DNA of 64,000 nt from a virus. The stretch lies in IMG/VR virus record IMGVR_UViG_3300034691_000044, positions 1 to 64,000 of that record; one strand, 5' to 3'. Positions 1 to 64,000 of this stretch are shown here, piece by piece (within the stretch, counting starts at the first letter, position 1; the number at the start of each line of letters is the position of its first letter). The translations under genes were made by a program, and so were the position numbers. The notes under the pieces are model-generated. The model had not been told where the DNA came from, made no database searches, and saw nothing but the letters and a program-made list of their open reading frames with translations.

Positions 1-3000
1 AGTCGGGTTGGACCCGAACATCAGGGCGGTCAGCGGCTTCTTGATGATGTTACGGCCTTTAGAGGTCACGCTGCCTTCGGCAGTTTGCAGTTGGCCAGTA
101 ATGACCGACATAGCGTCGAGCTGGCCTTGCTGGCGGCCTTGTAGCCGGTTCAGTGCCTGGGCAATGTTCGACTCGTACAGGTCAAGGTTACCCTGGGCCT
201 TGTAGTCGTTGAACTGCTGATACGGGCTATCCAGCTCGAAGAAGCCACCTTGGTTCATGGTTTCAAAGCCTTTGGCGCCCAGCATCAGCAGGGACAGCAT
301 AGGGCCGTTGGTTACACCGTCCACTTCACCCATCATCGCGGTTTCGAACGCAGGCTTGCCATCTTGCTCGGCAATGCGTTGTTCAGCCAGGGCAACCAGA
401 GCATCAAAGGAATGGAACTTCTCACCGGCCGCTTTCACAGCGTCAACGATAGCAGTTTCATTCACGGTGCCGTTGTCGCGCAGGACTTCAGCCAACGCGT
501 CTATACCAGCCTGAATTGCAGGGTTGGATACGACAGCGTCGTAGCCGGCCAGCACTTTGGCGGTAGTGGTTGCTTCGGTCTTCTTGCCGAACGCTTCCAG
601 CACACGGAGCTTGAAGTTGTCCATTTCGGCCTTGTTGTCCAGGTGCACGGAGGCATTCCAGGCAGACATGGCCAGCATGTGACGGTGGATCTTCGAGGTC
701 TGTGGGTTGATCACGTTTGCAGTCAAACCAACGCGCTGAGGCTTCCAAACGGAGCGGCCGAAGTACAACGATTGTTCTAGACCCTCAGTCGAGCTGTCGG
801 CGGTCATCGCGTTAACGAATGCGTCGAAGTTGTCTACTTGTTGGATCAGGCCGTCATTCTTCGCCTGACGTGAAGCCAGGTTTTCAACATGAGTTGGTGC
901 GTCGGTGGTCGAGACCACGCCGCCCATTTCATAGAGAGCCTGCTTGCTCAGTTTGCCCCAAACGTGCCACATGTTCTGGCGAACAACGTGAGCTTTTGCG
1001 CCTTCCTTGTCCAGAATCTTGGCCAGGGTTTTAGGCACAGCTTGCCCGGTGCGTTTAGCGAATTCTTGGGTGAATGGGATCGGAGTGTAGCTAGGCTCTA
1101 CGCCAGCAGCCTCTACTGCAAACAGTTTGGCCACAACCGACTGGGAACCCACCGAACGCTCACGAATGCGCTTCACAACCGGTGCCGGTTGCAGTTTGCC
1201 ATCAGCATCGGTCACCGACTTCACAACAACGAAGTTGTGGGTCAGTTTAGGATCGAATTCAGTTTTACCCATCAGCACTTGCAGTTTTTGGTCAGCGAGT
1301 TGGGTACGTTCTACCAGACCCAGCTTGACCATGGCAGCAATAGCGCGCTCGCCGATGGATGATTCCAGTTTGCTCAGTTCGGCACGAGTACCGTTCTGGT
1401 TTACCTGAAGACCCAGGGCTTGCACGATACGACCGCCAAGCTGCGAAGCGACGACCGACTCTCGGGTGCCGATAGCCGATAACGTCGCATAAGCAGCGTT
1501 GGACACTTCATCGTCCAGGTCGCGCATCAGAATAGTGTTGATCGACTCAGGACTGTTACGCAGTTGAGTTGCGTTTTCGTTTGCCCACGAGAACATGCCG
1601 TAGGACACGGCAGTCGCCAGGTTCTCATCAATTTGGCCGTCCGCGTTCTGCATGAACTGCGCCATGTCCCGATAGAAGAAGTCCGGGCGTTTGGCACGAG
1701 TAGCAGTGACCTTGAACTGGTTGCGGATTGCCTGCTCAGAATATTGAGCGAAGTTGAAAAATGCATTGAGTGCAGTGACTTGTGGGGCCGGCAGTGGACC
1801 TTCCTGGGTAAGGAAGTCTTGCACGGTTACTTCACCGGCTTTGATGGCCGAAGCGAAGTCTTTGACAGCTACCAGCGGGCGAACGCTTGCATCGGTGTCA
1901 GAGCCGACCTTTTGGTCGAACAACTCGGAAACCAGATTGACAGAACGGTAGTTGTCCGCGGTTACCGCTTCACCGGTTCGCTCGCCGATTGTGGTGAGCT
2001 GGCCTGCATTTGCAGGAGCCTTCTCGGTCACGCTCGGGGCATCTTCCGGCTTTACCGCAGCTTCTTTGGCAGGTGCAGTCGCAGCAGTCTGTTCAGCGAC
2101 CGGAGCTACCGGTGCTGCGTCAACTGGGGCGTTTGCATCAGCTTTAGGAGTTGCAGCGGTAACTTCACCCTGATCCGCAGTCGGTTGCACAACCGGACGC
2201 GATACAGGAGACGGAGCAGCATTTACGAGAGCTTCGAACGCATCAGCAGTTTTATTCAGTACGTTTACTTCCGCAGCTACACCGTCGCGCAGCTTGAAAG
2301 AACCACCGTAAACTTCCAGACCATTGGCTTGCTTCAGGGCTTTGCCCTTCAGCTGAGTCACACCCCATTCGCCTTGTTCGTTCCGTGCAATGTTGATCGT
2401 TTTATTCGAACCTTTCACTTGCTCATAGGCAGCGGTGATGGCTTGAAGTTTCGACTCATGGCTAGCAGCGAATTTGCGGATGCCATCGACTTGCGAGCGG
2501 GCTGCATTTTCGTTGCCGTCGGCAATAGCCATACGGAGAGCATTGCGATACTGCGAGATACCCTTGAAACCTTCGCCACCAGTGGCAATTTCCGAAGTAA
2601 CACCAGACATGCCCTTCAAGGCATTAGCGGCCACCTGTGCTTCTGTGAAGAGGCGCATGGCGTTACGTTGCGGCTCGGTCAGGGCTTCGCTCTGTGCAAG
2701 AGACTCAGCGACCGAGGTGTCGACGGCTTCAGGGTTGGTCATGGTCAGGGTCAGCAAACGGTCAACCGCTTGTTGATCACCTGTCTGTGCATCGGTTGCA
2801 AGCGCTTGAACATCAGCCTGCTCAGGGCTGGCGTCTACGCGCATGCGCTCGGCGGCAGTGTGAATCTCACTCAGCTGGCTTTGCAGTTGAGCAGCACGAG
2901 TTTCATCAGCCTTACGCTGGGCGGGCGTGTACGACGATACAGCTTCGTGGATCTGGCGCATTTCAGCGATGTCGGCTTGGTCGGAACCAGCGGCTTCCAT

Positions 3001-4437
3001 TTGCTGAACAAGCGCACCGATCTGGGCCACACGCTCAGGCGTAGTGGATTCCATACGGGCTTGGATCGAAGACAGGTCTGCTGTCACGTCTTGCTGAATA
3101 CGGTCGACTTGAGCGAGGTTTTCCTCGGCCTTGGCACCATCTTGCAGATTCATCTGATGCAGTGCTTCAACAGCACGCGCCGGGTTATATGCAGGAGAAG
3201 TGCTGTCGGTCAGGGAAGAAACATCACCGGATTCCACAGCCGCAGTAAATGCGTTTTCTACAGCGCTTTTGTTGGCAGGAACAGCGTCACCTTGGTGACC
3301 CCCGCCAATTGTTGCAGCCAGGTGGAAGTTACCGCCAACCAGCGCACCAATGGTGGCGCCTTCGACAATATCTTCCAACGTGGTGTCTTTCAGCTGAGCG
3401 CGGTTCTCGGCATAGGTTTGGTAGCCTTCAGTCACGCCTTCGCGTGCAGCGGCGCCACCAATGCCCAGTGCAGCACTCATTGCCTTGTTGCCAGAGCCGG
3501 TGCCCGCAGCACGAATGCCTTTGAGCAGCCCAACGTCACCAACTACTTCAGCACCAGCAGCCGATGCAGCGAACAGACCCATGGTCGCACGCTCGTCGGC
3601 ATTCGGAAGCTGGCCATTGTTCTTCTTGGCATAGTCACGAATACCTTCACGGTACGTGTCATAACCGTAGCCGGCGTTGGTGCCGACCAGAATGGATGGG
3701 TTGTAGGCAGCGGCAACGATTTGTGGGACGTTCTCTGCGACGTATTCACCAGCGGCAATCGGAGACTGCAAACCAGCAAGCAAAGCAGGACCGATCGTGT
3801 TGGCCAGGCCCTTAACGCCTTCAGTTGCAGCTTCGAGATATTGGCCTTCGTTGTACGCATCTTTGGCGCCGCGCAGTTGCGCAGTACCATCGCCCGCAGC
3901 TTCACGAATATCGCGGCTCAGACGCTCAGAGCGGGTGGTGTCCACAATGCTGGAGATATCGAAGAAATCACCGACATTCTGTGCAACTTTTTGAATACCT
4001 TGGGTGCCTTGCAGGCGCTCCAGGTAGGTCTGAGGAATACCATCATCAAGCGGTGCGGTCTGGTTCAACAGAGCCATATCCGCGTCACTTGCTTGGTTGG
4101 TTTGCATGCGGTTGAACGCTTGCACTTGTTCTTCGGGAACGGACCCTTGGGCCAGGCCAGAAATCACATCGAGAGGTAGGGTTGCCAGAGTGCCGATAAC
4201 CTGGCCGCTTACACCGGACGCAAAGCGGGCACCATAGTTAGCAATGGTGCCCAGCGTGTCTTCGGCGTCATAACCCATCTTCGCGATAAGAGTCTGCTTC
4301 TTTTCTACAGAAGCTGCCGCAACCGACTCAGCTTTCGCTGGAAGGTCAAAAAGGGGCTTGAATGCCCCTTCTTTTGCAGCAGGCAGGCCGGCAGGGAACA
4401 ATTCGTCAAAACCGAAGTTGTTATCGCCGTTTGCCAT
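1..4437 (-). CDS. Virion RNA polymerase (vRNAP), N-terminal 1,479 residues, cut by the left edge
   Basis: Single-subunit T7-type RNA polymerase that N4-like phages package and inject to transcribe early genes. An open minus-strand frame runs from the ATG at 4437 (RBS AGGAG) to the window edge. Residues 1-1000 are Ala/Gln-rich with Gly-rich hydrophobic patches, as expected for the N-terminal region that accompanies ejection. From about residue 1220 polymerase motifs appear: LYFGRSVWKPQRVG with NPQTSK, motif A EVDGVTNGPML with the catalytic Asp1373, and motif B NIIKKPLTALMFGS ending at the edge. The residue matching T7 Tyr639 reads Phe1474. Motif C and the C-terminal region lie outside the window. 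The full N4 protein has about 3,500 residues. It is the last gene of the minus-strand virion block. Confidence 0.93.
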   Translation of the reverse strand, partial: MANGDNNFGFDELFPAGLPAAKEGAFKPLFDLPAKAESVAAASVEKKQTLIAKMGYDAEDTLGTIANYGARFASGVSGQVIGTLATLPLDVISGLAQGSVPEEQVQAFNRMQTNQASDADMALLNQTAPLDDGIPQTYLERLQGTQGIQKVAQNVGDFFDISSIVDTTRSERLSRDIREAAGDGTAQLRGAKDAYNEGQYLEAATEGVKGLANTIGPALLAGLQSPIAAGEYVAENVPQIVAAAYNPSILVGTNAGYGYDTYREGIRDYAKKNNGQLPNADERATMGLFAASAAGAEVVGDVGLLKGIRAAGTGSGNKAMSAALGIGGAAAREGVTEGYQTYAENRAQLKDTTLEDIVEGATIGALVGGNFHLAATIGGGHQGDAVPANKSAVENAFTAAVESGDVSSLTDSTSPAYNPARAVEALHQMNLQDGAKAEENLAQVDRIQQDVTADLSSIQARMESTTPERVAQIGALVQQMEAAGSDQADIAEMRQIHEAVSSYTPAQRKADETRAAQLQSQLSEIHTAAERMRVDASPEQADVQALATDAQTGDQQAVDRLLTLTMTNPEAVDTSVAESLAQSEALTEPQRNAMRLFTEAQVAANALKGMSGVTSEIATGGEGFKGISQYRNALRMAIADGNENAARSQVDGIRKFAASHESKLQAITAAYEQVKGSNKTINIARNEQGEWGVTQLKGKALKQANGLEVYGGSFKLRDGVAAEVNVLNKTADAFEALVNAAPSPVSRPVVQPTADQGEVTAATPKADANAPVDAAPVAPVAEQTAATAPAKEAAVKPEDAPSVTEKAPANAGQLTTIGERTGEAVTADNYRSVNLVSELFDQKVGSDTDASVRPLVAVKDFASAIKAGEVTVQDFLTQEGPLPAPQVTALNAFFNFAQYSEQAIRNQFKVTATRAKRPDFFYRDMAQFMQNADGQIDENLATAVSYGMFSWANENATQLRNSPESINTILMRDLDDEVSNAAYATLSAIGTRESVVASQLGGRIVQALGLQVNQNGTRAELSKLESSIGERAIAAMVKLGLVERTQLADQKLQVLMGKTEFDPKLTHNFVVVKSVTDADGKLQPAPVVKRIRERSVGSQSVVAKLFAVEAAGVEPSYTPIPFTQEFAKRTGQAVPKTLAKILDKEGAKAHVVRQNMWHVWGKLSKQALYEMGGVVSTTDAPTHVENLASRQAKNDGLIQQVDNFDAFVNAMTADSSTEGLEQSLYFGRSVWKPQRVGLTANVINPQTSKIHRHMLAMSAWNASVHLDNKAEMDNFKLRVLEAFGKKTEATTTAKVLAGYDAVVSNPAIQAGIDALAEVLRDNGTVNETAIVDAVKAAGEKFHSFDALVALAEQRIAEQDGKPAFETAMMGEVDGVTNGPMLSLLMLGAKGFETMNQGGFFELDSPYQQFNDYKAQGNLDLYESNIAQALNRLQGRQQGQLDAMSVITGQLQTAEGSVTSKGRNIIKKPLTALMFGSNPT

Positions 4438-4449
4438 ATATCATTGCTC

Positions 4450-5760
4450 CTACTGGAAGTTCATTTCCTGTCCTTTTGGGGGCCAGGAGTCTGGTAAATC
4501 CTCGGCTGCACTTGGCAGGAGGTTTTGGGATGACTTCGAAGAAGTGACCGGTTTTTTGCCTGCCAACTCAGCGAGAGCGCTAACGATACCAGAAGTATCC
4601 AGGGTAGAGCTAGACCCCAATTGCGTTTTCGCCCGTTTAACTGTTTGCATGAAATTGTTCGCAGAGGCCCGAACATCGGCGGCTTCGCGCACTTTTGCAC
4701 GGTTACCCGCACCTTCATTACCCGATAGGCTATTTTTAATTTCAGTCCGGATGTCCTCCATCGGGTTATCCCGGACGTTGTACCGATTACTATTGGACAG
4801 CAGCACCTGTTGCAAGATGGCAGGTGGCACTTTGTAAATCTCACCCTCCACCTCGATACCCTTCGATAGCAGTTCGGTGATGCCGGTCTGCATCTGTTTG
4901 AAGTCAACAGAGTCAGGGTTTGCAAAAGAACTGAACTTGTCCAGGCCTCCGGCAGTTTTCAACAGCACCTGGGTATCCTTCGCCGGGTCGGTCGAGGTGG
5001 TCGCCCATTCGTTGCCTGCCAGCCGCTGATTCAGGATGTCTTTAGCTTGGTTCGATGCATCGTCCAAGATTCGGGCACCCTGTGTGAATGCTCGTGCATC
5101 TTGACGATCAGCCCGGTCTTCCTTGCGCATGATACGGTTTTCCGCCGCAGCTGCCATGCTCTCCTGGAATTGTGCGATCTGACGGCCTTCAGCGCGTCCC
5201 TGACGGGCCTGATCCTCTGCGGCGTAAGTACGTCGGGTGCGAGCATCCAACACGCCCATGAGGTCGCTGTTGACCTTACCTTCGTTCAGGAACTGGGTGT
5301 CGGAGAGCAATTTTTGCACCCCAGCAGTATCCCCGGCGTTAGCCAACTCCAGACCTTTGTCGATCAATCCCCGTTGTTCGCGTTCCGTCGCCTGATCCTG
5401 GAACTGGTTTCCGACCAGGGTCTGCTTCTGAAGTCCGGTGATTCGGCTGTCGATGGCATTGCGTGTTGCATTGCGATCAACTGCGGCACCGAAACCCGCT
5501 CGGAGTGCTTCGAGATCGGCACGCTTTTGGGGATCTTGAAGACCGTTGATATCCGTCGCGTTGACTGCATCAAGGTAGTCCGCCGTGTTATTGGCTGTCA
5601 GTGCTTGCTGATTTTTAGCTTGCAGTTGAGTTTCGTTTTTAAAGATGTCCTGCAAAGCGTTAAAGCTCTGCTGAACCTGCTGATTGCCGAGGGCAAGCAA
5701 AGCGGTGGAGTTGCCTCCACCACCCCCGCCAATATTCCGCCAAGTGATTGGTCCGGCCAT
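4450..5760 (-). CDS. Internal virion protein next to vRNAP (N4 gp51 position)
   Basis: A 436-residue protein, rich in Gln, Ala, Asp and Arg, with a poly-Gly stretch near residues 11-16 and long predicted helices, but no signal peptide or membrane segment. It sits directly upstream of vRNAP in the minus-strand operon, where N4 has gp51, one of the small virion proteins thought to leave the capsid with vRNAP. The function is inferred from position and composition, since no catalytic motif is visible. The start ATG follows the stop of the upstream gene by two bases, so the two are translationally coupled. Confidence 0.8.
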   Translation of the reverse strand: MAGPITWRNIGGGGGGNSTALLALGNQQVQQSFNALQDIFKNETQLQAKNQQALTANNTADYLDAVNATDINGLQDPQKRADLEALRAGFGAAVDRNATRNAIDSRITGLQKQTLVGNQFQDQATEREQRGLIDKGLELANAGDTAGVQKLLSDTQFLNEGKVNSDLMGVLDARTRRTYAAEDQARQGRAEGRQIAQFQESMAAAAENRIMRKEDRADRQDARAFTQGARILDDASNQAKDILNQRLAGNEWATTSTDPAKDTQVLLKTAGGLDKFSSFANPDSVDFKQMQTGITELLSKGIEVEGEIYKVPPAILQQVLLSNSNRYNVRDNPMEDIRTEIKNSLSGNEGAGNRAKVREAADVRASANNFMQTVKRAKTQLGSSSTLDTSGIVSALAELAGKKPVTSSKSSQNLLPSAAEDLPDSWPPKGQEMNFQ

Positions 5761-5762
5761 GG

Positions 5763-6260
5763 TTACACCGAGTTCTTCTTGAGGTAGTCGGATACCGGCT
5801 CATAAGCCCCGGCGTTGGATGCCACACGCGCACGCTGACGATCTTCCAGATCAGTGTTGATCGTTTTACGTTGGGCGTTGAAATTCAAGTCAAACTGACG
5901 CACCGATTCTTTGAACTGGTTTTCCGCCAGCTTCGTTGCCTTGTTGCCTTGCAGCGCACCGAACAGGGCCTGGCCCGCGCCGAGGGCAACAGGTGCCCAG
6001 CCTCCGGTAGAAACACCAGTCTTTCCGTTCGTACCACCGAACATGCTCTGTCGGCTAAACAAATCACCGAACATACCAGAGTTGCCAGTATCGCCAATGA
6101 TGTTGCCAGCTTGAGTGCCAAAGCTCAGACCATTTTGCTGACCGCCGCCGCCGCCGAACAGCCCGCTGAGGAAGCTGTTGTTACCGCCATTGTTGTTGTT
6201 GCCCCCACCGAAAAGGCTGCTGAGGTCGAAGGTGAAGGGAGAAGAGCTATTGCTCGCCAT
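5763..6260 (-). CDS. Small Gly/Asn-rich virion protein (N4 gp52 position)
   Basis: A 165-residue protein whose first half is strongly Gly/Asn/Ser-rich (GGGNNNNGGNNSFLSGLFGGGG) and whose second half is helical and charged. ATG 6260 is preferred over the longer frame because AGGAGA lies ten bases upstream. The start overlaps the end of the 763-residue gene upstream. Position matches the small ejected virion proteins between vRNAP and the capsid genes of N4. The low-complexity half suggests a flexible protein packed inside the capsid. No enzymatic motif is seen. Confidence 0.72.
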   Translation of the reverse strand: MASNSSSPFTFDLSSLFGGGNNNNGGNNSFLSGLFGGGGGQQNGLSFGTQAGNIIGDTGNSGMFGDLFSRQSMFGGTNGKTGVSTGGWAPVALGAGQALFGALQGNKATKLAENQFKESVRQFDLNFNAQRKTINTDLEDRQRARVASNAGAYEPVSDYLKKNSV

Positions 6261-8538
6261 AATTGAAAGTCTCCTGCGTTTGGTCAAAGGTTGGAAGTTG
6301 AGTTTGTATTGCCACGTAGCTTTCAGTCATTTCTATGCCTAAAACACCAATGTTACCTGCATGCACAGTACGACTGTAGTAGTCCGAAGGATTCTCACCA
6401 AGTACGAACCCTGGCCCCATTTTTACCACATCGAAGGCATTAAGTCCGACAATTGCCGGATTTAACCCTAGCTCTTTCATCTTATCACCAAGACCGTCGT
6501 ACTGGTCTGCCGCCCACGCAGAAAATGCTGTCGCGTCATCCACGATGTTTTGGATGCCCGCAGCAATCTGCTGATTGTTGACGGTTGCCGCTTCGCTTAC
6601 CAGGGAGGCACCGACCTTAACCAGACTCTCTGCCCAGGTTGCGGAGAGCTGTGAGGTGGCCGCGCTGCTGTTCCCGTAGATCACTGCGGCGATAGCCACG
6701 ATCAGTGCAAACTTCGGTCCCGCGACCTTTACAAACAGCTTTACGGCCAGCGATACCAGCACAGCCTGGACGATCATAGTCAACACTGTGATGACCACCG
6801 CTGCTACCCCTAACGATGCCGCGGCCACAATAGACTGCCAGGCTGTACCGGCAGAGAAGATGGTGACCACTACCGCAATGATTAGAAGCACAATGCGGAA
6901 ACCAGCAGAAGCATACCAGGGCGACTTGATCACGATCACCGTGTTCACCATCATGGTCAGAGCGCGGCAAAGTAATTGCTCGCGTGCAGGAACAGAGATA
7001 GTTTTCACGATTGCAGAGTCGATCGGTATCAACAGTTCAGCTGAGTCGGCTCCCGCGGAGAAACCCTTTTTACGGTGTACTTCGTAGAAAGAGCGTAAGC
7101 CATAGACAATAACTTCCTCATAGACTGCATCAGTCACTTGATACTGGTAAACCCAGCCCGGTTGGGAAGACATGGAGTTACCTGTGCCTGCCCCGCCTGG
7201 GGTTTGTGTCAAATAGTACTGACTGTCCTGTGACATGACAGCATATTTGGATTTGTATGATCCTTTTTTGCCAATGTTACCGGCAAGTCGTCGTTTTGTA
7301 ATACCGCTGAATTGTAGAGACATTGCAAAGCGATTGTCACGAATATGCTGCATTTGTGAGGGGGAAGACGTGAAGGCTTCCATCCGTCCTTCAAGTGAAG
7401 GATTCAATGCAGCTTGAGACAATGCGTTAGCATGCAGCACAGAAAAGTGTTTAAACAGGTATTCCTGACATGCTGGATGTTTGTGTCCAGGTTTAATTGC
7501 CATCATCAGGATGCTTTGCTCAACATCGTCAGAATCAGGGTCAGCATGTACCCCTTCGTGCAGTTTGTCGAAACTGACACCTAAAGTGTCACACCATGCT
7601 CGCATCTGGTCTACAGAGTCTTTGTTTTCTACGTCGTATACATCTTCACCTTGCAGACGGAAATACGCCCATGGAAAGTAAGTCCCAAGCGTGGAATTGT
7701 TCAAAGCATAAGCCAGATCAATAGAAGGGTACGTGCCCGCCCCATGCTGGTACGTGAAGAACCCGATCTTCCCAGTTGTGTCCGTGTATCGGCACATATG
7801 GAAATCCGCGGTATTATCATACGCGGCCATGGACACCGTGAGCCCTCGGGTCACAAAAGTACCGTCGGCGTCCACGAATTCATACTGAATCGTCACATAG
7901 TCATCAGTTGCTACATCGCTGACTTCGTATGCAGGTTGCTCTGCATATTGCCCAATACCGGACAACATGTTGAACGGGGCAGATGGACGATAGCCTGAGC
8001 GGGGAGATGGGCCGAGTTGCGCCAGCATTCCTGTGTCATTAGTTTCAACCATCCAATCGAAGTCAGCCCGCAGGTATGTGGCAATCATATCGGTCAAGTA
8101 GCACTTATGGCCGGTAGATGCAGACAAACCTATCAATTCGTTTGTAGCAGCGTTGTAACCCAAGGCATCGTGGCAGTATTGCCAGCCAAAATGCATAGAG
8201 TTCAGCGGACCCATGTAGTAGTACTCAACATCAATCAAACGACCGATATTCGCCTGGATTGCCGCGATTACTTGGTCTTTCGCTTGAATGAATGTGGCAA
8301 CTTGCCCGGATGGGATACCAACAGCGTATGGTCGCTTTTGTGTGTTATACATACCGGTCATTGCACGGATGCCCATGGAACTTGATAGTTCCTCCAGCAT
8401 TGAGGGCACAATGTCGTAGTCCTGCATGATTCCTTTGATAATGCCATTAAGAGCACTAGTCGGGATCTGCGATTCTTCGAATACTGGCTGTACCGTCACA
8501 TTCACGACGTATTTTTTCTTGCTGCTGAACAGTCCCAT
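6247..8538 (-). CDS. Large virion protein with a central membrane-spanning block
   Basis: A 763-residue protein. Start ATG 8538 is chosen because GGAG is seven bases upstream and MGLFSSKKK is a more likely N-terminus than four extra residues. The first 500 residues look globular. Roughly residues 540-640 contain three hydrophobic stretches (LLIIAVVVTIFSAG, VAAVVITVLTMIVQAVLVSLAV, FALIVAIAAVIYG), enough to cross a membrane several times. The remainder is Ala-rich and amphipathic. It occupies the N4 gp53 position among proteins ejected with vRNAP, so a role in building the conduit through the inner membrane is plausible but inferred. Confidence 0.8.
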   Translation of the reverse strand: MGLFSSKKKYVVNVTVQPVFEESQIPTSALNGIIKGIMQDYDIVPSMLEELSSSMGIRAMTGMYNTQKRPYAVGIPSGQVATFIQAKDQVIAAIQANIGRLIDVEYYYMGPLNSMHFGWQYCHDALGYNAATNELIGLSASTGHKCYLTDMIATYLRADFDWMVETNDTGMLAQLGPSPRSGYRPSAPFNMLSGIGQYAEQPAYEVSDVATDDYVTIQYEFVDADGTFVTRGLTVSMAAYDNTADFHMCRYTDTTGKIGFFTYQHGAGTYPSIDLAYALNNSTLGTYFPWAYFRLQGEDVYDVENKDSVDQMRAWCDTLGVSFDKLHEGVHADPDSDDVEQSILMMAIKPGHKHPACQEYLFKHFSVLHANALSQAALNPSLEGRMEAFTSSPSQMQHIRDNRFAMSLQFSGITKRRLAGNIGKKGSYKSKYAVMSQDSQYYLTQTPGGAGTGNSMSSQPGWVYQYQVTDAVYEEVIVYGLRSFYEVHRKKGFSAGADSAELLIPIDSAIVKTISVPAREQLLCRALTMMVNTVIVIKSPWYASAGFRIVLLIIAVVVTIFSAGTAWQSIVAAASLGVAAVVITVLTMIVQAVLVSLAVKLFVKVAGPKFALIVAIAAVIYGNSSAATSQLSATWAESLVKVGASLVSEAATVNNQQIAAGIQNIVDDATAFSAWAADQYDGLGDKMKELGLNPAIVGLNAFDVVKMGPGFVLGENPSDYYSRTVHAGNIGVLGIEMTESYVAIQTQLPTFDQTQETFNYGEQ

Positions 8539-8555
8539 TATTGACTCCAAAAGAA

Positions 8556-8575
8556 AGGGGAACCGAAGTTCCCCT
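8556..8575 (-). terminator. Hairpin terminator in the virion operon
   Basis: AGGGGAAC-CGAA-GTTCCCCT forms an 8-bp stem; on the minus strand it is followed by TTTCTTTT. It lies between the 238-residue virion gene and the membrane-block gene and may attenuate downstream transcription. Confidence 0.7.
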
Positions 8576-8592
8576 ATCCTATCACGCTTGGT

Positions 8593-9309
8593 TTAAGCCC
8601 CGACGCCTTCGAGCAAGGCACTTACTGCCCGACCTACGTTGGAGTCTTGTAGTTGGTTTGTGGCATCGGCAACTGTACCCACGTCAGTGGTGCGCCGCAC
8701 GTTCCAAGAGTCGATCATCAGCTTGGCCGCTTTCTGCTCAGCATCGCGGGTGAAGCCGTCGGACTGCGCGGTATACAGAGCAATCTGCTTACCGATGACG
8801 GAACCAACCTCGATACCAATACCAGAGGTTTGCGCCTTCTCAGTCGCCACCTTCTGATTGACCAACGTGGTCTGCGCGATGGTTTGCAGATTGGTCGACA
8901 GTGCAATGTCGTACTGCGCCTTCAGCACACATTCTTCGGCCTTCAGGTTCAGGATCTCTTGCGTGATCTTATCGACCTGCGCTGCAAGCAGTGCTTTGGT
9001 TAGAATCTCACGTTCAAGCTCAGCCTCGGCCAAACGGATCTGCACTTCAGTCAACCGGATCTGGGCTTCAACCAACTGCGCTTTATACGCAGCTTCGTCC
9101 TTTTGAAGCAAAAAACCCACGGCATTTTGCAATACCGGGGTCAGTGCGTTCAGGTAGACGTTGGCATAGTCGGCGCCCCGCAAACGGTTGTCGTCAAACT
9201 CCCGTTCCAGGTGGCCGGCCATTGCACGCATAAGCGTGTCGAAGACACCAGATCCGTCAACCCGGGCTTCTGTAAGCGAAGCCAGTGTGATTGGATCTGG
9301 TAGCGCCAT
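8593..9309 (-). CDS. Coiled-coil virion protein (N4 gp54-like)
   Basis: A 238-residue protein dominated by a long heptad-rich helix from about residue 70 to 170 (LVEAQIRLTEVQIRLAEAEL and following). N- and C-terminal parts are shorter and mixed. A protein of this size and layout is found at this place in N4-like genomes (gp54, a virion component ejected with vRNAP). It is followed by a terminator hairpin and preceded by the gp55-like gene with a two-base gap. Confidence 0.78.
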   Translation of the reverse strand: MALPDPITLASLTEARVDGSGVFDTLMRAMAGHLEREFDDNRLRGADYANVYLNALTPVLQNAVGFLLQKDEAAYKAQLVEAQIRLTEVQIRLAEAELEREILTKALLAAQVDKITQEILNLKAEECVLKAQYDIALSTNLQTIAQTTLVNQKVATEKAQTSGIGIEVGSVIGKQIALYTAQSDGFTRDAEQKAAKLMIDSWNVRRTTDVGTVADATNQLQDSNVGRAVSALLEGVGA

Positions 9310-9311
9310 GA

Positions 9312-9998
9312 TTATTCACCAGTACCGTTGGCCATGGCTTGACGCTGACCCAGGTCTTTCAGTTCGCCCTTGGTCAGTGGAGGCAGCACAGCGATGTTGA
9401 ACTCGGGGACGCAACGCGGAGTCACGACTTCGATGTTGGCACGGCCGGTCTTCTCGCGGTCGAACACCATGTACTCGCGCTCGGACAGTGCATCGAACAG
9501 CACCTTCTCGATGTGCCAGTCGCGGTTGAACGGAATGAAGCGCTGGATGGTGCCGAAGTTTTTGTTCGACACGCACATCAACTCGCCCTTCATGTTTTTC
9601 TTGGTCGGGTTCATGCAGCTGACGCGAACGCGGACCAGCGCCTGAGCTTCACGGCGCAGACGGTTTTTCTTCTGGCCTTCGGTTTCAGCGGCCAGTTCTT
9701 CCGGCGCCAAGGCGGCGGCAGTTGCAGCAGCGAGACTTGGCATCAAAGTAGGGGCAACAGGAGATTTGATCTCGCCATCGTCTTCTTCCACTGGTTTAGC
9801 TACCGCTACCACAGCAGGTGCGGCAACAGGCGCTGGTGCAGGAGTTACCGCAGGCTTGTCAGCAAGTGCAGCAGCTACGACTTCACGCAGCTTTTCGACG
9901 CCCCAACGGCCGTCAATGGTGATGTTCAGGGCAGCTGCACGTTTTTGCAGCAGTTCCAGTTCAGTTGGTGCTTGATCTTGCGAAGTTTGTTCGGACAT
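9312..9998 (-). CDS. Capsid-associated virion protein (N4 gp55-like)
   Basis: A 228-residue protein. ATG 9998 is preferred over the upstream frame because AGGAGA precedes it by eight bases. Residues 20-110 contain a HeH/SAP-like start (LQKRAAALNITIDGRWGVEKL) followed by a Pro/Ala-rich linker. Residues 120-228 form a conserved globular domain (VRVRVSCMNPTKKNMKGE). N4-like phages have such a protein directly after the major capsid gene. Its role is unknown. A strong terminator separates it from the capsid gene. Confidence 0.78.
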   Translation of the reverse strand: MSEQTSQDQAPTELELLQKRAAALNITIDGRWGVEKLREVVAAALADKPAVTPAPAPVAAPAVVAVAKPVEEDDGEIKSPVAPTLMPSLAAATAAALAPEELAAETEGQKKNRLRREAQALVRVRVSCMNPTKKNMKGELMCVSNKNFGTIQRFIPFNRDWHIEKVLFDALSEREYMVFDREKTGRANIEVVTPRCVPEFNIAVLPPLTKGELKDLGQRQAMANGTGE

Positions 9999-10036
9999 TG
10001 CGTTTCTCCTGGAAACGGTGTGGGTTGTACCCAAAA

Positions 10037-10054
10037 GGGGAGCCGAAGCTCCCC
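10037..10054 (-). terminator. Terminator after the major capsid gene
   Basis: GGGGAGC-CGAA-GCTCCCC, a 7-bp stem with tetraloop, reads into TTTTGGG on the minus strand, 20 bases after the capsid stop codon. A leaky terminator here would raise capsid mRNA over the downstream virion genes. Confidence 0.8.
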
Positions 10055-10073
10055 AAATGGTATTACTTTGCCG

Positions 10074-11264
10074 TTACAGGCGGGCTACAGTCTTGATCAG
10101 ACCGATGCGCTCGGAACGCAGGGTCATGAAGCCGTAGTACCACTTGATGGCCATGAAGCCCATCTCGCCATACGGGTCCAGACGGTCGGCGGTTTCAACG
10201 CCAGGCATCTTCTTGATGATCTTGAACTTGGTCGACTGGCCGTCGGTTTGGAAGCCGATGGTAGTGAACGAGCCTTGACCGATGCAGAGCATCGGGAACA
10301 CGTCGTACTTCACGCCGTCATCGTGGTTGGAAGCATCACCAACTTCGATGGCCGCGCCAGCGCCAGCCCACTTCAGCATTTCCGGCACGATGATGATGCG
10401 GAATTCATCGATCTGGCCGATTTCGCCGATCAGGGTTTCGCCACCGGCAGCATACTTCTCAACAGAGATGAATGCCGGGTTACCGTGCATATCCTTCATG
10501 CCTTTCAGCGTCGGGATCAGCTCGGAGCCGCAGTGCAGAGGACGGGCGCCCGGGATGGTGCGGGTGTCGGTCAGACGGGTGCCGTTGATCTGCGTGATAG
10601 TGCGCGGGGTACGGTTGTTGGTCAGCTGAATGCCCAGGCGCAGCAGGTCGTCGTAGGTGACCAAGTCATCTTTGCCGATAGTTGCGGTGCTGGTAGCGTC
10701 ACCGGCGTAACGGATCACGCCAGCGGCGTTGATCAGGTCGATTTGCAGAGCCGCTTCGGACATCTGGTGTGCACCGGTCACCATTTCACGGGTGATGTGC
10801 ATATCCAGTTCGGCATCGCTGTCGAAGTCCATCGATTCCTGGGTGAATTCGTCGTAGAAACCGAATTTTTCCAGGGTGCCTTCCAGCTCGATACGGGTGA
10901 AACCCACACGGTTAACACGACCGCCGTGTTCGGTCAGGGCCGGCAGTTTTCCCGGGATCAGACCGATGTCTTTGCTGGAACCGTACAGGTTACCGTTGGC
11001 GATTACGGCGCCGTTCGCATCAATACCCTGGTCGTTGACGTTGCGGTCGTCGAGCAGTGGGATGTAGTGGAACTTGGTGATCTTTTTACCCATGTTCTTG
11101 GGCATGGCGGTCACATCGGCCAGCTGGGTGAAGAACTGTTCACGACGAGCTTCGATCAGGGCTTGTTTCTGGTGAAACTCTTCGTAAGCCTGTGGACCGA
11201 TGCTCGAAGGGGTGCCCGGTGGGGCGTTGTAAGACATCGGTTTATAGACGTTTGGCGCTGCCAT
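10074..11264 (-). CDS. Major capsid protein (N4 gp56-like)
   Basis: A 396-residue protein that forms the icosahedral shell. The N-terminal part (MAAPNVYKPMSYNAPPGTPS, then YEEFHQKQALIEARREQFFTQ) and the motif KFHYIPLLDDRNVNDQGIDA are typical of N4 gp56. Codon use is strongly biased to C/G-ending codons, which fits the most highly expressed late gene. It is flanked upstream by a scaffold-like gene and downstream by a terminator, the standard capsid arrangement of this family. Confidence 0.93.
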   Translation of the reverse strand: MAAPNVYKPMSYNAPPGTPSSIGPQAYEEFHQKQALIEARREQFFTQLADVTAMPKNMGKKITKFHYIPLLDDRNVNDQGIDANGAVIANGNLYGSSKDIGLIPGKLPALTEHGGRVNRVGFTRIELEGTLEKFGFYDEFTQESMDFDSDAELDMHITREMVTGAHQMSEAALQIDLINAAGVIRYAGDATSTATIGKDDLVTYDDLLRLGIQLTNNRTPRTITQINGTRLTDTRTIPGARPLHCGSELIPTLKGMKDMHGNPAFISVEKYAAGGETLIGEIGQIDEFRIIIVPEMLKWAGAGAAIEVGDASNHDDGVKYDVFPMLCIGQGSFTTIGFQTDGQSTKFKIIKKMPGVETADRLDPYGEMGFMAIKWYYGFMTLRSERIGLIKTVARL

Positions 11265-11278
11265 GTCGGCGTATCCTT

Positions 11279-12424
11279 TTATCGTTTAAGGGTCTTCATA
11301 AAATCCTCGTCGCTCATAGCGAGAAACTTCGGATCTTTTGCTTCTTCAGTTGCAGTCGTTACACCCTTCGACGGGGCAGCAGCGCGACGGCGTTCTTCAT
11401 CAGCTTTTGGGGCTGCGGAAGGTTTTTTGCCCGGAGTTACCAGCTTTGTGACTGGACCCTTCGGGGCCGGGGCGTTAAAGGCGCCAGCAGCAGCCATTTC
11501 CTGGCCGATCTGGTTGTACACTTGCATCAGCGGTACACCTTTAAAGTTACCCAAAACTTGTTGGCGATTGACTTCGTCCATGACTTTGTCATAAACGCCG
11601 GATTCGACCTGTTCAGTGAGCTGAGCCAGCGATTGTGGGTGTTGACCCAACAGAGCTTGGGACTGTGTATCCCAATTCTTCATTTCGCCAACCAAACGAC
11701 CGAAGTGTTCGTTACCTTCCAGGTCACTGACAACTTCTTCGATGGCCATAGTTGCTTCAGACGGTGCCCGAGATTCCGAGCGGTAAGCTGCAACTTTGTC
11801 ATCGTCCAGTTCGTGGATGTCAATCTTGCTGTCTTTCAACAACTTGCCGATAGCTTCGGGCTTTCCAGCGAGCAAGTCAACTGCAAACGACAACTTTTCG
11901 TGGTCGAGCATGCCGTGTTGTTCCAAAACCTTCACATAAGACAGGTTTTTCTTATCGGCCGCACGTTTCTGCGAATAGTTGGCACCCATCTGGATAAGAC
12001 GGATAGCTTCGTCGACGTTCTTGACTTGCATGTCCCGGCCATTGGCCCGGATGGTCCCGAAGATACGTTCAACGCCTTCCGGCAAACCAGTAGAAGCAGC
12101 AGGCTCCGCCGCTACTTTGGGCTTTTCAGCTACGAGGCCATCAACCCCAACGTCGGCATCTTCGCCAAGCGGGTCAGAAAGGTCGTTAGCTGCTTGGCTT
12201 TCAGTACCTTTAACGCTTTCGCCCTGCGTTTCGCCTTCTTGCTCAGCTTCGGCGGTCGCATCAACGTCAGCAGAAACTTCTGTGCCTTCGACGGTGGCAG
12301 GTACTTCGGCAACAACGGTGGGTGCATCATCGGCAACAGCCTCGGAAGCGGCTTGCGCTTCTACTAACTTGGCGGGACCGGCAGACAAGAAGTCCGCATC
12401 AGACATAGAGAGGAAGTCGGCCAC
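11279..12424 (-). CDS. Putative scaffold/head assembly protein (N4 gp57-like)
   Basis: A 381-residue acidic protein with a disordered Ala/Glu/Val-rich region (about residues 20-110), a helical middle and a basic C-terminal tail. It lies immediately upstream of the capsid gene, the usual place of a scaffold, and its composition fits one. A short motif is repeated at both ends: FLSMSDADFLS near residue 4 and FLAMSDEDFMKTLKR at the C-terminus. Some N4 descriptions call the gp57 product a tape-measure or head-morphogenesis protein, so the exact role is uncertain. Confidence 0.8.
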   Translation of the reverse strand: MADFLSMSDADFLSAGPAKLVEAQAASEAVADDAPTVVAEVPATVEGTEVSADVDATAEAEQEGETQGESVKGTESQAANDLSDPLGEDADVGVDGLVAEKPKVAAEPAASTGLPEGVERIFGTIRANGRDMQVKNVDEAIRLIQMGANYSQKRAADKKNLSYVKVLEQHGMLDHEKLSFAVDLLAGKPEAIGKLLKDSKIDIHELDDDKVAAYRSESRAPSEATMAIEEVVSDLEGNEHFGRLVGEMKNWDTQSQALLGQHPQSLAQLTEQVESGVYDKVMDEVNRQQVLGNFKGVPLMQVYNQIGQEMAAAGAFNAPAPKGPVTKLVTPGKKPSAAPKADEERRRAAAPSKGVTTATEEAKDPKFLAMSDEDFMKTLKR

Positions 12425-12427
12425 GGC

Positions 12428-12769
12428 TTATTCCTCCAATTCTTCGATCAGGCGAAGATGAAGCTCTTCTTCGTGATCTTTCTTGGTGCGGCCTGCTACT
12501 TCACCGGCCAGGCGCACTTTGCGGAAGTAGGCGTTGAGCTGAGCAATGGCAGAGAGGTCGCGCACGACGTTGGTCTGACCCTGGGGAGTTTCACATGCGG
12601 GATCTGCAAGCATGAGGGTAAGTCGGTGCGACTCGCGCTCCATGTAGCCGGTCATGATCAGATCGTTGAAGTCGGGGTTGTTCAGCAGACTTTCGAGCTT
12701 ACGCGCCATTTCGATGCGTTCATTACACTGCTCGATGGTTACTTCGATTTCTTTAGTTGCATTGCCCAT
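12428..12769 (-). CDS. Small helical protein between portal and scaffold (N4 gp58 position)
   Basis: A 113-residue, mostly helical, charged protein with no cysteine-rich or membrane motif. It is separated from the scaffold-like gene by three bases and from the portal gene by a terminator hairpin. Function unknown; conserved position suggests a head assembly factor. Confidence 0.75.
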   Translation of the reverse strand: MGNATKEIEVTIEQCNERIEMARKLESLLNNPDFNDLIMTGYMERESHRLTLMLADPACETPQGQTNVVRDLSAIAQLNAYFRKVRLAGEVAGRTKKDHEEELHLRLIEELEE

Positions 12770-12794
12770 TTGGGGTGCTCCTGAGTGAATTAAA

Positions 12795-12815
12795 GGGGAC
12801 TTCGTTTGAAGTCCC
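12795..12815 (-). terminator. Terminator after the portal gene
   Basis: GGGACTTC-GTTT-GAAGTCCC gives an 8-bp stem that continues into CCCCTTTAATT on the minus strand, between the portal stop and the next gene. Confidence 0.7.
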
Positions 12816-12833
12816 GCATATTACCGCTTGTCG

Positions 12834-14987
12834 TTACGCAGCGCCAGGTTTATTCATCTGACTTGCTTCTTGTTGCCGGATAGCTGATTGAACTGCCTGC
12901 AACTGTGCCTGCCCTTGGTGCTGTTTGTCCATAAGCTCCTTATCGCGTTCCTGCTTAACACCGGTCTCCTGTTCCAGGAAGTCGAGGTTGGTTTTGTCGG
13001 CGTTTGCGTTGAGTGCGTTGGCCTTCGCAACTTCAGTGCCCTGCTTGACCTGATGCAGTTGGGCATTGGACCCGAACTGCGCGGCGCGGGCTTGTTCAGT
13101 TACAATCTGCGCCTGCAACAAGGCAAGTTCCAGTTGTGCTTTTTGCTGTGCAACGGGATCAGGTTGTGGTTGATAGTCCTCAATCTTCTTGGCCAAGTCC
13201 GGCATTTTACGCAAGCGTGCAATGTCTGCCAGGATGATTGCGGTTACTTCCCAGCCTACGTTAGGGCCGACAGTTTGCAGCATGAAGGACAGCTCTTGCG
13301 CCTTGGCGTTGTCCTCTTCTGCTGTGGAAATGCCCAGGCTGATGTCGAAGTTACCGGCCAGGTCGTCGCGTCGGATATCCACGAACGAATCGTTGGTCAC
13401 CCGGATAACTTCCTTGTCCTCCAAGAACACTGCGTTCATGGCGATCATCTTGCGGCCTGCTTTCACTACACCGGCAGCGAGCCGTCGCAGAATGCCCAGC
13501 TCCCGCTTCGACGCCGCGTCCAAAGCACCACGCACACCAGTGGCAGTATCGCCCAGCGATGAACCACTCAAGCCAGCAGAGAAAGCCTGGACACCGGTCA
13601 TTGCTTCAGCTTGCTGGTTTTGCGCTTGCAACATCTGCCACGCCGACACAGGAATTTCCTGGAAGGTGTGCATGTGGATCGCCGACCGTGGATCATTGCC
13701 CGGGTTGAACTCGTAGTCACCACCTTCGACAAACTTGCGTTTGTTCGGGGCGTCGAGCGCACCCTTTGCAATACCAGTCTGCCCATTGGCCGACTTGGCG
13801 AACACATCAATCATGCCGCGCTGAATTGCCCCAACAGTCTTCTGGTTTTCGATCAGCAACGAGCCATCACTTTCGCCATACACCGATTCGTAAACCGGAA
13901 GGTAGGGGATTGCAACGAAGGGCAGTTTCTCGTCAGGGAAGGGGTTTGCTTCCATACGGATCAGAACATCACCGACCCAGGTGGCAACAAACGGTTTTAC
14001 TTCTCCGGAGCCGTCAATATCACGGAAGCCCCAGTATTCGTAAGCAACCATTTTAGTACGAGCTTTATCCTCGAAGTTGAAGGTTTTATCCTTCACATTC
14101 ACATCGAAATCAGGCTCGGACAGTGGTTGTGCCTTATCAGTGACAATTTTGTCCAGGTTCTTGTAGCGGCCGTCCTTTTGTAGCTCAGACTTGCTTGTCA
14201 GGAACTTGTGTACGATAAAGCCGGCGTTTTCCAGAATACCCTTGCAGGTTGGATCGACGATTATGTTCTTGTGGGAAATCACCTCCAATGTGGGGTGGTT
14301 CTGAATTACATCCTCTTGTTCCTCCTGAATCTCCCCAACTTGCACAGGAGCATAGGCAACCCCGTCGGTTTCATACGTTTCGTGGGCAAGACGATAGCCT
14401 TCATCCACTTCGTAATATTGCGATGGTGATTCGGCCTTGAGCCGGTCCAGTTCCTGCATGATCTGCATGTATTCAGGATTTTGAGTCAGCTCGTACTGAG
14501 GCACCCAGCGTTTGACCTTCTTGACCTCGCGCAACCAGCCGGTCTTGAGGAACGCCACGCCCGTATCAACAGCGCAGCGTACCATCGTATCGATTAGATG
14601 TTGCTTGTCGATACGGGTGTTCATCTGGTTGTTGAGCAGCAGACCGTTCTGCATAGCAGCGTTCCGATCTTCCCAGGTCACTGGCTTCAGTTCAAAGATG
14701 TCCGGAGACGACAGGAAAGGTTCGGACAATGAGGCATATCGCCACTCTGCCTGCTGACGAATCAGCTTAGGTTGTGCCTTGGACTTGTTCGCCGCCTTTG
14801 GTGCTGCGCCTTTACCCTTGGTGTGGAGATAATCCAACCATTCATCAATCAAGGCCACTTGGCCGCGGTGTGCGGTGGCAGAGTTCTCGACATCGAGTTT
14901 CAGTTCTGCCAAGGTTGGTTCGTGTGACCAATCTGTCAGTTTGTGCTGGTTCAGTGTATCCAGCGGTTGTTGTTCATCTTGTGCCAT
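12834..14987 (-). CDS. Portal protein (N4 gp59-like)
   Basis: A 717-residue portal that forms the ring at the capsid vertex through which DNA is packaged and ejected. ATG 14987 is chosen because AGGGG is eight bases upstream; a GTG six bases earlier is possible. The core shows the portal pattern of N4 and related podoviruses: SEPFLSSPDIFELKPVT, NIIVDPTC, VAIPYLPVYESVYGES. The last 120 residues form a Gln/Ala/Lys-rich coiled coil, as in the barrel of long portals. Confidence 0.92.
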   Translation of the reverse strand: MAQDEQQPLDTLNQHKLTDWSHEPTLAELKLDVENSATAHRGQVALIDEWLDYLHTKGKGAAPKAANKSKAQPKLIRQQAEWRYASLSEPFLSSPDIFELKPVTWEDRNAAMQNGLLLNNQMNTRIDKQHLIDTMVRCAVDTGVAFLKTGWLREVKKVKRWVPQYELTQNPEYMQIMQELDRLKAESPSQYYEVDEGYRLAHETYETDGVAYAPVQVGEIQEEQEDVIQNHPTLEVISHKNIIVDPTCKGILENAGFIVHKFLTSKSELQKDGRYKNLDKIVTDKAQPLSEPDFDVNVKDKTFNFEDKARTKMVAYEYWGFRDIDGSGEVKPFVATWVGDVLIRMEANPFPDEKLPFVAIPYLPVYESVYGESDGSLLIENQKTVGAIQRGMIDVFAKSANGQTGIAKGALDAPNKRKFVEGGDYEFNPGNDPRSAIHMHTFQEIPVSAWQMLQAQNQQAEAMTGVQAFSAGLSGSSLGDTATGVRGALDAASKRELGILRRLAAGVVKAGRKMIAMNAVFLEDKEVIRVTNDSFVDIRRDDLAGNFDISLGISTAEEDNAKAQELSFMLQTVGPNVGWEVTAIILADIARLRKMPDLAKKIEDYQPQPDPVAQQKAQLELALLQAQIVTEQARAAQFGSNAQLHQVKQGTEVAKANALNANADKTNLDFLEQETGVKQERDKELMDKQHQGQAQLQAVQSAIRQQEASQMNKPGAA

Positions 14988-15023
14988 TTGCACATCCCCT
15001 AAACCAGTAAAGAGAGCATATTA

Positions 15024-15449
15024 ATGGAAATCGTTAGACTTCACTCGGATTTAATCACACCTATGCGTGGGACCGAAGGCGCCGCAGGTTATGACCTGTT
15101 CATGCCCGCAGCCGGTGACAACATGGGTAGCCCTGCCAAACTTGTCGGTCTTGGTTTTGCTGCCAAGGTTCCTGCCGGTTACGTTGCCTTGATTCTGCCA
15201 CGTTCCAGTGCAGGTGTGAAACATGGCATTCACCTGGGCAATACCGCAGGCGTAATCGACAGCGATTACGAAGGTGAATGGAAAGTGAACGTCCGGGGCC
15301 GGCCAGGTGATGTTGTGCAATGGGCCGCAGGCGAGCGCCTGTTTCAGTTCATCGTAGTACCGATCGGCACACCTGAGCTGGTATTCGTAGACAAGTTCAG
15401 CGAAGCGAGTGATCGCGGTATCGGCGGATTCGGCAGCACCAATAGCTAA
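15024..15449 (+). CDS. dut: dUTPase (dUTP pyrophosphatase)
   Basis: Hydrolyses dUTP to dUMP and pyrophosphate, keeping uracil out of phage DNA and supplying dTMP precursor. All five trimeric dUTPase motifs are present in 141 residues: AAGYDLF (20-26), LPRSSAG, GNTAGVIDSDYEGE, ERLFQFIV and the C-terminal RGIGGFGST arm that closes the active site. The gene is on the plus strand inside an otherwise minus-strand virion block, divergent from portal and convergent with the next gene, with a bidirectional terminator behind it. It was probably inserted as a cassette. Confidence 0.96.
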   Translation: MEIVRLHSDLITPMRGTEGAAGYDLFMPAAGDNMGSPAKLVGLGFAAKVPAGYVALILPRSSAGVKHGIHLGNTAGVIDSDYEGEWKVNVRGRPGDVVQWAAGERLFQFIVVPIGTPELVFVDKFSEASDRGIGGFGSTNS

Positions 15450-15454
15450 AAGAA

Positions 15455-15474
15455 AGGGGACCGATTGGTCCCCT
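15455..15474. terminator. Bidirectional terminator between dUTPase and the gp67-like gene
   Basis: AGGGGACC-GATT-GGTCCCCT with A-rich bases on the left and T-rich bases on the right, placed between two convergent stop codons. Confidence 0.85.
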
Positions 15475-15480
15475 TCTTCG

Positions 15481-16146
15481 TTATGCCCAGCCGCCTCGAC
15501 TGTGATGGCCCATGTCCTGTTGGTAACTCAGGTCAAAGCCACCTTCTTCCAGGCGGTTGCACTCCGCATTGAACAACCCGAGGAACGCATTCGTGCGGTA
15601 GGTTCCGTCGGTCAGGCCCACTGGGGTGTGCAACCGGCTGGCCACATACAAACAAAGTGCCCACACGTACATCACCGGCAAGTCCACGTCGATCATTTCA
15701 GGATCAATGTCCCCGTAACAATCCCCAATTTTCTTGGGCAGTGAGCGGTACTGCACTGTCACAACCCGTAGTGGATGAACCTGGCGCAGGTAAGCCGGCA
15801 CCTCCATGAGCATGGCCGAGCGGAAGTTTACGCCGCGGTCAGTGAAGGTGTTCACCGGGATCGTATTGCCACATTCATCCGTTACGTCATGCAGTTGCAT
15901 GAAGCGACCGCGTACCTGGGCGTCGAACTTGCTCAGGTCGTACTCGCCAATGGCCGGGTCGATAGGCACTTCGACCTTACCGATCTGGAATTTGAAGCGA
16001 GTGTTCAAGTCGACCAGCCCTTGGTTCATCACGTCGACGATTGCCTGGTATTTATCCGGACTGATCTTCTTCGTGACCTTATCGATGCAGCTCAGTTGAT
16101 TCAGCTCAGTTGTTTCCATCTGGCTGAAGATGGTCGAGAGTTTCAT
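15481..16146 (-). CDS. Tail/connector protein (N4 gp67-like, about 25 kDa)
   Basis: A 221-residue protein directly downstream of the large terminase gene, the place of N4 gp67, a virion protein of the neck or tail. Visible landmarks are KVEVPIDPAIGEYDLSKFD, the segment DRGVNFRSAMLMEVPAYLRQ and a C-terminal helical region with YVWALCLYVASRL. This layout resembles adaptor proteins that bind the portal, but assignment rests mainly on gene order. Confidence 0.8.
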   Translation of the reverse strand: MKLSTIFSQMETTELNQLSCIDKVTKKISPDKYQAIVDVMNQGLVDLNTRFKFQIGKVEVPIDPAIGEYDLSKFDAQVRGRFMQLHDVTDECGNTIPVNTFTDRGVNFRSAMLMEVPAYLRQVHPLRVVTVQYRSLPKKIGDCYGDIDPEMIDVDLPVMYVWALCLYVASRLHTPVGLTDGTYRTNAFLGLFNAECNRLEEGGFDLSYQQDMGHHSRGGWA

Positions 16147-16153
16147 GTTTACC

Positions 16154-17815
16154 TCACACTAAGTAATTGGAAAGCGGGCTTGCTGTGGATACGTCGTCAT
16201 CATCCCACATTCCGCCGCCCGTGCGATGATCAATCTCCTGGGCAGTCGGGGCAATTGGCTTCATCACCGAGAGCATCGAGATGGTGTCGATGAAGTCGTC
16301 TTTCTTCGACCGGAACCCGGAACTGGAAGCAAGACTGATCTCGTTCATCATTTCCATCATGATCGACCCCGTTTTGTGCTCAAGAGGGAAGTAGATCTTG
16401 TGCAGCTTGAACAGTGGGATCACGGTATTAAACCGGACCATCTTGTTCGTGTTCGGACGAATACCCGGCTTACTGCTGTTCCCTTCGCTGGTCAGGTTGA
16501 AATAGATGTTCTTCTGCATCATCTGGTCCTGAATCCAAGGAATGAAACCAGATTGTTGACCAGACACCTCCACACCCACACCAAGAGGACGCCAACGCGA
16601 AACCAAGGTGAAAAGATCAGTGATGTTGGCCGACATGTCCTGCCGTTTGCAGATACCGTCCACCCAATACCAGTCGCCGTTGTAGTTGTATGCCCACACG
16701 CTGATTACGCTGAAGTCCGCCGATTGCTTCTCGGATGTGGCGAAGTCCGTCGTGATGTAGAAGTTGAAGTTGGATTTGAAGTCCAGCACGTTCTTGTGCT
16801 TGTACCAGCCCACCTCCCCGTCTTGAATCAGCCGATCCTCTTCGGACATGATGCGAAGCATCAGTTCCTGGTTGAATGTGTCGACTTTGCCCACCTTCAC
16901 CGCAGTCTCGTACTTCTTCTTCACGAAGCTGAAGGTGAAACGATCAGCCCATGCTCCGCAGAAGTCTTCCTCTGCACAAGGGAACTGATTGCACACAGGA
17001 TACACGTTGACGCGCCAGGCCCCCGACTCGACCGCTTTATACAGCGGATCTTTGGCGTTGAAGGGTGTACCCGACCAAATGATCATGTTTCGCTCAGGAT
17101 GCAGTGCGTGGTCGACCGCCTTGTAGATTGTGTCTTCAACCGCAGCAATTACCGTCGGAGATCGTGCATCATCATCGGACAGCAAGTCATCGAGTACGGC
17201 CAGGCGTGGCCGCTTGCCCATTTCCTTGGAACCCCGGACACCGGTCTTGGCGCCGTAACCTTTGACGATGAAGATGTCCCCATCCAGGTTGCGGAACTTC
17301 CAGCGCATATCCGTGAACTCGGTGCCATTAGGACAGTCAGGCGCCTTCTTCGGCATGTACTTCTGCAAGAAGTCGCTCTCTTCGTAGCGGAACTCCAAGT
17401 TCTTGCGCATGTTCTTCACGCCGTTCTCCATGGAGTCCGAGACGTATAGAGCCAGCTCAATCCGGCCGAAGTTAGGCAGACCGCCGTACATTCCGATGTA
17501 AAGGAATAGATATTCCCCCATCAGTGTGGTCTTTGCCGCACCCCGGAACACCATGTTCGCCAAGCGGGGGAACTTATTCAGTTCGCCCTTTTCGTCATAC
17601 TCAATGTCGTCAATGTTGTCTAACATCTTCAAGTGGAGCACAGGCGTTTCGTTTTCCTCACCTTGCCCACCATTCACCAGCTTAATGAAGGTCACGAACT
17701 CCAAAGCGAACTGACTTGGCACGTAGCGGGGGTCGATGCTGTAATCGACATTATCCAACCAGCTATCCACCGAACGCTGCACTTCATCGACGGGAACTTC
17801 AACAACGGCTGTCAT
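16154..17815 (-). CDS. Terminase large subunit (N4 gp68-like)
   Basis: Motor ATPase and nuclease that pumps DNA into the procapsid and cuts the concatemer. In 553 residues the ATPase shows the atypical Walker A VFRGAAKTTL (about 89-98), typical of this lineage, a Walker B with LAVLDDLLSD near residue 205, and SGTPFN as coupling motif. The nuclease part has ITTDFATS near residue 355 and DDFIDTISML near 510, which carry metal-binding aspartates. Start ATG 17815 overlaps the stop of the upstream gene by four bases. Confidence 0.95.
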   Translation of the reverse strand: MTAVVEVPVDEVQRSVDSWLDNVDYSIDPRYVPSQFALEFVTFIKLVNGGQGEENETPVLHLKMLDNIDDIEYDEKGELNKFPRLANMVFRGAAKTTLMGEYLFLYIGMYGGLPNFGRIELALYVSDSMENGVKNMRKNLEFRYEESDFLQKYMPKKAPDCPNGTEFTDMRWKFRNLDGDIFIVKGYGAKTGVRGSKEMGKRPRLAVLDDLLSDDDARSPTVIAAVEDTIYKAVDHALHPERNMIIWSGTPFNAKDPLYKAVESGAWRVNVYPVCNQFPCAEEDFCGAWADRFTFSFVKKKYETAVKVGKVDTFNQELMLRIMSEEDRLIQDGEVGWYKHKNVLDFKSNFNFYITTDFATSEKQSADFSVISVWAYNYNGDWYWVDGICKRQDMSANITDLFTLVSRWRPLGVGVEVSGQQSGFIPWIQDQMMQKNIYFNLTSEGNSSKPGIRPNTNKMVRFNTVIPLFKLHKIYFPLEHKTGSIMMEMMNEISLASSSGFRSKKDDFIDTISMLSVMKPIAPTAQEIDHRTGGGMWDDDDVSTASPLSNYLV

Positions 17816-18504
17816 TGGGGGGCCTCGATCTCAAACGGCAAGCGCTGCGCCGCCACATCCTTGGCATTCGCGAACCCGCCTTGGATATGCAACCGCTGCT
17901 GGTCAGCCAGATCCTGCATCTGCTTGCGCACAGCCGCCATGGTGTCGCCCACTTCCTCGGAAACGTCCAGGGTGATCTTGGTCTTCTCCGGCTGCTTAAG
18001 TTGCACCAGCACGCTGTTGAGCGCCTCCACGCGCACCTTCTCGCTGGCAGCATTCATGCCCAGGTCAAATTGAGCGTTCAGCGCCTGCTGATACATGTCA
18101 GCATTGCCGACCCACGCCGGGATCAAAGCCTGCTCCATGATCTTCGTCACGAGCTTCGACTTCTTGAACGCACTCACATAGCTGCTGATATCCTTCTGGC
18201 TTACGCCCCGGTTCACAAAGTCCTGGTACTTCGCCGGGAACGTACCGATATACGCATCAATGTCGCTCTTGTTCATCATCTTCTGCGTGACGAACTTCAC
18301 CGCAGCCAAATAACTCTCCAGCTTGAACTTCCCTTCCCGCAAGACAGACGTGTGCCCAATCATTCGCTCACGATACGCTTCCGCCAGGTTAGGGTCAGCC
18401 AACAGCGCATTGACCCCATCCATGACCTCTTGCGTCACATTGCCCCGGAACTGCGCAGGCAATGCTAGCTTGAAGTCATCGGGGCTCATTACCTCGGTAC
18501 TCAT
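17812..18504 (-). CDS. Conserved protein upstream of terminase (N4 gp69 position)
   Basis: A 230-residue all-helical protein (MSPDDFKLALPAQFRGNVTQ start; C-terminal coiled coil with VRVEALNSVLVQLKQP). It overlaps the large terminase gene by four bases, so both are translated together. The position suggests a packaging partner such as a small terminase subunit, but no DNA-binding motif is obvious and that role is inference only. Confidence 0.78.
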   Translation of the reverse strand: MSTEVMSPDDFKLALPAQFRGNVTQEVMDGVNALLADPNLAEAYRERMIGHTSVLREGKFKLESYLAAVKFVTQKMMNKSDIDAYIGTFPAKYQDFVNRGVSQKDISSYVSAFKKSKLVTKIMEQALIPAWVGNADMYQQALNAQFDLGMNAASEKVRVEALNSVLVQLKQPEKTKITLDVSEEVGDTMAAVRKQMQDLADQQRLHIQGGFANAKDVAAQRLPFEIEAPQ

Positions 18505-18740
18505 GCAGCACCGCCAGTATGTGCCAAGGCAGAGATCTTCAAGCAGTGCTCAGCACGCTCTACTGCATGCTTTGCCGTATCTCGGCGTGATGTAGCCAAT
18601 GCCAGTGCTTGTTTGGCATGGACCAGCTGTCCTTGTGCCAATGCCTGCGCATCCACAGCATTACGCAGTCCTTGGGCAGCATCTGCCACAGTCAGCGGCA
18701 ACACGTCAGCAAACTCGTTATACGGATCTTTTGTGTTCAT
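18501..18740 (-). CDS. Small helical protein of the packaging operon
   Basis: 79 residues, Ala-rich and predicted helical from residue 18 to 70. ATG 18740 preceded by GGAGAGGGT is taken as the start. It overlaps both neighbours by four bases, as do all genes from 17.8 to 19.0 kb. Function unknown. Confidence 0.7.
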   Translation of the reverse strand: MNTKDPYNEFADVLPLTVADAAQGLRNAVDAQALAQGQLVHAKQALALATSRRDTAKHAVERAEHCLKISALAHTGGAA

Positions 18741-19036
18741 TCTACCCTCTCCCACCCTTTGATGAAGTCTTCGTGCTCAACATGCCAGATGTTGGCCCGC
18801 TCGTAGCCGATTGGCCCATTCACTTCCGCTCGCTGCACGACGACCCAGTCACCTTCCTTCACCTGATCCCAGGCACCGGTAATGAGCTGAACCTCCACAT
18901 TGAACTCCGAATCGAACCTTAGCATACCGGTATTTGCCAAAAGGCGAAACCAATAAGGTAAGGGGTCGAATGCACCGCCGAGTCTTGCCGCGATGTAGGA
19001 ATAGGGCTTGTCTGCCCGCTTGTACTTGTCCGCCAT
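18737..19036 (-). CDS. Conserved hypothetical protein, first gene of the minus-strand late block
   Basis: About 99 residues (MADKYKRADKPYSYIAARLGG), with WDQVKEGDWVVVQRAEVNGP suggesting a small beta-barrel. An in-frame ATG at 19072 would add twelve residues; neither start has a clear RBS. As the promoter-proximal gene of the late operon it marks where leftward transcription begins, facing the early region. Function unknown. Confidence 0.65.
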   Translation of the reverse strand: MADKYKRADKPYSYIAARLGGAFDPLPYWFRLLANTGMLRFDSEFNVEVQLITGAWDQVKEGDWVVVQRAEVNGPIGYERANIWHVEHEDFIKGWERVE

Positions 19037-19154
19037 GGGAAAGCCGTCCGTCGATAGAATATAGGGGATCATATACCGTTCGTCGCAGTGGGTGGGAAAT
19101 TTTCATAGACAGGTGAATGCAGGACATATGTAGTGGCCACAGCCACAGCCGACC

Positions 19155-19167
19155 ACCCCCCCGGGGT
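19155..19167 (+). promoter_or_regulatory. Hairpin with 5-bp stem and 3-base loop in the divergent early/late gap
   Basis: ACCCC-CCC-GGGGT lies in the 230-base gap between the leftward late operon and the first rightward early genes. N4 vRNAP early promoters have this geometry (5-7 bp stem, 3-base loop). No start-site box is recognisable, so this is only a candidate. Confidence 0.3.
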
Positions 19168-19214
19168 CCACTTGCTTTCCATTTTCCTCAATGGCTGCGC
19201 TACTGTGTCTGTAC

Positions 19215-19227
19215 GGGCCTTCGGCCC
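19215..19227 (+). promoter_or_regulatory. TTC-loop hairpin upstream of early genes
   Basis: GGGCC-TTC-GGCCC, perfect 5-bp stem with 3-base loop, about 40 bases before a tiny early reading frame. It could be a vRNAP early promoter or a small terminator; there is no T-run after it, which favours a promoter. Confidence 0.35.
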
Positions 19228-19267
19228 TGTAACGGAGTAATCCTGCTCCTACTCATGAGTACACACT

Positions 19268-19357
19268 ATGTTAGTCGAACTTGTATGCATTGCCCTCGTA
19301 TCTCTGTACGTAGCAGATGTATCACGTACTACCTACAAACTGTGTCGTAAGCACTAA
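19268..19357 (+). CDS. Possible 29-residue membrane peptide
   Basis: ATG to TAA reading MLVELVCIALVSLYVADVSR and nine further residues. The first 16 residues are hydrophobic enough for one membrane pass, followed by a basic tail. No good RBS is seen, and an overlapping frame from 19255 is an alternative. Tiny membrane peptides also occur at 19767 and 24097. Confidence 0.35.
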   Translation: MLVELVCIALVSLYVADVSRTTYKLCRKH

Positions 19358-19426
19358 GCCTTCGGCTATGTGGTGGATACCATACCGGTGTTCACCACTT
19401 TCTTATCCCTAGCTAGGAGTTACACC

Positions 19427-19723
19427 ATGTTCAAGCAAATCTTCGCAATGGTCGCCCAACTGGCACTGATGCTCACCAACCTGTTCACTGCTGGCACCAA
19501 GCTGTCCAATGCTGCTGTTCACACTGCATCCTACGTCGAAGGTGCTGCCGAAGGCTTCAATGAAATCGCTGCCCTGGAACGTAACGAGAAACTCGACGCT
19601 CTCCGTGGCAAATTCGACATCAATGCTCGCATCCGTGCCGTTGAACAACAACTCACCGCTTCGGACGCCGAGTCCAAACTCAAACTGCTCCACGCTGAAG
19701 CCAAGAACACTCAAGCTGCTTAA
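19427..19723 (+). CDS. Early protein with hydrophobic N-terminus and helical body
   Basis: 98 residues from the ATG behind TAGGAGT. Residues 2-25 (FKQIFAMVAQLALMLTNLFTAG) form an amphipathic or membrane-inserting helix; the rest is a charged coiled coil. First well-supported gene of the early region, so it is likely made within minutes of infection. Codon use is GC-ending and optimised, suggesting high expression. Function unknown. Confidence 0.75.
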   Translation: MFKQIFAMVAQLALMLTNLFTAGTKLSNAAVHTASYVEGAAEGFNEIAALERNEKLDALRGKFDINARIRAVEQQLTASDAESKLKLLHAEAKNTQAA

Positions 19724-19732
19724 CTCTCCATC

Positions 19733-19750
19733 GGGGGCCTTCGGGCCTCC
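19733..19750 (+). terminator. Hairpin after the first early gene
   Basis: GGGGGCC-TTCG-GGCCTCC, a 7-bp stem containing one G-T pair with UUCG tetraloop, nine bases after a stop codon. No T-run follows, so it may be an mRNA-stabilising structure or weak terminator. Confidence 0.4.
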
Positions 19751-19766
19751 ATTCAGGTGACACACC

Positions 19767-19853
19767 ATGACATTCGAAACATCACTCGCTATCACATGCT
19801 TCACCATCACTGCACTGCTAGTCGTAGCACTCTGGTACTCATCCCCTAAATAG
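19767..19853 (+). CDS. 28-residue membrane peptide
   Basis: MTFETSLAITCFTITALLVV followed by ALWYSSPK. Residues 6-23 form one hydrophobic segment. The ATG follows CAGGTGACACACC, a plausible RBS. Single-pass peptides of this kind in early phage regions sometimes disturb host membranes or block superinfection; here that is speculation. Confidence 0.5.
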   Translation: MTFETSLAITCFTITALLVVALWYSSPK

Positions 19854-20232
19854 GGCTGGGTATCAGTTCTTTTTTTAAAGCACACACAACAGCACACAAC
19901 AAGAGCACACATCCACGTCAAGAGCGCCAGCCTTTGAGACAGTAGGCCAGGAAGACACCCTTTCCTGCTACTCTTTCCCCTTTCCCGCCGTTAGGGGGAC
20001 TCTGAGGCAGTATTACCACTCATCGGCCAGCAAAGCTGACCGTTGCTGCGCAATCGATGTATATATGTGGGGGGAGTAGAGGGAATTGGAGTGAAACAGT
20101 GAGTTTGTTGTGCCAACAACATGCAGGTTTCCCCTTTCCTGTATCCTATCAACACCATTCGTCATTCCTATACACACCTGTGGTGTATCCGTATCCCTTC
20201 GGGTCTGTTGCGGAATCAATCGAGGTCTGATT
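19854..20232. other. Gene-free stretch in the early region
   Basis: About 380 bases without a convincing gene. It contains a T7 run at 19871-19877, a CA-rich segment with repeated AGCACAC units (19880-19915), a hairpin ACACC-TGT-GGTGT at 20174-20186 and CCC-TTC-GGG at 20195-20203. It probably holds early promoters or a leader for the first paralog gene. Confidence 0.5.
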
Positions 20233-20472
20233 ATGGAATACATGCTGCTTCGTGATGGGTCTGTGAAGGTTGTACCTGAACTGTCCAATAGGATCTCTGT
20301 TCGCAATGAACTCATACGTTCTGACGGTATTGAGTACTACTGGAAAGAGAACGCTGTAGATTGGTGTTGCATACTGGCTAGTACACCTGCTCTGTCAATA
20401 GACAATGTCGAAGTAACTGTCGATTATGTAGATGTGCCTGATGTAATCAAACTTGCCGCAATGCTGGAGTAA
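20233..20472 (+). CDS. Early paralog family, member 1 (C-terminal VPDVIKLAAML)
   Basis: 79 residues. N-terminus MEYMLLRDGSVKVVPE forms a beta-hairpin-like start shared with the next gene, followed by an aromatic patch (GIEYYWKENAVDWCC) and ending in YVDVPDVIKLAAMLE. The closing motif [VIL]P[ED]x[IVL][KR][LM]A recurs at the very end of eleven other small proteins in this window. Three bases separate it from member 2. Function unknown; no known domain recognised. Confidence 0.75.
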   Translation: MEYMLLRDGSVKVVPELSNRISVRNELIRSDGIEYYWKENAVDWCCILASTPALSIDNVEVTVDYVDVPDVIKLAAMLE

Positions 20473-20475
20473 TGT

Positions 20476-20727
20476 ATGAATATGCATGAATACATGCTAT
20501 TGGCTGACGGTTCTGTACTCCCATTTCCCAATGGTGTGCCAACTGCGCATCAAATAGCATATTTGCTTATTGAATATCGTGGTATAGCCTACTATTGGCC
20601 AGGGGCTATCCAATATCTCGTTGAAGGTTGGTATGTACTGCTTCCTGTATTTGAACACGAAGGAGGCACTCGCATAGATTATGCTGATGTACCCGATCTG
20701 ATCAAACTTGCAATAATGCTTACATAG
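20476..20727 (+). CDS. Early paralog family, member 2 (C-terminal VPDLIKLAIML)
   Basis: 83 residues, clearly a duplicate of member 1: EYMLLADGSVLPFPN matches EYMLLRDGSVKVVPE, GIAYYWPGA matches GIEYYWKEN, and YADVPDLIKLAIMLT matches YVDVPDVIKLAAMLE. Aromatic content is high in the middle. Followed by a TTC-loop hairpin. Confidence 0.75.
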   Translation: MNMHEYMLLADGSVLPFPNGVPTAHQIAYLLIEYRGIAYYWPGAIQYLVEGWYVLLPVFEHEGGTRIDYADVPDLIKLAIMLT

Positions 20728-20728
20728 T

Positions 20729-20741
20729 TCCCCTTCGGGGA
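20729..20741 (+). promoter_or_regulatory. TTC-loop hairpin behind paralog 2
   Basis: TCCCC-TTC-GGGGA, perfect 5-bp stem with 3-base loop, directly after the stop codon of member 2 and 40 bases before the next start. Same geometry as the hairpin at 19215. Candidate vRNAP promoter or small terminator. Confidence 0.35.
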
Positions 20742-20780
20742 TGAAATAGGCAATTGCCCCTAACTACAGGAGTTATATCC

Positions 20781-21023
20781 ATGCAATGCAATGTATCTAG
20801 CTTGTCTCGTGCTGATGCTACACATCCTATTTGTAAGTACAGCACTGCAACTGAACGTCGTTTACTCAAGCAATTGAGTACTAAGCGTATGCGTCGTATT
20901 GCTGTACCTGACATTGTTGCTGCCATTCATGATGATCATCGTGAGTGTGAGGTAACTGTCATCAAGCCTCGTATGTTTGCACACATTGTCAATTGTGACT
21001 GTGTGCTGTGCTCTCGCCTTTAA
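20781..21023 (+). CDS. Early hypothetical protein, Cys-containing
   Basis: 80 residues from an ATG behind CAGGAGTTATATCC. Contains five cysteines (positions 3 and 18, and HIVNCDCVLC at the end) that could bind a metal, and a basic middle (KRMRRIAVPDIVAAIHDDHR). A basic, Cys-bearing early protein could be a host-interaction factor. No family recognised. Confidence 0.65.
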   Translation: MQCNVSSLSRADATHPICKYSTATERRLLKQLSTKRMRRIAVPDIVAAIHDDHRECEVTVIKPRMFAHIVNCDCVLCSRL

Positions 21024-21039
21024 TTTAGGAGTCATATCC

Positions 21040-21369
21040 GTGAACAATCAACAACGTAAAACCAGTGATGTAATTGCCCTCGCGGTAAATGATCCACGCT
21101 ACTTGCGTGGCAATGACGGTGAGATGTTCTTGTGCCGCATGCTTGAATGTATGCGCATAGAGGGTGTTATCGCCCATCTGGAATGTCACGCTGCCCGTCA
21201 AACAATTGACGAGGCTATCAACGGCAGCTGCACGCTGTACTCCCACTTGTGGGCGAATGACGTGAAAGGGTTCCGCCAAGCGTGCTCCACGTACAAACGC
21301 CGCAAGAACGATATTCGTGTCCAATTCTGGGCCATGCTCTGCATGCAACTCAAAGCTAAAGGGGAATAA
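21040..21369 (+). CDS. Early hypothetical protein
   Basis: 109 residues, starting at GTG 21040 behind TTAGGAGTCATATCC, the same RBS context as the previous gene. Predicted helical with basic patches (STYKRRKNDIRVQFWAMLC). Function unknown. Confidence 0.65.
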   Translation: MNNQQRKTSDVIALAVNDPRYLRGNDGEMFLCRMLECMRIEGVIAHLECHAARQTIDEAINGSCTLYSHLWANDVKGFRQACSTYKRRKNDIRVQFWAMLCMQLKAKGE

Positions 21370-21372
21370 CCC

Positions 21373-21579
21373 ATGAACAAGTTTCAAATTGTCATCGGAG
21401 CTTTCGCCATCTATGGAATGCTGACCATAGGTTTCAGCTTCCTGGCCTGGATGAATTCTGCCAGCTTGCATGCTGAAAACAAACCAGATGTTTACTTAGG
21501 TAACTTCTGGAAGTGGGGTGTGATCATTATCCTGCTTATCGTTGTCTTTGCATTCTTTGCTGGCCCTGCTAAACCTTAA
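21373..21579 (+). CDS. Two-pass small membrane protein
   Basis: 68 residues with two hydrophobic segments, about 4-27 (FQIVIGAFAIYGMLTIGFSF) and 48-64 (WGVIIILLIVVFAFFAG), joined by a short polar loop. Position among early genes suggests a role at the host inner membrane. Not a lysis-cassette holin by location. Function unknown. Confidence 0.7.
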   Translation: MNKFQIVIGAFAIYGMLTIGFSFLAWMNSASLHAENKPDVYLGNFWKWGVIIILLIVVFAFFAGPAKP

Positions 21580-21590
21580 GGAGTATTCCT

Positions 21591-21716
21591 ATGCCTTCCA
21601 ACATGAACGATTACAACAGCGGCTATGAAGCATTCATGGACGATGAAGACTTTGACCAGACTCAGTCGCAAGATTGGCAAGATGGTTACCTCGACGCACA
21701 AACTGTAGGAGCTTGA
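21591..21716 (+). CDS. 41-residue acidic protein
   Basis: ATG behind AAGGAGTATTCCT. The product is rich in Asp, Gln and Tyr with two similar short segments (DYNSGYEAFMDDED and DWQDGYLDAQ). Such acidic mini-proteins can mimic DNA or bind host factors, but there is no direct evidence. Stop and next start are two bases apart. Confidence 0.6.
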   Translation: MPSNMNDYNSGYEAFMDDEDFDQTQSQDWQDGYLDAQTVGA

Positions 21717-21718
21717 TC

Positions 21719-22015
21719 ATGTTCTCTGCTTACTTCCTTACTTGCATGCTCAGTGCTTCGGGCAACTACGGTTGCAACGTGGCCTTCACTGAAATGACTG
21801 CCGATGTTCAAGAACAAAGCCAGTGTGATGAACTGACTGTGGATATGCATCAGTATGTCCTCGATCAAATCGCATCTGAGTTCCCAAGTATGACTGTGGT
21901 CCGCCAGGAACATGGTTGCTACGCCGGTCCTCTGTCTGCTGGTGAGATTGCCCGCGATGAACATGCAAAGCTCTTGAGTGAGGGCATTGAAGCCTCGCTT
22001 TCAGAAATTCCGTAA
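21719..22015 (+). CDS. Early hypothetical protein, possibly exported
   Basis: 98 residues. N-terminus MFSAYFLTCMLSASGNYGC is hydrophobic and Cys-containing, suggesting a weak signal or membrane anchor; the rest is acidic with two more cysteines. Downstream gene is an AP2-like homing gene. Function unknown. Confidence 0.6.
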   Translation: MFSAYFLTCMLSASGNYGCNVAFTEMTADVQEQSQCDELTVDMHQYVLDQIASEFPSMTVVRQEHGCYAGPLSAGEIARDEHAKLLSEGIEASLSEIP

Positions 22016-22080
22016 CCTATATTCCTTTCAGTGTTTACCTATATATGTGATAGAATATTAATTCACTAGGAGGAGTTGTT

Positions 22081-22719
22081 ATGTTTATTGAAAAACCTAT
22101 AACCATCGAAAAGCCGCGCAAATTGATTAATGGGATTGGCGTTAATGATGCCCCTTACTCAGTAAGCTATCGTGAAGACGGTAAGTTAATTACCTGTCCT
22201 TACTACAAGGCATGGGTAGCCATGTTCCAGCGTTGTTATAGCGCTGCATGGCATGAGCGTTACCCGTCATACGTAGGATGTTCGGTAGCACCTGTGTGGC
22301 ATAAATTCACGAGTTTCCGCGAATGGATGCAGACACAGGATTGGGAAACCAAGCAACTGGATAAAGATATAAAAGTACCGGGCAATAAGGAGTACGGGCC
22401 TACTGTTTGTTTGTGGGTGTCCTCGCAAATCAATAGTTTGTTCAATACAGGGGCTCTAGCTAAAAGCGGCCTGCCTGTTGGAGTAACCAAACACTGGAGC
22501 GGACGCTTTGAAGTAGGCGTGAGCTTTGGCACGAGTAAACGTAGCTACGTTGGCAGTTTCAAAACTGTACGTGAGGCTGCTGATGCTTATGTGAAAGCAA
22601 AGGCAGAAGCTATCGCGTTAGCTGCGGACAAGGAACCTGATCCTATAATTCAGGAAGCTGTTCGAGCTTTCGGTGTGCATTACCTACAAAAGCTAAAAAA
22701 TGCAAATACTGCATTCTAA
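22081..22719 (+). CDS. AP2-like putative homing endonuclease / DNA-binding protein, copy 1
   Basis: 212 residues with a strong RBS (AGGAGGAG). Order of parts: GIGVNDAPYSV, a Cys/Trp region (YYKAWVAMFQRCYSAAW), YPSYVGCSVAPVWHKFTSF, LDKDIKVPGNKEYGPTVCLWV, then an AP2/ERF-like C-terminal module (GLPVGVTKHWSGRFEVGVSF). The same architecture is in two further genes of this window (41742 and 62220), about 40 kb apart, so it is a dispersed mobile family. Phage proteins with this layout are usually annotated as HNH/AP2 homing endonucleases. Base composition is lower in GC than late genes. Confidence 0.75.
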   Translation: MFIEKPITIEKPRKLINGIGVNDAPYSVSYREDGKLITCPYYKAWVAMFQRCYSAAWHERYPSYVGCSVAPVWHKFTSFREWMQTQDWETKQLDKDIKVPGNKEYGPTVCLWVSSQINSLFNTGALAKSGLPVGVTKHWSGRFEVGVSFGTSKRSYVGSFKTVREAADAYVKAKAEAIALAADKEPDPIIQEAVRAFGVHYLQKLKNANTAF

Positions 22720-22766
22720 TAATACAGAAAGTGCCATATCCGGCGATGAAAACCATACGCCTGTGT

Positions 22767-22780
22767 GGCCCTTTTGGGCC
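22767..22780 (+). terminator. Small hairpin between homing gene and HTH gene
   Basis: GGCCC-TTTT-GGGCC followed by TTGG, 27 bases before the HTH gene start. Short stem; terminator or regulatory hairpin. Confidence 0.35.
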
Positions 22781-22806
22781 TTGGCGGTAAGCTAACTGAG
22801 GTGTCT

Positions 22807-23067
22807 ATGACCACTGCAAAAAAACCTGAATCCTTTGCTTCGCACAACCTGGATCACCTGAAAGTGTTGATTGCGCGTGAGATTCGTAAGCAAATCTCTG
22901 AAAACAACATGAAATACATCGTTGCAACCGAAATCTTCGGATTGAGTGGCGCAGCTGTGTCTCGCATTGTTAATTGCAAGGAACTCAGCATGTCGTTCGA
23001 AACGCTGCACAATGCGGCTGTAACGTCAGGCATGATCGTCAGTATGCAACTGTCTGTGCCCAACTAA
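22807..23067 (+). CDS. Helix-turn-helix DNA-binding protein
   Basis: 86 residues. Central segment IVATEIFGLSGAAVSRIVNCKELSMSFETL fits a Cro/XRE-type helix-turn-helix (helix, turn at LSGAAV, recognition helix SRIVNCK). It is probably an early transcription regulator of the phage or host. ATG 22807 is used; the longer frame begins inside the hairpin region. Confidence 0.7.
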   Translation: MTTAKKPESFASHNLDHLKVLIAREIRKQISENNMKYIVATEIFGLSGAAVSRIVNCKELSMSFETLHNAAVTSGMIVSMQLSVPN

Positions 23068-23076
23068 GGAGCAATC

Positions 23077-23355
23077 ATGCACCGTTTACGACAAGAACTA
23101 GATTTAACCGATGATTCGTTCAGTTACACCATTTTAGGTGGGCGTGAGCCTCTTTATCGTGTCGATAGCGATGGCTATCTGCATAAAGCAGGTGAAATCA
23201 TCGGTAAATTCAAACTGGGCAACAATCAGTGGCATCTGTACATCGGTGACACTTTGTTCATGGATGGGCCTGAAAATGGCCTATTCATGCTCCCCGAGTT
23301 TGAATTGAAGGCTTTGACTGCGCTGGTAAATCAAAAGCGGCCTTCGGCCCTTTAA
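23077..23355 (+). CDS. Early hypothetical protein, possible distant paralog
   Basis: 92 residues behind AAGGAGCAATC. Beta-rich (YTILGGREPLYRVDSDGYLH) and ending near MLPEFELKALTALVN, faintly like the C-terminal motif of the early paralog family but too divergent to include. Function unknown. Confidence 0.65.
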   Translation: MHRLRQELDLTDDSFSYTILGGREPLYRVDSDGYLHKAGEIIGKFKLGNNQWHLYIGDTLFMDGPENGLFMLPEFELKALTALVNQKRPSAL

Positions 23356-23407
23356 AGGCAATTGTGCCAATAAACCTCATCTTTTCCGTTATTCTGGAGT
23401 ATTTCCC

Positions 23408-23740
23408 ATGGCTGTTGAACGTAATGCATCCCGTACTGCCCCTGCTACCTCCACTGCTGCTGATCGTACCGCGAAGAAAACCCTCGGGTTCTTCAACGTG
23501 AACATCGAGACCAAAGCCGGCGCACCTGTGCGTCTGGAAGGTATCCGCTTCATCGAAGGCAACAAGCAGCATGAGCAACTGGCTGCGTACCTCTCGGTGT
23601 CCCAGGCCGTCGACAAAGACTACACGCCTGAACAGGTCGTGGAAGAGAAGGCACGTCGCCTCGGTGTCGTGGCTTCCAAGCTGACCTTCAGCTTCAACGC
23701 TACCCGTACCGACGAAGAGTCGATGCTGGACCTGGTGTAA
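23408..23740 (+). CDS. Early protein, highly expressed codon use
   Basis: 110 residues with an Ala/Thr-rich N-terminus (first 25 residues) and a mixed alpha/beta remainder (LGFFNVNIETKAGAPVRLEG). Almost all codons end in C or G, unlike neighbouring AT-rich small genes, which suggests strong expression. It has its own terminator. Function unknown. Confidence 0.75.
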   Translation: MAVERNASRTAPATSTAADRTAKKTLGFFNVNIETKAGAPVRLEGIRFIEGNKQHEQLAAYLSVSQAVDKDYTPEQVVEEKARRLGVVASKLTFSFNATRTDEESMLDLV

Positions 23741-23745
23741 TCCTC

Positions 23746-23774
23746 TGGCCATCATCCCATTGGGGTGGTGGCCA
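23746..23774 (+). terminator. Strong terminator behind the 110-residue early gene
   Basis: A 13-bp stem (TGGCCATCATCCC pairing with GGGGTGGTGGCCA, two G-T pairs) with loop ATT, followed by TCATTTTT. Confidence 0.8.
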
Positions 23775-23794
23775 TCATTTTTAGGAGCAAATTC

Positions 23795-24079
23795 ATGAGC
23801 AATACCCCTAAGCTGGCCCCTGGCCTGCACGAGTGCCGCATCGTCTCCATTGACTATGCCAAGCATGAGGATTTCATGACTGGTTGTCTTGCTGCTTTGA
23901 GCAAAGATGGCACTGTCATGATTGAGCATGTGTGGTCGTTGCCCGGTATGGTCGAGCTGAAGCCTCACAGCTACGCTGACATCATCAATATGCCTTATGC
24001 ATTGCCTCGTAAGGGTGATCGTCACCATAAACGCAAACCTCAGCCCAATCGTGGGCCAGTGGGGCGAAACCAGTGGTAA
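23795..24079 (+). CDS. Early hypothetical protein with basic C-terminus
   Basis: 94 residues; ATG 23795 has AGGAG eight bases upstream. The C-terminal 25 residues are strongly basic (RKGDRHHKRKPQPNRG), suggesting nucleic acid binding. Function unknown. Confidence 0.65.
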   Translation: MSNTPKLAPGLHECRIVSIDYAKHEDFMTGCLAALSKDGTVMIEHVWSLPGMVELKPHSYADIINMPYALPRKGDRHHKRKPQPNRGPVGRNQW

Positions 24080-24096
24080 AAGACATAGGTAGTATC

Positions 24097-24174
24097 ATGT
24101 GGCGCATTCTTGCGTCTATCCTCGTATTTACCCTCATTGCATTGCAATTTATCCCAAAAGGAGTAACACCATGA
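24097..24174 (+). CDS. 25-residue membrane peptide coupled to the next gene
   Basis: MWRILASILVFTLIALQFIP then KGVTP; one hydrophobic helix with a basic start. Its stop overlaps the ATG of the following membrane-anchored protein by four bases, which argues that it is really translated and regulates or assists that protein. Confidence 0.5.
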   Translation: MWRILASILVFTLIALQFIPKGVTP

Positions 24175-24890
24175 ACCTGAACGACTTTCTGATGATTCTC
24201 GGCGCAGCTGTGTTCATCTTGCCTATCACTTACATGATTGGCTGGGCTCGCCACCAAAAACAACACGAAGGCTGGGTAGCAGACGCTCGTGAGGGCTACT
24301 TCCAAGAGCGTAATGCTCTACGCAATAGCTACGAGAACGCACTGGCGCAGGAACGTAAGACTGTGCGTGTATTGGAGATTCAACTGCTGAAAGCAAACGA
24401 ATCCATCGAAGTGTTAGATCGTGAGGTAGGTAAGTACCGCAGTCAGTGGAAATACGCTGATAATTACCGTAAAGCTATCGTTGAGTACCTCGTAGTCAAT
24501 CATCTGTGGAAGTTTACTGAACATGGAGATGATCCTATGGCCATGATGGCTGAGATTATCAAATGGGAAACCAAGATGGCGCTGGACCCTGCAATCAGCA
24601 AGCCTGCGAAGAATCTGATCACTCGTGGTGTCCGTAAGGGCGCCAAGGCTGGCCGTGAGCAGATGCGTAAGCTGATGCAGAAGTGCATCGACAACCAGGC
24701 AGCAACCATTCGTCATTATGACCAAGAGTTGACTGCTGCCAATCTTCGCCGTATGCGCTTCACCGAAGCAGTGACCAACGTGCTTGACGACAAGATCGCG
24801 CTTAAAAGCGTCCGTAAGTCTATCAAGCAGGGCATCATTGCGGAACACGGGCGTCTGCACGCTGCTGCCGCGAAGAAGGCTGCACAATGA
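24171..24890 (+). CDS. Membrane-anchored coiled-coil early protein
   Basis: 239 residues: one N-terminal transmembrane helix (about 6-26, FLMILGAAVFILPITYMIGW), a long coiled coil (about 45-100, AQERKTVRVLEIQLLKANES) and a basic helical C-terminal half. RBS AAGGAG. It probably sits at the inner membrane with its coiled coil in the cytoplasm. It is coupled upstream to the 25-residue peptide and downstream, by a 4-base overlap, to the paralog cluster. Confidence 0.7.
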   Translation: MNLNDFLMILGAAVFILPITYMIGWARHQKQHEGWVADAREGYFQERNALRNSYENALAQERKTVRVLEIQLLKANESIEVLDREVGKYRSQWKYADNYRKAIVEYLVVNHLWKFTEHGDDPMAMMAEIIKWETKMALDPAISKPAKNLITRGVRKGAKAGREQMRKLMQKCIDNQAATIRHYDQELTAANLRRMRFTEAVTNVLDDKIALKSVRKSIKQGIIAEHGRLHAAAAKKAAQ

Positions 24891-25294
24891 ACATGCGTGG
24901 CTCTGCTAAATGGCAGAGTTACGCTGCATATCAAGGCTATCACGCCAACATACAGGTCTTTGACGACGAGGAGGACGATCCGATGGCTATCGGCAACAAC
25001 ACTGTAAAACGTGCATTCATCAAGCAGGAAGTACTGTGTGCTGTCCTGCAAAATGGCGAATCCGTACACTTTGAGTCCCGTTTGGGGTTCAATGGTGCGG
25101 ACTATGCCAAACAGGCTCATAAGAAGTTCGGCCCGTGTCGGGTGATCTTCTATCAAGCCAATGAAGCACAAATGTGGCGTGAAATCCGTTGGAAGAACGT
25201 CAACGTTGGTGCTTTATACAAACGCCCTTCGTTTATCACATTAGGGCCTGATAAGGTGCCTGAAAACCTGCGGCTTGCCGCAATGTTGTTGTGA
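24887..25294 (+). CDS. Early paralog family, member 3 (C-terminal VPENLRLAAML)
   Basis: 135 residues, the largest of the family. Contains a central FESRLGFNGADYAKQAHKKF region and ends ITLGPDKVPENLRLAAMLL. ATG overlaps the previous stop by four bases and the next gene starts at a GTG inside its own stop, so translation is coupled on both sides. First gene of the main paralog array. Confidence 0.72.
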   Translation: MNMRGSAKWQSYAAYQGYHANIQVFDDEEDDPMAIGNNTVKRAFIKQEVLCAVLQNGESVHFESRLGFNGADYAKQAHKKFGPCRVIFYQANEAQMWREIRWKNVNVGALYKRPSFITLGPDKVPENLRLAAMLL

Positions 25295-25629
25295 TCATCA
25301 CACTGCCCGACGGTACGATACATATTTACGATGCAAAAGGTACTTTGTGCGTTCGTATGGGCAATTTGGATGCGGAGAGCTTTATGTCAAAGATGGCGCA
25401 TTTAACGCTTGATGGTGTGTACATTACCAGCTATGTCATGGACCAAAACTGGTATTTGCCCACCAAAATGCAGAAATTAGCTGCAACTTACGAGCAGCAC
25501 CAGGCTTGGTGTCTGTCAGCAGGGCAATGGTACACAATACCCGTTGCAGGGCTAAGATTCTCTCGTTGGGATACCACAAGAACTGAGGATGTACCTGAAA
25601 TGGTACGAACTGCGGAGATTTTACGATGA
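25291..25629 (+). CDS. Early paralog family, member 4 (C-terminal VPEMVRTAEIL)
   Basis: 112 residues from GTG 25291. N-terminus MIITLPDGTIHIYDAKGT has the same strand-turn-strand look as member 1 (DGSVKV), the middle is aromatic (YVMDQNWYLP, WCLSAGQWYTIP), and the end reads RTEDVPEMVRTAEILR. Overlaps both neighbours by four bases. Confidence 0.7.
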   Translation: MIITLPDGTIHIYDAKGTLCVRMGNLDAESFMSKMAHLTLDGVYITSYVMDQNWYLPTKMQKLAATYEQHQAWCLSAGQWYTIPVAGLRFSRWDTTRTEDVPEMVRTAEILR

Positions 25630-26063
25630 AACAGGTAATTCGTGGTGACATGATGAGTATCTTCGACAAAGTCGATCATTTCATCATATCTGTCGGCAGT
25701 AAGCTCAGAAGTGAGAACAATGAGCTAATAATGTTAAATGGTCTGGCCGGGGCGTTGGGTCTTAAATACCCTACCCTAAAGGTGAAGATGGGAGCGTGGA
25801 TCGCGGGAGAGTGTGGCAGTGAAGGTGAGTTCTACCTTCGTGTCTCGGGGAAGGTTGGCATGCTACAGCATAGCCAGGCTCCTCGGCAAGGGGTGAGCAT
25901 CTCCATTCTGTCTACTGGCCTGCGCCTGCTGGCAGACGAGGCAGAGGCCAACCCAGAAAAGCAATATGCCCTGGAGTGGCCTGGCACCCAGCAGATCGAG
26001 ACCCTGGTAAACCAGATGCTTGATAGGTTGCCGGCCAACGTCCAGGTGTGGCGCCCAGAGTGA
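25626..26063 (+). CDS. Hypothetical protein inside the paralog array, not a family member
   Basis: 145 residues without the family C-terminal motif (ends LDRLPANVQVWRPE). From about 25740 onward it is GC-rich, unlike the AT-rich genes downstream. It may be a cargo gene or regulator inserted into the array. Coupled upstream by a 4-base overlap. Function unknown. Confidence 0.65.
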   Translation: MKQVIRGDMMSIFDKVDHFIISVGSKLRSENNELIMLNGLAGALGLKYPTLKVKMGAWIAGECGSEGEFYLRVSGKVGMLQHSQAPRQGVSISILSTGLRLLADEAEANPEKQYALEWPGTQQIETLVNQMLDRLPANVQVWRPE

Positions 26064-26068
26064 GCACC

Positions 26069-26302
26069 ATGATCATGTCAGCCCGCTATAACATGGTCTC
26101 CCGGGGGCTGGTGGAAGCGGCCACCTCTTGGGTAGGCCGTCCTGCTCATGATAAGGAACAGACCTTCGCCTTGTTCCACGCGGTCAGCGGTGACCTCAAG
26201 GACACGCGGTGGTACGTCTATGGCATTGCCCATGACGCGATCGCTGTCGAGTACAGCAAACTACCGGAGGCAGTGCGCATGGCGTATCTGTTAATTCAAT
26301 GA
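26069..26302 (+). CDS. Early paralog family, member 5 (C-terminal LPEAVRMAYLL)
   Basis: 77 residues from ATG 26069; a GTG at 26048, overlapping the previous gene, would add seven residues. Middle segment TRWYVYGIAHDAIAVEY is aromatic; end reads YSKLPEAVRMAYLLIQ. GC-rich. Coupled to member 6 by a 4-base overlap. Confidence 0.65.
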   Translation: MIMSARYNMVSRGLVEAATSWVGRPAHDKEQTFALFHAVSGDLKDTRWYVYGIAHDAIAVEYSKLPEAVRMAYLLIQ

Positions 26303-26565
26303 GCAAGTCACTGTTTGATCCTTTCGGGGGGGATGTCAACCCACGTATGCCACCGGCACCTGTACGGGTGAAGTGGGACTATGAAAAGCAGGAGGTGGTC
26401 AGTGATGGTCAGGCCAACCTGTTCGACAACTGCTGGTCCTACTTCTTCTATGGTGCCGATGAGGCATTGCAGTGGGGCTTGTCCCGCTACGAAGGTGATC
26501 ACCTGTTTATTGTAGAGGGCGCTGTCCCAGAAGTAGTACGGCTTGCCGTAATGGTGATGGAATGA
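26299..26565 (+). CDS. Early paralog family, member 6 (C-terminal VPEVVRLAVMV)
   Basis: 88 residues. Pro-rich start (MSKSLFDPFGGDVNPRMPPAP), aromatic core (CWSYFFYGADEALQWG) and ending EGAVPEVVRLAVMVME. Coupled to both neighbours by 4-base overlaps. Function unknown. Confidence 0.7.
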   Translation: MSKSLFDPFGGDVNPRMPPAPVRVKWDYEKQEVVSDGQANLFDNCWSYFFYGADEALQWGLSRYEGDHLFIVEGAVPEVVRLAVMVME

Positions 26566-26777
26566 GCACAAAACGTTTAGGTTGGTGCCGGCTGACAGGG
26601 GAACTCGTGCTTGATGCGCAAATCTTAAACATTCCATATCTTCGTGATGATATGGATGTTTACTCCCACAATGGGGCTATGTGGCTAGTATGGACACCTG
26701 AAAGTCAATGCTATTCATATATAACACTTCTGAATGTCCCCGAACTAATTAAATTAGCAATGGTGATGCTCGAATGA
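26562..26777 (+). CDS. Early paralog family, member 7 (C-terminal VPELIKLAMVM)
   Basis: 71 residues, the shortest member. RLTGELVLDAQILN, then GAMWLVWTPESQCYSYI and ending LNVPELIKLAMVMLE. AT-rich relative to members 5 and 6, pointing to separate acquisition or divergence. 4-base overlaps at both ends. Confidence 0.7.
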   Translation: MSTKRLGWCRLTGELVLDAQILNIPYLRDDMDVYSHNGAMWLVWTPESQCYSYITLLNVPELIKLAMVMLE

Positions 26778-27064
26778 GGACTTTCGAACGCGCTGCTCCC
26801 TTCGGGGAGTTCAGCATGGGAACTTTGTTCCTTGTGGTGAACGATATACCGGAAGTATGTCATTGCACATACTATAAGACAAACCTGAAGATTGCCCGTG
26901 AGGCTAAGGATGAAGATCCATTTGCTATTGTGTTTCTGCTTACTGAGCAGGGAACTTGGTTCAAAGGTGACTATTGCTACACAGACGGCAGGCATAAATT
27001 CACTCCTGTGGGTAAGTCAGCTGTACCTCAACTAATCCTGATGATGAACGTGGTGAAACCATGA
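26774..27064 (+). CDS. Early paralog family, member 8 (divergent C-terminus VPQLILMMNVV)
   Basis: 96 residues from the overlapping ATG 26774; an internal ATG at 26816 (RBS GGGGAG, MGTLFLVVNDIPEV) would align better with member 9 (MSVLWIVLNDDKSAV) and is a serious alternative. A hairpin CTCCC-TTCG-GGGAG lies just before that internal start. The C-terminal motif is present but degenerate. Confidence 0.65.
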   Translation: MRTFERAAPFGEFSMGTLFLVVNDIPEVCHCTYYKTNLKIAREAKDEDPFAIVFLLTEQGTWFKGDYCYTDGRHKFTPVGKSAVPQLILMMNVVKP

Positions 27065-27366
27065 GCGTATTATGGATCGTGCTAAACGACGACAAATCCG
27101 CAGTTATTGAGGTGTTTGAAACTATTGAGGCAGATTCTAAGCCTCACTGGGATAAGTTCTTTGAACACAGGGCCGGTAACGTCTTCTGTCGCAGAATTCA
27201 GGATTTAGCATGGGTAAAGCCAGCGCAGTCAAAAGTAACGTGGTTCGTCAACTATTTCTACTGGGAAGACATGTCCCGTTGGGGATATGGTGACCCAACT
27301 GGAATGGGTTGGTCTGCCTGCATGGCCATACCTGAAATTCTCAAAATGGTGGAATTCCTGGAATGA
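27061..27366 (+). CDS. Early paralog family, member 9 (C-terminal IPEILKMVEFL)
   Basis: 101 residues. N-terminal strand MSVLWIVLNDDKSAVIEVFE, aromatic core (TWFVNYFYWEDMSRWGYG), end AIPEILKMVEFLE. Coupled by 4-base overlaps to members 8 and 10. Confidence 0.7.
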   Translation: MSVLWIVLNDDKSAVIEVFETIEADSKPHWDKFFEHRAGNVFCRRIQDLAWVKPAQSKVTWFVNYFYWEDMSRWGYGDPTGMGWSACMAIPEILKMVEFLE

Positions 27367-27626
27367 GTAAACAAATAACAGTTGGTTTTCTTGATGGAGA
27401 GATAACTGATGTAACTTCTCAATGGATGACAAGTCAAACGGTGGAAGGTCACTTTAGCGTTGGTGATGTGTATGTTTACACTCAAGAGCCTCATGGTATG
27501 CAATGGCGTGTTCTGCAACGTAGTACACGAATAAATGCTACAACTGGCACTTATGCCGCTTTACTACCCTGCAAAGCTGAGCAAGTTCCTGAAATTGTAC
27601 GAATGGTTGCGCTGATGCGCGAGTGA
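27363..27626 (+). CDS. Early paralog family, member 10 (C-terminal VPEIVRMVALM)
   Basis: 87 residues. MSKQITVGFLDGEITDVTSQ gives the DG-turn hairpin seen in members 1, 2 and 4; the end reads AEQVPEIVRMVALMRE. AT-rich. Six bases separate it from member 11. Confidence 0.7.
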   Translation: MSKQITVGFLDGEITDVTSQWMTSQTVEGHFSVGDVYVYTQEPHGMQWRVLQRSTRINATTGTYAALLPCKAEQVPEIVRMVALMRE

Positions 27627-27632
27627 GGAATT

Positions 27633-27866
27633 ATGGGCATTGACGATAGGGTGATAGCTTATATCTTTCGAGGTAAGCTGGAAACCGAGGTAGTAAACCG
27701 CTGGAAAGCCCGGGAACGTATGACTCAGCTGAATAACTGCACACTTGCAGAGATTTACTTCTTTGACCCTGATGGGGAGATTTATGTAATGCATCACAGC
27801 AGGGAATATCGAAAAAAGGCCAAAAGTGTACCAGAAGAGATCAAACTAGCGGCAATGCTGCTATAG
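27633..27866 (+). CDS. Early paralog family, member 11 (C-terminal VPEEIKLAAML)
   Basis: 77 residues. MGIDDRVIAYIFRGKLETEV, central IYFFDPDGEIYVMHH, end KSVPEEIKLAAMLL, closest in its tail to members 1 and 3. RBS GTGAGGAATT. Seven bases before member 12. Confidence 0.7.
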   Translation: MGIDDRVIAYIFRGKLETEVVNRWKARERMTQLNNCTLAEIYFFDPDGEIYVMHHSREYRKKAKSVPEEIKLAAMLL

Positions 27867-27873
27867 GGGACGT

Positions 27874-28110
27874 ATGCGTATATTCATTCTGAAGTTCGAC
27901 AATACCGTCGAGGTTACGGAGTCTTTTTCCGACCACCCGTACTACACCCACAAGAACTACCAGAAAGGTCAGGTATTCTGCGAGAGGCTTGTAGGCAAGA
28001 GTGATTATTGGTGCGTACTGCACCGAGACCACAAAGGTAATGGCCCCTCGTGGGTTCATTCTGTAAAAGTACCAAAAGAAGTGCTATTCGCACGAATGCT
28101 CGTAGATTAG
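27874..28110 (+). CDS. Early paralog family, member 12 (C-terminal VPKEVLFARML)
   Basis: 78 residues. MRIFILKFDNTVEVTESF start, aromatic YWCVLHRDHKG middle and a diverged tail VKVPKEVLFARMLVD. Last member, eleven bases before the RNA polymerase II gene, so the array is probably transcribed together with it. Confidence 0.7.
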   Translation: MRIFILKFDNTVEVTESFSDHPYYTHKNYQKGQVFCERLVGKSDYWCVLHRDHKGNGPSWVHSVKVPKEVLFARMLVD

Positions 28111-28120
28111 GAGAAGATCC

Positions 28121-29050
28121 ATGAAACTGACACACATGCTCACTGACGACATGCAAAAGGCAAACGAGTATCGATTTGCCAAACAGCATATCGACAAGTA
28201 CATGCGTGACTACGTGCTGAACGACCCTGAAGTCCTGCCCCTGCTGGACAAAGGCGTGGACTTGCTCACCGCCTGGGTCAATACCGAGTTCAGCTACGCA
28301 TCGAAGAACCTCCGGGTCAGTGCCCTACGGGGTATGGACCTGCGTCAGCTCGTTACTGATCTGATTGTGGCCTCGGCCTTCTGCCAGGTGGAAGAACTGT
28401 TCACCAGCTTCACAGCGCGCATGGCCGGCATCCTCGGCTGGGACGATAAGAAGGCCAGCATCACTACCATCGCGGAAATCACCGCGGTGCTATGCGACAC
28501 CGATCTGTATGACCTGACCCAGGCCAACCGGTTCGGCAGCTGGAACATCATCAGCAACATCACGCTGTCCTTGCAATTGCAGGAGTACATCAGCAACTGC
28601 GCATATCTGCCTCCGCTGGTGCATCCACCGAAGAAGCTGCGCCACAACAAGGACACGCCGTATCTGACCATTGGTCAAGACTCGGTGATCCTGAATAAGG
28701 GTCACCATAACGACGATGTGTGCCTTGATGTACTGGATTCAAAGAATTCCGTGGCATTGAGCCTGGACCTGGACTTCCTCTGCAAAGTAGAGGAAGAATC
28801 AAACAGTGAGTTGGATACTCCCGAAAAGCAAACCATGTGGTTGAACATGAAGCGCCAGTCGCACGAGTTCTACTTGCTCATGGCTGGCCAAGGCAATAAG
28901 TTCTACTTGCATCACAAATACGATAAACGTGGGCGTATCTACGCCAATGGTTATCACATCTCGACTCAGGGTGCGCCCTTCAAAAAGGCATGCTTAGAGT
29001 TCGCCAATAAAGAAGTCGTATCCGACATCCCACAGGAGTTTCAATTATGA
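28121..29050 (+). CDS. RNA polymerase II, N-terminal subunit (N4 RNAP1-like)
   Basis: 309 residues, the N-terminal half of a T7-type single-subunit RNA polymerase, which N4-like phages split into two proteins that form a heterodimer for middle transcription. The recognisable part is at the end: FYLHHKYDKRGRIYANGYHISTQG, the GR-containing motif that contacts template and hybrid (T7 DWRGRVYA). The catalytic motifs are absent here and are found in the gene at 29793. RBS AGGAGAAG. Stop overlaps the next start by four bases. Confidence 0.9.
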   Translation: MKLTHMLTDDMQKANEYRFAKQHIDKYMRDYVLNDPEVLPLLDKGVDLLTAWVNTEFSYASKNLRVSALRGMDLRQLVTDLIVASAFCQVEELFTSFTARMAGILGWDDKKASITTIAEITAVLCDTDLYDLTQANRFGSWNIISNITLSLQLQEYISNCAYLPPLVHPPKKLRHNKDTPYLTIGQDSVILNKGHHNDDVCLDVLDSKNSVALSLDLDFLCKVEEESNSELDTPEKQTMWLNMKRQSHEFYLLMAGQGNKFYLHHKYDKRGRIYANGYHISTQGAPFKKACLEFANKEVVSDIPQEFQL

Positions 29051-29487
29051 GCACTGAAAAGCAGCTGTACCTTGCACTGAAGAACATTCTGGAGCCATAC
29101 CGTTCAGGTATGGAATCGGGAGACTGGTGCGGTGAGCCAAATGCCCAGACAAAAAAGGAAATTGCTGACGCTGAGGAAGCATTAGCGTGCTTTGAACTGG
29201 ACCTTGGCCCGTTGCCTGATTGGGCATCTGCCCACAACATTGCACAAGAACCTGTGACATATGCACAGCTTTTCACCCGGAACCCTCGCCGTAATGGCAA
29301 TGCCATGATCTTCTACGTAGGTACTTCCCATTTCGGTGTTATCACCGACATGGGTAACGCTATGACACTGAGTCTTGTGGAGTTGCATCAATTGTACGAG
29401 ATTGGTGACTACATCATGGACGAACGTGGTTATGAGAAGCGTAAGCGCCAACGTGACGATTATATGGTTCCGTTGGAGGCTGACTGA
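29047..29487 (+). CDS. Hypothetical protein between the RNA polymerase II genes
   Basis: 146 residues, coupled to the N-terminal polymerase subunit by a 4-base overlap. Acidic helical first half, then YVGTSHFGVITDMGNAMTLS suggesting a small alpha/beta domain. Its placement between two subunits of one enzyme hints at a co-regulated factor. No family recognised. Confidence 0.7.
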   Translation: MSTEKQLYLALKNILEPYRSGMESGDWCGEPNAQTKKEIADAEEALACFELDLGPLPDWASAHNIAQEPVTYAQLFTRNPRRNGNAMIFYVGTSHFGVITDMGNAMTLSLVELHQLYEIGDYIMDERGYEKRKRQRDDYMVPLEAD

Positions 29488-29777
29488 TGGCAAGACTGTT
29501 CATTCGGCATAAACCGGTGGATTGCAACGTACAGATGGGCAAGTCCAGCGAAAATATGTTCTTAATGCGTCGTGATGTACTAACTGCGCATGGAATTAGC
29601 CTGGATGCTTACTCAATCGACTGTGCATACGTCTGTGTTGCGCATGAAGGTAAGATATGGGCAGTAAGGAGCTTCGGGGCACACCCTGAAAGCTCCATTG
29701 TCCGTGTGCAGTGCGTTCCTCTAGACGATCAGCCATGTGTGCAACAGATGCTGCTGACTGGCATGATTCTCAATTAA
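29487..29777 (+). CDS. Hypothetical protein between the RNA polymerase II genes
   Basis: 96 residues, start overlapping the previous stop (TGATG). Contains five cysteines and an alternating beta pattern (CAYVCVAHEGKIWAVRSFG). Function unknown; could be related to the early small proteins but lacks their C-terminal motif. Confidence 0.65.
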   Translation: MARLFIRHKPVDCNVQMGKSSENMFLMRRDVLTAHGISLDAYSIDCAYVCVAHEGKIWAVRSFGAHPESSIVRVQCVPLDDQPCVQQMLLTGMILN

Positions 29778-29792
29778 TTAAGGTGAATAACC

Positions 29793-31046
29793 ATGCGTAC
29801 ATACACTGCTTTTGAATTTCTGTGCATCGACATAGCGAACCAGAACGACTTAGATAAGAAGCTGTTCGAAGAACGAATCCAGTGGGTGAAAGAGAATTTC
29901 AACCGCCTGCTGTTCCTTCAAACCAGCAAGAAAGAACGTCCGCTGTACCTCAAGGCTGTGAACGCCCTGTACCGCGCCTGCAAGGGCGAGGCTATCGGCC
30001 ACATGGTTGGCCTAGATGCAACCTGCTCGGGCATGAGCATCATGTCCGTAGTCACCAAGTGCTATAAAGGATGCCTGGCCACAAACCTGATCGACCCGGA
30101 CTCCCGGAACGATGCCTACACCATGGTCACCAACGCCGCTGGCGATATGCTGGATGGCGACTTGATCGTCACCCGGCAAGATGCCAAAGACGCAACCATG
30201 ACCACTCTGTACGGTTCCCAAGCCAAGCCGCGTGAGATCTTCGGTACTGATACCGAGGAACTGGATGCTTTCTATGCTGGCTTGGTGGCGACTGCACCAA
30301 AGGCTGTGGAACTGCTGGGTGACCTGCGCATGGCGTGGCAACCCTTTGCCCTGGAACACCGTTGGGTATGCCCGGACAACTTCAACGTCCGCATCAAGGT
30401 GATGCAGAAGGTGGAAGGTGAGCGTGTGGAAGTCGACGAACTCGACGGTGCATCGTTCACCTACGAGTATTACGTCAACGAAGGCACCAAAACTGACCTG
30501 AAGCTAGTGGCCAATGTGACTCACTCACTGGACGCCTACCTGCTCCGTTCTATGGAGCGCCGCTGCAACTACGATCAATCCAAAGTGCAAACTGCCCTAT
30601 ATATCTTGGGCGGGATGCAAGATGGTCGCCGTATGGGCGAGGAAGTCGAACAAGACTTGGGCGAAGCCTCCAACCTTGCACAACAGCTCATTGCTGTGTG
30701 GGGTGGCTGTGAAATGCCTGATGCTCGCTTGCTCAACGAGCTTACTCGTACTGACGTGCAGTTCATGAGTGATAAGCACATTGAGCAGATGATTGCATTG
30801 GCAAACCAGTTGCTGGAACGTGAACCATTCGAAATCGTGACGGTGCATGATGAATTTAAATGCCACGCCAACAATTGCAACTGGATGCGTCTCACTTACG
30901 CACAAATCATGGCCGACCTGGCCCGTGCGCGCGTACTTGAGGACATCTACGAGCAGATCACCGGCATGACGCCGACTTACAAAGACCAAATGGATGGAGA
31001 CGAGCTTGCAGCTCTGATCCTGAACTCAAACTACGCCTTGTCGTAA
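29793..31046 (+). CDS. RNA polymerase II, catalytic C-terminal subunit (N4 RNAP2-like)
   Basis: 417 residues with the T7-type catalytic motifs: motif A MVGLDATCSGMSIMS (Asp75), motif B DAKDATMTTLYGSQAK (Lys132, Tyr140) and motif C VTVHDEFKCHA (His352, Asp353). With the protein encoded at 28121 it should form the middle-gene RNA polymerase, which in N4 works with a phage ssDNA-binding cofactor. Tyr140 is the usual sugar-selecting residue, in contrast to the Phe seen in this phage's vRNAP. Confidence 0.93.
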   Translation: MRTYTAFEFLCIDIANQNDLDKKLFEERIQWVKENFNRLLFLQTSKKERPLYLKAVNALYRACKGEAIGHMVGLDATCSGMSIMSVVTKCYKGCLATNLIDPDSRNDAYTMVTNAAGDMLDGDLIVTRQDAKDATMTTLYGSQAKPREIFGTDTEELDAFYAGLVATAPKAVELLGDLRMAWQPFALEHRWVCPDNFNVRIKVMQKVEGERVEVDELDGASFTYEYYVNEGTKTDLKLVANVTHSLDAYLLRSMERRCNYDQSKVQTALYILGGMQDGRRMGEEVEQDLGEASNLAQQLIAVWGGCEMPDARLLNELTRTDVQFMSDKHIEQMIALANQLLEREPFEIVTVHDEFKCHANNCNWMRLTYAQIMADLARARVLEDIYEQITGMTPTYKDQMDGDELAALILNSNYALS

Positions 31047-31054
31047 GAAGAAGC

Positions 31055-31069
31055 GTGCGGTCCCCGCAC
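31055..31069 (+). promoter_or_regulatory. TCC-loop hairpin element A (N4 vRNAP promoter-like)
   Basis: GTGCGG-TCC-CCGCAC, a perfect 6-bp stem, followed by TTGGATGATCC. It lies 9 bases after the RNA polymerase II stop and 85 before the next gene. N4 vRNAP promoters have a 5-7 bp stem, a 3-base loop (GGA on the template strand, which equals TCC here) and a start site close behind. The downstream sequence matches element B over 15 bases with few changes. Confidence 0.6.
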
Positions 31070-31153
31070 TTGGATGATCCTTCCCCTCACGGGGGAGGAG
31101 ATTCTTTTTTTCTTGAGAAGACGCCCTAGAAGAGGGCTGAGGTGAGTAAACCA

Positions 31154-31906
31154 ATGATTAAAGACAAATTCGCAGCTGAGCTTGCTCAAGCTGCCGAGAA
31201 CGTGGCCAACCACACAGTCGAACTGGTTTCGGGTGTTGGCAAGTATGGCACCAATGAAATCTGGCGCTGCACCAACAATGGCAGTTCCTGCTACGGCTTT
31301 GACCTTGTCATCAGCCGCTTCGGCATTGCCATGTATGGCGACGTTGATTCGCTGGTGTTTGGGGTTGGTTCCAGTTATGGAATCGAGTTCCTGGCCCGCC
31401 AGTCAGTCTGTGGGTACATGATCAGCAAACTGGAACCGGAATATCGTGAGAAACGCGAGCTTGACGAAGACAAACTGCGCCAAGTACTAGTTGAGCAAGG
31501 ATGCCAGCTATTGGAAGCGGAGTTTGTGCCTTATGTGGAAGAAGGTCAGGACGACTACAATGGCTTGCCTGAATGGCTCCACAGTGCCGACTACCGTGAC
31601 CAGGATCTGAATAAGGTTCTGGAAGAGCTTAAAAAGCACGCGCCTGAACATCCCCATTGCAAATTCGAGGAATTCTGCGACTGCGTAGAAGAACTGCTAG
31701 AAGATCGTGCCCCTAACGGCCTTCAGGCAGTCGAAGCATTCCTTGCTGAGAACTGCACCGAGTTGTATCTCGGGCCAGAGTGGTATGAGTACGCAATCTC
31801 TAAGCACGACAGTCGTTTGATTCAAAGACTGGAAATGCTGCGCTTGTGTGCATTGAAGATCGCAGAAGTAAAAAAGGCTGGTGATAGCACCGAGGAACAC
31901 GCATAA
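31154..31906 (+). CDS. Acidic hypothetical middle protein
   Basis: 250 residues from ATG 31154 (GAGGTGAG upstream); GTG 31142 would add MSKP. Begins IKDKFAAELAQAAENVANHT and has an acidic C-terminal half with ELDEDKLRQVL and EELKKHAPEH. No domain recognised. First gene behind hairpin element A and followed by a terminator. Confidence 0.7.
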   Translation: MIKDKFAAELAQAAENVANHTVELVSGVGKYGTNEIWRCTNNGSSCYGFDLVISRFGIAMYGDVDSLVFGVGSSYGIEFLARQSVCGYMISKLEPEYREKRELDEDKLRQVLVEQGCQLLEAEFVPYVEEGQDDYNGLPEWLHSADYRDQDLNKVLEELKKHAPEHPHCKFEEFCDCVEELLEDRAPNGLQAVEAFLAENCTELYLGPEWYEYAISKHDSRLIQRLEMLRLCALKIAEVKKAGDSTEEHA

Positions 31907-31914
31907 AAAACAAA

Positions 31915-31932
31915 GCCAGCAATTAAGCTGGC
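31915..31932. terminator. Bidirectional terminator between convergent genes
   Basis: GCCAGC-AATTAA-GCTGGC, preceded by an A-rich stretch (T-run on the minus strand), between stop codons facing each other. Confidence 0.65.
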
Positions 31933-31953
31933 CTTGCCCACCTGCGGGAGCTT

Positions 31954-32835
31954 TTAGCTCACACGAGTGTTGGCCGCGGTCTGAGTACCAGATGCTGCCA
32001 TGGTGCCGCTGTTGAAGATGGTCTGACCTTGACGCACGACTTGAATGTCGTTGGCCAGGTTGCTGACCAGCGCATTCAGCTGAATGATGGCCTGAGTTTG
32101 TTGCTGGGACTGGTTTTGCGCCTGCATTTGCTGCGCAGTAGCAGTGTTGGTGTTCGTGATATTGATTTCAGTCTCACGAATGCGCCCGGTAGAACGTTGC
32201 TCTGCCAGGGCGGCTTCAGCCACAGTCAGCTGACGTTGCAGGTTGGCAGTGTTCTGATCATTCAGCGCTGCCAAGATTTCCTTGGTGCTCGAAGAAATAG
32301 CCACTTGAGTAGCGAACTGCGCGTCTTTAGTAGCGGTGAGGTTGGCAACGCCGTATGCGGCGACAGACTCACGAGTAGCAGCCGCCGAAGACAGGATGTT
32401 GGTGTTGAGGTTGTTTTGACTAGCCAGGGAAGTGGCAATCGCGTCAGAAACGTTTTTGTTGATGGTCGATTGACCCGTCAAGGTAGCCAACAGGTTGGTG
32501 TTCAGCTGGCCAGTAATGGCAGCTTGAGAGCCGGCCAATGCCAGTTGTACCTGACCTTCCGCCAGAGGGATCGACGCTTTAATGTCGCCCAGGCTCTGCA
32601 AGACAGTCGTGCTTTGCAGCGCATCCGTCACACCGGCCAGCCCAGCAGTCAGTTGGGTTGGTGTAACAAAACCTTCACCGGCTGCACGGGCTACTTCAGC
32701 ACCGTTGCCACCCAGGAGACCACGGTTGCCCAGTAGGGCACCGCCCAGAATACCACCCAGAAGCCCGCCGCCCAGGCCAGCGCCGAGACCCGCACCAGCG
32801 CCGCCACCACCTGCCAATTCGATTACGTCAGTCAT
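31954..32835 (-). CDS. Virion protein (N4 gp17-like), minus strand within the middle region
   Basis: 293 residues. ATG 32835 follows AAGGTGA. The N-terminus is Gly/Ala/Leu-rich (GLGAGLGGGLLGGILGGALL), followed by a long Gln/Ala/Thr/Asn-rich helical region. In N4 the virion protein gp17 is encoded next to the RNA polymerase II genes, away from the other virion genes, as here. The opposite strand to its neighbours fits late expression. Sequence identity to gp17 was not tested, so the name rests on place and composition. Confidence 0.65.
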   Translation of the reverse strand: MTDVIELAGGGGAGAGLGAGLGGGLLGGILGGALLGNRGLLGGNGAEVARAAGEGFVTPTQLTAGLAGVTDALQSTTVLQSLGDIKASIPLAEGQVQLALAGSQAAITGQLNTNLLATLTGQSTINKNVSDAIATSLASQNNLNTNILSSAAATRESVAAYGVANLTATKDAQFATQVAISSSTKEILAALNDQNTANLQRQLTVAEAALAEQRSTGRIRETEINITNTNTATAQQMQAQNQSQQQTQAIIQLNALVSNLANDIQVVRQGQTIFNSGTMAASGTQTAANTRVS

Positions 32836-32950
32836 TATGTTCACCTTTTCAAACGGTTTTAGATGTACCGCTCAAAAAGCATGAACCATTTTTAGGTGTC
32901 GTAGTTCACACCTCTTTGAATGTAACAGCAGAGTGTTTCCTGCACTGTTT

Positions 32951-33002
32951 ACTCCATTTGGCAATAGGGATATAAGTATTCCGCCAAATGTCACAATGGA
33001 GT
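32951..33002 (+). promoter_or_regulatory. Overlapping inverted repeats that can hide the RBS of the zinc-finger gene
   Basis: CATTTGGC (32955-32962) pairs with GCCAAATG (32983-32990), and ACTCCATT (32951-32958) pairs with AATGGAGT (32995-33002). The left arms overlap, so the two helices exclude each other. The second arm contains GGAG, six bases before ATG 33008. Pairing of the outer repeat would hide the RBS; pairing of the inner repeat would free it. Confidence 0.55.
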
Positions 33003-33007
33003 GTTAC

Positions 33008-33184
33008 ATGAAAAAATGTGTTATGTGCGGAAGCAAATTGCAGGCATGCTTAGAGTGTGGTGAGTTTTTTCACTCCACGAACGAGAAGCATGTTTATTGC
33101 CGCAGTCGGTGTCGCACACGCAAACATCGGCGGCTGGCAGCAGACAATTTTAAAACCAGTGAAATAGGTGAGCTAAATGGCTGA
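33008..33184 (+). CDS. Small zinc-finger protein
   Basis: 58 residues: CVMCGSK, CLECGEFF and YCRSRCRTRKHRR give two pairs of CxxC plus a CxxxC, enough for one or two zinc sites, with a basic segment after them. Probably binds nucleic acid. Overlaps the next gene by eight bases. Confidence 0.7.
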   Translation: MKKCVMCGSKLQACLECGEFFHSTNEKHVYCRSRCRTRKHRRLAADNFKTSEIGELNG

Positions 33185-33617
33185 TTTAATGGGACTTGTT
33201 GGGCAATACGGTGATGTAGCTGCACAGGTTATCGGCAAAGTATCCGCGCTTAAAAAGCGGCTGGATAATAGCCATTCGACGTACTCCGCTGAGCATGCAG
33301 CCATCTTTGAAGAGATGGGTATTCTGCAAGCAGAAATCAACGAAGTTGCTTCGGTACTCCGCAACCACATCAATATTGATGAAATGGCGCGGGTAGCTGA
33401 GGCGCAAGAATTTGCGTTAGTAGAAGACGCAGTAGTTGAAGAAGCCGGCGAACTCGCCGCAATTCAAACCGAACTGCATGCTGCTGCTTGTGCAGTTTGC
33501 GAAGATGCCCGAGCAACTGTATTACAGATGACGAATACCCAAACGGGTGTTAAACGTCCTCTGATGTTGGTCGATGGCAACTTGATTGAAAAGTTGAGAA
33601 AACACACCTCTTATTAA
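33177..33617 (+). CDS. Helical hypothetical protein
   Basis: 146 residues, mainly helical and Ala/Glu-rich; residues 25-75 (LKKRLDNSHSTYSAEHAAIF) could form a coiled coil. Overlaps the zinc-finger gene by eight bases and has a strong terminator behind it, so both form a short transcription unit. Function unknown. Confidence 0.7.
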   Translation: MADLMGLVGQYGDVAAQVIGKVSALKKRLDNSHSTYSAEHAAIFEEMGILQAEINEVASVLRNHINIDEMARVAEAQEFALVEDAVVEEAGELAAIQTELHAAACAVCEDARATVLQMTNTQTGVKRPLMLVDGNLIEKLRKHTSY

Positions 33618-33632
33618 CAGCACTTTGTGCAA

Positions 33633-33654
33633 AGGCGTACTTTTTAGTACGCCT
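33633..33654 (+). terminator. Strong rho-independent terminator
   Basis: AGGCGTACT-TTTT-AGTACGCCT, a perfect 9-bp stem, followed by ATTTTTTT. Confidence 0.92.
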
Positions 33655-33682
33655 ATTTTTTTACCTAAATTAAGGCATTCAA

Positions 33683-33907
33683 ATGATCGCAGATGGCATA
33701 GAAGTTTCCCAAGAAGCAGTAGACAAGGCCACTGTGTGGGCTTGTACCCAATTGCACTTCACCTATGGTGAATTGCAGCACCAGTTGCGGCTGTATCGCG
33801 TACATGATGATGCAATTCATCGTGCCGCTGATCGTCTGCTGCAAAAGTGGAAGAAAGACGGCAAAGTCGTATTCCGTAAGAGCCAGTGGCATTGGCAAGG
33901 TGCGTAA
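33683..33907 (+). CDS. Small protein with winged-helix look
   Basis: 74 residues, ending VHDDAIHRAADRLLQKWKKD and GKVVFRKSQWHW, a pattern of helix, recognition helix and beta wing that suggests a small winged-helix DNA-binding protein. Its stop overlaps the next start (TAATG). Confidence 0.6.
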   Translation: MIADGIEVSQEAVDKATVWACTQLHFTYGELQHQLRLYRVHDDAIHRAADRLLQKWKKDGKVVFRKSQWHWQGA

Positions 33908-34182
33908 TGCACGCGACAAAGATCATTGAGCAGTACGAATCTATCACAGGGGAATCTTTCCAGGCCGCGTTGAATCGCATGGCCAAAGAGAACCGGACTG
34001 GTACTGAAGCTGCTGAATTTCTTGGTTTCTGCGACAAGCAACGCCTTGACATTGTAATCAAACGTCTTGGCTACGAGCCTGTCGCATTCCGCGGCCGGCG
34101 TATGCCTGGTATGTCCAAATCGGCACAACGTGCCCGGAGAGCAAGACAACGTGAAAAAGATCGGGGAACCCCGTCGGCATGA
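33907..34182 (+). CDS. Basic DNA-binding-like protein
   Basis: 91 residues; TGTEAAEFLGFCDKQRLDIVIKRLGYEPV resembles a helix-turn-helix, followed by a basic tail (SKSAQRARRARQREKDRG). A transcription or DNA-structure role is plausible. Overlaps the following gene by 32 bases. Confidence 0.6.
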   Translation: MHATKIIEQYESITGESFQAALNRMAKENRTGTEAAEFLGFCDKQRLDIVIKRLGYEPVAFRGRRMPGMSKSAQRARRARQREKDRGTPSA

Positions 34183-34432
34183 GGTCGACGCAGTAGAAGT
34201 TCAACGCATCGCATTCCTCGTTGAGGAGTCGGATGTGGGTAAGACCCAAAAGATGTACTTGGGGCAAACGCCCTACACCTTCCTGCCCGACGACGTAGGT
34301 CGTCTGTTGGAAGTGGTCAAAAACAAATCCCCGGGCTTTATGTCTTGGGGTTTCGGTTCCATCTTCGCGGATCTGCGTGAGCAGTTCCCGAATCCTAAAC
34401 CTTACATGGGGGCGCCCAGCGCCAAGGACTAA
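34151..34432 (+). CDS. Hypothetical middle protein
   Basis: 93 residues from GTG 34151, with GGAGAG upstream. KMYLGQTPYTFLPDDVGRLL and GFMSWGFGSIFADLREQFPN are the main landmarks. Function unknown. Confidence 0.6.
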   Translation: MKKIGEPRRHEVDAVEVQRIAFLVEESDVGKTQKMYLGQTPYTFLPDDVGRLLEVVKNKSPGFMSWGFGSIFADLREQFPNPKPYMGAPSAKD

Positions 34433-34434
34433 AT

Positions 34435-34623
34435 ATGCCTGTCATTAAGCATTCGTTCGCCGGTTTGACTGGCGACCCGTTCTCCAATCTGACCGTAGAA
34501 GTGACGGACGATAAAGTTCTGATTTCTTCAGGCAGTTACGAGAAAGAAGTTACTGTTGCTTTAACGCATACGGAAACACAACGTTTGATCCGAACCCTGA
34601 ATAAGGAGTTGGATCGTGCCTAA
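34435..34623 (+). CDS. Small hypothetical protein
   Basis: 62 residues, beta-rich first two thirds and a C-terminal helix (TETQRLIRTLNKELDRA). Two bases after the previous stop and overlapping the next start by eight bases. Function unknown. Confidence 0.6.
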   Translation: MPVIKHSFAGLTGDPFSNLTVEVTDDKVLISSGSYEKEVTVALTHTETQRLIRTLNKELDRA

Positions 34624-34798
34624 AATGAAGATATTCAGTGTGGTCTGGATCGACCAAGGCAATTGTGAAATTGCCGAGGTGCGTATCGAGGCTTGCACCA
34701 TCCCCGGGGCATTTGCACCTGCATATAACGGCCTGTCCCGTAAACAATTCGCGGCTGTCCAAAAGGAAGCCGTTTCCGTCGTAGTTAAGGAGCTGTAA
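34616..34798 (+). CDS. Small hypothetical protein
   Basis: 60 residues from GTG 34616 (MPKMKIFSVVWIDQG). Alpha/beta pattern. Overlaps the previous gene by eight bases and shares one base with the next start (TAATG). Function unknown. Confidence 0.55.
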   Translation: MPKMKIFSVVWIDQGNCEIAEVRIEACTIPGAFAPAYNGLSRKQFAAVQKEAVSVVVKEL

Positions 34799-35097
34799 TG
34801 ATCCGACAGTACAAACTGTTAAGCGACAGCAAAATTGAACCGCAAGCGGTCAAAGGCTCTGTTGTCTACAAATCTGCGAAGCATGACTACGGTTGTGCTT
34901 CTGATGACACCCGCCATACGGGTATTCAGCATATCAGCGTGACTTTCAAAGCTGATGGCGATTATCCGTTTTTCACCCACCCATTGAACCAACTTGAGGA
35001 AATTCTCAGTGAGCAAGAACAACCAACGCAACCAATCCGAAATCAACCTGGGCAACGAGACCTACAATCGTGGGTATTCCGACGGTTTGGTGGGTAA
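34798..35097 (+). CDS. Hypothetical middle protein
   Basis: 99 residues, basic at the C-terminus (RNQPGQRDLQSWVFRRFGG). Overlaps the next gene by 89 bases in another frame, which is long for this genome; one of the two may start later than given. Function unknown. Confidence 0.55.
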   Translation: MIRQYKLLSDSKIEPQAVKGSVVYKSAKHDYGCASDDTRHTGIQHISVTFKADGDYPFFTHPLNQLEEILSEQEQPTQPIRNQPGQRDLQSWVFRRFGG

Positions 35098-35317
35098 CCC
35101 CAAAACCATCAAGAAAACTCACCGGCATGCCCATCGTTACCACATCGGCTACCGTCACGGCCAGGATCAAACCAAACGCGCAACCGGTGCCCCGCTGACC
35201 CTGATCAGTGAGAACGTGGCCCATGTTCACCACAAGCTGCCATCTTCTTCGGCGCCGTTGCCTACTGGCAAACCTGCTGGCTTCTGGGCGCGCTTTACTC
35301 GCTGGATGAAATCCTGA
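35009..35317 (+). CDS. Basic His-rich hypothetical protein
   Basis: 102 residues from GTG 35009 with GAGGA upstream. ETYNRGYSDGLVGNPKTIKK and many His, Lys and Arg (KKTHRHAHRYHIGYRHG) suggest nucleic acid binding. The last gene before hairpin element B. Function unknown. Confidence 0.6.
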   Translation: MSKNNQRNQSEINLGNETYNRGYSDGLVGNPKTIKKTHRHAHRYHIGYRHGQDQTKRATGAPLTLISENVAHVHHKLPSSSAPLPTGKPAGFWARFTRWMKS

Positions 35318-35325
35318 GTTGAGTT

Positions 35326-35340
35326 CTGCGGTCCCCGCAG
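35326..35340 (+). promoter_or_regulatory. TCC-loop hairpin element B (N4 vRNAP promoter-like)
   Basis: CTGCGG-TCC-CCGCAG, perfect 6-bp stem, followed by TCTGGTGACCCTTCC. Lies 8 bases after a stop codon and 62 bases before the next gene. The core TGCGGTCCCCGCA is identical to element A, and the downstream box is nearly identical too. Confidence 0.6.
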
Positions 35341-35367
35341 TCTGGTGACCCTTCCATAATTAAACGC

Positions 35368-35385
35368 CTGGGTACGCCCAGGCAA
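35368..35385 (+). terminator. Small hairpin behind element B
   Basis: GCCTGGG-TACG-CCCAGGC lies between element B and the next gene and is followed by AACAGGAG. No T-run, so it may be a 5' stabilising structure rather than a terminator. Confidence 0.35.
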
Positions 35386-35401
35386 CAGGAGCATATCCAA
35401 C

Positions 35402-35821
35402 ATGTCCAAAGCACAAAATCTGGCCATCCCCAAGAAGGCCGTGGATGCGTTCATCGCTTCCATGAATGGGAAGATGTCGCCGGCTGAACAAGCCGCTGCG
35501 GCCCGCACTTTGATCGACGCACTGAAGAAGGCATCCGCCCTGGTAGATAAAGGCTACCACCGGAAAGAGCTGACCGTCTGTGACGTGAAGCTGGGCTATG
35601 CCAGCCCGAAAGATGTCGATCGATTCCTGCGTGATGAAATTCCTCGACTAACGGTGTATCGTAGCAAGAAACCCGCCCGAAATATGGGCGTATTCTCGCA
35701 ACGACCGCCAAAGGTCTACAAGGAACGCCAGTCATGCACGACCGAGAAAAAGAGTACCGTCAATACTACTACGGGGACTCGCAAAAGGGCTGCAAAGCCG
35801 AAAGAATCGTCTACGCAGTAG
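35402..35821 (+). CDS. Hypothetical middle protein
   Basis: 139 residues behind CAGGAG. Helical N-terminal two thirds (AVDAFIASMNGKMSPAEQAA) and a basic Thr/Lys-rich tail from about residue 105. The tail is read in a different frame from the overlapping LytTR gene (88 bases shared), which explains its low complexity. Function unknown. Confidence 0.65.
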   Translation: MSKAQNLAIPKKAVDAFIASMNGKMSPAEQAAAARTLIDALKKASALVDKGYHRKELTVCDVKLGYASPKDVDRFLRDEIPRLTVYRSKKPARNMGVFSQRPPKVYKERQSCTTEKKSTVNTTTGTRKRAAKPKESSTQ

Positions 35822-36099
35822 CCGACGAAAAGCAAGTCCATATTCACTACATGCGCCATGACAACGTCATGGACGTGGTATCCACCAACGAAACGTCGTT
35901 GTTGCAGATGTTAGCCGCCCATCCGGGCAGTTTCGTCCACAGTAACCGACATATCATCATCCGTAAGCGATTCCTGCTCGGGTACGGACCTCAAGACCAC
36001 AACCCGAAGCAATTCGAGGCACATGTGCGCTTTGTACCACAACCGCTGGAAATTTCCCGGCGCCGTATCCGTTTGGCCAGGGACGCCCTAGTCAAATAG
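35734..36099 (+). CDS. LytTR-type DNA-binding protein
   Basis: 121 residues. After an N-terminal beta segment (RIVYAVADEKQVHIHYMRHD), residues 50-115 follow the LytTR pattern: TSLLQMLAAHPGSFVHSNRH, IIIRKRFLLG, and EISRRRIRLARDALVK at the end (canonical: FxRxHRSxxVN...PVSRRxxxxL). LytTR proteins bind direct repeats and regulate transcription; a phage version without receiver domain is likely to control middle or late phage genes or host genes. Confidence 0.7.
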   Translation: MHDREKEYRQYYYGDSQKGCKAERIVYAVADEKQVHIHYMRHDNVMDVVSTNETSLLQMLAAHPGSFVHSNRHIIIRKRFLLGYGPQDHNPKQFEAHVRFVPQPLEISRRRIRLARDALVK

Positions 36100-36107
36100 A
36101 GAACTGA

Positions 36108-36317
36108 ATGCTTCGTCCGAAATACATCCGCCATCTGAAAATTCGTTCCGAAAAGCTGCGTGCCATCATGCATGACATGTGGCTTCTCGGGAACGACTCC
36201 ATCGCTTACCCCCATGAGCCTGAAGGTATCGCTGAACGCCGCCAGGTGATCACCGACCGCCTGGTGCTCGAAGGGTACGCAACCCTCGAAGAAATCCCTG
36301 ATCCTCAACCGGAGTAA
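36108..36317 (+). CDS. Small hypothetical protein
   Basis: 69 residues, helical with basic start (MLRPKYIRHLKIRSEKLRAI) and acidic Pro-containing end. Eight bases after the LytTR gene. Function unknown. Confidence 0.6.
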   Translation: MLRPKYIRHLKIRSEKLRAIMHDMWLLGNDSIAYPHEPEGIAERRQVITDRLVLEGYATLEEIPDPQPE

Positions 36318-36321
36318 CGCC

Positions 36322-36654
36322 ATGTGGACTGTCCGTGATTCCGACGGTGCTGAAACGCTGCATTCGATTTACCCGAGCTGGGCAGACAGTCTGGAATACC
36401 TCACGGTGATTCCGTATGTCACCCAGGCCCGCTTTGACGCGGTATCGGCAGAGTTGGTTGAAACCAAAAAGCTGCTGAAAGATGCACAGAAATTCAGCCG
36501 GCGCCATGTGGCCGTGCTGCGAAACAACGCTGAGCGTATGCGAGAAGTCGAAGCGTGCAACAACCGCTACTACTCGGTGCTCCAGCGTTACAACCTCCTG
36601 GGCGCCCTGCCAGAAACTCTGGATGACACCCCAATCATTAGTGTAAAGGTGTGA
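36322..36654 (+). CDS. Coiled-coil hypothetical protein
   Basis: 110 residues. Residues 45-90 form a probable coiled coil (RFDAVSAELVETKKLLKDAQ). RBS CCGGAGTAACGCC. Function unknown. Confidence 0.6.
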   Translation: MWTVRDSDGAETLHSIYPSWADSLEYLTVIPYVTQARFDAVSAELVETKKLLKDAQKFSRRHVAVLRNNAERMREVEACNNRYYSVLQRYNLLGALPETLDDTPIISVKV

Positions 36655-36655
36655 T

Positions 36656-37129
36656 ATGTCCTACATTAAAGGTTTGATCCCGGCCGACAAAGTGCCTGAA
36701 TTCCTGCAATTTATCTCCGCTGATGGTTACGACACCCGTCCCGGCGGTTCCACCTGGGAACTGGGTCAAGTGCTCCTTGATGGGCGCTGGACAGCAATTA
36801 CCACCAGCTCCAAAGGGGTAGTAGGTCTTCCTGCCGGCTTGGCCGGTTATGTCAAAGGTTTCATGCGAAATCGGCAAGAACCTGAAGGCATCACCGACAC
36901 CGAACGCCTGAACTTCATGCTGGATAAATGCCGCAAGGTGGTTGTCGAAATTGAAGGCTGGGGCAGTGAAGGTCGTCATTTTGCGGTCTACGTTGAAGAG
37001 GGCTTTATGTCCGATAAAACGTACCAGGCTGTGCGGCTTACCCAAGAAGAACTCGACGGCGCTAGCGAGCAAGGTCGGCAAATCAAACGTGAGGCAATCG
37101 ACCTCGCAATCAACGAAACCAAGGTATAA
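36656..37129 (+). CDS. Hypothetical middle protein
   Basis: 157 residues with an alpha/beta N-terminal half (GLIPADKVPEFLQFISADGY) and an acidic helical C-terminal part. One base after the previous stop. Function unknown. Confidence 0.65.
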   Translation: MSYIKGLIPADKVPEFLQFISADGYDTRPGGSTWELGQVLLDGRWTAITTSSKGVVGLPAGLAGYVKGFMRNRQEPEGITDTERLNFMLDKCRKVVVEIEGWGSEGRHFAVYVEEGFMSDKTYQAVRLTQEELDGASEQGRQIKREAIDLAINETKV

Positions 37130-37133
37130 ACCA

Positions 37134-37934
37134 GTGAAAAAAGCAATCAATAAGCAAGAACGTCACGAGATCCTGCTTGCCGTCGTAGTTGCCTCGGCGG
37201 TCCCCGCTGCACAAAAGATCATCGACAGCCTTACCCAATTGCGCTTACAAGTGCATGGGGTGCTGTTGAACAACTGGGAAGACCAGTACCCTGGCATTTC
37301 CAAAGCTGATCAACTGTCACTGCTCCAAAGCCGCGGGGCTAACAGCCTCAGCTTCCGTCCAAGCATTTATGCGCTCGGTGAGCCGAATTTGGACGGTACA
37401 GAAAGTAAAAAGTGCATCGGGGAGTTCGGCAAAGTGGCCTGGCAAAACAGTGGCACCGATGCTGAAAAACAACGCTTGGCCACCCTGGCTTCACGCCTCA
37501 TGCAAAATTGCACAGGGGCTGCGGGTATCGTAAGCGAAAGCGTGACAAGCGGCTGGAATTCCAGTGTGCAGATCAACCACAGCTACGCCGACATCATTCA
37601 AGGGCACCAACCGGGCTACTTGTATGAAGCCGGCCTGGGAGTGCCTGATGATCTGGACGCAGTAGCAAACGAAGCCTTTGTGTTCCTTAACGAAAAAATT
37701 GCAGGTTTACTGCATGAACTCAAGGATTTGTTCTTTTCCTGCGAAACTGCCTACCAGGCATTGAGTTCGGCCATCGCTCCGGTGAAAACTGCGGCCCGAC
37801 TGGCAGAACTGATGCCAGAAGCTGTGAAGCACTTCCCTGCGTCGTTGATGTATGTCAAACCGACCAAACAACTCGCCGATCCAAAGGCGATCAACGAAAT
37901 CCGCGCCAAGCTCAAGAAGGGCTTGCCGATTTAA
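37134..37934 (+). CDS. Hypothetical protein, possibly a nucleotide-modification-associated (Nmad5-like) protein
   Basis: 266 residues from GTG 37134. The N-terminus (MKKAINKQERHEILLAVVVA) resembles proteins grouped as putative nucleotide-modification-associated domain 5, but this is memory of the pattern rather than an alignment. The rest is helical with a C-terminal KAINEIRAKLKKGLPI. No catalytic motif seen. Confidence 0.55.
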   Translation: MKKAINKQERHEILLAVVVASAVPAAQKIIDSLTQLRLQVHGVLLNNWEDQYPGISKADQLSLLQSRGANSLSFRPSIYALGEPNLDGTESKKCIGEFGKVAWQNSGTDAEKQRLATLASRLMQNCTGAAGIVSESVTSGWNSSVQINHSYADIIQGHQPGYLYEAGLGVPDDLDAVANEAFVFLNEKIAGLLHELKDLFFSCETAYQALSSAIAPVKTAARLAELMPEAVKHFPASLMYVKPTKQLADPKAINEIRAKLKKGLPI

Positions 37935-37948
37935 AACAAGAAGCGATT

Positions 37949-38125
37949 ATGCATCAGGAAATCCCACCTGTGCCAAATCCCGTCTTTCCAACAGCAGATA
38001 GCCTCCATGATGTAGTAATGGAGGCTATTTATGCTTTGGATGACGGGGAACTGTCCACGAACCGTCTACGTCAACTGTTTGGCAGCTATCACAACACGCT
38101 GCTGGCAAAACTCACTATTCAGTAG
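37949..38125 (+). CDS. Small acidic hypothetical protein
   Basis: 58 residues (MHQEIPPVPNPVFPTADSLH start, LDDGELSTNRLRQLFGSYHN later). Fills the gap between two larger genes with eight bases to the AAA ATPase start and has AAGAAG as RBS. Function unknown. Confidence 0.55.
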   Translation: MHQEIPPVPNPVFPTADSLHDVVMEAIYALDDGELSTNRLRQLFGSYHNTLLAKLTIQ

Positions 38126-38133
38126 GATCTATC

Positions 38134-38961
38134 ATGTCCATCAAAACCATCGCGCAAGTCCGTCGCATCCTCGATATCCACTACACCTCCCAGGGCATCA
38201 TTCGCCCACACTTCTTCCTGACCGGTCCATCCGGTTCGGGCAAGACGTACAACGTCGAAGGTCTTTGCGACGAGCTGATGATGCCGATGTACGAAATCAA
38301 CTGCGCCCAGCTGACCAAAGAAGGTCTGTCGGGCAACTCGTTGTCCAAAGCCTTGGCGCCAATCGCCAATAGCGCGATGGCACCGGCTGTCGTGTTCTTC
38401 GACGAATTCGACAAGCTGTTCATCCGTGGTAACTCCAACTCTGATCTGGCGGACGATTCGACCACCAGCATCCAGAATGAGTTGCTGAAGATCCTGGAAG
38501 GTCGCACCACCAGCGTGTACACCGGTAAGTACGGCCAGTACGAAGAAATCACCATCAACCATTGCCTGTTCATTTTCGGTGGCGCCTGGAACGGCGAAGC
38601 TGATATCGATCTGGATCGTCTGCGTGCTTTCGGCGTGAAGACCGAATTGCTGGGCCGTGTTGGCCTGGTCTACTCCATGGAGAAGGTGCAGCTCGACGCA
38701 CTGCTGAAGGCAGTTGAAACCAGTGAATTACTGGATAACTACCTGAAAATCTACACCGACGTGGTGCGTGAAGACGTGGTGACCATGGTGCAAGACGTGG
38801 TGCGTGAGAACTACGAACTGAACACCCTGGGCTATCGCCAGATCTCGGCATTGCTCCACCAGTACTTCATCAACGGCACGTTGAAATCGGAGAAGAAGCA
38901 GCCTGTGTTCAAAAAGGCGCTGTCTCTCCCGAAAGCGGACAACCTGTTCGCCGACGCTTAA
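38134..38961 (+). CDS. AAA+ ATPase
   Basis: 275 residues with Walker A GPSGSGKT (31-38), Walker B VVFFDEFDK (Asp90-Glu91) and a sensor-like LFIFGGAWN. Size and motif spacing resemble the ATPase core of ClpX-type unfoldases without a zinc domain. It lies directly before a MoxR-type ATPase and a VWA protein, so two ATPases may act with one VWA adaptor. The substrate is unknown; a remodelling role in replication or host takeover is inference. Confidence 0.88.
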   Translation: MSIKTIAQVRRILDIHYTSQGIIRPHFFLTGPSGSGKTYNVEGLCDELMMPMYEINCAQLTKEGLSGNSLSKALAPIANSAMAPAVVFFDEFDKLFIRGNSNSDLADDSTTSIQNELLKILEGRTTSVYTGKYGQYEEITINHCLFIFGGAWNGEADIDLDRLRAFGVKTELLGRVGLVYSMEKVQLDALLKAVETSELLDNYLKIYTDVVREDVVTMVQDVVRENYELNTLGYRQISALLHQYFINGTLKSEKKQPVFKKALSLPKADNLFADA

Positions 38962-38997
38962 CCCTCAAACCAAATTTTAGAAAAGGTGCAATAAACC

Positions 38998-40065
38998 ATG
39001 GCAACTATGCTCGAAGACTTCCAAATCCCAATGGGCGAAGCAACCACCTACGTCCGTGACATCCTGGCCGCTGGCCTGGTCCCAATGCTGCGGGGTAGCC
39101 CGGGCATCTCCAAATCGGCGGTGATCGCGGAGATCGCTGACGAAATGAACCTGTTGCTGGTCGATAACCGCTTTGCCGGTTTCGACCCTACCGACATGAA
39201 CGGCTTTCCTGGCCTGGACATGGTGGCCGGTGTCGCTCGTTACTACCCGCTGGAAAACTTCCCGCTGGAAGGTGCAGAACTCCCAATCAACCCGAAAACT
39301 GGTCAACAGTATGCAGGTTGGCTGTTGTTCTGCGACGAGCTGACTTCGGCGCCGGAAATGGTCCAAGCGGCCAGTTATAAGTTCTTCCTCGACCGAATGG
39401 TAGGTCAGCGCAAACTTCACCCTCTGGCGCACATTGCTGCGGCCGGTAACCATGACGATGACCAAGCTGTGACAGTTGCAATGTCCACAGCGCTGATCTC
39501 CCGCCTGGTAAACCTGTCGGTCACCGAAGACATGGAACACTGGCTGAAGTGGGCACAGAAAGGCAACATCCGCTCGCTGATCACTTCGTACCTGGAATGG
39601 CGCCCGAACGCCTTCTACACGTTCGACAACAAGAACCCGGACCAGCCTTTCGCTTGCCCACGTTCGTGGGAATTCGTCCACAAGCTGCTGAACGTCTGGA
39701 ACGGCAACCCAGCAGGCAAACTGCCGGTCATTGCTGGCTGTGTGAACGCCATTGCACATGAGTTCGTCGCTTTCGCAATGATGCGTAAGGATCTGCCGAA
39801 AAAGGCCGATGTATTGGCCAATCCAAAAACTGCACCTGTGCCATCGGCTGGTAACCCAGGCCCGTTGTACGCACTGACCGGCGCCTTGGGTGACTGGTTT
39901 GAAGCAGGTAACGCGGCAGCAATGATGGAGTACATCGAGCGCATCCCGGCCGAGTTCCAAATCGTGACCATGCGCAACATCACCCGCCGTCAAGGCATGG
40001 CTGTGTTGGGCAACCCGGCCGTGTCGGCTTGGATGAAAGCCAATGCCGCAGACTTCACTAGCTAA
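38998..40065 (+). CDS. MoxR-type AAA+ ATPase
   Basis: 355 residues. Walker A GSPGISKS (33-40), Walker B LLFCDELTSA (Asp113-Glu114), arginine-finger-like STALISRLVNLSV. N4-like phages carry this ATPase with a VWA partner, both conserved in the family. MoxR ATPases usually load or activate metal or protein complexes through a VWA protein. RBS AAAGGTG. Confidence 0.9.
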   Translation: MATMLEDFQIPMGEATTYVRDILAAGLVPMLRGSPGISKSAVIAEIADEMNLLLVDNRFAGFDPTDMNGFPGLDMVAGVARYYPLENFPLEGAELPINPKTGQQYAGWLLFCDELTSAPEMVQAASYKFFLDRMVGQRKLHPLAHIAAAGNHDDDQAVTVAMSTALISRLVNLSVTEDMEHWLKWAQKGNIRSLITSYLEWRPNAFYTFDNKNPDQPFACPRSWEFVHKLLNVWNGNPAGKLPVIAGCVNAIAHEFVAFAMMRKDLPKKADVLANPKTAPVPSAGNPGPLYALTGALGDWFEAGNAAAMMEYIERIPAEFQIVTMRNITRRQGMAVLGNPAVSAWMKANAADFTS

Positions 40066-40078
40066 ACGGTATCAGGCT

Positions 40079-40552
40079 ATGGCTGCAAAGCACTTCACTG
40101 ACACACGGGGAATTGGCATGGCCACGACAGCAATAGCTTTTAAACCCGAAGACTGCGTTGCAGTACTGGAAGCCCTCAACGTCAAACAAATGCCCCGAAT
40201 TTGGAGTTTGGGCGACATGATGGTAATGCTTCGCTCCGGGCAGGCTGGCCCTATCAGGCGAACTCTGCAAGCACAGGGAATATCGTTCAACTATGCCAGT
40301 TATGGCAATAGTACGGCGATGTCCCCTGGACAAGCAGGACAAGTTCGCTATGGCCATGATGGCACTGAAATGCACCTAAATTTGGTGCCTGACCCACAAC
40401 TTGCAGCAATATACTCTCGACAGTTGCCTGGAGAGAATGCTTTAGACGATGTGAACCGCATGCGGATCTGTTTCGTCTGTTGCGGCCAGGATTCCTGGGA
40501 TGACCGTGAAGCAAACGGGCAGATGCATAAAATGCGCCTGCTACTTACCTAA
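40079..40552 (+). CDS. Hypothetical protein between MoxR and VWA genes
   Basis: 157 residues if started at ATG 40079; ATGs at 40043 (overlapping the MoxR gene) and 40118 are alternatives. WSLGDMMVMLRSGQAGPIRR and FNYASYGNSTAMSPGQ are visible, no known motif. Location inside the ATPase/VWA module suggests a linked function. Confidence 0.6.
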   Translation: MAAKHFTDTRGIGMATTAIAFKPEDCVAVLEALNVKQMPRIWSLGDMMVMLRSGQAGPIRRTLQAQGISFNYASYGNSTAMSPGQAGQVRYGHDGTEMHLNLVPDPQLAAIYSRQLPGENALDDVNRMRICFVCCGQDSWDDREANGQMHKMRLLLT

Positions 40553-40575
40553 TCAACTGCCTTGGAGGCAAACCA

Positions 40576-41742
40576 ATGACACAAATTGAAGAGTTCTGGA
40601 AAGCCATTACCAAGGCACGATTGGATCTCATGCAGATGCCAAAAGCGACGTTTCTGACGACGCTGGCCCTGATGATGAAGCAGAAGGTCGACGATGTGCG
40701 CTGTCAAACAGCGGCCACCGACGGTCTCTGTATCTTTTATAACACCGGCTTCTTCCTGGCTTTGCCTCGGAAGCAGCGGCCGACTGTGATTGCCCACGAG
40801 GCTATGCATGCGGCGCTAGACCACCTGTTCCTGGCCAAGGCACACAATGTGACGCCGGAGCAGCACCTGCGCTTCAACAAAGCAGCGGACTTCGTGATCA
40901 ACGACTTCCTAGTGCAAGCCGGCTTCGAACCGATCCCGGGCTGGTGCCACGACGTGAAGTATCGCGGTATGACAACCATGGCTGTTTATCGGCTATTGGA
41001 GGAAGACGAAGCCAACGGTGGTGGCGGAGGTGCTGGTGATCCTATGGATGACCTCATGGAGCCGGGTTCCTCCGAACCTGGCCTGTCCGAGTCCGAGGTG
41101 AAACAGCAAGTGCAGTCCAACGTGACGGCCGCTGCTGTGGCCACCAAGATGAAAGGCGGCGACATGGCGGGCAATATACCCGCTGACGTGCAAGTCTTCT
41201 TGGACGGCCTCCTGAAGCCCAAGCTGCCTATGGCTGCACACCTGCGTAAGTTCTTCAAGGCTGTAGACAAATCAGACTACAGCTGGAAAAAGCTCAATCG
41301 CCGGTTCCAGCCGCAACTGATGCCCGGGCTCCAGGGTAAAAAACTGGGGCACATCGCTTTCGCGTTCGACATGTCGAGCTCGGTAAGCGATAAGGACATC
41401 AAACGCTACGTCAGTGAGCTGTATGCTGTGGTGCGCAACCTCAAACCAGACCGTATAAGCCTGGTTCAGTTCACTTGTGAGCTGAAGTCGGTGCATCGTA
41501 TCAAGTCTGTCCGCGAGCTGGCTGAAGTGGAACTGCGCGGCCGCGGGGGCACCGATATCGAGCCTCTCATGCAGTGGGCCAAGGAAAACAAACCGACAGC
41601 ACTCTGCGTGTTCACGGATGGCGAATATTCGCATCCTTCCTTCAACCCCGGGTGCCCAATCATGTGGCTCATTCACGGTTATTCGAAAGAACACTTCCAC
41701 TGTGACTTCGGTACAACCATCCTGTTCGATGTGGGGGAATAA
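40576..41742 (+). CDS. VWA protein with N-terminal metallopeptidase-like domain (MoxR partner)
   Basis: 388 residues. The N-terminal domain has VIAHEAMHAALDH with HEAMH (74-78), the zinc-binding HExxH of metallopeptidases, followed by a Gly-rich linker (about 150-165). The C-terminal VWA-like domain begins at AFAFDMSSSVSD (Asp265), an acidic DxSxS MIDAS motif, and ends with CVFTDGEYSHP. This domain pair is usual in MoxR partners. The role in N4-like phages is not established. Stop overlaps the following start (TAATG). Confidence 0.88.
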   Translation: MTQIEEFWKAITKARLDLMQMPKATFLTTLALMMKQKVDDVRCQTAATDGLCIFYNTGFFLALPRKQRPTVIAHEAMHAALDHLFLAKAHNVTPEQHLRFNKAADFVINDFLVQAGFEPIPGWCHDVKYRGMTTMAVYRLLEEDEANGGGGGAGDPMDDLMEPGSSEPGLSESEVKQQVQSNVTAAAVATKMKGGDMAGNIPADVQVFLDGLLKPKLPMAAHLRKFFKAVDKSDYSWKKLNRRFQPQLMPGLQGKKLGHIAFAFDMSSSVSDKDIKRYVSELYAVVRNLKPDRISLVQFTCELKSVHRIKSVRELAEVELRGRGGTDIEPLMQWAKENKPTALCVFTDGEYSHPSFNPGCPIMWLIHGYSKEHFHCDFGTTILFDVGE

Positions 41743-42317
41743 TGCCAAGAACTGTATACGGGGTAGGGATTAATGACGCGAATTACGAAGTTACCAATCC
41801 ACGTTGTCTGCTGTACGCAATGTGGGCAAACATGCTCAAACGATGTTATTACGTACCATACCTTGCAGCCAACCCTACATACCATGGGTGCTCAGTTGTG
41901 GGGGAGTGGCATTCATTCAATAACTTCCGTGAATGGGCAAAACAACATGCATGGATGGGTAAGTGTTTAGACAAGGATATAAAGACGGAAAACTGCAAAG
42001 TCTACTCGCCTGATACGTGTCTGTTTGTTACACAAGAAGTAAATAAACTTTTGAATAAACAGGAGAAAAAACGAGGCAGTTACCCCATTGGTGTAAGTTT
42101 TCACCGACGTGATCAGGTGTTTCACGCTTATATCCGAAAAGATGGCAAGCGTGTTCACTTAGGTTCGTTCAATACACCAGAAGAAGCATCACGTAAGTAT
42201 CTTGCTCATAAAGGGGAGTATGTGATGAAACTGGCTTTGCGTTCCTTAAACCCTGATGAGAAAACCGGCTTGCTTCGTATTTCTCAGCAGATACTCAAAG
42301 GCACTTTTTATGAGTAA
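41742..42317 (+). CDS. AP2-like putative homing endonuclease / DNA-binding protein, copy 2
   Basis: 191 residues of the same family as the genes at 22081 and 62220: GVGINDANYEV, YAMWANMLKRCYY, CLDKDIKTENCKVYSPDTCL and an AP2-like end (YPIGVSFHRRDQVFHAYI). It is inserted exactly between VWA and helicase genes, overlapping both (one base, eight bases), and is AT-richer than either. Such precise placement is typical of homing genes that do not disturb their host genome. Confidence 0.75.
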   Translation: MPRTVYGVGINDANYEVTNPRCLLYAMWANMLKRCYYVPYLAANPTYHGCSVVGEWHSFNNFREWAKQHAWMGKCLDKDIKTENCKVYSPDTCLFVTQEVNKLLNKQEKKRGSYPIGVSFHRRDQVFHAYIRKDGKRVHLGSFNTPEEASRKYLAHKGEYVMKLALRSLNPDEKTGLLRISQQILKGTFYE

Positions 42318-43557
42318 ATTTAACCTCACCCCGAGCCAAGAACGGGGGTATGACACATTCCTTCCGTTCTATCTCGACCCAAATCAGACGGTAATGGTGC
42401 TCAAGGGGTATTCCGGCACCGGTAAGACCACCTTGGTCAAATACCTAATAGAACAGCTACCGATGATGGATGAAATGGCGAAGTTGGTGGCCCCTGGCTA
42501 CATTCCACCTGAAATTGTTCTGACGGCAACAACAAACCAGGCAGCTGAAGCATTCTCGCTGGCCGTCGGCTATAAGCCGATAGCTTCAACGATTTACTCG
42601 GCTTGCCAACTGCGTGTGGTCCGGGACTATAAGACACGAGAGTCACATCTCGTTCCATACGGGGACGGCTTGGAAAACAAGCTGGTATTCCTCGACGAAG
42701 CGTCTTTCCTCGACCAAGAGGCATTAGCCAAGATTTTGGCCCAGTGCCGCAAGTGCAAGATCGTCTTTATCGGCGACCCTGCGCAATTGACACCCGTTGG
42801 CTCAGAAAAGATGCCAGTGTTCGAAATGAACGCTTGCGAGATTGAACTGACCGACTTGGTGCGTTTTAACGGTGGCGTGCTGGAAGCCTTTATGGGTTCC
42901 CTGCGTGCTGCCGTTATGGAAGGCAATTGGTCCAGATTCCCGCTCACCCCTGGTGTTATCGACCGCCTTGATCGGCCGGCGTTTAATGCTGAGGCTGTTC
43001 GGTTATTTACCGAGGAAAAAGACAAACATGTCAAAATCCTGGCCTACACCAATGACCGAGTAACCGCGTTCAACAACTACCTGTCAAAGAAGATCCTCGG
43101 GTCTACTGTTCCCCAGGTAGGGCAAAAAATGCTTGTCAACGAGGCGGTGCAAAGCAATGCCTGCCGTTGCACAACAAATGAAGAGGTCACCATCGAGACA
43201 ATCGAGCCAACTGTGGAGTATTCCGTAGAAGGCTACACGATTCGCTTCCTTGGTAAGGGTGGCTACTTCTTCATGCCAAAGGCCCGCGGCGACAAGGACA
43301 AAGCGCACAAGCAAGCTGTGTACGATGACGACTTCCAAGCCATGAAGATAATCCTGGATACCTGGATCGAACTTCGTCCGGCATTCGCCCAAACAATCAA
43401 CAAGTCGCAAGGTTCTACCTACGACATCATCATGATCGACCTGGACGACGTGTGTTCGATGACTCGGACGCTGGAACAGCTCGCACGCCTGCTTTATGTG
43501 GGCTTGAGCCGTGCTCGTTTCAGAATCGTCATGACCGGAGATCTTCGGAGGAATTAA
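42310..43557 (+). CDS. DNA helicase (Dda/RecD2-like superfamily 1, N4 gp37-like)
   Basis: 415 residues. Walker A GYSGTGKT (33-40), Walker B LVFLDEASFL (Asp129-Glu130), motif III-like VFIGDPAQLTPVG, C-terminal TINKSQGSTYD and LLYVGLSRARF (motifs V and VI). This is the Dda-type SF1B helicase set with 5'-3' polarity in known members. The gene is the first of a coupled replication run with the next gene and DNA polymerase. ATG 42310 is used. Confidence 0.92.
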   Translation: MSKFNLTPSQERGYDTFLPFYLDPNQTVMVLKGYSGTGKTTLVKYLIEQLPMMDEMAKLVAPGYIPPEIVLTATTNQAAEAFSLAVGYKPIASTIYSACQLRVVRDYKTRESHLVPYGDGLENKLVFLDEASFLDQEALAKILAQCRKCKIVFIGDPAQLTPVGSEKMPVFEMNACEIELTDLVRFNGGVLEAFMGSLRAAVMEGNWSRFPLTPGVIDRLDRPAFNAEAVRLFTEEKDKHVKILAYTNDRVTAFNNYLSKKILGSTVPQVGQKMLVNEAVQSNACRCTTNEEVTIETIEPTVEYSVEGYTIRFLGKGGYFFMPKARGDKDKAHKQAVYDDDFQAMKIILDTWIELRPAFAQTINKSQGSTYDIIMIDLDDVCSMTRTLEQLARLLYVGLSRARFRIVMTGDLRRN

Positions 43558-44081
43558 TGGATCGCCGCACCAAGGCACACTTCAAATTGAAGGTCCGCGA
43601 GGCACTGCTCGATTTTATCTACAGCCCTGTGCTGAAGAGGAATGAATTGCGCCTAAAGGAACTGATTGACGAAAATGACGCCTTGGTTGGCGTTCAGTAC
43701 TTCGGTTTCGTTTACCGCAACAAGTTTCACACGCAGTCGCGTTACGCAAGACCGCCACAAAACATACCCCGCTTGTTTAGCAGTCTTCATGCTCGAATGG
43801 ACGAGATTCTCGACGAAGAGCGCCTCATTGAGCGTGAAGAACGCCCTCTGATCGCGGGCTACTTGCAAAAGTGGCTCAACTCGTCAGACGACGCAGAAGT
43901 TCTCTTTCAGCGATTACCGACGGCACTACGTGCGCCGTTCCAAACGGTTCTGGACACTGAGGGCATGAAATTGGCCGATGTGGACATGGACGACGCTGCC
44001 CATGAAATGGGTATCGGAGAACGGTCATTGGACGCTTTGAAAATTCGTTTAATGACCAACATCATCAGAGGGGACAGCTAA
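43557..44081 (+). CDS. Conserved replication-operon protein between helicase and polymerase
   Basis: 174 residues, charged and helical, start and stop both overlapping neighbours (TAATG on each side). This tight coupling between helicase and DNA polymerase suggests a replisome accessory factor. No domain recognised. Confidence 0.78.
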   Translation: MDRRTKAHFKLKVREALLDFIYSPVLKRNELRLKELIDENDALVGVQYFGFVYRNKFHTQSRYARPPQNIPRLFSSLHARMDEILDEERLIEREERPLIAGYLQKWLNSSDDAEVLFQRLPTALRAPFQTVLDTEGMKLADVDMDDAAHEMGIGERSLDALKIRLMTNIIRGDS

Positions 44082-46729
44082 TGCGTCACCACCTGTTTTT
44101 CGATAAAAATGAGTCAGGCAAATACCCAGTTGCCGTGCTCATGAAGCAGTACACATTCGATCAGAACTTGATCTACAAAAACTACATCGCCCCGCTGGAA
44201 ACCAGAGGGATAAAGAAGGAGGACTGCATTGCCTTTACCCTATCGTATGAAAATGCGAAGAAGGTATCCGCCCAGCAGGTGAAAGAGTATTCCGCACGCT
44301 TGCTGAACGTGCTGGAGCGCACAGGGACCAAGTTCATCTACTGTACCGATGGCACGTACTTCAAGTACCTCACCGGCCAGAAGAAGTCCGAGGTTCACCT
44401 GGGCTACGCACTGCCTTGTGCCGTGAAAGGCTACGAGCACATGCAAGTGGTCCTGGGCGTGAACTATCAGGTGCTGATCTATGCACCGGATAAGCAAGCA
44501 CACATGGATCAAGGTCTGGACGCGTTGTGTGGCAAAGTGCTGGGTAATTACGTCCCGCCTGGCGACAAGATCATCCATTCGGAGTTCTACCCCAAGACCC
44601 CGAACGAAATCCGCAACGCGCTAATGGAACTGCACAAGTTCCCGTACCTGGCCATGGACATTGAGGGCTACAGCCTTCGGTTGGACGAATGTGGTATTGC
44701 CACCTTTGCCTTGGCCTGGACCCATCATGACTTCATTGCATTCCCGGTCGATTTGAACGACCTGGGCGCAAAGGACGAAGATGGGAACTATCACTACCGC
44801 AAGGACAACGCCGAGGTTCGTGAAATACTCAAGGACTTCCTCAAGAAGTACATCGGCGCCAAGCGGTTCCACAGTGCCACGTTTGACGTGAAGCACCTGA
44901 TTTACAACCTCTGGATGCGTGATCCTCTGGATTACGTGAGCTGCCTGGAAGGTCTGGACATCATGTGCAGCAATCTGGATTGCACCAAGATCCTCAGCTA
45001 CCTTTCGGTCAATTCATGCTCGGGTAACACCCTCGGCTTGAAATACCAGTCCCAAGAGTTCACCGGCAACTATGCCGAGGACGACATCAAGGACATCCGT
45101 AAAATTCCGCTGCCAAACCTACTCCGCTACAACGGAGTGGACTGTATGGCCACGAACTTCACCTATGACAAGCATATGCCTGTCGTGGTGCAGGATCAGC
45201 AGCTGGAATTGTACAACGGCCTGATGAAGGATTCCATGAAGCTGATCATCAACGTCGAGTTGGTGGGCTTGCCGATGGACCCGAAGAAGGTCACCGAAAC
45301 CAAGGAAAAACTGGAGAAGATGCAGGAGGAATACCTGCTCGTTATCCAAAGTGATCCGATGGTAGCCAAGCTGAACTATCTGTTGCAGGTCTCTGCAATG
45401 GAAGCGGCCAACGCCAAGTTGAAGACGAAACAGCATCCGCTGGAGAAATTCAGCGATACCGTGTTCAATCCAGGCTCGCCACTGCAATTGGCCCGTTTGC
45501 TATATGAGCTGATGGACTTGCCTGTGCTTGCACGGACACCCACCAAGGCGCCAGCCACCGGTGGCAAGATCATCAAGCAGTTGCTCGATCACGCAGCAGC
45601 AGCCCCTTATAAGGCATTGCTGCAAGCATTGATCGACTATTCGGCGGTGACCAAGATTCTGCAGGCGTTTATGCCCGCGTTTGAAAACGGAATCTTAAAA
45701 GCCGACGGCATGCGCTATATTCACGGTGTCTTTAACATAGGCGGTACAGTATCAGGTCGTTTGTCGTCTTCTGACCCTAATCTCCAGAATTTGCCTGCGG
45801 GCAGTGCTTATGGCCAGTTAATTAAAGAATTGGTTATGGGACCACCTGGCTGGCTGTTCTGTGGAGCAGATTTTAACAGTTTGGAAGATTACATCTCAGC
45901 ACTAACAACAAGAGACCCAAACAAGTTAAAAGTTTACATTGATGGCTATGACGGCCATTGTTTGCGTGCTTACGCATATTTTGGTGATCAGATGCCGGAC
46001 ATCGACCCAACTTCGGTTGATTCTATCAACAGCATTGCTAAAAAGTACAAACATCTTCGCCAAGAGTCAAAAGCCCCTACATTTGCCTTAACTTACCAGG
46101 GTACGTTCGCAACCTTGATGAAAAACCTCGGTTGGTCAGAAGACAAGGCAAAACGGATCGAAGCTAACTTTCACTCCCTATACAAAGCATCAACTGAGTA
46201 TATTCATGACCGTTTGGTACAAGCGACCAAAGATGGCTACGTTACTGTAGCTTTTGGCCTTCGTTTGCGTACTCCGATGCTTGGGCGATCATATGTTGGT
46301 CTTGACTGCACACCCAAAGAAGTTGCGGCAGAGGGTCGCACCGCGGGTAATGCAATGGGTCAATCTTACGGCTTGTTGAATAACCGTGCGGCGGCGGCAT
46401 TCATGAAATTGGTTTGGGCAAGTCCGTTTCGCTACGACATCAAGCCAGTATGTTTAATTCATGACTCAATCTACTTGATTGTGCGTAATGATCCTGTCAT
46501 TGTGGCCTGGGTCAACAAGCACCTGACGGAAGAAATGGCATGGCAAGATTTACCCGAGTTGGAGCATCCAACTGTGAAGATCGGAGCCGAAATGGATGTG
46601 CATTACCAGAACTGGGCACAGCCAGTCACTTTGCCTGTCGATGCTGACGTTGAAACTATTAAACGCCTATGTCGTGAAGGTAAAGCAAAGTATGACGAGC
46701 AAAACCTGCAAAAGCTGTCAGCTGCATAA
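44081..46729 (+). CDS. DNA polymerase, family A (N4 gp39-like)
   Basis: 882 residues. N-terminal 3'-5' exonuclease with LAMDIEGYSLRL (Asp193, Glu195) and FHSATFDVKHLIYN; polymerase domain with GRLSSSDPNLQNLPAGS, motif A CGADFNSLEDYI (Asp597), motif B ESKAPTFALTYQG and motif C LIHDSIYLIV (His794, Asp795). Replicates the phage genome together with helicase, primase and SSB. Base composition drops from about 55-60% to roughly 40-45% GC in the last third, where rare leucine codons TTA and TTG become frequent. An HNH gene overlaps its end by 38 bases. Confidence 0.96.
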   Translation: MRHHLFFDKNESGKYPVAVLMKQYTFDQNLIYKNYIAPLETRGIKKEDCIAFTLSYENAKKVSAQQVKEYSARLLNVLERTGTKFIYCTDGTYFKYLTGQKKSEVHLGYALPCAVKGYEHMQVVLGVNYQVLIYAPDKQAHMDQGLDALCGKVLGNYVPPGDKIIHSEFYPKTPNEIRNALMELHKFPYLAMDIEGYSLRLDECGIATFALAWTHHDFIAFPVDLNDLGAKDEDGNYHYRKDNAEVREILKDFLKKYIGAKRFHSATFDVKHLIYNLWMRDPLDYVSCLEGLDIMCSNLDCTKILSYLSVNSCSGNTLGLKYQSQEFTGNYAEDDIKDIRKIPLPNLLRYNGVDCMATNFTYDKHMPVVVQDQQLELYNGLMKDSMKLIINVELVGLPMDPKKVTETKEKLEKMQEEYLLVIQSDPMVAKLNYLLQVSAMEAANAKLKTKQHPLEKFSDTVFNPGSPLQLARLLYELMDLPVLARTPTKAPATGGKIIKQLLDHAAAAPYKALLQALIDYSAVTKILQAFMPAFENGILKADGMRYIHGVFNIGGTVSGRLSSSDPNLQNLPAGSAYGQLIKELVMGPPGWLFCGADFNSLEDYISALTTRDPNKLKVYIDGYDGHCLRAYAYFGDQMPDIDPTSVDSINSIAKKYKHLRQESKAPTFALTYQGTFATLMKNLGWSEDKAKRIEANFHSLYKASTEYIHDRLVQATKDGYVTVAFGLRLRTPMLGRSYVGLDCTPKEVAAEGRTAGNAMGQSYGLLNNRAAAAFMKLVWASPFRYDIKPVCLIHDSIYLIVRNDPVIVAWVNKHLTEEMAWQDLPELEHPTVKIGAEMDVHYQNWAQPVTLPVDADVETIKRLCREGKAKYDEQNLQKLSAA

Positions 46730-47348
46730 ACCAGTAACTGAGTTTTCACTCTCCGTGCGGAATCGCGGAGGGTACGCCACGCTATGCAAATCTTGTGTGG
46801 TTATAAAGAATACTCTGTACTGGCAAACGCCCTATGGCCGTATCAGTTACATACGAAACAGCCAAAAAACTTCATCTAAAACGCGGGGGCATGCATTACC
46901 CACGTACAGCCAAAATGAACTGTTCGACTGGGCCATCGACAACAACTTATTTGCTTTATGTGCTGCATGGGAGGCTTCCGGGTTCAATAAGGACTTGGCG
47001 CCTTCAATCGACCGCAAAGACGTAACTCTCGGATATTCCTTCGAGAATATCCGTCTGGTTACGTGGAAAGAGAACAATGACGCACAGTATGCAGACCGTA
47101 AGACTTGTAAAGTAATTACACGTCAAAACCGTTCTGTTGAACAGCTCAGTATGGATGGTGAGTTAATCGAAGTGCATAAGTCCATTGCGGCTGCTGCCCG
47201 TGCAACGGGGGCGGTACGTACCAACATCAATTGTATGTGTACAGGCACCAACCCTGCCATTAAATCTGTCGGCGGTTTCCTTTGGAGATACGCTGAAAAG
47301 GAGCAAACCAATGCAAGTAATTCTTCAAGTAATACTGAATGTTCCTGA
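46692..47348 (+). CDS. HNH-type homing endonuclease with zinc finger and NUMOD1-like module
   Basis: 218 residues. Starts inside the end of the polymerase gene (38-base overlap). N-terminal zinc-binding part KTCKSCQLHK and CKSCVV, central HNH-like core (FDWAIDNNLFALCAAWEASG, LAPSIDRKDVTLGYSFENIR), C-terminal NUMOD1-like DNA-binding repeat (EVHKSIAAAARATG, SVGGFLWRY). Freestanding homing endonuclease. AT-rich like the polymerase end it follows, consistent with co-transfer. Overlaps the next gene by 38 bases. Confidence 0.82.
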   Translation: MTSKTCKSCQLHKPVTEFSLSVRNRGGYATLCKSCVVIKNTLYWQTPYGRISYIRNSQKTSSKTRGHALPTYSQNELFDWAIDNNLFALCAAWEASGFNKDLAPSIDRKDVTLGYSFENIRLVTWKENNDAQYADRKTCKVITRQNRSVEQLSMDGELIEVHKSIAAAARATGAVRTNINCMCTGTNPAIKSVGGFLWRYAEKEQTNASNSSSNTECS

Positions 47349-47478
47349 AGGCTCCGGTAAAGAGCTGACGGGTGACCGGTACGAAGAGCTGATCGATAAT
47401 ATACTGAACAGCGAAGTTGAAGCCGGTAACCTGCCTGGGGTAGCTTTTGCCTCCGTCACATTCGAGGATTGCGTATGA
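47311..47478 (+). CDS. Small hypothetical protein
   Basis: 55 residues, MQVILQVILNVPEGSGKELT start, with AAGGAG upstream. Its start lies inside the end of the HNH gene, its stop overlaps the dCMP deaminase start by four bases. Function unknown. Confidence 0.6.
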   Translation: MQVILQVILNVPEGSGKELTGDRYEELIDNILNSEVEAGNLPGVAFASVTFEDCV

Positions 47479-47930
47479 CTCCGCTGCGTGACAAGTATCT
47501 TCAGATGTTCATGTCCCAGGCTTATGCAGCTGAAGCCCAGACTGAAGCCCTACGTGAGCGCGTTGGCTGTGTCATCGTGTCCCCTTCCGGGGCTATGGTC
47601 ACCGGTTGGAATGGACAGCCTGCTGGTCACCACACCAACTGCTGCGAAAACACACCTGTGGCGGAAGATGGCAGAGAGCGGATGAAGACCGATCGTTCTG
47701 TGCTTCACGCAGAAAATAACGCTATGGGCTGGGCTATGCGCAGCGGTACATCACTCAATGGTGCCTGGCTGTTCTCCACTGTAGCACCCTGCGACGTATG
47801 TGCCCGTGCAATCATCCCATCAGGGATTAAGCGGGTTTATTTCCACCGCGTTCACGACGACATGACTGGTATTGAGCTTATAGCTCAAGCTGGTCTGGGC
47901 GTTTTCCAATTGAACTATCCATCGGAGTAA
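47475..47930 (+). CDS. dCMP deaminase
   Basis: Deaminates dCMP to dUMP, feeding dTMP synthesis along with the dUTPase at 15.0 kb. 151 residues with the zinc and catalytic motif LHAENNA (His78, Glu80) and second motif APCDVCA (Cys106, Cys109), spaced as in phage dCMP deaminases. Additional GHHTNCCEN resembles the extra zinc or allosteric region of that family. ATG 47475 overlaps the previous stop. Confidence 0.9.
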   Translation: MTPLRDKYLQMFMSQAYAAEAQTEALRERVGCVIVSPSGAMVTGWNGQPAGHHTNCCENTPVAEDGRERMKTDRSVLHAENNAMGWAMRSGTSLNGAWLFSTVAPCDVCARAIIPSGIKRVYFHRVHDDMTGIELIAQAGLGVFQLNYPSE

Positions 47931-47932
47931 AA

Positions 47933-48388
47933 ATGTCCAAGTCTCTGCACTCACCCGGCCGATTCGGTAACGCACCGGTCAATGGCCGGTATTTCTTCGT
48001 TCATCGTTCCAGCCGCTGCGTGCGGAGCTGGGACATGGACAGCCTGCCGGTCCCCGGCAACTGGGAGCAGGTATCTCTTGAGGAATGGGTTCAATTCCGC
48101 AAAGAGACCCTACTCATTCCACTGAAAAAGCGCAAAGCGCTTCACGCCACCCTCTACGGAGAATTGCCATGCAAGTCCGACTCACAACCATCGTCGAAAC
48201 CATCATCGACATCGATCCCGAAAACACAGAAAACTTCAGCACAGCCAAGGGCGAGATCTACGTCAACAACTACCTCGAAAACGAAGAACTCGACAACATC
48301 GCGGACGACATCAAAAGCGCCCACCAAGACGCGGTCATCTACGACACCGTCCGCGCCCAAAGCGTTACACACTCGTTCGAAGAAGTGA
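47933..48388 (+). CDS. Hypothetical protein with overprinted Ser/Thr-rich tail
   Basis: 151 residues. The first 80 are ordinary (FGNAPVNGRYFFVHRSSRCV); the last 72 are Ser/Thr/Lys/Pro-rich low complexity and coincide with the next gene, read in another frame (220 bases shared). The ancestral protein may have been shorter, with a lost stop. Function unknown. Confidence 0.6.
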   Translation: MSKSLHSPGRFGNAPVNGRYFFVHRSSRCVRSWDMDSLPVPGNWEQVSLEEWVQFRKETLLIPLKKRKALHATLYGELPCKSDSQPSSKPSSTSIPKTQKTSAQPRARSTSTTTSKTKNSTTSRTTSKAPTKTRSSTTPSAPKALHTRSKK

Positions 48389-48393
48389 AATGA
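48169..48393 (+). CDS. Acidic hypothetical protein
   Basis: 74 residues with an ordinary, non-repetitive composition (MQVRLTTIVETIIDIDPENT, YVNNYLENEELDNIADDI) and RBS CGGAGAA. This frame is probably the original one in the overlap with the preceding gene. Overlaps the next start by four bases. Confidence 0.65.
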   Translation: MQVRLTTIVETIIDIDPENTENFSTAKGEIYVNNYLENEELDNIADDIKSAHQDAVIYDTVRAQSVTHSFEEVK

Positions 48394-48551
48394 GCGAGGC
48401 TGACGAAGTAGCTGCTTCTATCAAAGAGCAGCACCCCGAATACTTCCCGCTCACTTCCCGGGCGCAGGCTGTTAGCATTGCTACCGGCCAGATGCCCGAA
48501 GAGAGCATCTCAATCATCCAGGCGGTGGCCGACGCCCTTATGGAGCTGTAA
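48390..48551 (+). CDS. 53-residue hypothetical protein
   Basis: MSEADEVAASIKEQHPEYFP and a helical C-terminus ESISIIQAVADALMEL. Coupled to the previous gene by a 4-base overlap and three bases from the next start. Function unknown. Confidence 0.55.
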   Translation: MSEADEVAASIKEQHPEYFPLTSRAQAVSIATGQMPEESISIIQAVADALMEL

Positions 48552-48554
48552 ACC

Positions 48555-49076
48555 ATGCAAGTAACCACCCGTAGTACGCAAGAATATACCATCACTGACG
48601 ACGACGGTTCCCGTGTCGCCACGGTCAGCATGACGGACGAAGCACCCGGTAAAGGCCGATTCTCCGTGGTGTGCAACGGCATGAGCTATTCATGCTATTG
48701 GAACGCCATGGGCGACCGGACTGTACGCGAATTCTTCGCCCTCGCCACTGACGCTTATGTCGTTGGCTGTCTCGACCCTTTCGGCACCTTGTTCCGTAAG
48801 ATCGACCCACAGATCCTGAAAGGGATCATCGCAATGGACATCAGCAAGTCGGAGCAACTGGACGATAATCAAAAACTGGATTTGACCAGTCGTTTGGTGG
48901 AGTTGTCACCGATCTCCGACGTGAACGGTCTTGTTGCCTTGAATGGCCCGCTCATGGCCGAGATCTACGGCCCTATGTGGTCCAATCAGGTGAACGAACG
49001 CTTCCTGGGCCAGCACCCAAGTTACACCGAACTGTTCAAGCGAATTTCCAAAATTCGCAGTGCCCTGGTCGGTTAA
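48555..49076 (+). CDS. Hypothetical protein at the end of the replication region
   Basis: 173 residues; beta-rich N-terminal third (ITDDDGSRVATVSMTDEAPG) and helical remainder. Last plus-strand gene before the lysis/tail region. Function unknown. Confidence 0.7.
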   Translation: MQVTTRSTQEYTITDDDGSRVATVSMTDEAPGKGRFSVVCNGMSYSCYWNAMGDRTVREFFALATDAYVVGCLDPFGTLFRKIDPQILKGIIAMDISKSEQLDDNQKLDLTSRLVELSPISDVNGLVALNGPLMAEIYGPMWSNQVNERFLGQHPSYTELFKRISKIRSALVG

Positions 49077-49084
49077 ATGTTCCG

Positions 49085-49144
49085 CTCCAGTCAAATTGCC
49101 ACTATTATGTGAGCTGTTTCATATTAGGCTAATCTTGACTGGAG
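49085..49144. repeat. Perfect 10-bp inverted repeat upstream of the holin gene
   Basis: CTCCAGTCAA (49085-49094) and TTGACTGGAG (49135-49144) are exact reverse complements, 40 bases apart. The right arm contains GGAG, seven bases before the holin ATG. The space holds TTGCCA and CATATT, a weak sigma70-like pair. It could be an operator pair or an RNA hairpin that limits holin translation. Confidence 0.6.
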
Positions 49145-49150
49145 AGCTGT

Positions 49151-49477
49151 ATGCCTTGGAAAGACGATCCCACCATCACCGGTGCGGTCCTTGCACTACT
49201 TATCAGCCTGGGCACTGGCATTCTGTCAGTAGCGCAGGCACTGGCTACCGGTCACAAATTCTCCATCTTCTGGTTGATTGCACAGCTCCTCGGGGCTGTT
49301 ATTGCAGGATGGCTTGTTTGGGACATGTACCCGGCAATTAATGAAACTGTTCCGGCTTGGCTGACACAGCCAATCGCAACGTCGATTGCCGCGCACTTTG
49401 GTGGCAAGTTGTTCAACATCGCCGAGTTTGTTCTCGGTAAACGGATCGGGTATACGCCTCCCCCATCTGCCAATTAA
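49151..49477 (+). CDS. Holin
   Basis: 108 residues with two hydrophobic segments (about 7-28, TITGAVLALLISLGTGILSV, and 37-58, FSIFWLIAQLLGAVIAGWLV) and a third, amphipathic region at 85-95; the N-terminus is short and charged. Size and topology fit class II or III phage holins. It forms pores in the inner membrane to release endolysin. It lies on the opposite strand to endolysin and spanins, with its own terminator. Confidence 0.75.
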   Translation: MPWKDDPTITGAVLALLISLGTGILSVAQALATGHKFSIFWLIAQLLGAVIAGWLVWDMYPAINETVPAWLTQPIATSIAAHFGGKLFNIAEFVLGKRIGYTPPPSAN

Positions 49478-49480
49478 CCA

Positions 49481-49502
49481 GAGCCCCGAAAGGGGCTTTT
49501 TT
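49481..49502 (+). terminator. Terminator behind the holin gene
   Basis: GCCCC-GAAA-GGGGC stem with GNRA loop followed by six T, directly behind the holin stop. Confidence 0.92.
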
Positions 49503-49517
49503 ACGCCTGGAGTTTCT

Positions 49518-49901
49518 ATGAAACGAGAGCGCCGCGGGCCTATGAACCTGCTGCATGGTGACATCGTGATTGCCACGGACATTGCCTTCTACACCCATAA
49601 AGGTGCCGAGGGTAAACAGTCCCAGGCGGTAGGCGACATGCTTATCGTCAACAACCCGCATCTCGATGGGGATGTGCAAGGATGCAGCCTTATGCCAGGC
49701 TCTGTGGGGCTCTGCACCGGCCTTGACGCGGGCACTTATCGCATGGCGAAACCAAGTGATAAACACTACGTCATGACCCTTCAAGAATGGGACCGTTATC
49801 AACCGGAGCGGGCCTTGCGAGCGCTGTGGAATATCCCTTTTGCAGTTCAACTTTGGCTGACCGCATTGTCGGCACCATTCATCATCGAGATATTCAAATG
49901 A
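49518..49901 (+). CDS. Hypothetical protein
   Basis: 127 residues (MKRERRGPMNLLHGDIVIAT), globular with a hydrophobic C-terminal helix (FAVQLWLTALSAPFIIEIFK) that could insert in a membrane. RBS CTGGAGTTTCT. Coupled to the next gene by a 4-base overlap. Function unknown; could assist lysis by position. Confidence 0.65.
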   Translation: MKRERRGPMNLLHGDIVIATDIAFYTHKGAEGKQSQAVGDMLIVNNPHLDGDVQGCSLMPGSVGLCTGLDAGTYRMAKPSDKHYVMTLQEWDRYQPERALRALWNIPFAVQLWLTALSAPFIIEIFK

Positions 49902-50173
49902 GCAATCGTAACGAATTTTTCAGCATTGAGCTGAAAGTGGCAAACCGGGAAAAGTGCGGGGCGTTCCTGGCTCAATTTACCAAGGCCATGGCCGAGGACA
50001 CTGAAGTAGGCGACGGAGCCTTCGAAGTCATCGCCTGCGGTTGGGATGACAAGTGCGGCTCAATGACTGCGTGCGACGCTTACGAACAAGAGCTTGAAGC
50101 CCAAGGCATCAGCGCAAGTCGTGTAATCGACGAATTCTTGGATGCTGAAGAAGAAGACGATCACGATCGGTAA
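49898..50173 (+). CDS. Acidic hypothetical protein
   Basis: 91 residues with an acidic C-terminus (DEFLDAEEEDDHDR) and central IACGWDDKCGSMTACDAYEQ. Ends at the bidirectional terminator. Function unknown. Confidence 0.65.
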   Translation: MSNRNEFFSIELKVANREKCGAFLAQFTKAMAEDTEVGDGAFEVIACGWDDKCGSMTACDAYEQELEAQGISASRVIDEFLDAEEEDDHDR

Positions 50174-50176
50174 TAA

Positions 50177-50199
50177 AAAGCCCCCAATCAGGGGGCTTT
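50177..50199. terminator. Bidirectional terminator between convergent genes
   Basis: AAAGCCCCC-AATCA-GGGGGCTTT, 9-bp stem with A/T flanks on both sides, between the acidic protein and the spanin gene, whose stop lies inside it. Confidence 0.9.
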
Positions 50200-50700
50200 G
50201 TTCAGCGAATTGAGCAGTGAATCATACTGCTTTTCCAGCCCTATTCCACGGGCGTGAGAGTCATCAAAAGCTCTTGCGAGTTCCGATCTTTCAGCGCTAC
50301 AGCTGTCGAGCAATCCGGAGAGCACCATTGCGGCTTTGGTTGCTGCCGGTAGCTGGAATCCAGCGCCGGTACTGCTAGTTGACTGGTTTCGCAGTCGGCT
50401 TTGGAGTGCGGCGAGTTCACCCCGCATGCCGTCAGAAGAAGCGCGGCTGTCAGCAGCAATGCGTTGCAGATCGCCCATTTCTTGATTATGTACATCGGTC
50501 ATCTCTTTGGCTTGCGCGTCAAGCTGACGCTGGTGTTCATTCAATGCAGTTTGGGCATCGGCCCTGGCCGTTGCCAACTGCTCCCGTAAATCTGTGACTT
50601 CCAGCTTCCCTTTCAGTTCCCCGCGGGATACACCGTCAAAGTGTATCCAAGCCAGGAGTGAAAGGGTGGCGACCACAGCCGCCAGCACCTTCCAATTCAT
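50188..50700 (-). CDS. i-spanin (Rz-like)
   Basis: 170 residues: N-terminal membrane anchor (about 5-19, VLAAVVATLSLLAWI) and a periplasmic coiled coil with Gln/Ala/Glu repeats (EVTDLREQLATARADAQTAL). Inner-membrane spanin that links with the outer-membrane lipoprotein to fuse the membranes in the last step of lysis. The o-spanin gene is nested inside it in another frame. Start overlaps the endolysin stop. Confidence 0.9.
   Translation of the reverse strand: MNWKVLAAVVATLSLLAWIHFDGVSRGELKGKLEVTDLREQLATARADAQTALNEHQRQLDAQAKEMTDVHNQEMGDLQRIAADSRASSDGMRGELAALQSRLRNQSTSSTGAGFQLPAATKAAMVLSGLLDSCSAERSELARAFDDSHARGIGLEKQYDSLLNSLNKAP
50241..50495 (-). CDS. o-spanin lipoprotein (Rz1-like), nested inside Rz
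   Basis: 84 residues entirely within the Rz gene in a shifted frame. Signal peptide with lipobox: MYIIKKWAICNALLLTAALL, then LTAC with the lipidated Cys at residue 24; the mature part is Pro/Ser/Gln-containing. Completes the spanin pair in lambda-like nested arrangement. It is longer than lambda Rz1 (60 residues). Confidence 0.88.
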   Translation of the reverse strand: MYIIKKWAICNALLLTAALLLTACGVNSPHSKADCETSQLAVPALDSSYRQQPKPQWCSPDCSTAVALKDRNSQELLMTLTPVE

Positions 50701-51230
50701 TAAACCCCCAATTCCTTACGTGCCTGAGCATAAAAGCCATCCCAAGTTTCGCGGTGAGGCTTGCCCGGGCGCCAAGTGCGTTCAGCGTAGCATTTCCATG
50801 CAGCCTCTTCATCACCGATCTTTGGCAGCGCCTGGGCATCGCACATGAGCAGCAAGCGAGCGAAGCCAGCGGCCAGCACATCGTTGGTCTGAAAGGCCAA
50901 CCAGACAGTCTTTGGATCAGCAGCGATACCCATCTGGCGACAGAACTGCTTGGCGATTGGTCCGACCCGAAAGTGATTGAGGACACCCCAAACACCGCCG
51001 CGACTGGCCTCGTTACCGAGTTCAAACTGCCAGAAGCCGATTGCCGGCCCCTCAGGCACAAGTACCTTCTTGCCATCGACAACCTTGCTGATCAACTGGC
51101 GACGCGAGGTGAAACGCGATTCCTGCAAACCAATGGTAAGAAGGAGTACCCGCACAGCCAAACTGTCATAGTTCGTCGGGAAGTAGCTGAACATCCGATT
51201 AAGGACTTGATTAACTTCTTTGAGTGTCAT
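50700..51230 (-). CDS. Endolysin, lysozyme/transglycosylase-like
   Basis: 176 residues without signal peptide, so export depends on the holin. LLLTIGLQESRFTSR carries a Glu (in QES) at the place of the catalytic acid of lysozyme-like transglycosylases, and GPAIGFWQFE matches their GxxQ motif. Exact bond specificity cannot be read. Upstream of Rz in the minus-strand lysis part. Confidence 0.82.
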   Translation of the reverse strand: MTLKEVNQVLNRMFSYFPTNYDSLAVRVLLLTIGLQESRFTSRRQLISKVVDGKKVLVPEGPAIGFWQFELGNEASRGGVWGVLNHFRVGPIAKQFCRQMGIAADPKTVWLAFQTNDVLAAGFARLLLMCDAQALPKIGDEEAAWKCYAERTWRPGKPHRETWDGFYAQARKELGV

Positions 51231-51232
51231 AA

Positions 51233-51586
51233 TTACTCCGGTGCCTGCGGGCGTTTAGTTGCATCGGGGAAATCGACGCTCGATCCTTCAACCCACTTGC
51301 GCAGTGCAATGCGGTAATCCATCCACTGCCGCTTAGTGCCCGGTTCAACATCTGGGTCTTCATCCTCAATCATCAAAAGTTGATTAGCAATACGGGCCAT
51401 CTGCGACTCTCGCCACTGATTTTCGATAAAAGAAAGCTGCTCAAAGGTAGGTGGAGGATTCAAATGAAGATAAACCTCTTCTTCAGTCATAGCAACCATT
51501 GTCTCAGTTATAGCTGAGTCTTGACTACCATCTATTAGAAATGCCCAAACAGCCCCATCAAATTCTCTAAAGTATTTCATGTCCAT
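51233..51586 (-). CDS. Tail fibre assembly chaperone-like protein
   Basis: 117 residues (start ATG 51586 with GGTGGAG upstream; ATG 51580 is possible). C-terminus RQWMDYRIALRKWVEGSSVD then FPDATKRPQAPE is the typical ending of phage tail fibre assembly proteins. It overlaps the end of the fibre gene by ten bases. Likely folds or trimerises the fibre. Confidence 0.8.
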   Translation of the reverse strand: MDMKYFREFDGAVWAFLIDGSQDSAITETMVAMTEEEVYLHLNPPPTFEQLSFIENQWRESQMARIANQLLMIEDEDPDVEPGTKRQWMDYRIALRKWVEGSSVDFPDATKRPQAPE

Positions 51587-53796
51587 GCTAGTAACTCCAC
51601 CTGAATTGTACACTGAGAAATAGCCAGTCCTGTAGCCGAGCCTGTAGTACCGAGGATAGTAATACCAGCAGTCCCTACTAAACACTGAAAAGATGAGGAT
51701 GTTATGTTATTAACTTGTACACCATAGTGACCACCTGAACCCCCATAATCCACCACACCTACAAATCGAAATATAGTGCCAATTGGCCAACCTGCAACGG
51801 CTGAGGTCAAAGTTACATATACGTTAACAGCATCTGCTATTACCCCAAGAGTGTGTGTGTAAGTTGTTGGAGTGCTTGGCAAAGATAGATTAACAGAACG
51901 CCACCGATCTACCTTAATGGCATTTAAGGCAGTCTGTAAGTCTGCTTGTGCCGATAGTGTACCGGTGATATTTCCCCACACTGCACTCGAAGATGTTGGC
52001 AGGGACACCCACGTCCCTGCACCACTAAGAACCTTTAACCGGTCAGCTACAGTCGGTGCCGGAACCAATCCCTTAGTCCCATCCACACTAGCCGTAGCAC
52101 CAGTCATTACAGCCGGGGGGGCATAGAAGCTAGCAGGTTGCCCATTAAGCAACGCAGAATCCGCAGCTTTAGCGGTAGAGCCCAGTTTGTTATTGAGCTG
52201 GGCTTGCAGCTTGCCAAGAGCAACAATCAATTTATCCGCTGCGGTTACAGCAGTCGCATCGGTGAGGACAAAGCCAGCTAAGACAACATCACGAATGGCA
52301 GCAGCCAAACCAGTAAGTGAAGAGACATCCTGAGTGCCTGTGTGATTGGCCCGGTTGAGCAGATACGCATCGGTGTTATTGGCAGTAGCATTTGCAGCAA
52401 TGCCGTCAAGTTTGTCCTTGAGCGTATTGGTAAAATCGTTGCTCGACAAATCTTTGCCCGCGACCTTGCTGACCTTGGAAGCCAAGGAATCAGGAAGGCC
52501 GTCTAACTGACTTTTGTAAGAAGCGTCAAAATCATTGGTGGACAGCCCTTTATTGGCAACTTTGTCGACTTTGGTGTTAAGTGCAACTAACTGCAACGAC
52601 GATACAGGTTTGTTGGCATCTGCTGTGTTATCAACGTTGCCGAGCCCTACATCACCTTTTTGTAGGGTAACGTCACCGTCACGCCCATTTACGGTAAGTA
52701 CGCCGGCACCTGTACTACCTTCAGACGAGCCCAAACGATAAAAAATATCATCCACTTTGGAGTAAACCAAAGCGTTGCCGACGGCAAAAATGACACCATC
52801 TACTGTACCGCCCTCGGAAATACGCCAAATAGCACCAGTCAGGGGCTTAGGTGGATAAACACCAGATGCCAGGGAAAGGTTACCCATCTCTGCCATCTGA
52901 GGCTCAAGACTGGCCAACGCTGCTTCAGCAGCCAGGCGCGCCGTCTCTGAGGCTAGGGCACTTGCAGCACTTGCAGCTTCGCTACCCTCCGCGGCAGTTG
53001 CATGTTCAAGAGCCTGGGCAGCAGAGTTATCACTAGCCAATTTGGAAGTTTCAGCAAGCTGAGCAGAGTTTTGCGAGGCCGTAGCATGTTCACTTGCGCT
53101 TTGCGCAGACTGTGCAGCAGCGTCTTTGTGGCCTAACGCTGCAACTGCGCTCTGACCGGCAGCAGTAGCACTGGCTTCAGCTTGAGATGCGTTAAGTGTT
53201 GAGTTTTGCTCACTGAGCCCAGCAGCCTCAGCCGACAGCCCTGCCGCAACTTCACTGGCAGCGGCGCGACTAGCAGCCGCCTCAACTGCTTCTTGTGAAC
53301 CCTCGGACGCAACAGCCGCGGCCTCAGAACGTACAGCCGAGGCTTCGGACGCTTCAGCGGAACTAGCAGAAGCCTCGGCCGACAGTTTAGCATCTACCGC
53401 CGCGTTCAGTGTGGCTACCTTAGCATCTGTGATAACAGATAACGCCACTTCATCCCACGGCCGGGAGAAGACAGGGGTCGTGAAGATCAAGTCTTCTGCA
53501 CGAACAGCAGTAGCACTCTCGGGCACAATAAATTTGTAGCGCAGACCTGCAATACAGCCCTCGCTATCTTCCACCACCCCAGCAGCTGCCATGGTGAGAT
53601 AATAAATGCCATAACCTGGGGCAAGCTCCAGTGTGCATTTACCCTCGGCGTCTGTCAGCCCTTGAACAACCCCAGGCATCAGAATGCCATTAGAAAGCGC
53701 CTCATCGAAGGACGATTTACGCAGAGACACCGTAAAAGGTGTGGCCGCTACCGGCGTGCCATCCGGGTTTTGGAACTTGAAAATAACGGCAGTCAT
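51577..53796 (-). CDS. Tail fibre / receptor-binding protein
   Basis: 739 residues. N-terminal beta domain (about 1-130, VIFKFQNPDGTPVAATPFTV) for attachment; residues 135-300 a long Ala/Ser coiled coil (ASSAEASEASAVRSEAAAVA); then repeats with GDVGLGNVDNTADANKPVSS, TKVDKVANKGLSTNDF and SKVAGKDLSSNDF found in many tail fibres; C-terminal globular domain probably binding the host surface. Pro-type collagen repeats are absent. Encoded upstream of its chaperone. Confidence 0.9.
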   Translation of the reverse strand: MTAVIFKFQNPDGTPVAATPFTVSLRKSSFDEALSNGILMPGVVQGLTDAEGKCTLELAPGYGIYYLTMAAAGVVEDSEGCIAGLRYKFIVPESATAVRAEDLIFTTPVFSRPWDEVALSVITDAKVATLNAAVDAKLSAEASASSAEASEASAVRSEAAAVASEGSQEAVEAAASRAAASEVAAGLSAEAAGLSEQNSTLNASQAEASATAAGQSAVAALGHKDAAAQSAQSASEHATASQNSAQLAETSKLASDNSAAQALEHATAAEGSEAASAASALASETARLAAEAALASLEPQMAEMGNLSLASGVYPPKPLTGAIWRISEGGTVDGVIFAVGNALVYSKVDDIFYRLGSSEGSTGAGVLTVNGRDGDVTLQKGDVGLGNVDNTADANKPVSSLQLVALNTKVDKVANKGLSTNDFDASYKSQLDGLPDSLASKVSKVAGKDLSSNDFTNTLKDKLDGIAANATANNTDAYLLNRANHTGTQDVSSLTGLAAAIRDVVLAGFVLTDATAVTAADKLIVALGKLQAQLNNKLGSTAKAADSALLNGQPASFYAPPAVMTGATASVDGTKGLVPAPTVADRLKVLSGAGTWVSLPTSSSAVWGNITGTLSAQADLQTALNAIKVDRWRSVNLSLPSTPTTYTHTLGVIADAVNVYVTLTSAVAGWPIGTIFRFVGVVDYGGSGGHYGVQVNNITSSSFQCLVGTAGITILGTTGSATGLAISQCTIQVELLAWT

Positions 53797-53815
53797 TGAC
53801 TGTCTCCTATGAAAA

Positions 53816-53833
53816 ACCGCCCTTATGGGCGGT
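53816..53833 (-). terminator. Hairpin between fibre gene and preceding tail gene
   Basis: ACCGCCC-TTAT-GGGCGGT, 7-bp stem; on the minus strand it is followed by TTTTTC, a usable terminator 18 bases behind the preceding gene. Confidence 0.8.
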
Positions 53834-53850
53834 ATGGTACAACTTTACCA

Positions 53851-54510
53851 TCAATAGCGTGTAACGTCCGCAAAGAACAAATCTCCGGGAGGGGGCTGAG
53901 GCGAATTTGCGTCACCCAAAGGGCCTTGTCTAACAACAACACGTTGCGCAGCCAAACCAGTAGAAACTCGTAAGCCATAAGACATAATCATGAAAGAGCG
54001 GTATAGACCTTGCATATTAGGCTGCAACCACTGCCCATGTTGGGACATGCCAACAGCTATGGTAGGCACACCTGTGGGCCATGGGTAGTCCTGGTTGTAC
54101 ACCGGATTACGAACACGTCCAGCAAGACGTAACCATTTACCCTGTGCATCAAACGTCACATTACCTGCGGTATCTAAAAATTGAAGACCACAGTTGGAAT
54201 TAGTGATGTTTTTGGCCCCAAAACAATAAAACCACATCCCAGCACGATCAGTAGCAGTAAGATAAAGGGTCTTTACCCCACTACCTTGCACCATTCGCTG
54301 AATAGCTACAACTTGCCCATCCGTAGTGCCCATCATTACAAAAGAAGTATCATTGTGTACATCCAATTGCGCATCATACGACGAGTACGGCGGTGTGTTG
54401 TAATACGTCCAATTAGTGCGATCTATCCAGTAAGCACCAAGAAAGCTGCTTACTTGAGAGTTTTCATCAAGACGTACACGACTTTGGTCTTCTTTCCATA
54501 ATTCAAACAT
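53851..54510 (-). CDS. Tail appendage protein
   Basis: 219 residues, beta-rich (MFELWKEDQSRVRLDENSQV). The start MFELWxEDxSxRL is common to small tail proteins that follow tip proteins in many Gram-negative siphoviruses. Several Trp/Tyr-rich segments (YWIDRTNWTYYNTPPYSSYD) may bind carbohydrate. Coupled upstream by TAATG. Confidence 0.7.
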   Translation of the reverse strand: MFELWKEDQSRVRLDENSQVSSFLGAYWIDRTNWTYYNTPPYSSYDAQLDVHNDTSFVMMGTTDGQVVAIQRMVQGSGVKTLYLTATDRAGMWFYCFGAKNITNSNCGLQFLDTAGNVTFDAQGKWLRLAGRVRNPVYNQDYPWPTGVPTIAVGMSQHGQWLQPNMQGLYRSFMIMSYGLRVSTGLAAQRVVVRQGPLGDANSPQPPPGDLFFADVTRY

Positions 54511-54836
54511 TAATCAGTTCCTAGAATAATATTGCTACTTACTCGTGGGGCCAAGTTACCATTTGAACTAATAGCGTAATCCACGAAAGTCCAGGTAACT
54601 GTGTCATTTGCAATGGAGATACGGGGAATGCAGACTAAATTATTGCCGGGCAACCCAGATATACTAGACATGTACCAATGTTCTGCCCCTGACGTGGTTA
54701 AACCAGGGAAATATGCAGAGCCGTTGGCCGTGCCTGTAGATAGACTACCAAGTACCCGACCGAACAGCGTTGCCGCTGTCAGGGTCACGTTACCATTTTC
54801 ATCGTAGCATTCAAGGTCAGCCTGGGCCATTACCAA
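54510..54836 (-). CDS. Small tail appendage protein
   Basis: 108 residues; N-terminus MAQADLECYDENGNVTLTAA and the C-terminal sequence are beta-rich and similar in general look to the previous protein. Overlaps both neighbours, so the three appendage genes form one translational unit. May be a split module of a longer tip protein. Confidence 0.65.
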   Translation of the reverse strand: MVMAQADLECYDENGNVTLTAATLFGRVLGSLSTGTANGSAYFPGLTTSGAEHWYMSSISGLPGNNLVCIPRISIANDTVTWTFVDYAISSNGNLAPRVSSNIILGTD

Positions 54837-56113
54837 ATCCCCATGCGAATACGCAGGCGGTTATACTGGTCAAAGATTCGAATCAGCGTACTGGTGATAA
54901 CCATGCGCCCTGCACCGCCTGCGCCGTTGATATATACATTACCATCAGCAGCCAACGACCAACCAGAGGTTTCAGCCACATAGTTAGTGGATTGCGCCTG
55001 GCGAGCAACAAGTGTGTCCACCGCCAAGTATTGAGCCTGAATCTTGCCATTGGCAACAACAAAGCTACCGGATTCATCACGGAGCTTGCTGAATACCAAT
55101 TTGTTGATAGCCGCATCATCGATATAGACGACATTGTTATCAATGATAAAAGGTTTTCGCTTGTTGGCACCAGTGCGGCCAATCCAGAACTGATCAACAT
55201 CGAAGCCGGCTTCTACTGTAGTGCCATCGTTATAAACAGCAAAGCCGCCGATCAGCCCATTTACGTTCACTTGTGCTGTGTACAGGGCACCAATAGCGAC
55301 AACTTTGCCGTCGACCACATCAATCTTGGTCTGCATTGTTTGCAGCACCTGGGCCAAGTCCTCACCTACCTGAGACTCCAAGGTGGTCAACTGCTGTGCC
55401 AAAGTCTGCACTTGGTTGGACAGGGCCGTTTGTTGTATTTGAATAGAGGCAATGTTGCCATTCACCTCAGACCACAGGGTGTTAACTGTGGATACGAAGG
55501 CGCTGCCTTGTTCGGTACGTGCCAGCACCTCTTGTTGCAGCAGTGCCCGCGTTTCGCCTGAATAGGCACCTACTGTGGTGATTTCTGCCGCGAGGGCTTC
55601 ATCTTCAACTGCGCGATCAAGAACCTCTTGTGTAATACCCAAGGCGTTCATTTCAATACGCGCAATCTCATTCTTGAGGGCCGGAGCCAAAACACCATTA
55701 TCGATCTGACCTGTCAAATCTTCAATCATTTGTTCGATGCGAGGCTTCGCAACTGCCCAGGTAGGGCCGATCAATTGAGATTTGGTGCCATAAATAGACG
55801 TGAGCATGATCCAGTAGTAGTACCGGGTTGCTACAGCATCTTCGACAGCATCGTAAAAGAAATTGCCGGAGGCAGCTGCAATACGCACAGTAGACGCATT
55901 AAAGTCATCGCCAGTGCCACGATAAATAGTCGTGTACGCGACAGCCTCCGGATAGGTGTCTGGCCATGTCCAGTTCACATCGATACCGCCAAAGGCAGGT
56001 ACTGCCGTCAGCAGAATGTCAGATGTGTTTGGATCGCCAGGCTTCGGGCCAGTCCACTGACCCGTACCACAAACATAGCTACCATCTGCGGTGATTACAC
56101 AAACTTGGCTCAT
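54830..56113 (-). CDS. Tail tip J-like C-terminal region protein
   Basis: 427 residues. After a short N-terminal part there is a fibronectin III-like domain (about 35-130, VPAFGGIDVNWTWPDTYPEA, SIYGTKS), then a coiled-coil stretch (LALTxxVL-type, about 140-260), then a DUF1983-like region with GKVVAIGALYTAQVNVNGLI, GFDVDQFWIG, PFIIDNNVVYIDDAAINKL. This is the C-terminal part of siphovirus tip attachment protein J, unusual in an N4-like podovirus. First gene of the minus-strand receptor-binding block. Confidence 0.82.
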   Translation of the reverse strand: MSQVCVITADGSYVCGTGQWTGPKPGDPNTSDILLTAVPAFGGIDVNWTWPDTYPEAVAYTTIYRGTGDDFNASTVRIAAASGNFFYDAVEDAVATRYYYWIMLTSIYGTKSQLIGPTWAVAKPRIEQMIEDLTGQIDNGVLAPALKNEIARIEMNALGITQEVLDRAVEDEALAAEITTVGAYSGETRALLQQEVLARTEQGSAFVSTVNTLWSEVNGNIASIQIQQTALSNQVQTLAQQLTTLESQVGEDLAQVLQTMQTKIDVVDGKVVAIGALYTAQVNVNGLIGGFAVYNDGTTVEAGFDVDQFWIGRTGANKRKPFIIDNNVVYIDDAAINKLVFSKLRDESGSFVVANGKIQAQYLAVDTLVARQAQSTNYVAETSGWSLAADGNVYINGAGGAGRMVITSTLIRIFDQYNRLRIRMGIW

Positions 56114-56334
56114 AAAGCCCCCTTAACATAATTGACCGAGATTCTACACCCCTTTTCCCTAGCAAACACCATCCGTCGTCCCGCCCAATCGAGTGAGCGT
56201 AGCGAACGAGTGCCGGGATGGGTAAGACGGTGGGGGTTTGCGTGCTTGACGCAGCTCTATTCCCGTAATACTCTGCATCCACGGTCAGCAGCAAAATCCT
56301 ATCTTTCTTCTTGAAAATCAGTGCTCTAGACCGA

Positions 56335-56362
56335 AACCCGCCACTACTCTGGCGGGTTTTTT
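56335..56362 (+). terminator. Rho-independent terminator in the divergent gap
   Basis: AACCCGCC-ACTACTCT-GGCGGGTT followed by TTTTG. It points rightward although no plus-strand gene lies directly upstream, so it may guard against antisense transcripts. Confidence 0.85.
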
Positions 56363-56495
56363 GTTGTCTATTTTTTATCTTTTTGGCCTCTCCCTCACCC
56401 GGCTCTCGTGCTCGCGTCGGGTCCGCTGCGCGGCCCTAGCGGCACTTCGCCGGCTCGGTCGAGTCCGTGGGTGGGTGTGGGGGATGAGGGGAGTC

Positions 56496-56510
56496 GCTCC
56501 CTCCGGGAGC
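56496..56510 (+). promoter_or_regulatory. TCC-loop hairpin element C (N4 vRNAP promoter-like)
   Basis: GCTCCC-TCC-GGGAGC, perfect 6-bp stem, followed by CTTCATGATCG; 98 bases before the HTH gene at 56608. The box ATGAT sits at the same distance from the stem as in the other four elements. Confidence 0.55.
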
Positions 56511-56552
56511 CTTCATGATCGCATAGCGAATCGGGGAGGAGAGTCCCCTCTT

Positions 56553-56565
56553 ATATATATATATA
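56553..56565. repeat. Alternating TA run
   Basis: TATATATATATAT, 13 bases, flanked by CTCT and GGGTCC. Easily melting DNA 43 bases before a gene start in a GC-rich surrounding; candidate promoter or unwinding element. Confidence 0.6.
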
Positions 56566-56607
56566 TGGGTCCGTTTCGATTGACCAAAAATTAACCACAG
56601 GTGATCC

Positions 56608-57078
56608 ATGAATTTGCAGGATAGCTACCCATCGCTGGCCGCATCATTGGGCCAATCTGGAACGGATCGAGTGAACATGCATTTGCAGCGTGACTACAAG
56701 CCAAGCACCAACCGCGTGCGGTTTCTGCACAACCCACATCACCAGCGATTTGCCTTCTTCCGCTACGTGAACGACAACCCGCTGATCGACAATATCGTGA
56801 CCGGTGTCTGCACCTTGGATCATGGTTCCGGTGGCAACTTGTCACCAACGCGCCTGTTCGCAGTGCTCTCCTATATGGAGAACATCTCAAGCGAGCATCT
56901 GGCCAGCGTACTACGCCTATCTGACCGACAAGCACGCCGGTACATGGCAGCAGCAAAGCTGGTCATCCTCCGTATGACAAAGCACCTAGAGCCGCGCTCA
57001 CTGGTACGTCATGAACCATCGTTGGCTGAACTACGCCAGCGCCACCAACTGAAGAAGGAAATCGCATGCCCAATATGA
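56608..57078 (+). CDS. Helix-turn-helix protein at the head of the second replication operon
   Basis: 156 residues. SSEHLASVLRLSDRQARRYM (about 108-127) matches a helix-turn-helix as in replication initiator or regulator proteins; the N-terminal part is basic and Asn-rich. RBS CAGGTGATCC. Overlaps the next gene by 13 bases. Confidence 0.7.
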   Translation: MNLQDSYPSLAASLGQSGTDRVNMHLQRDYKPSTNRVRFLHNPHHQRFAFFRYVNDNPLIDNIVTGVCTLDHGSGGNLSPTRLFAVLSYMENISSEHLASVLRLSDRQARRYMAAAKLVILRMTKHLEPRSLVRHEPSLAELRQRHQLKKEIACPI

Positions 57079-57455
57079 TGCAAATTGCAGTACAAGAAGT
57101 GGATACCGTTTCCCGGCGCCTGTTTGAACTAGGTGCCGACGATTTAGCTGAAATGCTTAACGACCGTATGTTGACGCACCGAAATACCCCAGAACCTCCA
57201 AACGACAACGAGGCTCTGCGCTTGGCCGCAGATTACCCGGCGTACTGGAAAGCCCTTCCAGCTCATTGGGCAGCTATCGATACCTACCGTATCGACGACC
57301 TGTTCCCACTGTCTTCGTCCCGCCTATACCACACACGCAAGAAATTGCTGGTGCCCGGGTGCCGCACGGGAGGCAAAACTGTCTACCAAGACCTCAAAGA
57401 AGCCCATCGCACCCTTGGGGCGTGGCTGGCTGAACAACCGGAGCACAACGCATGA
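57066..57455 (+). CDS. Possible HTH/adaptor protein
   Basis: 129 residues. The C-terminal half (FPLSSSRLYHTRKKLLVPGC, GGKTVYQDLKEAHRTLGAWL) resembles an excisionase-type winged helix that reads an AT-rich site. Coupled on both sides. Function unknown. Confidence 0.6.
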   Translation: MPNMMQIAVQEVDTVSRRLFELGADDLAEMLNDRMLTHRNTPEPPNDNEALRLAADYPAYWKALPAHWAAIDTYRIDDLFPLSSSRLYHTRKKLLVPGCRTGGKTVYQDLKEAHRTLGAWLAEQPEHNA

Positions 57456-58435
57456 AGTACACCAATAACACTGGTTTGTCGCTGTTCGCCCAGGTTTACC
57501 TGGCACATGAAACGTATGACCGGGAAGAGGCCGGCTTGTCGGTAACAGCACTGCTGAAACCAGTAAAGCAAATCATCCTGGCCCGTCGAGTGCCCGAGGG
57601 CATGGCGTCCACCGATGTGGCTGATCTAGCTGCGTCCAGCAATGGCACCGCGATCCACGACGCTTTCGAGGCGGCATGGAAATCGCCCAAGCTGGTAGAC
57701 ACACTTATTCGCCTGGGTTACCCGAAGGGTGTGGCCAGCAAGGTGCGTGTGAACCCCTCTGCCGAGGAAGTAGCCGCAGGCGGGATCATTGCCGTCTACA
57801 CGGAGATCCGCAGCGCTAAGACGGTCCTGGGCGTCCGCGTGACCGGCAAGTTCGACTTCATCGGCGACGGTGCCGTCGAGGACTTGAAGAACACCTCGGT
57901 GTGGAAATTCCTGAACGCCGACTTCGAGCATTACATCTTGCAGGGCAGCATGTATCGGTGGTTGAATCCGACCTTGGTCACCAAGGACTGGATGAACCTG
58001 ACGTTCCAGTTCACCGACTGGAATGGCCGGGACCGCAACATGAATCCTGACAACTACCCACCGGCCCGCATGCATACTCGCAAGCTCCAGCTTATGAGCT
58101 ATGAAGAGACGGATAAGTGGGTGGAACGCAAGGTTCAGCAGCTGATCGACCTTGAACATGCAGATGAGGAGCAAATGCCTCAATGCACCGACAAGGAGCT
58201 GTGGCGCAAGGAAGACACGTACCGGTGGTTCGCCAAACCAGAAAAAGCACATGAGCCTGGTGCTCGTTCCTCCAAAAACTTCACCGACAAAGCTGAAGCT
58301 GACCTGCACGTTGCTACCAAAGGCGGCGTCCTCGTTACCAAGCGAGGCGGTGTAACTGGCTGCAAATATTGCAATGCATTCCTCGCTTGCAAGCAAAAGG
58401 ATTCGCTGATTGCAGCCGGCGACTTAATCCTGTAA
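57452..58435 (+). CDS. RecB/Cas4-like PD-(D/E)XK nuclease
   Basis: 327 residues. GTAIHDAFEAAW (His of the RecB family), RVTGKFDFIGDGAVEDLKNT with GxxD and ExxK-like core (D of KFDF; E, D and K of VEDLK), and C-terminal GVTGCKYCNAFLACKQ with Cys residues as in Cas4/AddB-type iron-sulphur clusters, though the full set of four is not clear. N4-like phages have such an exonuclease in front of the primase, probably for recombination or DNA processing. 4-base overlap upstream. Confidence 0.85.
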   Translation: MKYTNNTGLSLFAQVYLAHETYDREEAGLSVTALLKPVKQIILARRVPEGMASTDVADLAASSNGTAIHDAFEAAWKSPKLVDTLIRLGYPKGVASKVRVNPSAEEVAAGGIIAVYTEIRSAKTVLGVRVTGKFDFIGDGAVEDLKNTSVWKFLNADFEHYILQGSMYRWLNPTLVTKDWMNLTFQFTDWNGRDRNMNPDNYPPARMHTRKLQLMSYEETDKWVERKVQQLIDLEHADEEQMPQCTDKELWRKEDTYRWFAKPEKAHEPGARSSKNFTDKAEADLHVATKGGVLVTKRGGVTGCKYCNAFLACKQKDSLIAAGDLIL

Positions 58436-58453
58436 CAGAACCCGGAGAATACG

Positions 58454-60610
58454 ATGATTGCTGTAGAAGACATGCCCTATAACCCTGACGTTGAAGACGT
58501 TGTACGAATTCTGTGTGAAAAGACACAGAGTTCGAACCATCTGTTCTTCCGGGTACTGACCACGTTCCATCTGTGCATGATTGCTTCGCAGATGCGAGTG
58601 CTGATCCGCACACACGACCGCGGTGACATCCCGGTCAACATGTACGCCCTGAACCTGGCAACATCTGGCGCCGGTAAGGGTTTCTCCACGAACATTCTGG
58701 AAAAGGAAATCACCAACCGATTCCGCGAACAGTTCCTGGAAAACTTCCCGTACATCGCCGAACCAAACCTGGAGAAGCTGGCGCTCAAGCGTTCCAGCCG
58801 TGACCAGACGGATTACGACTTTGAACTGGAAAAGACCAAGAAGGAATTCGCTTCCCTTGGTCCTCTGGTGTACAGCTTCGACTCTGGCACCCCAGCAGCC
58901 GTAAAGCAGATGCGCCACAAGCTACTGCTTGCAGACTCAGGTGCATTGAACCTGATCATCGACGAAATCGGGTCTAACCTGACTTCGGCAAGCGAAGTGC
59001 TGACCACGTTCTTGGAGTTGTACGACATTGGTGGCATTCGTCAGAAAATCACCAAAGTCACTGCCGAGAACGTCCGCCACGAGGAAATCAATGGCAACAC
59101 GCCAACGAACCTCATGATGTTCGGCACACCGTCCAAGCTGCTTGACGGTGGCAAGATCGAAGAAGAACTGATGTCGTTGCTGGATACCGGCTATGCACGT
59201 CGTTCATTCTTCAGCTTTGGCAAAGAAAGCACACGCGATCTCTCGTTGTCTGCCAATGAGATCTACGACCGTATGACGAATAAAACTTCGTCCGTGTTTG
59301 TCGATGATTTCAGCGAACGCCTGGGTTACCTGGCTGACGCACACAACATGAACACAGTCTTGACTATGTCCAAGGAAACCAGCTTGCTGGTGATCCAGTA
59401 CAAGATTGACTGTGAGCGCATTGCCGAAGCACTGCCGGAACATGAAGAACAACGCAAAGCGGAAATTTCTCATCGCTACTTCAAGGCTTTGAAAGCAGCC
59501 GGTGCATATGCATTCATCAGCGGTTCCCCGGAACTGTTGCCAGAGCATTTCTACCAAGCTGTGAAGCTGGCTGAAGAAAGCGGTAAGGCTTTCGAGCTTC
59601 TGCTGTCTCGTGAGCGGCCATATGTCAAATTGGCCCGATACCTCGGTAACTGCGGAGCAGAAGTCACCGAGCCCGACCTGATGCAGGATTTGCCTTATTA
59701 CAAGGGAAGTCAGGCTATCCGGGCGGATATGGTCAAGATGGCAATTGCCTGGGGCTACAAGAACAACATCGTCATCAAAAAGGCGTTCACCGACGGGATC
59801 GAATTTATCCGTGGCGAATGCTTGCAGGTCACTGACCTGACGAAGATGATTGTGTCGTATGCCCGCGGCAACCCCGGCGAACACCCGGCACAGGGCTACC
59901 TCAACAAAACTGTGCCGTGGCTCATGCTGGAACGTCTGGTAACAGGAGGCGATCTGCATTGGCTCAACCACCATGTACATGGTGGCCATCGCACCGAAGA
60001 TACGTGCATCCCTGCGTTCAACATGATCGTGTTGGACATCGACGGGACCATGAATCTGGCTACGGCGAAGATGCTGCTGAAAGATTACGCAGCCATCTAC
60101 TACACGACCAAACGTCACACGGAAGCGGAAAACCGCTACCGTATCCTGCTTCCGACGAACTACGTCCTGAAAATGGATGCGAAGGAATACAAGGAGTTCA
60201 TGAAGAACGTGCTGGAGTCTCTGCCGTTCCAAGTGGACGAATCGTGTACGCACCGCAGCAAGAAGTGGATGTCCAACCCGGGTGATTTTGAGCAAACCGA
60301 AGGTGAACTGTTTGACGTACTCCCGTTCATCCCGAAAACCAGCAAAAACCAGGAACGTCAGGATCGCCTGGGCACCCAGCAACAAATGGACAACCTGGAA
60401 CGCTGGATCATCAACAATACTGGCGATGGCAACCGCAACGTTATGTTGCACCGCTATGCCCGTCTGCTGATCGAAGCCGGCAAGAACTGGGCGGAAATCA
60501 AAGACCTCGTGTCGTCTCTCAACGATAAGTTGGCAGACAAACTCACCGAGGGCGAGATTCTTGGCTCAATCATGGTCACTGTTGGCAAAGAGCTGGCAGC
60601 ACGTCCTTAA
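58454..60610 (+). CDS. Primase/helicase (N4 gp43-like)
   Basis: 718 residues. First half ATPase: LATSGAGKGFSTN (about 69-81, Walker A variant) and LNLIIDEIGSNL (about 165-175, Walker B) as in DUF3987-type helicases. Second half NMIVLDIDGTMNLATAKMLL and YYTTKRHTEAENRYRILLPT resembles the AEP/D5-associated primase core with DxD and RxR residues. Combined primase-helicase for lagging strand synthesis is expected in N4. The longest plus-strand gene besides the polymerase. Confidence 0.85.
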   Translation: MIAVEDMPYNPDVEDVVRILCEKTQSSNHLFFRVLTTFHLCMIASQMRVLIRTHDRGDIPVNMYALNLATSGAGKGFSTNILEKEITNRFREQFLENFPYIAEPNLEKLALKRSSRDQTDYDFELEKTKKEFASLGPLVYSFDSGTPAAVKQMRHKLLLADSGALNLIIDEIGSNLTSASEVLTTFLELYDIGGIRQKITKVTAENVRHEEINGNTPTNLMMFGTPSKLLDGGKIEEELMSLLDTGYARRSFFSFGKESTRDLSLSANEIYDRMTNKTSSVFVDDFSERLGYLADAHNMNTVLTMSKETSLLVIQYKIDCERIAEALPEHEEQRKAEISHRYFKALKAAGAYAFISGSPELLPEHFYQAVKLAEESGKAFELLLSRERPYVKLARYLGNCGAEVTEPDLMQDLPYYKGSQAIRADMVKMAIAWGYKNNIVIKKAFTDGIEFIRGECLQVTDLTKMIVSYARGNPGEHPAQGYLNKTVPWLMLERLVTGGDLHWLNHHVHGGHRTEDTCIPAFNMIVLDIDGTMNLATAKMLLKDYAAIYYTTKRHTEAENRYRILLPTNYVLKMDAKEYKEFMKNVLESLPFQVDESCTHRSKKWMSNPGDFEQTEGELFDVLPFIPKTSKNQERQDRLGTQQQMDNLERWIINNTGDGNRNVMLHRYARLLIEAGKNWAEIKDLVSSLNDKLADKLTEGEILGSIMVTVGKELAARP

Positions 60611-60621
60611 CTCTCACACTG

Positions 60622-60636
60622 GCCCCGTCCCGGGGC
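60622..60636 (+). promoter_or_regulatory. TCC-loop hairpin element D (N4 vRNAP promoter-like or terminator)
   Basis: GCCCCG-TCC-CGGGGC, perfect 6-bp stem, followed by TTTTGTGATCTT. It lies 11 bases after the primase stop and 28 before the ATPase start. The T4 run also allows a terminator reading; the TGTGATYTT box is shared with element E. Confidence 0.6.
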
Positions 60637-60664
60637 TTTTGTGATCTTACACCTGGAGTTTTTC

Positions 60665-61133
60665 ATGAATGAACATTTGGCACTTATTTGTGGCAAATCC
60701 GGCAGCGGCAAATCAGCTTCTCTGCGGAATCTGCGTGATCCTGAGTCAGTTCTCTATCTGAACTGCGAAGCCGGCAAACGCCTGCCGTTCCCCGCCAAGT
60801 TCGTGCAGCGAACGGTGACCAACCCGCTTCAAGTCCGCGATGCTTTCGCCTGGGCTGAAAAGCAAGACCACATCAAAGTCATCGTCGTCGATACCTTGAC
60901 TTTCTGGCTTGATATGTACATCAGCCAGTTCGTTAAACCGGCAACTGACGGGCGCGCAGCCTGGGGCAACTTTGCTGAGTTTTTCAAGGCAACCATGCAG
61001 GTTGACGTTGCGAAGTCCACGAAGAAGGTGATCTTCCTCGCGCACACGCTCGACGTGTACAACGAAACCGCCATGGTCATGGAAACGGCAATCCCTGTCG
61101 CCGGTTCGCTCAAGAACCAAGGCATCGAAGCGT
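60665..61133 (+). CDS. ATPase, exon 1 (N4 gp44-like), gene interrupted by a group I intron
   Basis: ATG 60665 behind CTGGAG. 156 complete codons plus one base before the splice site. P-loop LICGKSGSGKSAS (about 4-16) and Walker B-like VIVVDTLTFWLDM (about 73-85), then VIFLAHTLDVYNE, a RecA-like ATPase (AAA_24 type) found beside SSB in N4-like and other phages. Without splicing, the frame reaches a stop at 61157-61159 inside the intron. The rest of the protein is encoded from 61920. Confidence 0.88.
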
Positions 61134-61919
61134 TGAGAATTGGCGCCCTCTGTCAGTAATGACAGTTGAATAACTTCTCTAATTGCTGGAATCTCTGCCA
61201 AGGTGTGCTAGCATACTTAAACAGACAATCAGCAGCGAAGCAAAAATGGATAAGCGATTAGTGACACAAGCTGAGTTGGCGGAACGCCTCTCTTACAACC
61301 CTGAGACAGGGCATTTAACCTGGATAGCTAAAGGGACTTCACGCAAAGTTGTTGTAGGTAGTAGGGCAGGTTCCGTTTCTAAACGGGGTCATCGCGTTAT
61401 TAACTTAAACGGCTTTCTTTATGCGGAGCACCACATAATCTGGCGTTTACACACAGGGCATTGGCCTATAGGCAACATTGATCACATCGATCACGATGAA
61501 CAGAACAATTGTTTTGTAAATCTGCGAGATGTATCAAAGGCCGTAAACAACAGGAATCAATCCAAGCGCATCGACAATACAACCGGGCATCCGGGAGTTT
61601 GGGTCAGTAAGCGCAACGGGGCGAAGCAATTCATGGCAGATGTGTTCCACGACGGGATTCGTGTTCATCGCTCATCTCATTATTCACTTGACGAGGCTAT
61701 TGCCGCAAGGCAAGCCAAGTTAATTGAGTTCGGTTTCCATTCCAATCATGGGATAGATAAACCGGTTTGAACGTTCAACGACTAGCCTTCGGGCGTAGGG
61801 CCAAGTGGCTCGAAACGGGAAGCACCCTAAAGGGGTGATGATATAGTCTGCTCTGCATGGTGACATGCAGCTGGATTAACTATCCGGGCTACGCTTAACG
61901 ACCGTAGCTGAACATTAGG
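61134..61919 (+). ncRNA. Group I intron containing an HNH homing endonuclease gene
   Basis: 786 bases between the two ATPase exons. Exon 1 ends in GCGU, which pairs with GCGC (61142-61145) to give P1 with the U-G wobble expected at the 5' splice site. The 3' core lies after the HNH ORF: TTCAACGACTA (P3/P7 region, 61775 onward), hairpin GCC-TTCG-GGC, CCAAGTGGCTCGAAACGGGA, and GATATAGTCTGCTCTGCATG with GACATGCAG (P7/P9 type). It ends in G (61919). Joining 61133 to 61920 gives an open frame, GIEA-Y-FSLVLMCQKV. Confidence 0.88.
61246..61770 (+). CDS. Intron-encoded HNH homing endonuclease
   Basis: 174 residues from ATG 61246. N-terminal LSYNPETGHLTWIAKG and AGSVSKRGHRVINLNGFLYA, HNH core EHHIIWRLHTGHWPIGNIDH, IDHDEQNNCFVNLRDVSKA and an AP2-like C-terminus (GVWVSKRNGAKQFMADVFHD). 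Cuts intronless alleles so that the intron is copied into them. AT-richer than the exons. No strong RBS, as is usual for intron ORFs. Confidence 0.9.
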   Translation: MDKRLVTQAELAERLSYNPETGHLTWIAKGTSRKVVVGSRAGSVSKRGHRVINLNGFLYAEHHIIWRLHTGHWPIGNIDHIDHDEQNNCFVNLRDVSKAVNNRNQSKRIDNTTGHPGVWVSKRNGAKQFMADVFHDGIRVHRSSHYSLDEAIAARQAKLIEFGFHSNHGIDKPV

Positions 61920-62164
61920 ATTTCTCCCTGGTGCTCATGTGCCAGAAGGTGAAGATCGACGACTTGGTTGAAGGCAGCGATTTGCTGAAAATCACCGACA
62001 AAGAACGTAACGTCGGGTTCAAACACGTCTATCAGACGGAAGTCACGAAGGACACGCTCAATACGCGCATCCGTGGCCCAATGATGATGTGGGCGGACAA
62101 CGAAGTCTTCATCGACAACGACATCCAGCTGGTTCTCGACCGGATGGATCAATACTATAACTGA
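61920..62164 (+). CDS. ATPase, exon 2 (N4 gp44-like)
   Basis: Continuation of the ATPase after splicing: YFSLVLMCQKVKIDDLVEGS, then VGFKHVYQTEVTKDTLNTRI and a C-terminal end VLDRMDQYYN. In the unspliced sequence this frame has an upstream stop at 61916-61918 and no RBS in front of a start codon, so it is not an independent gene. The spliced protein would have 237 residues. Confidence 0.85.
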
Positions 62165-62219
62165 GCTTGACTGTGTAGACTGCGGGCACTAGTCTAACCG
62201 CTTACTTAACGGAGGCACT

Positions 62220-62822
62220 ATGACTTTTGTACGTAAACCCGCAGGCGCCATGAGCATCTCCAGGAGAACAGCCGTTTACGGAGTAGGCATCAATGATGCC
62301 TATTACGTGAACCGGGACTGTCCTCTATACGCCCAGTGGAAAGCTGCCTTACAACGCGCTTGCTGTCCCAAGTGGCGGGCCAAGTACCCATGCTACGAAG
62401 GTGTGACTATTGACAATCGCTGGTTAAAATTCTCAGCTTTCCAGCAATGGGCAGACCTGCACAACTGGCAAGATAAGGCTTTGGATAAAGACCTGAAAGT
62501 GCCAGGCAATAAAGTGTATGGCCCTGACTTCTGTCTGTGGGTGCCACAACGTGTCAACTGCATGGTTTCACGGCCTTCTGTAAAGAAAACAGGATTACCC
62601 GTGGGGGTGGACGCCATAAAGAATCGCTTTATGGCCCGCACGCGCATTGACGGCAAAAACATCTACATAGGTTTATACGACACACCCGCTGAAGCGGCCA
62701 TTGCATTCAATGTGTTCAAAGCAAACTTAGTGCGAGAAGTTGCTCAGAAACAAGACACTGATGTAATGACTGCATTGTTGAATGTCGCAAACCTGATCGA
62801 AGCAGGCATCTTCTACACATAA
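62220..62822 (+). CDS. AP2-like putative homing endonuclease / DNA-binding protein, copy 3
   Basis: 200 residues; same family as the genes at 22081 and 41742 (GVGINDAYYVN, YAQWKAALQRACC, ALDKDLKVPGNKVYGPDFCL, then GLPVGVDAIKNRFMARTRID). Inserted between the intron-bearing ATPase gene and SSB, with lower GC than both. RBS GGAGGC. Confidence 0.75.
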   Translation: MTFVRKPAGAMSISRRTAVYGVGINDAYYVNRDCPLYAQWKAALQRACCPKWRAKYPCYEGVTIDNRWLKFSAFQQWADLHNWQDKALDKDLKVPGNKVYGPDFCLWVPQRVNCMVSRPSVKKTGLPVGVDAIKNRFMARTRIDGKNIYIGLYDTPAEAAIAFNVFKANLVREVAQKQDTDVMTALLNVANLIEAGIFYT

Positions 62823-62824
62823 GG

Positions 62825-62839
62825 GCCACCTCCGGTGGC
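62825..62839 (+). promoter_or_regulatory. TCC-loop hairpin element E (N4 vRNAP promoter-like)
   Basis: GCCACC-TCC-GGTGGC, perfect 6-bp stem, followed by ATTTGTGATTTTTAA. Two bases after the homing gene stop, 44 before the SSB start. Could drive SSB expression. Confidence 0.6.
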
Positions 62840-62883
62840 ATTTGTGATTTTTAAACACTTCCCTTCCATACTGGAGCAACATC

Positions 62884-63672
62884 ATGAGTCTGAACCCTTT
62901 TGCCAACACCGTTAATACCACGAACGAACAGATCGAAACGGACAGTGACCGTCTCGGTGGTGGTTTCGTCTGGGACGGCGGTGCTTACCCTGTAACCATC
63001 CTGGCTGCATACGCTGGCAAGTCCAAAGGCGGCGCCGGTAGCATGTCTTTCGAAGTCCAAGGCGACGACGGCCGCAAGTTCAAGTTCACCGAGTGGGTAA
63101 CCTCCGGCGATGCCAAAGGCAACAAGCCGTACTACGAACGCGACGGTAAGAAGTCCTACCTGCCTGGTTTCAACAACGTCAACGCGATCTCGATGTTCTG
63201 CGCGAAGAAAGAGCTGAACGCTCTGGCTTTCGAAACGAAAATCCTGAAACTGCGCGACTACGAGCAGAAGAAAGACGTTCCGACCGAAGTGCCAATGGCG
63301 GTCGAGCTGATCGGCAAAAAGTTCATCTTGGGCCTGGAAAAGCACGAAGTGAACAAGACCATCAAGGTCGGCAACGAATACCTGCCAGTTCACAAAGCTG
63401 GCGAGCCTGGCGTACCGGACACCAAGTTCGAAAACCAGATTGGCAAGATCTTCTTCGCCGACAACAATGCGACCATCGCCGAGCTGCGCGAAGCCAAGCA
63501 GAAAGGCCAGCCTGTCGCTGCTGACTTCTACCCGAAATGGGTCGAAGCCAACACCGGTAAAGTCGTGAACAAAGTCAAGGCTGACAAGCTGGTTGCGCCT
63601 GCTGGTGCCGGTGGGCCTGCTGGCACGCCTACCACTGCTGGTGGCGAAGCTGTCGACTCCCTGTTCGACTGA
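62884..63672 (+). CDS. Single-stranded DNA-binding protein (N4 gp45-like)
   Basis: 262 residues. N-terminal MSLNPFANTVNTTNEQIETD and the central OB-like beta region (YPVTILAAYAGKSKGGAGSM, FEVQGDDGRKFKFTEWV) are typical of N4 SSB, followed by a Gly/Ala/Pro/Thr-rich linker and a tail ending in EAVDSLFD, resembling the acidic protein-binding tip of SSBs. In N4, SSB is needed for replication, recombination and activates late transcription by host polymerase. Highly biased C/G-ending codons point to strong expression. Confidence 0.9.
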   Translation: MSLNPFANTVNTTNEQIETDSDRLGGGFVWDGGAYPVTILAAYAGKSKGGAGSMSFEVQGDDGRKFKFTEWVTSGDAKGNKPYYERDGKKSYLPGFNNVNAISMFCAKKELNALAFETKILKLRDYEQKKDVPTEVPMAVELIGKKFILGLEKHEVNKTIKVGNEYLPVHKAGEPGVPDTKFENQIGKIFFADNNATIAELREAKQKGQPVAADFYPKWVEANTGKVVNKVKADKLVAPAGAGGPAGTPTTAGGEAVDSLFD

Positions 63673-63682
63673 ACACCCCCAT

Positions 63683-63700
63683 GGGTCGGGTAACCGACCC
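63683..63700 (+). terminator. Hairpin between SSB and gp49-like gene
   Basis: GGGTCGG-GTAA-CCGACCC followed by TTCTC, eleven bases behind the SSB stop. Moderate terminator. Confidence 0.6.
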
Positions 63701-63716
63701 TTCTCAGGAGCTGTAC

Positions 63717-64000
63717 ATGTCTACCAAAGACGAAGCTGTCACCGAAGCACAGATCCAGGCCCTCGGCCTTACCAAGGCGCCACGGGTCACCCCTGCCGCT
63801 CTGGACGCCATGATCAAAGAGCAGTCCCTGCTCAAGATCGATGGCCTGGGCATGCTGTGCCAAATCACCCTGCACAACGGCTTCTCTGTCCTGGGCAAAA
63901 ACCTGGGCGCGGTCTCGGCCGAGAACTACAGTGAAGAGCTGGCGAAGAAATTCGCCTACGAGGACGCCCGCAACCAACTGTGGCCGTTCGCCGGTTTCCT
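63717..64000 (+). CDS. Gp49-like conserved phage protein (Phage_gp49_66 family), cut by the right edge
   Basis: The first 94 residues are visible. ALDAMIKEQSLLKIDGLGML, LHNGFSVLGKNLG and ENYSEELAKKFAYEDARNQLW followed by PFAGFL are the family signature shared by N4 gp49 and Sf6 gene 66. Function unknown in all members. In N4 it lies between SSB and vRNAP, so the right window edge should be close to the end of the vRNAP gene. RBS CAGGAGCTGTAC. Confidence 0.9.
   Translation, partial: MSTKDEAVTEAQIQALGLTKAPRVTPAALDAMIKEQSLLKIDGLGMLCQITLHNGFSVLGKNLGAVSAENYSEELAKKFAYEDARNQLWPFAGF

Follow-up and report, generated by a model that had tools for sequence, protein, structure and literature searches.

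The region upstream of the RNAP1 gene in an N4-like virus carries an array of small genes that form a single paralogous family, with common descent for most of its members. The source record is a 73.6-kb N4-like (Schitoviridae) virus near Pseudomonas phage phCDa and infects Pseudomonas-type bacteria; the window, i.e., the whole stretch of DNA analyzed, comprises 64,000 nucleotides of this record (about 9.6 kb lie beyond it) and contains an N4-type RNAP1 gene followed by an RNAP2 gene, as expected of Schitoviridae. As the preliminary description had it, twelve small open reading frames (ORFs) of 71 to 135 amino acids (aa) encode proteins with a common tail, for which the consensus is VP[ED]x[IV][KR][LM]A. 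All are on the plus strand, upstream of the RNAP1 gene and reaching as far as its start. Members are named below by their first nucleotide, and the features of the region are as follows.

20233..20472, plus strand: member 1, 79 aa, tail VPDVIKLAAMLE; nearest to member 2, a row of the starting alignment, matching 78 of 87 profile positions
20476..20727, plus strand: member 2, 83 aa, tail VPDLIKLAIMLT; AlphaFold2 model with pLDDT 87 and pTM 0.80
24887..25294, plus strand: member 3, 135 aa with an N-terminal extension, tail VPENLRLAAMLL
25291..25629, plus strand: member 4, 112 aa, GTG start, tail VPEMVRTAEILR
25626..26063, plus strand: unrelated gene within the array, with counterparts in LIT1 and 98PfluR60PP annotated as phosphatase
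26069..26302, plus strand: member 5, 77 aa, tail LPEAVRMAYLLIQ; profile E of 3.1e-5 over model positions 47-84 of 87 only
26299..26565, plus strand: member 6, 88 aa, tail VPEVVRLAVMVME; profile E of 0.013 over model positions 67-85 of 87, head without profile link
26562..26777, plus strand: member 7, 71 aa, tail VPELIKLAMVMLE; final profile E of 2.7e-15
26774..27064, plus strand: member 8, 96 aa, tail VPQLILMMNVVKP; final profile E of 1e-10
27061..27366, plus strand: member 9, 101 aa, tail IPEILKMVEFLE; AlphaFold2 model with pLDDT 88 and pTM 0.78, missed by the final profile
27363..27626, plus strand: member 10, 87 aa, tail VPEIVRMVALMRE; round 1 profile match over positions 9-75 of 75
27633..27866, plus strand: member 11, 77 aa, tail VPEEIKLAAMLL; tail-only match with E of 0.0057 over model positions 68-85 of 87, no tryptophan in the usual zone
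27874..28110, plus strand: member 12, 78 aa, tail VPKEVLFARMLVD; immediately 5' of RNAP1, a row of the starting alignment
28121..29050, plus strand: RNAP1-like gene (N4 gp15 type), 91% identical to the phCDa RNA polymerase small subunit
29487..29777, plus strand: candidate 13th member, divergent, 96 aa, tail CVQQMLLTGMILN; lies between the two RNAP genes and corresponds to phCDa gp52
29793..31046, plus strand: RNAP2-like gene (N4 gp16 type), assigned from its place, length, and sequence, the ends of which agree with phCDa gp54 ("RNA polymerase")

Members 1 and 5 start at internal ATG codons of ORFs listed from 20110 and 26048, respectively, and the RNAP1-like gene has matches in 463 of 50,697 phage records. 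We regard the twelve genes as putatively early on account of their synteny with phCDa, LIT1, and LUZ7 and their location before RNAP1; no convincing vRNAP hairpin promoter was found (10 hairpins versus 6.6 in shuffled sequence). The strict form of the tail motif, [VIL]P[EDQK].[IVL][KRL][LMF][AMV] at 1 to 8 residues from the stop, occurs in 11 of the 521 six-frame ORFs of at least 40 aa in the window, all 11 from the claimed set, against a mean of 0.025 and a maximum of 1 per shuffle in 200 residue shuffles. The shared motif thus holds in this form for eleven of the twelve, and 25291 departs from it by a single residue (T) but fits a relaxed version. As for the N-terminal strand-DG-strand hairpin earlier described as frequent, a DG turn is seen in four of the twelve members (20233, 20476, 25291, and 27363). 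The description of the layout was accurate: members 3 to 12 are consecutive with 25626-26063 as the sole interruption, a gene with no profile link to the family (≤1.4%), and neighbors overlap by four bases at six of nine junctions, the remaining gaps being 3, 6, and 7 bases.

Because of these stop/start overlaps, the next ribosome-binding site falls within the tail codons, and the conserved 3' end might be a DNA or RNA element (a recombination site or a translational coupling signal) with the peptide as a by-product. We consider this exceedingly unlikely, given that the five members without such an overlap (20233, 20476, 27363, 27633, and 27874) have the same tail, that identity across the tail codons is 0.374 at third positions versus 0.637 at first and second positions, and that the invariant proline is specified by all four of its codons. 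Since third positions vary, the tail is kept at the protein level. Mean tail identity is 0.39 within the window, 0.44 within the related phage Littlefix (eight tails selected by us), and 0.23 between the two; third-position identities in this comparison are only 0.38 and 0.36, and recent gene conversion of the tails is therefore unsupported. Paralogs of one lineage thus have a common, lineage-specific tail, although most of their heads cannot be aligned pairwise.

Kinship extends beyond the tail for most of the array. The preliminary description had made its case depend on a profile that links members past their last residues, and the final 87-position profile does so for eight of the twelve across 60% or more of its length, and nine match at E < 1e-3; of the other four, 26069 is matched in its second half only, 26299 and 27633 by the tail, and 27061 is not found at a significant level. 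The profile was iterated for five rounds, each with no reversed decoy at E < 1e-3. Members recruited in earlier rounds match the final profile partly by construction (24887 at 3.5e-14 and 25291 at 5.3e-13), so we also give first-round values: 24887 matched at E of 0.0027 over positions 6-74 of 75, 25291 at 9.5e-9 over positions 22-75 of 75, and 27363 at 4.7e-6, before its own or orthologous sequences had entered the profile. When a profile of the 26-sequence alignment was run against the record of the virus itself, all 10 matches up to E = 10, three of them rows of that alignment, fell at member genes (nine genes).

Pairwise comparisons are less generous. Upon removal of the last 20 residues, pairwise profiles mostly drop to background. 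Of eight non-family early groups chosen as hhalign controls, seven were valid (the N21718 group was empty); these reached at most 5.9% when profiles were full length and 14.5% when they were shortened by 20 residues. Apart from the pair 20233-20476, a single head comparison scores above 3.5, namely, 27363 with Littlefix 10726 (Z of 4.1), and it is one between lineages. The drop to background, and the three members whose tie to the rest is confined to the tail or is missing, would fit unrelated proteins that have only a short C-terminal tag in common, e.g., a degradation or localization signal. That explanation is nevertheless improbable, being largely refuted for the eight members that the profile links across most of a single domain, free of decoys, and the tail is predicted to fold with the domain.

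The AlphaFold2 models bear on this point. Two of the twelve were modeled, 20476 and 27061, whose pairwise profiles join by the tail alone, and the two divergent proteins have the same predicted order of secondary structure elements, which does not go against the earlier reading. The family is best explained as single-domain proteins of about 75 to 85 residues consisting of a beta-hairpin, a helix, aromatic beta-strands, and a C-terminal helix. Both models place the tail helix within the folded domain, with pLDDT values of 96 and 89 for the tail blocks of 20476 and of 91, 84, and 59 for the last blocks of 27061. In the 26-sequence alignment, a head tryptophan and a turn glycine are among the conserved columns; a tryptophan lies 17 to 40 residues before the motif in 11 of 12 members versus 7.1 in shuffles (72 of 5,000 reach this count), in a zone that was picked after the data had been seen, and it is absent from this zone in all six sequences of the 27633 group.

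In the families, structures, and papers that were searched, no described family was found to account for these proteins, in line with the preliminary description. Against Pfam-A, ten members searched at E ≤ 1 score at best 15.7 bits (cutoff, 27), the other two have no match at E ≤ 0.1, and the sequences of the 26-row alignment have none at E ≤ 0.01. Against PHROGs, the best E among ten members searched at E ≤ 1 is 0.16 and the other two have no match at E ≤ 0.01; relatives from other loci yield only E values of 0.0032, 0.0097, and 0.016, the last two to entries listed as of unknown function. The first 10 of the 12 members have no NCBIfam or PADLOC match at E ≤ 0.1. By sequence, no PDB chain matches either of two family profiles below an E of 0.2 (best, 0.42 and 0.21), and fold searches of the PDB, including Foldseek, with the member models returned no convincing relative and none with a known function, which is no proof of a new fold.

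T4 Dmd, an antitoxin and likewise a small phage protein, ranks among the leading PDB chains in the search with the 20476 model (5hy3_B; Z of 3.3, root mean square deviation of 2.8, 49 residues aligned in a chain of 57), which raises the idea of antitoxin-like inhibitors. We judge this very unlikely: the resemblance is weak and not significant, a Z of 3.3 being the level of unrelated matches; Dmd does not appear among the 50 of 85 Foldseek PDB matches listed, the best of which has an E of 2.7; and no relation to Dmd by sequence was found, the two family profiles matching no PDB chain below the E of 0.2 given above.

Related arrays are concentrated in two groups of phages. Seven Shizishanvirus-like loci besides the window have 8 to 17 motif-bearing ORFs each and Littlefixvirus-like loci have 4 to 6, with few or none elsewhere. 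In phCDa (Shizishanvirus), gp27-29, gp39, gp40, and gp42-48, all annotated as hypothetical only, form a matching array in which the tails are the same and gene order is largely preserved; it differs from the window in having three copies of the 20233 type and an extra gp48, in lacking a detectable counterpart of 26299, and in that the counterpart of 27633 (L004, 9283-9513) is unannotated. Four proteins of another locus (L003) were counted as 20233-type, two of which are not joined to the rest by blastp. The Littlefixvirus array (Littlefix gp49-52 and gp54-56; 98PfluR60PP) consists, as in the window, of tandem genes before RNAP1; the family profile picks up five Littlefix ORFs (L005) at E < 1e-3 and leaves out several others (gp51, gp52, and gp54), and the tails are a variant of their own ending in L[VI]G. 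These profile and locus comparisons support the claim that the genes duplicated repeatedly and diverged while the tail stayed fixed, and growth by tandem duplication within one lineage of Pseudomonas N4-like phages is the best explanation. An 82-aa protein of ZC08 (Zicotriavirus; L039, 22191-22439) has a strand-DG-strand start and the tail LPEFVRALIVIYDI; it is the single full-length ZC08 candidate among the best 25 profile matches, with an E of 0.0064 over model positions 11-79, no better than the best decoy (0.003). It is probably also the protein at rank 3 in the Foldseek viral library (E of 0.14, probability of 0.96, TM score of 0.58), the UniProt accession having been matched to this ORF by length and fold type.

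LIT1 and LUZ7 proteins resemble the family in the tail only, and we leave them outside it because with the family profile they cannot be told apart from decoys. Motif-bearing ORFs nonetheless stand beside RNAP1 in LIT1, LUZ7, and L026, and the array itself adjoins RNAP1, a setting in which the proteins might be accessory factors of phage transcription (RNAP1/RNAP2) whose tail docks on that polymerase. We consider such a role improbable, since N4, Presley, RG2014, Kc283, Possum, P184, and L023 all have RNAP1 yet no plus-strand ORF of 45 to 200 aa with such a tail, and since the paper on LUZ7, LIT1, and PEV2 identifies gp2 as the additional factor in middle transcription of N4.

Many small early proteins of the Cbunavirus/Efbeekayvirus phages Kc283, Possum, and P184 also have a helix-like motif in common (IRTxxLLG or [KR]xxAIG), which is internal, whereas that of the window is C-terminal. 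The window matrix finds 2 of 17 proteins in Kc283, 0 of 19 in Possum, and 1 of 20 in P184 (expected, 0.3 to 0.4), and the Kc283 matrix finds 0 of 24 in the window; the Littlefix matrix finds 4 of 20 in P184, 5 of 20 in pYD6-A, 1 of 17 in Kc283, and 0 of 19 in Possum. Among the best 25 matches to the final profile, none from Kc283, Possum, or P184 does as well as the best decoy. A de novo motif search (ZOOPS), which was poorly regularized, had nulls with fewer restarts, and assigned sites in almost every protein, exceeded the largest of 12 nulls by 21 for Kc283 and by 0.5 to 7.4 for the window, phCDa, Littlefix, LIT1, P184, and pYD6-A, and did not exceed it for N4, LUZ7, Possum, Presley, B2, and RG2014; we give this search no weight.

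Copy number varies and alleles are swapped between close relatives. RNAP1 of the window is 99% identical to that of a close relative (L002); of ten heads compared, seven are 21 to 68% identical, one is 77% identical, and two are 98 to 99% identical. dS is at least 0.73 in eight of the ten heads (two saturated), compared with 0.22 in RNAP1 and 0.30 in RNAP2, and we conclude that whole alleles have been exchanged. Positive selection on the heads is unsupported, with dN below dS in all ten (nearly equal in the poorly aligned 27633, 1.20 versus 1.23), and replacement by divergent alleles is indicated instead. Of five non-family genes, 23795 is equally diverged (head identity of 62%, dS of 1.13) and the other four are not; in view of 23795, exchange characterizes the early region at large and not just the family, and other early stretches likewise differ between close relatives.

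As an explanation of this one paralogous family, we tentatively favor, while holding it short of probable, a tail contact common to the paralogs combined with host-directed heads that serve in takeover or counterdefense. The tail helix would cap the fold and also make one contact that every paralog in a phage has in common, be it with a shared phage or host hub or through pairing of paralogs with each other; the variable heads would bind differing host proteins, and the array would act as a varied host-takeover or counterdefense set, produced ahead of the switch to the phage's own middle RNA polymerase. We rate a tail with a purely structural role nearly as likely. With the tail helix predicted to lie within the fold, as placed by AlphaFold2 in both 20476 and 27061, its conservation could be structural, and the conserved head tryptophan and turn glycine are typical of fold constraints; the family would then have no common partner, the helix being kept only as a core-capping element while heads drift or are replaced, with differing targets or weak constraint, which is a serious possibility. 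It accommodates less readily the lineage-uniform tail among paralogs whose heads are not alignable, and the conserved hydrophobic motif positions 4, 6, 7, 9, and 10 would span more than one helix face. A bolder form of the common-contact reading, which we think rather unlikely, is a repertoire in which a lineage-specific tail docks the paralogs on one hub or on each other and exchangeable heads make up a combinatorial takeover or counterdefense set recombined between phages, with the internal-motif arrays of enterobacterial N4-like phages following the same strategy in another lineage.

The early regions of N4-like phages contain long runs of "hypothetical proteins." Here, about a dozen unknowns in one phage become a single expanded family, and thus one question that can be tested through the tail helix they share. 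Were the tail to bind a common partner, identifying it would point to a central node in the takeover of Pseudomonas hosts, and the heads would offer an existing library of binders against host proteins or of defense inhibitors. The findings also suggest that profile libraries may miss fast-evolving paralog families within single genomes.

The possible 13th member at 29487-29777 scores 8.6 bits with a matrix trained on the twelve (threshold, 8), compared with 20.8 to 29.9 bits for the twelve themselves; the C terminus of RNAP2 (-3.5 bits) is ruled out as a source of the motif. The net charge of the 13 proteins ranges from -7 to +3, not consistently acidic as DNA mimicry would require, and GC content differs between members, as had been remarked, from 0.42 to 0.57.

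The sequence considered here makes up 64,000 of the 73,600 bases of its record. Its RNAP1-like gene shares 91% identity with the "RNA polymerase small subunit" of phCDa (a Pseudomonas phage; Schitoviridae, Shizishanvirus), 61% with that of Littlefix and about 53% with those of LIT1 and its relatives, and has matches in 463 of 50,697 phage records. The array of small genes lies upstream of RNAP1, in the part equivalent to the LIT1 early region and to the same segment of phCDa; we call its genes early by synteny, because no convincing early promoter was found when one was sought for the array. The genes referred to below, with family members named by their start coordinates, are as follows.

20233, 20476, 24887, 25291, 26069, 26299, 26562, 26774, 27061, 27363, 27633, 27874: the twelve members
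25626-26063: unrelated gene inside the array, with counterparts in LIT1 and 98PfluR60PP that are annotated as phosphatase
28121-29050: RNAP1-like gene (N4 gp15 type)
29793-31046: RNAP2-like gene (N4 gp16 type), after RNAP1

All twelve small ORFs of the preliminary description are real at these coordinates, and the four-base overlaps that it reported between most neighboring members are present at 6 of 9 junctions. The common C-terminal motif that it proposed (the tail, [VIL]P[EDQK]x[IVL][KRL][LMF][AMV] near the stop; the rest of each protein is the head) holds in its strict form for eleven members and fails for 25291, in which one position departs. The strict motif occurs in 11 of the 521 six-frame ORFs of at least 40 aa in the window, with no match outside the twelve, and in a mean of 0.025 shuffled ORFs. 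Selection on the tail acts at the protein level, since, over its ten core codons, pairwise identity falls from 0.637 at positions 1 and 2 to 0.374 at position 3 and its invariant proline is encoded by all four proline codons.

The array proteins appear, from profile comparisons, to share more than this tail. Between ortholog groups of members, several pairwise profiles align over 66 to 76 columns at 88.9 to 95.5% probability, joining the 20233 type with 25291, 27363, 27874, and a Littlefix type, and 26069 with 26562 and 27363; many other pairs align by the tail only or not at all. When the last 20 residues are trimmed, nearly all pairs drop to background (14.5%, the maximum of seven valid negative-control groups), with 27363-27874 (62.6%, 57 columns), 27633 and a Littlefix type (27.9%), 20233-27874 (27.2%), and 26069-26562 (17.7%) staying above it. 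Iterated profile search is more sensitive than these pairwise comparisons. It was seeded with 26 sequences that belong to four groups (three from the window), and its profile after five rounds matches 98 ORFs at E < 1e-3 in a set of loci where some phages occur twice. Of these 98, 91 match across 60% or more of the model, and one is a longer ORF (L014 1845-2456); no reversed decoy reached E < 1e-3 in any of the five rounds.

Once recruited, a member helps to shape the profiles of later rounds, so that its matches to them are partly built in; round one is free of this. In that round, 27363 was matched at E = 4.7e-6 (positions 9 to 75 of 75), 25291 at 9.5e-9 (positions 22 to 75, its orthologs being already in the alignment), and 24887 at 0.0027 (positions 6 to 74). 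Searched against the virus's own record, the starting profile gave ten matches up to E = 10, all at member genes (nine genes). By the final round, 9 of the 12 window members matched at E < 1e-3, 8 of these across 60% or more of the model, with the match of 26069 confined to the second half; 26299 (E = 0.013) and 27633 (E = 0.0057) matched by the tail only, and 27061, at E = 0.084 in round four, was absent from the final-round matches.

Profiles join 27061 to 20476 by the tail at most. The predicted structures of 20476 (26 sequences; pLDDT 87.2, pTM 0.80) and 27061 (8 sequences; pLDDT 88.3, pTM 0.78) have the same order of elements, compared without superposition: strand, strand, helix, three strands, and a C-terminal helix. 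The 27061 prediction is the less sure, because its other four models are weaker (79 to 67). Across the 20476 alignment, a fourth-strand tryptophan and the tail proline are invariant, and a turn glycine and one tail alanine are nearly so.

Copy number differs between phages. Tails were counted with a matrix built from those of the twelve window members, which makes the window count circular; it scanned the final 24 residues of each plus-strand ORF of 45 to 200 aa.

Window-matrix matches per ORFs searched (ORFs rather than curated genes, some overlapping another frame, e.g., L004 7308; L-numbers are related loci or genomes). Controls: shuffled ORFs, 0.05-0.45 per locus; minus strands, 0-2.
L002, 10/64; L003, 17/78; phCDa (L004), 14/87; L016, 8/80
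L013, 12/48; L014, 10/45; L015, 11/42 (contig pieces)
Littlefix, 4/54; 98PfluR60PP, 6/53; L009, 5/51
LIT1, 1/47; LUZ7, 1/38; L018, 1/55 (probably chance); L024, 1/78
L026, 3/56; L012, 3/53 (identical motif peptides)
pYD6-A, 2/41; B2, 1/50
L023, N4, Kc283, Possum, P184, Presley, RG2014: 0

By our own grouping, the 20233 type has two copies in the window, three in phCDa, and four in L003 (blastp fails to link two of these four to the others). The family diverges fast, as tblastn with the 26562 protein against the 50,697 phage records (E ≤ 1) matched two phCDa entries only. An ORF of phCDa (L004 9283-9513), with the tail VPDEIKLAAMLL, is the counterpart of 27633; it lies in the gap between gp46 and gp47 and is apparently an unannotated gene. 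One Littlefixvirus member (L005 10726-11028; L006 10234-10530) continues for about 27 residues past the tail motif KPDVISMAELVG, a natural exception to its C-terminal position.

A further candidate comes from ZC08 (Zicotriavirus, Schitoviridae). In a viral fold library, where nothing matched the 20476 model at E = 0.001 or better, the top rank went to a phCDa protein (E = 0.0033) and the third to a ZC08 protein of 82 residues (E = 0.14, probability 0.96, TM score 0.58). An 82-residue ORF of ZC08, probably the one for this protein, begins with a strand-DG-strand hairpin, carries the tail LPEFVRALIVIYDI, and matches the final profile at E = 0.0064 over model positions 11 to 79. Membership is probable rather than proven, because the best decoy reached 0.003 and a second 82-residue ORF of ZC08 reads as helical.

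Tails are more alike within a phage than between lineages: mean identity is 0.39 within the window (12 paralogs) and 0.44 within Littlefix (8 paralogs), and window tails compared with Littlefix tails give 0.23. Third positions in the tails stand at 0.38 and 0.36, so recent gene conversion is not the explanation. Within the window, pairwise alignment in this comparison recovers recognizable common heads only in 20233 and 20476. Either the tails change far more slowly than the heads once a lineage has duplicated its genes, or all paralogs of one phage keep fitting a common, lineage-specific contact, which is the reading that we slightly favor. Such a contact might involve the protein's own sheet as well as a partner, as the hydrophobic tail positions (4, 6, 7, 9, and 10) cover more than one face of the helix.

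Most of the heads have been replaced by divergent alleles. In L002, a close relative whose RNAP1 protein is 99% identical to that of the window, the early region is a mosaic, and ten members could be compared (24887 and 25291, merged by deletion in L002, were left out). Head identity is 98 to 99% for 20476 and 26774, 77% for 26069, 68% for 27061 and 27874, 65% for 26562, 56% for 27363, 44% for 20233, 34% for 26299, and 21% for 27633. The eight divergent heads have a dS of at least 0.73 or saturated, versus 0.22 for RNAP1 and 0.30 for RNAP2. Positive selection in place is not supported, as dN < dS in all ten heads, barely so in the poorly aligned 27633. Replacement extends beyond the family: among five nonfamily genes, 23795 has diverged to the same degree (head 62%, dS 1.13); 23408, 25626, RNAP1, and RNAP2 are less so. 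The unrelated gene at 25626-26063 is 98% identical to that of L002, whereas most of its neighbors differ. The L002 deletion (window 24887-25629 versus L002 7340-7471) takes most of 24887 and 25291, which seem dispensable in nature, and leaves a short ORF retaining the 3' end of 25291.

Comparable arrays occur in other N4-like phages, as judged by internal, helix-like motifs that we picked. Kc283 (a Kosakonia phage; L031 251-7795) and its relative Possum (L032), both Cbunavirus, each have nine small early proteins with IRTxxLLG (17 and 19 examined), and P184 (L033) has [KR]xxAIG in 8 of 20. These enterobacterial arrays possibly follow the same strategy as the window array; homology with it is not established. 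The window matrix matches 2 of 17 Kc283 proteins; conversely, none of 24 window proteins matches a Kc283 matrix. A Littlefix-trained matrix, with 0.3 to 0.5 matches expected per phage, finds 8/24 in the window (one being 29487, a possible thirteenth member), 11/27 in phCDa, 4/20 in P184, 5/20 in pYD6-A, 2/22 in LIT1, 2/20 in LUZ7, 1/17 in Kc283, 1/20 in B2, 1/16 in RG2014, and none in N4 (14), Possum (19), or Presley (19). In the Pseudoalteromonas phage pYD6-A (L035 2215-6401), small early proteins have similar last residues (ELKMNMILGVI, YVRMIDMLENN, YLSMNKMLLG).

The array has features typical of accessory host-takeover and counterdefense genes: its position, the small size and variability of its genes, and their changes in copy number and recombination. 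No match that gives function was found in Pfam or PHROGs (all 12 members, plus relatives), NCBIfam or PADLOC (10 of 12), or PDB sequences and folds; a weak likeness of predicted structure to T4 Dmd (Z score of 3.3) may serve as a lead only. The family does not appear in the available portions of the literature searched, including PMC7650795, PMC10654107, PMC3715699, PMC6027278, and PMC4193335; PMC6027278 describes N4-like phages of Pectobacterium whose early regions vary in their ORFs.

Elsewhere in the window, three proteins (22081-22719, 41742-42317, and 62220-62822) read as paralogs, with GVNDAxY or GINDAxY near the start and an LDKD[IL]K stretch. By eye, they resemble HNH/AP2 homing endonucleases, and other HNH-type genes may lie at 46596-47348 and 61183-61770.

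Follow-up and report, generated by a model that had tools for sequence, protein, structure and literature searches.

The 64-kb window, by which we mean the whole stretch of DNA analysed here, forms part of a 73.6-kb virus record. The genes surrounding the locus are Schitoviridae-like (N4-like), and the nearest named relative among the sequences compared is Pseudomonas phage phCDa, a Shizishanvirus. Here, we describe an interrupted gene at 60665-62164 that matches the Sak4-like family phrog_124 in a profile search (E 1.9e-32). The AlphaFold model of the corresponding Sak4 from a sister phage (L012, an IMG/VR phage with 97% nucleotide identity) has a mean pLDDT of 88, and a fold search with this model placed the Sak4 structure 8rc5 of the PDB at the top, followed by RecA/Rad51-type proteins. 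The predicted gene product is an N4 gp44/Sak4-like protein, i.e. a RecA-like ssDNA-annealing recombinase. The original prediction of a gp44-like replication ATPase holds with respect to gp44; in place of a generic replication ATPase, Sak4-type recombinase is the more fitting name (phrog_124, 8rc5). Likewise, the gene had been placed next to ssb; ssb is indeed nearby, but a second, unrelated HNH gene (62220-62822, phrog_953) lies between the two. As anticipated, one RecA-like ATPase gene is parted by 786 bases that hold an HNH ORF, assigned to HNH_3, and a group I core, recognised by RF00028 and by covariation (Table 1). The spliced sak4 ORF encodes 237 aa.

Table 1. Features of the interrupted sak4 gene and of its intron, in window positions.
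Feature	Position	Strand	Basis or remark
sak4 exon 1 (codons 1-156 and base 1 of codon 157)	60665..61133	+	phrog_124; contiguous homologues
P1 exon strand GCGU	61130..61133	+	pairs with guide 61143-61146
Group I intron (IA2, td-like), 786 nt	61134..61919	+	RF00028; empty alleles L012/phCDa; covariation
P1 extension	61134-61136 with 61140-61142	+	retained in L176 via changed pairs
Internal guide GCGC	61143..61146	+	pairs with P1 exon strand
P2 hairpin CUGUCA-GUAA-UGACAG	61150..61165	+	L176 counterpart GCUGC-GUAA-GCAGC
Stop codon within intron, frame of exon 1	61157..61159	+	exon 1 read-through
P3 5' strand	61174..61179 (3' strand 61817-61822)	+	Rfam match; drawn pairing
P4-P5 domain	61183..61235	+	Rfam match; drawn pairing
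HNH_3 homing endonuclease ORF (putative), 174 aa, between P4/P6 and P7	61246..61770	+	HNH_3 E 7.4e-10 (Pfam); phrog_99 E 1.5e-52
P7 5' strand GACUA	61780..61784 (3' strand UAGUC 61844-61848)	+	17-intron alignment
P8	61823..61837	+	two-sided changes in 5/5 pairs, 17 introns
P9	61853..61870	+	17-intron alignment
P9.2	61888..61908	+	two-sided changes in 6/6 pairs, 17 introns
sak4 exon 2 (remainder of codon 157 through stop)	61920..62164	+	empty-site homologues

The intron splits codon 157 of sak4 after its first base. The predicted joining of 61133 to 61920 restores the reading frame and yields a gap-free alignment to the Sak4 of phCDa (87% nucleotide identity) as well as to that of L012, and a comparison with intronless homologues near residue 157, suggested as a check, found the residues encoded by exon 2 to be present in them. 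Unspliced, Sak4 would end after 164 codons owing to the in-frame stop at 61157. Natural empty sites exist: the sak4 gene of L012 is uninterrupted, and the intron is absent from sak4 of phCDa and Zuri. Of the 467 phage records in which Sak4 was matched, 464 have at least 80% of the match in one place, and Sak4 is in a single piece in all 60 records listed out of the 467. The insertion point falls within a well-conserved stretch of Sak4, G-I-E-[AS]-Y-F-S, in which E155 and G153 are conserved in 100% and F158 in 99% of 85 Sak4 sequences; in conservation the site ranks 32nd among 229 nine-residue windows of the protein.

Does the inserted sequence fold as a group I ribozyme? A match to RF00028, proposed as a further check, was found at 61124-61870 in an Rfam search of the region (E 5e-9), but its score of 41.6 bits does not reach the curated cut-off of 50, and an Rfam search of the whole 64-kb window at this cut-off returned no match. 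As a control, the T4 td intron, a known self-splicer, was searched in a like manner and scored 40.3 bits. Since the proven T4 td intron also falls short, we regard a score below the cut-off as a trait of the td-like subgroup; the curated value is a library threshold and no defining trait of group I introns. The 3' half of the intron is 77-81% identical to the td introns of T4 and relatives (BLAST), and the 3' core (P7-P9.2) belongs to the IA2 type, as in T4 td. We aligned 17 td-like introns and counted 36 pairs in P7, P7.1, P7.2, P8, P9, P9.1 and P9.2. In this alignment, 97.5% of the cells are paired and 23 of the 36 pairs show two-sided changes. The observed pairing and covariation values were reached by none of 500 shuffles, and pairing drops to 31-42% in slid versions. 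The fold of the 3' core is beyond chance and strong covariation backs its helices, with the P7 pairs, invariant in all 17 introns, counting as neutral evidence.

In the 5' half, pairings for P1, the P1 extension, P2, P3 and P4 are possible both in the window and in a second phage described below (L176); between the two, the P1 extension and P2 differ in a compensating manner. The GCGU/GCGC pairing of P1, the U.G pair at the 5' splice site and the final G of the intron had all been predicted and were confirmed (the G at 61919); the U.G pair and the terminal G recur in L176 and in a third phage, L190. The group I core helices with the P3/P7 pseudoknot are covered by the full RF00028 model, by the counted pairs of P7-P9.2 and by the paired P3 and P4. 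For P6 and P10, no confident pairing could be drawn in the intron. These features also bear on the idea that the HNH ORF merely split sak4 into two genes, the two polypeptides of which cooperate without splicing. A working two-piece ribonucleotide reductase that arose by HNH insertion is cited in PMC10448857, and a GTG-started ORF is present at 61931 in exon 2. However, a complete ribozyme with covarying helices, a P1 with U.G, a terminal G and the exact restoration of the frame in three phages (the window, L176 and L190) make genes in pieces scarcely credible.

L176, detected with exact patterns of the td core, carries a 785-nt intron at the same sak4 codon, 157. Splicing restores the frame here as well, though the length of 785 nt is not divisible by three. 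Its Sak4 is only ~45% identical to that of the window, its nearest named relatives being Zuri and similar Pseudomonas phages. Between L176 and the window, the intronic HNH proteins show 67% identity, and the non-coding parts of the two introns share 78% (5') and 85% (3') of their nucleotides, compared with 65.5% and 66.7% for the exons. In L190, an 808-nt td-like intron (2014-2821) lies at sak4 codon 100; it shares the AAGCGU 5' exon end and the GCGU/GCGC P1 with the window, its HNH ORF belongs to another family, and splicing again restores the frame. No sak4 intron devoid of an ORF was found in the IMG/VR and phage-record searches.

Occupancy of the codon-157 site is patchy: the intron is absent from the 97% identical L012, from phCDa and from Zuri, and present in the distant L176. 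For both of the introns at this site, the source is an uncultivated IMG/VR record. Across the junction, both intron alleles read GAAGCG^TATTTC, and the intronless L012 and Zuri read GAAGCC TACTTC in the same stretch. From L012 and Zuri alone, co-conversion of the flank looked convincing; it is not demonstrated, because the intronless L020 and Arace01 also read GAAGCG TATTTC, and we dropped it as proof of mobility. In phages with a free-standing HNH gene, sak4 is too diverged for resistance at the insertion site to be compared. Could the intron still splice and yet no longer be mobile, its HNH protein being inactive or otherwise employed and the sak4-linked relatives reflecting a shared ancestry of the region? 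The small number of same-site copies, two in the best 80 of 238 sak4 stretches of IMG/VR together with the 467 phage records, would agree with this. We nevertheless consider it very unlikely, as the HNH residues conserved in the family (H62/D79/H80/N88/N92) are present in the window's protein, neither the window nor L176 has a truncated ORF, the two introns are more alike than their exons, and the 97% sister L012 lacks the intron.

Where are the relatives of the HNH protein found? In INPHARED, the top-scoring matches are free-standing genes immediately 3' of an intronless sak4 (nine records checked), in a search without bias toward the sak4-adjacent family. Nearly all of the best IMG/VR matches are likewise free-standing and sak4-adjacent, L238 being another, a sampling that favours this family because the IMG/VR patterns were built from sak4-adjacent proteins. 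The nearest relatives outside introns, at the 3' end of intronless sak4 genes, are 38-46% identical in amino acids; scanning genome contigs for this HNH family yielded three distant matches. A tree of 48 proteins, from which L087 and seven other long rows were left out, places 17 free-standing sak4-adjacent proteins and the 2 intronic ones on one side of a branch (support 98/91), with the 29 others outside. An earlier tree gave a clade support of 95/90, and in it the sak4-adjacent L087 fell outside. Judged from these sequence relationships, the window's HNH protein is a member of a putatively sak4-dedicated endonuclease lineage that occurs both outside and inside the gene, and the same enzyme lineage is located outside sak4 in many relatives.

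Together, the occupied and empty sites, the same-codon intron of L176 and the HNH clade lead us to conclude that this is, with high probability, a mobile group IA2 intron in sak4 carrying an HNH endonuclease of a sak4-dedicated lineage. The intron with its structure and exact boundaries, its natural empty sites, its counterpart in the same codon of a distant phage and the clade are established; splicing, cleavage, homing and the priority of the free-standing state of the endonuclease are what we infer. The intron RNA would fold as a td-type ribozyme and should remove itself from the transcript, giving full-length Sak4. During co-infection, the HNH protein is expected to cut an intronless sak4 near codon 157, after which the intron would be copied into the intronless allele by recombination. 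Judging from its family (PMC5928155), Sak4 itself could perform this recombination.

In most phages the HNH lineage stands free at the 3' end of sak4, and in two it is housed in a sak4 intron. According to a review (PMC3984707), an intron may capture a free-standing endonuclease with which it has the target in common; a reverse route, in which an intronic endonuclease is lost and a free-standing one gained, has also been put forward (PMC10448857). The occurrence of one lineage inside and outside the gene is as the model of mobile-intron formation predicts, and our data fit capture, the tree giving no order of the intronic and free-standing states. We speculate that within one phage family the sak4 locus preserves the stages of this process, i.e. 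the bare gene, the gene with a dedicated free-standing endonuclease and the gene with an intron carrying the same lineage, and that codon 157 is already the cleavage site of the free-standing enzyme, which a td-like intron captured; we hold this to be possible, if not quite probable. Rather unlikely, in our view, is the opposite history, in which the endonuclease arose in the sak4 intron and escaped as a free-standing sak4-adjacent gene. It is compatible with a tree that unites both forms in one clade and gives no direction, but free-standing copies are numerous and varied (17 rows), compared with a single intronic lineage of two.

Beyond the intron, the sak4-ssb boundary is an insertion hot spot. 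The HNH gene at 62220-62822 is absent from phCDa, and a 67-68% identical copy occupies the same place in L019; this is its one close copy, the other relatives being weak. A kinship with the intron ORF of L190 was considered and is not firm (26-28% identity). A different HNH gene again is present in L012 (3686-4174), at the 3' end of its sak4; within the final 45 bases of sak4, the match between L012 and the window declines from ~97% to 60% identity, which looks like the end point of a recombination event. HNH or HNH-neighbourhood genes are also seen at the boundary in L080 (3710-4267), L087 (3178-3657) and L255 (2207-2680). Group I intron matches also occur away from sak4. The record of L176 contains a strong RF00028 match (L239, 4616-4872, 83.5 bits). 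It follows an ORF that resembles part of an N4-type RNA polymerase, and close to it is an HNH gene with 37% identity to that of the window. Such matches are also found elsewhere in records with a free-standing sak4-adjacent HNH gene (L178, L179, L181, L182).

In summary, the element is of a known kind, and its host gene is unreported for it in the open-access literature searched, where we found no report of a group I intron in sak4. With it, the phage's own recombinase gene joins the host genes of group I introns. The intronic and free-standing copies of one sak4-tied lineage are natural pairs for a direct test of endonuclease capture. For annotation, an interrupted sak4 would be mistaken for two genes, and the Rfam cut-off misses the intron of the window.

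The closest known system is the IA2 td intron of T4, whose 3' core shares 77% of its nucleotides with that of the window (the Salmonella phage td intron in L177 reaches 81%). It shares with the window an ORF before P7, a final G and an in-frame stop soon after exon 1, and differs in its host gene (td instead of sak4), its enzyme (the GIY-YIG protein I-TevI instead of an HNH_3 ORF) and its guide sequence. Among N4-like phages, Vibrio phage pVa5 (PMC5746245) also has a group I intron with an HNH ORF, in the nucleotide-metabolism gene td, thus in another gene and at another site, the comparison being by description only. Interrupted core genes are known from JA1 (PMC3670811), in which HNH genes split the gp24, DNA polymerase and gp43 homologues, and from ZC08 (PMC5418858), in which RNAP2 is split and the endonuclease group also stands free between the RNAP genes of G7C and EE36P1; unlike in the window, gp44/sak4 is not among these split genes, from which the introns there were inferred. 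As in collaborative homing and mobile-intron formation (PMC3984707), one endonuclease lineage stands free beside a gene, here with the intron-holding gene as its putative target; in the window, the endonuclease is already inside the intron. The window does not hold a collaborative pair, as the intron carries its own ORF and the free-standing HNH gene at 62220-62822 is of another family. Finally, Cbunavirus and Exceevirus (41-46% aa identity) and Efbeekayvirus (38%) hold, in the same neighbourhood as in the window, a free-standing HNH gene flanked by sak4 and ssb, and differ from the window in having no intron and an uninterrupted sak4.
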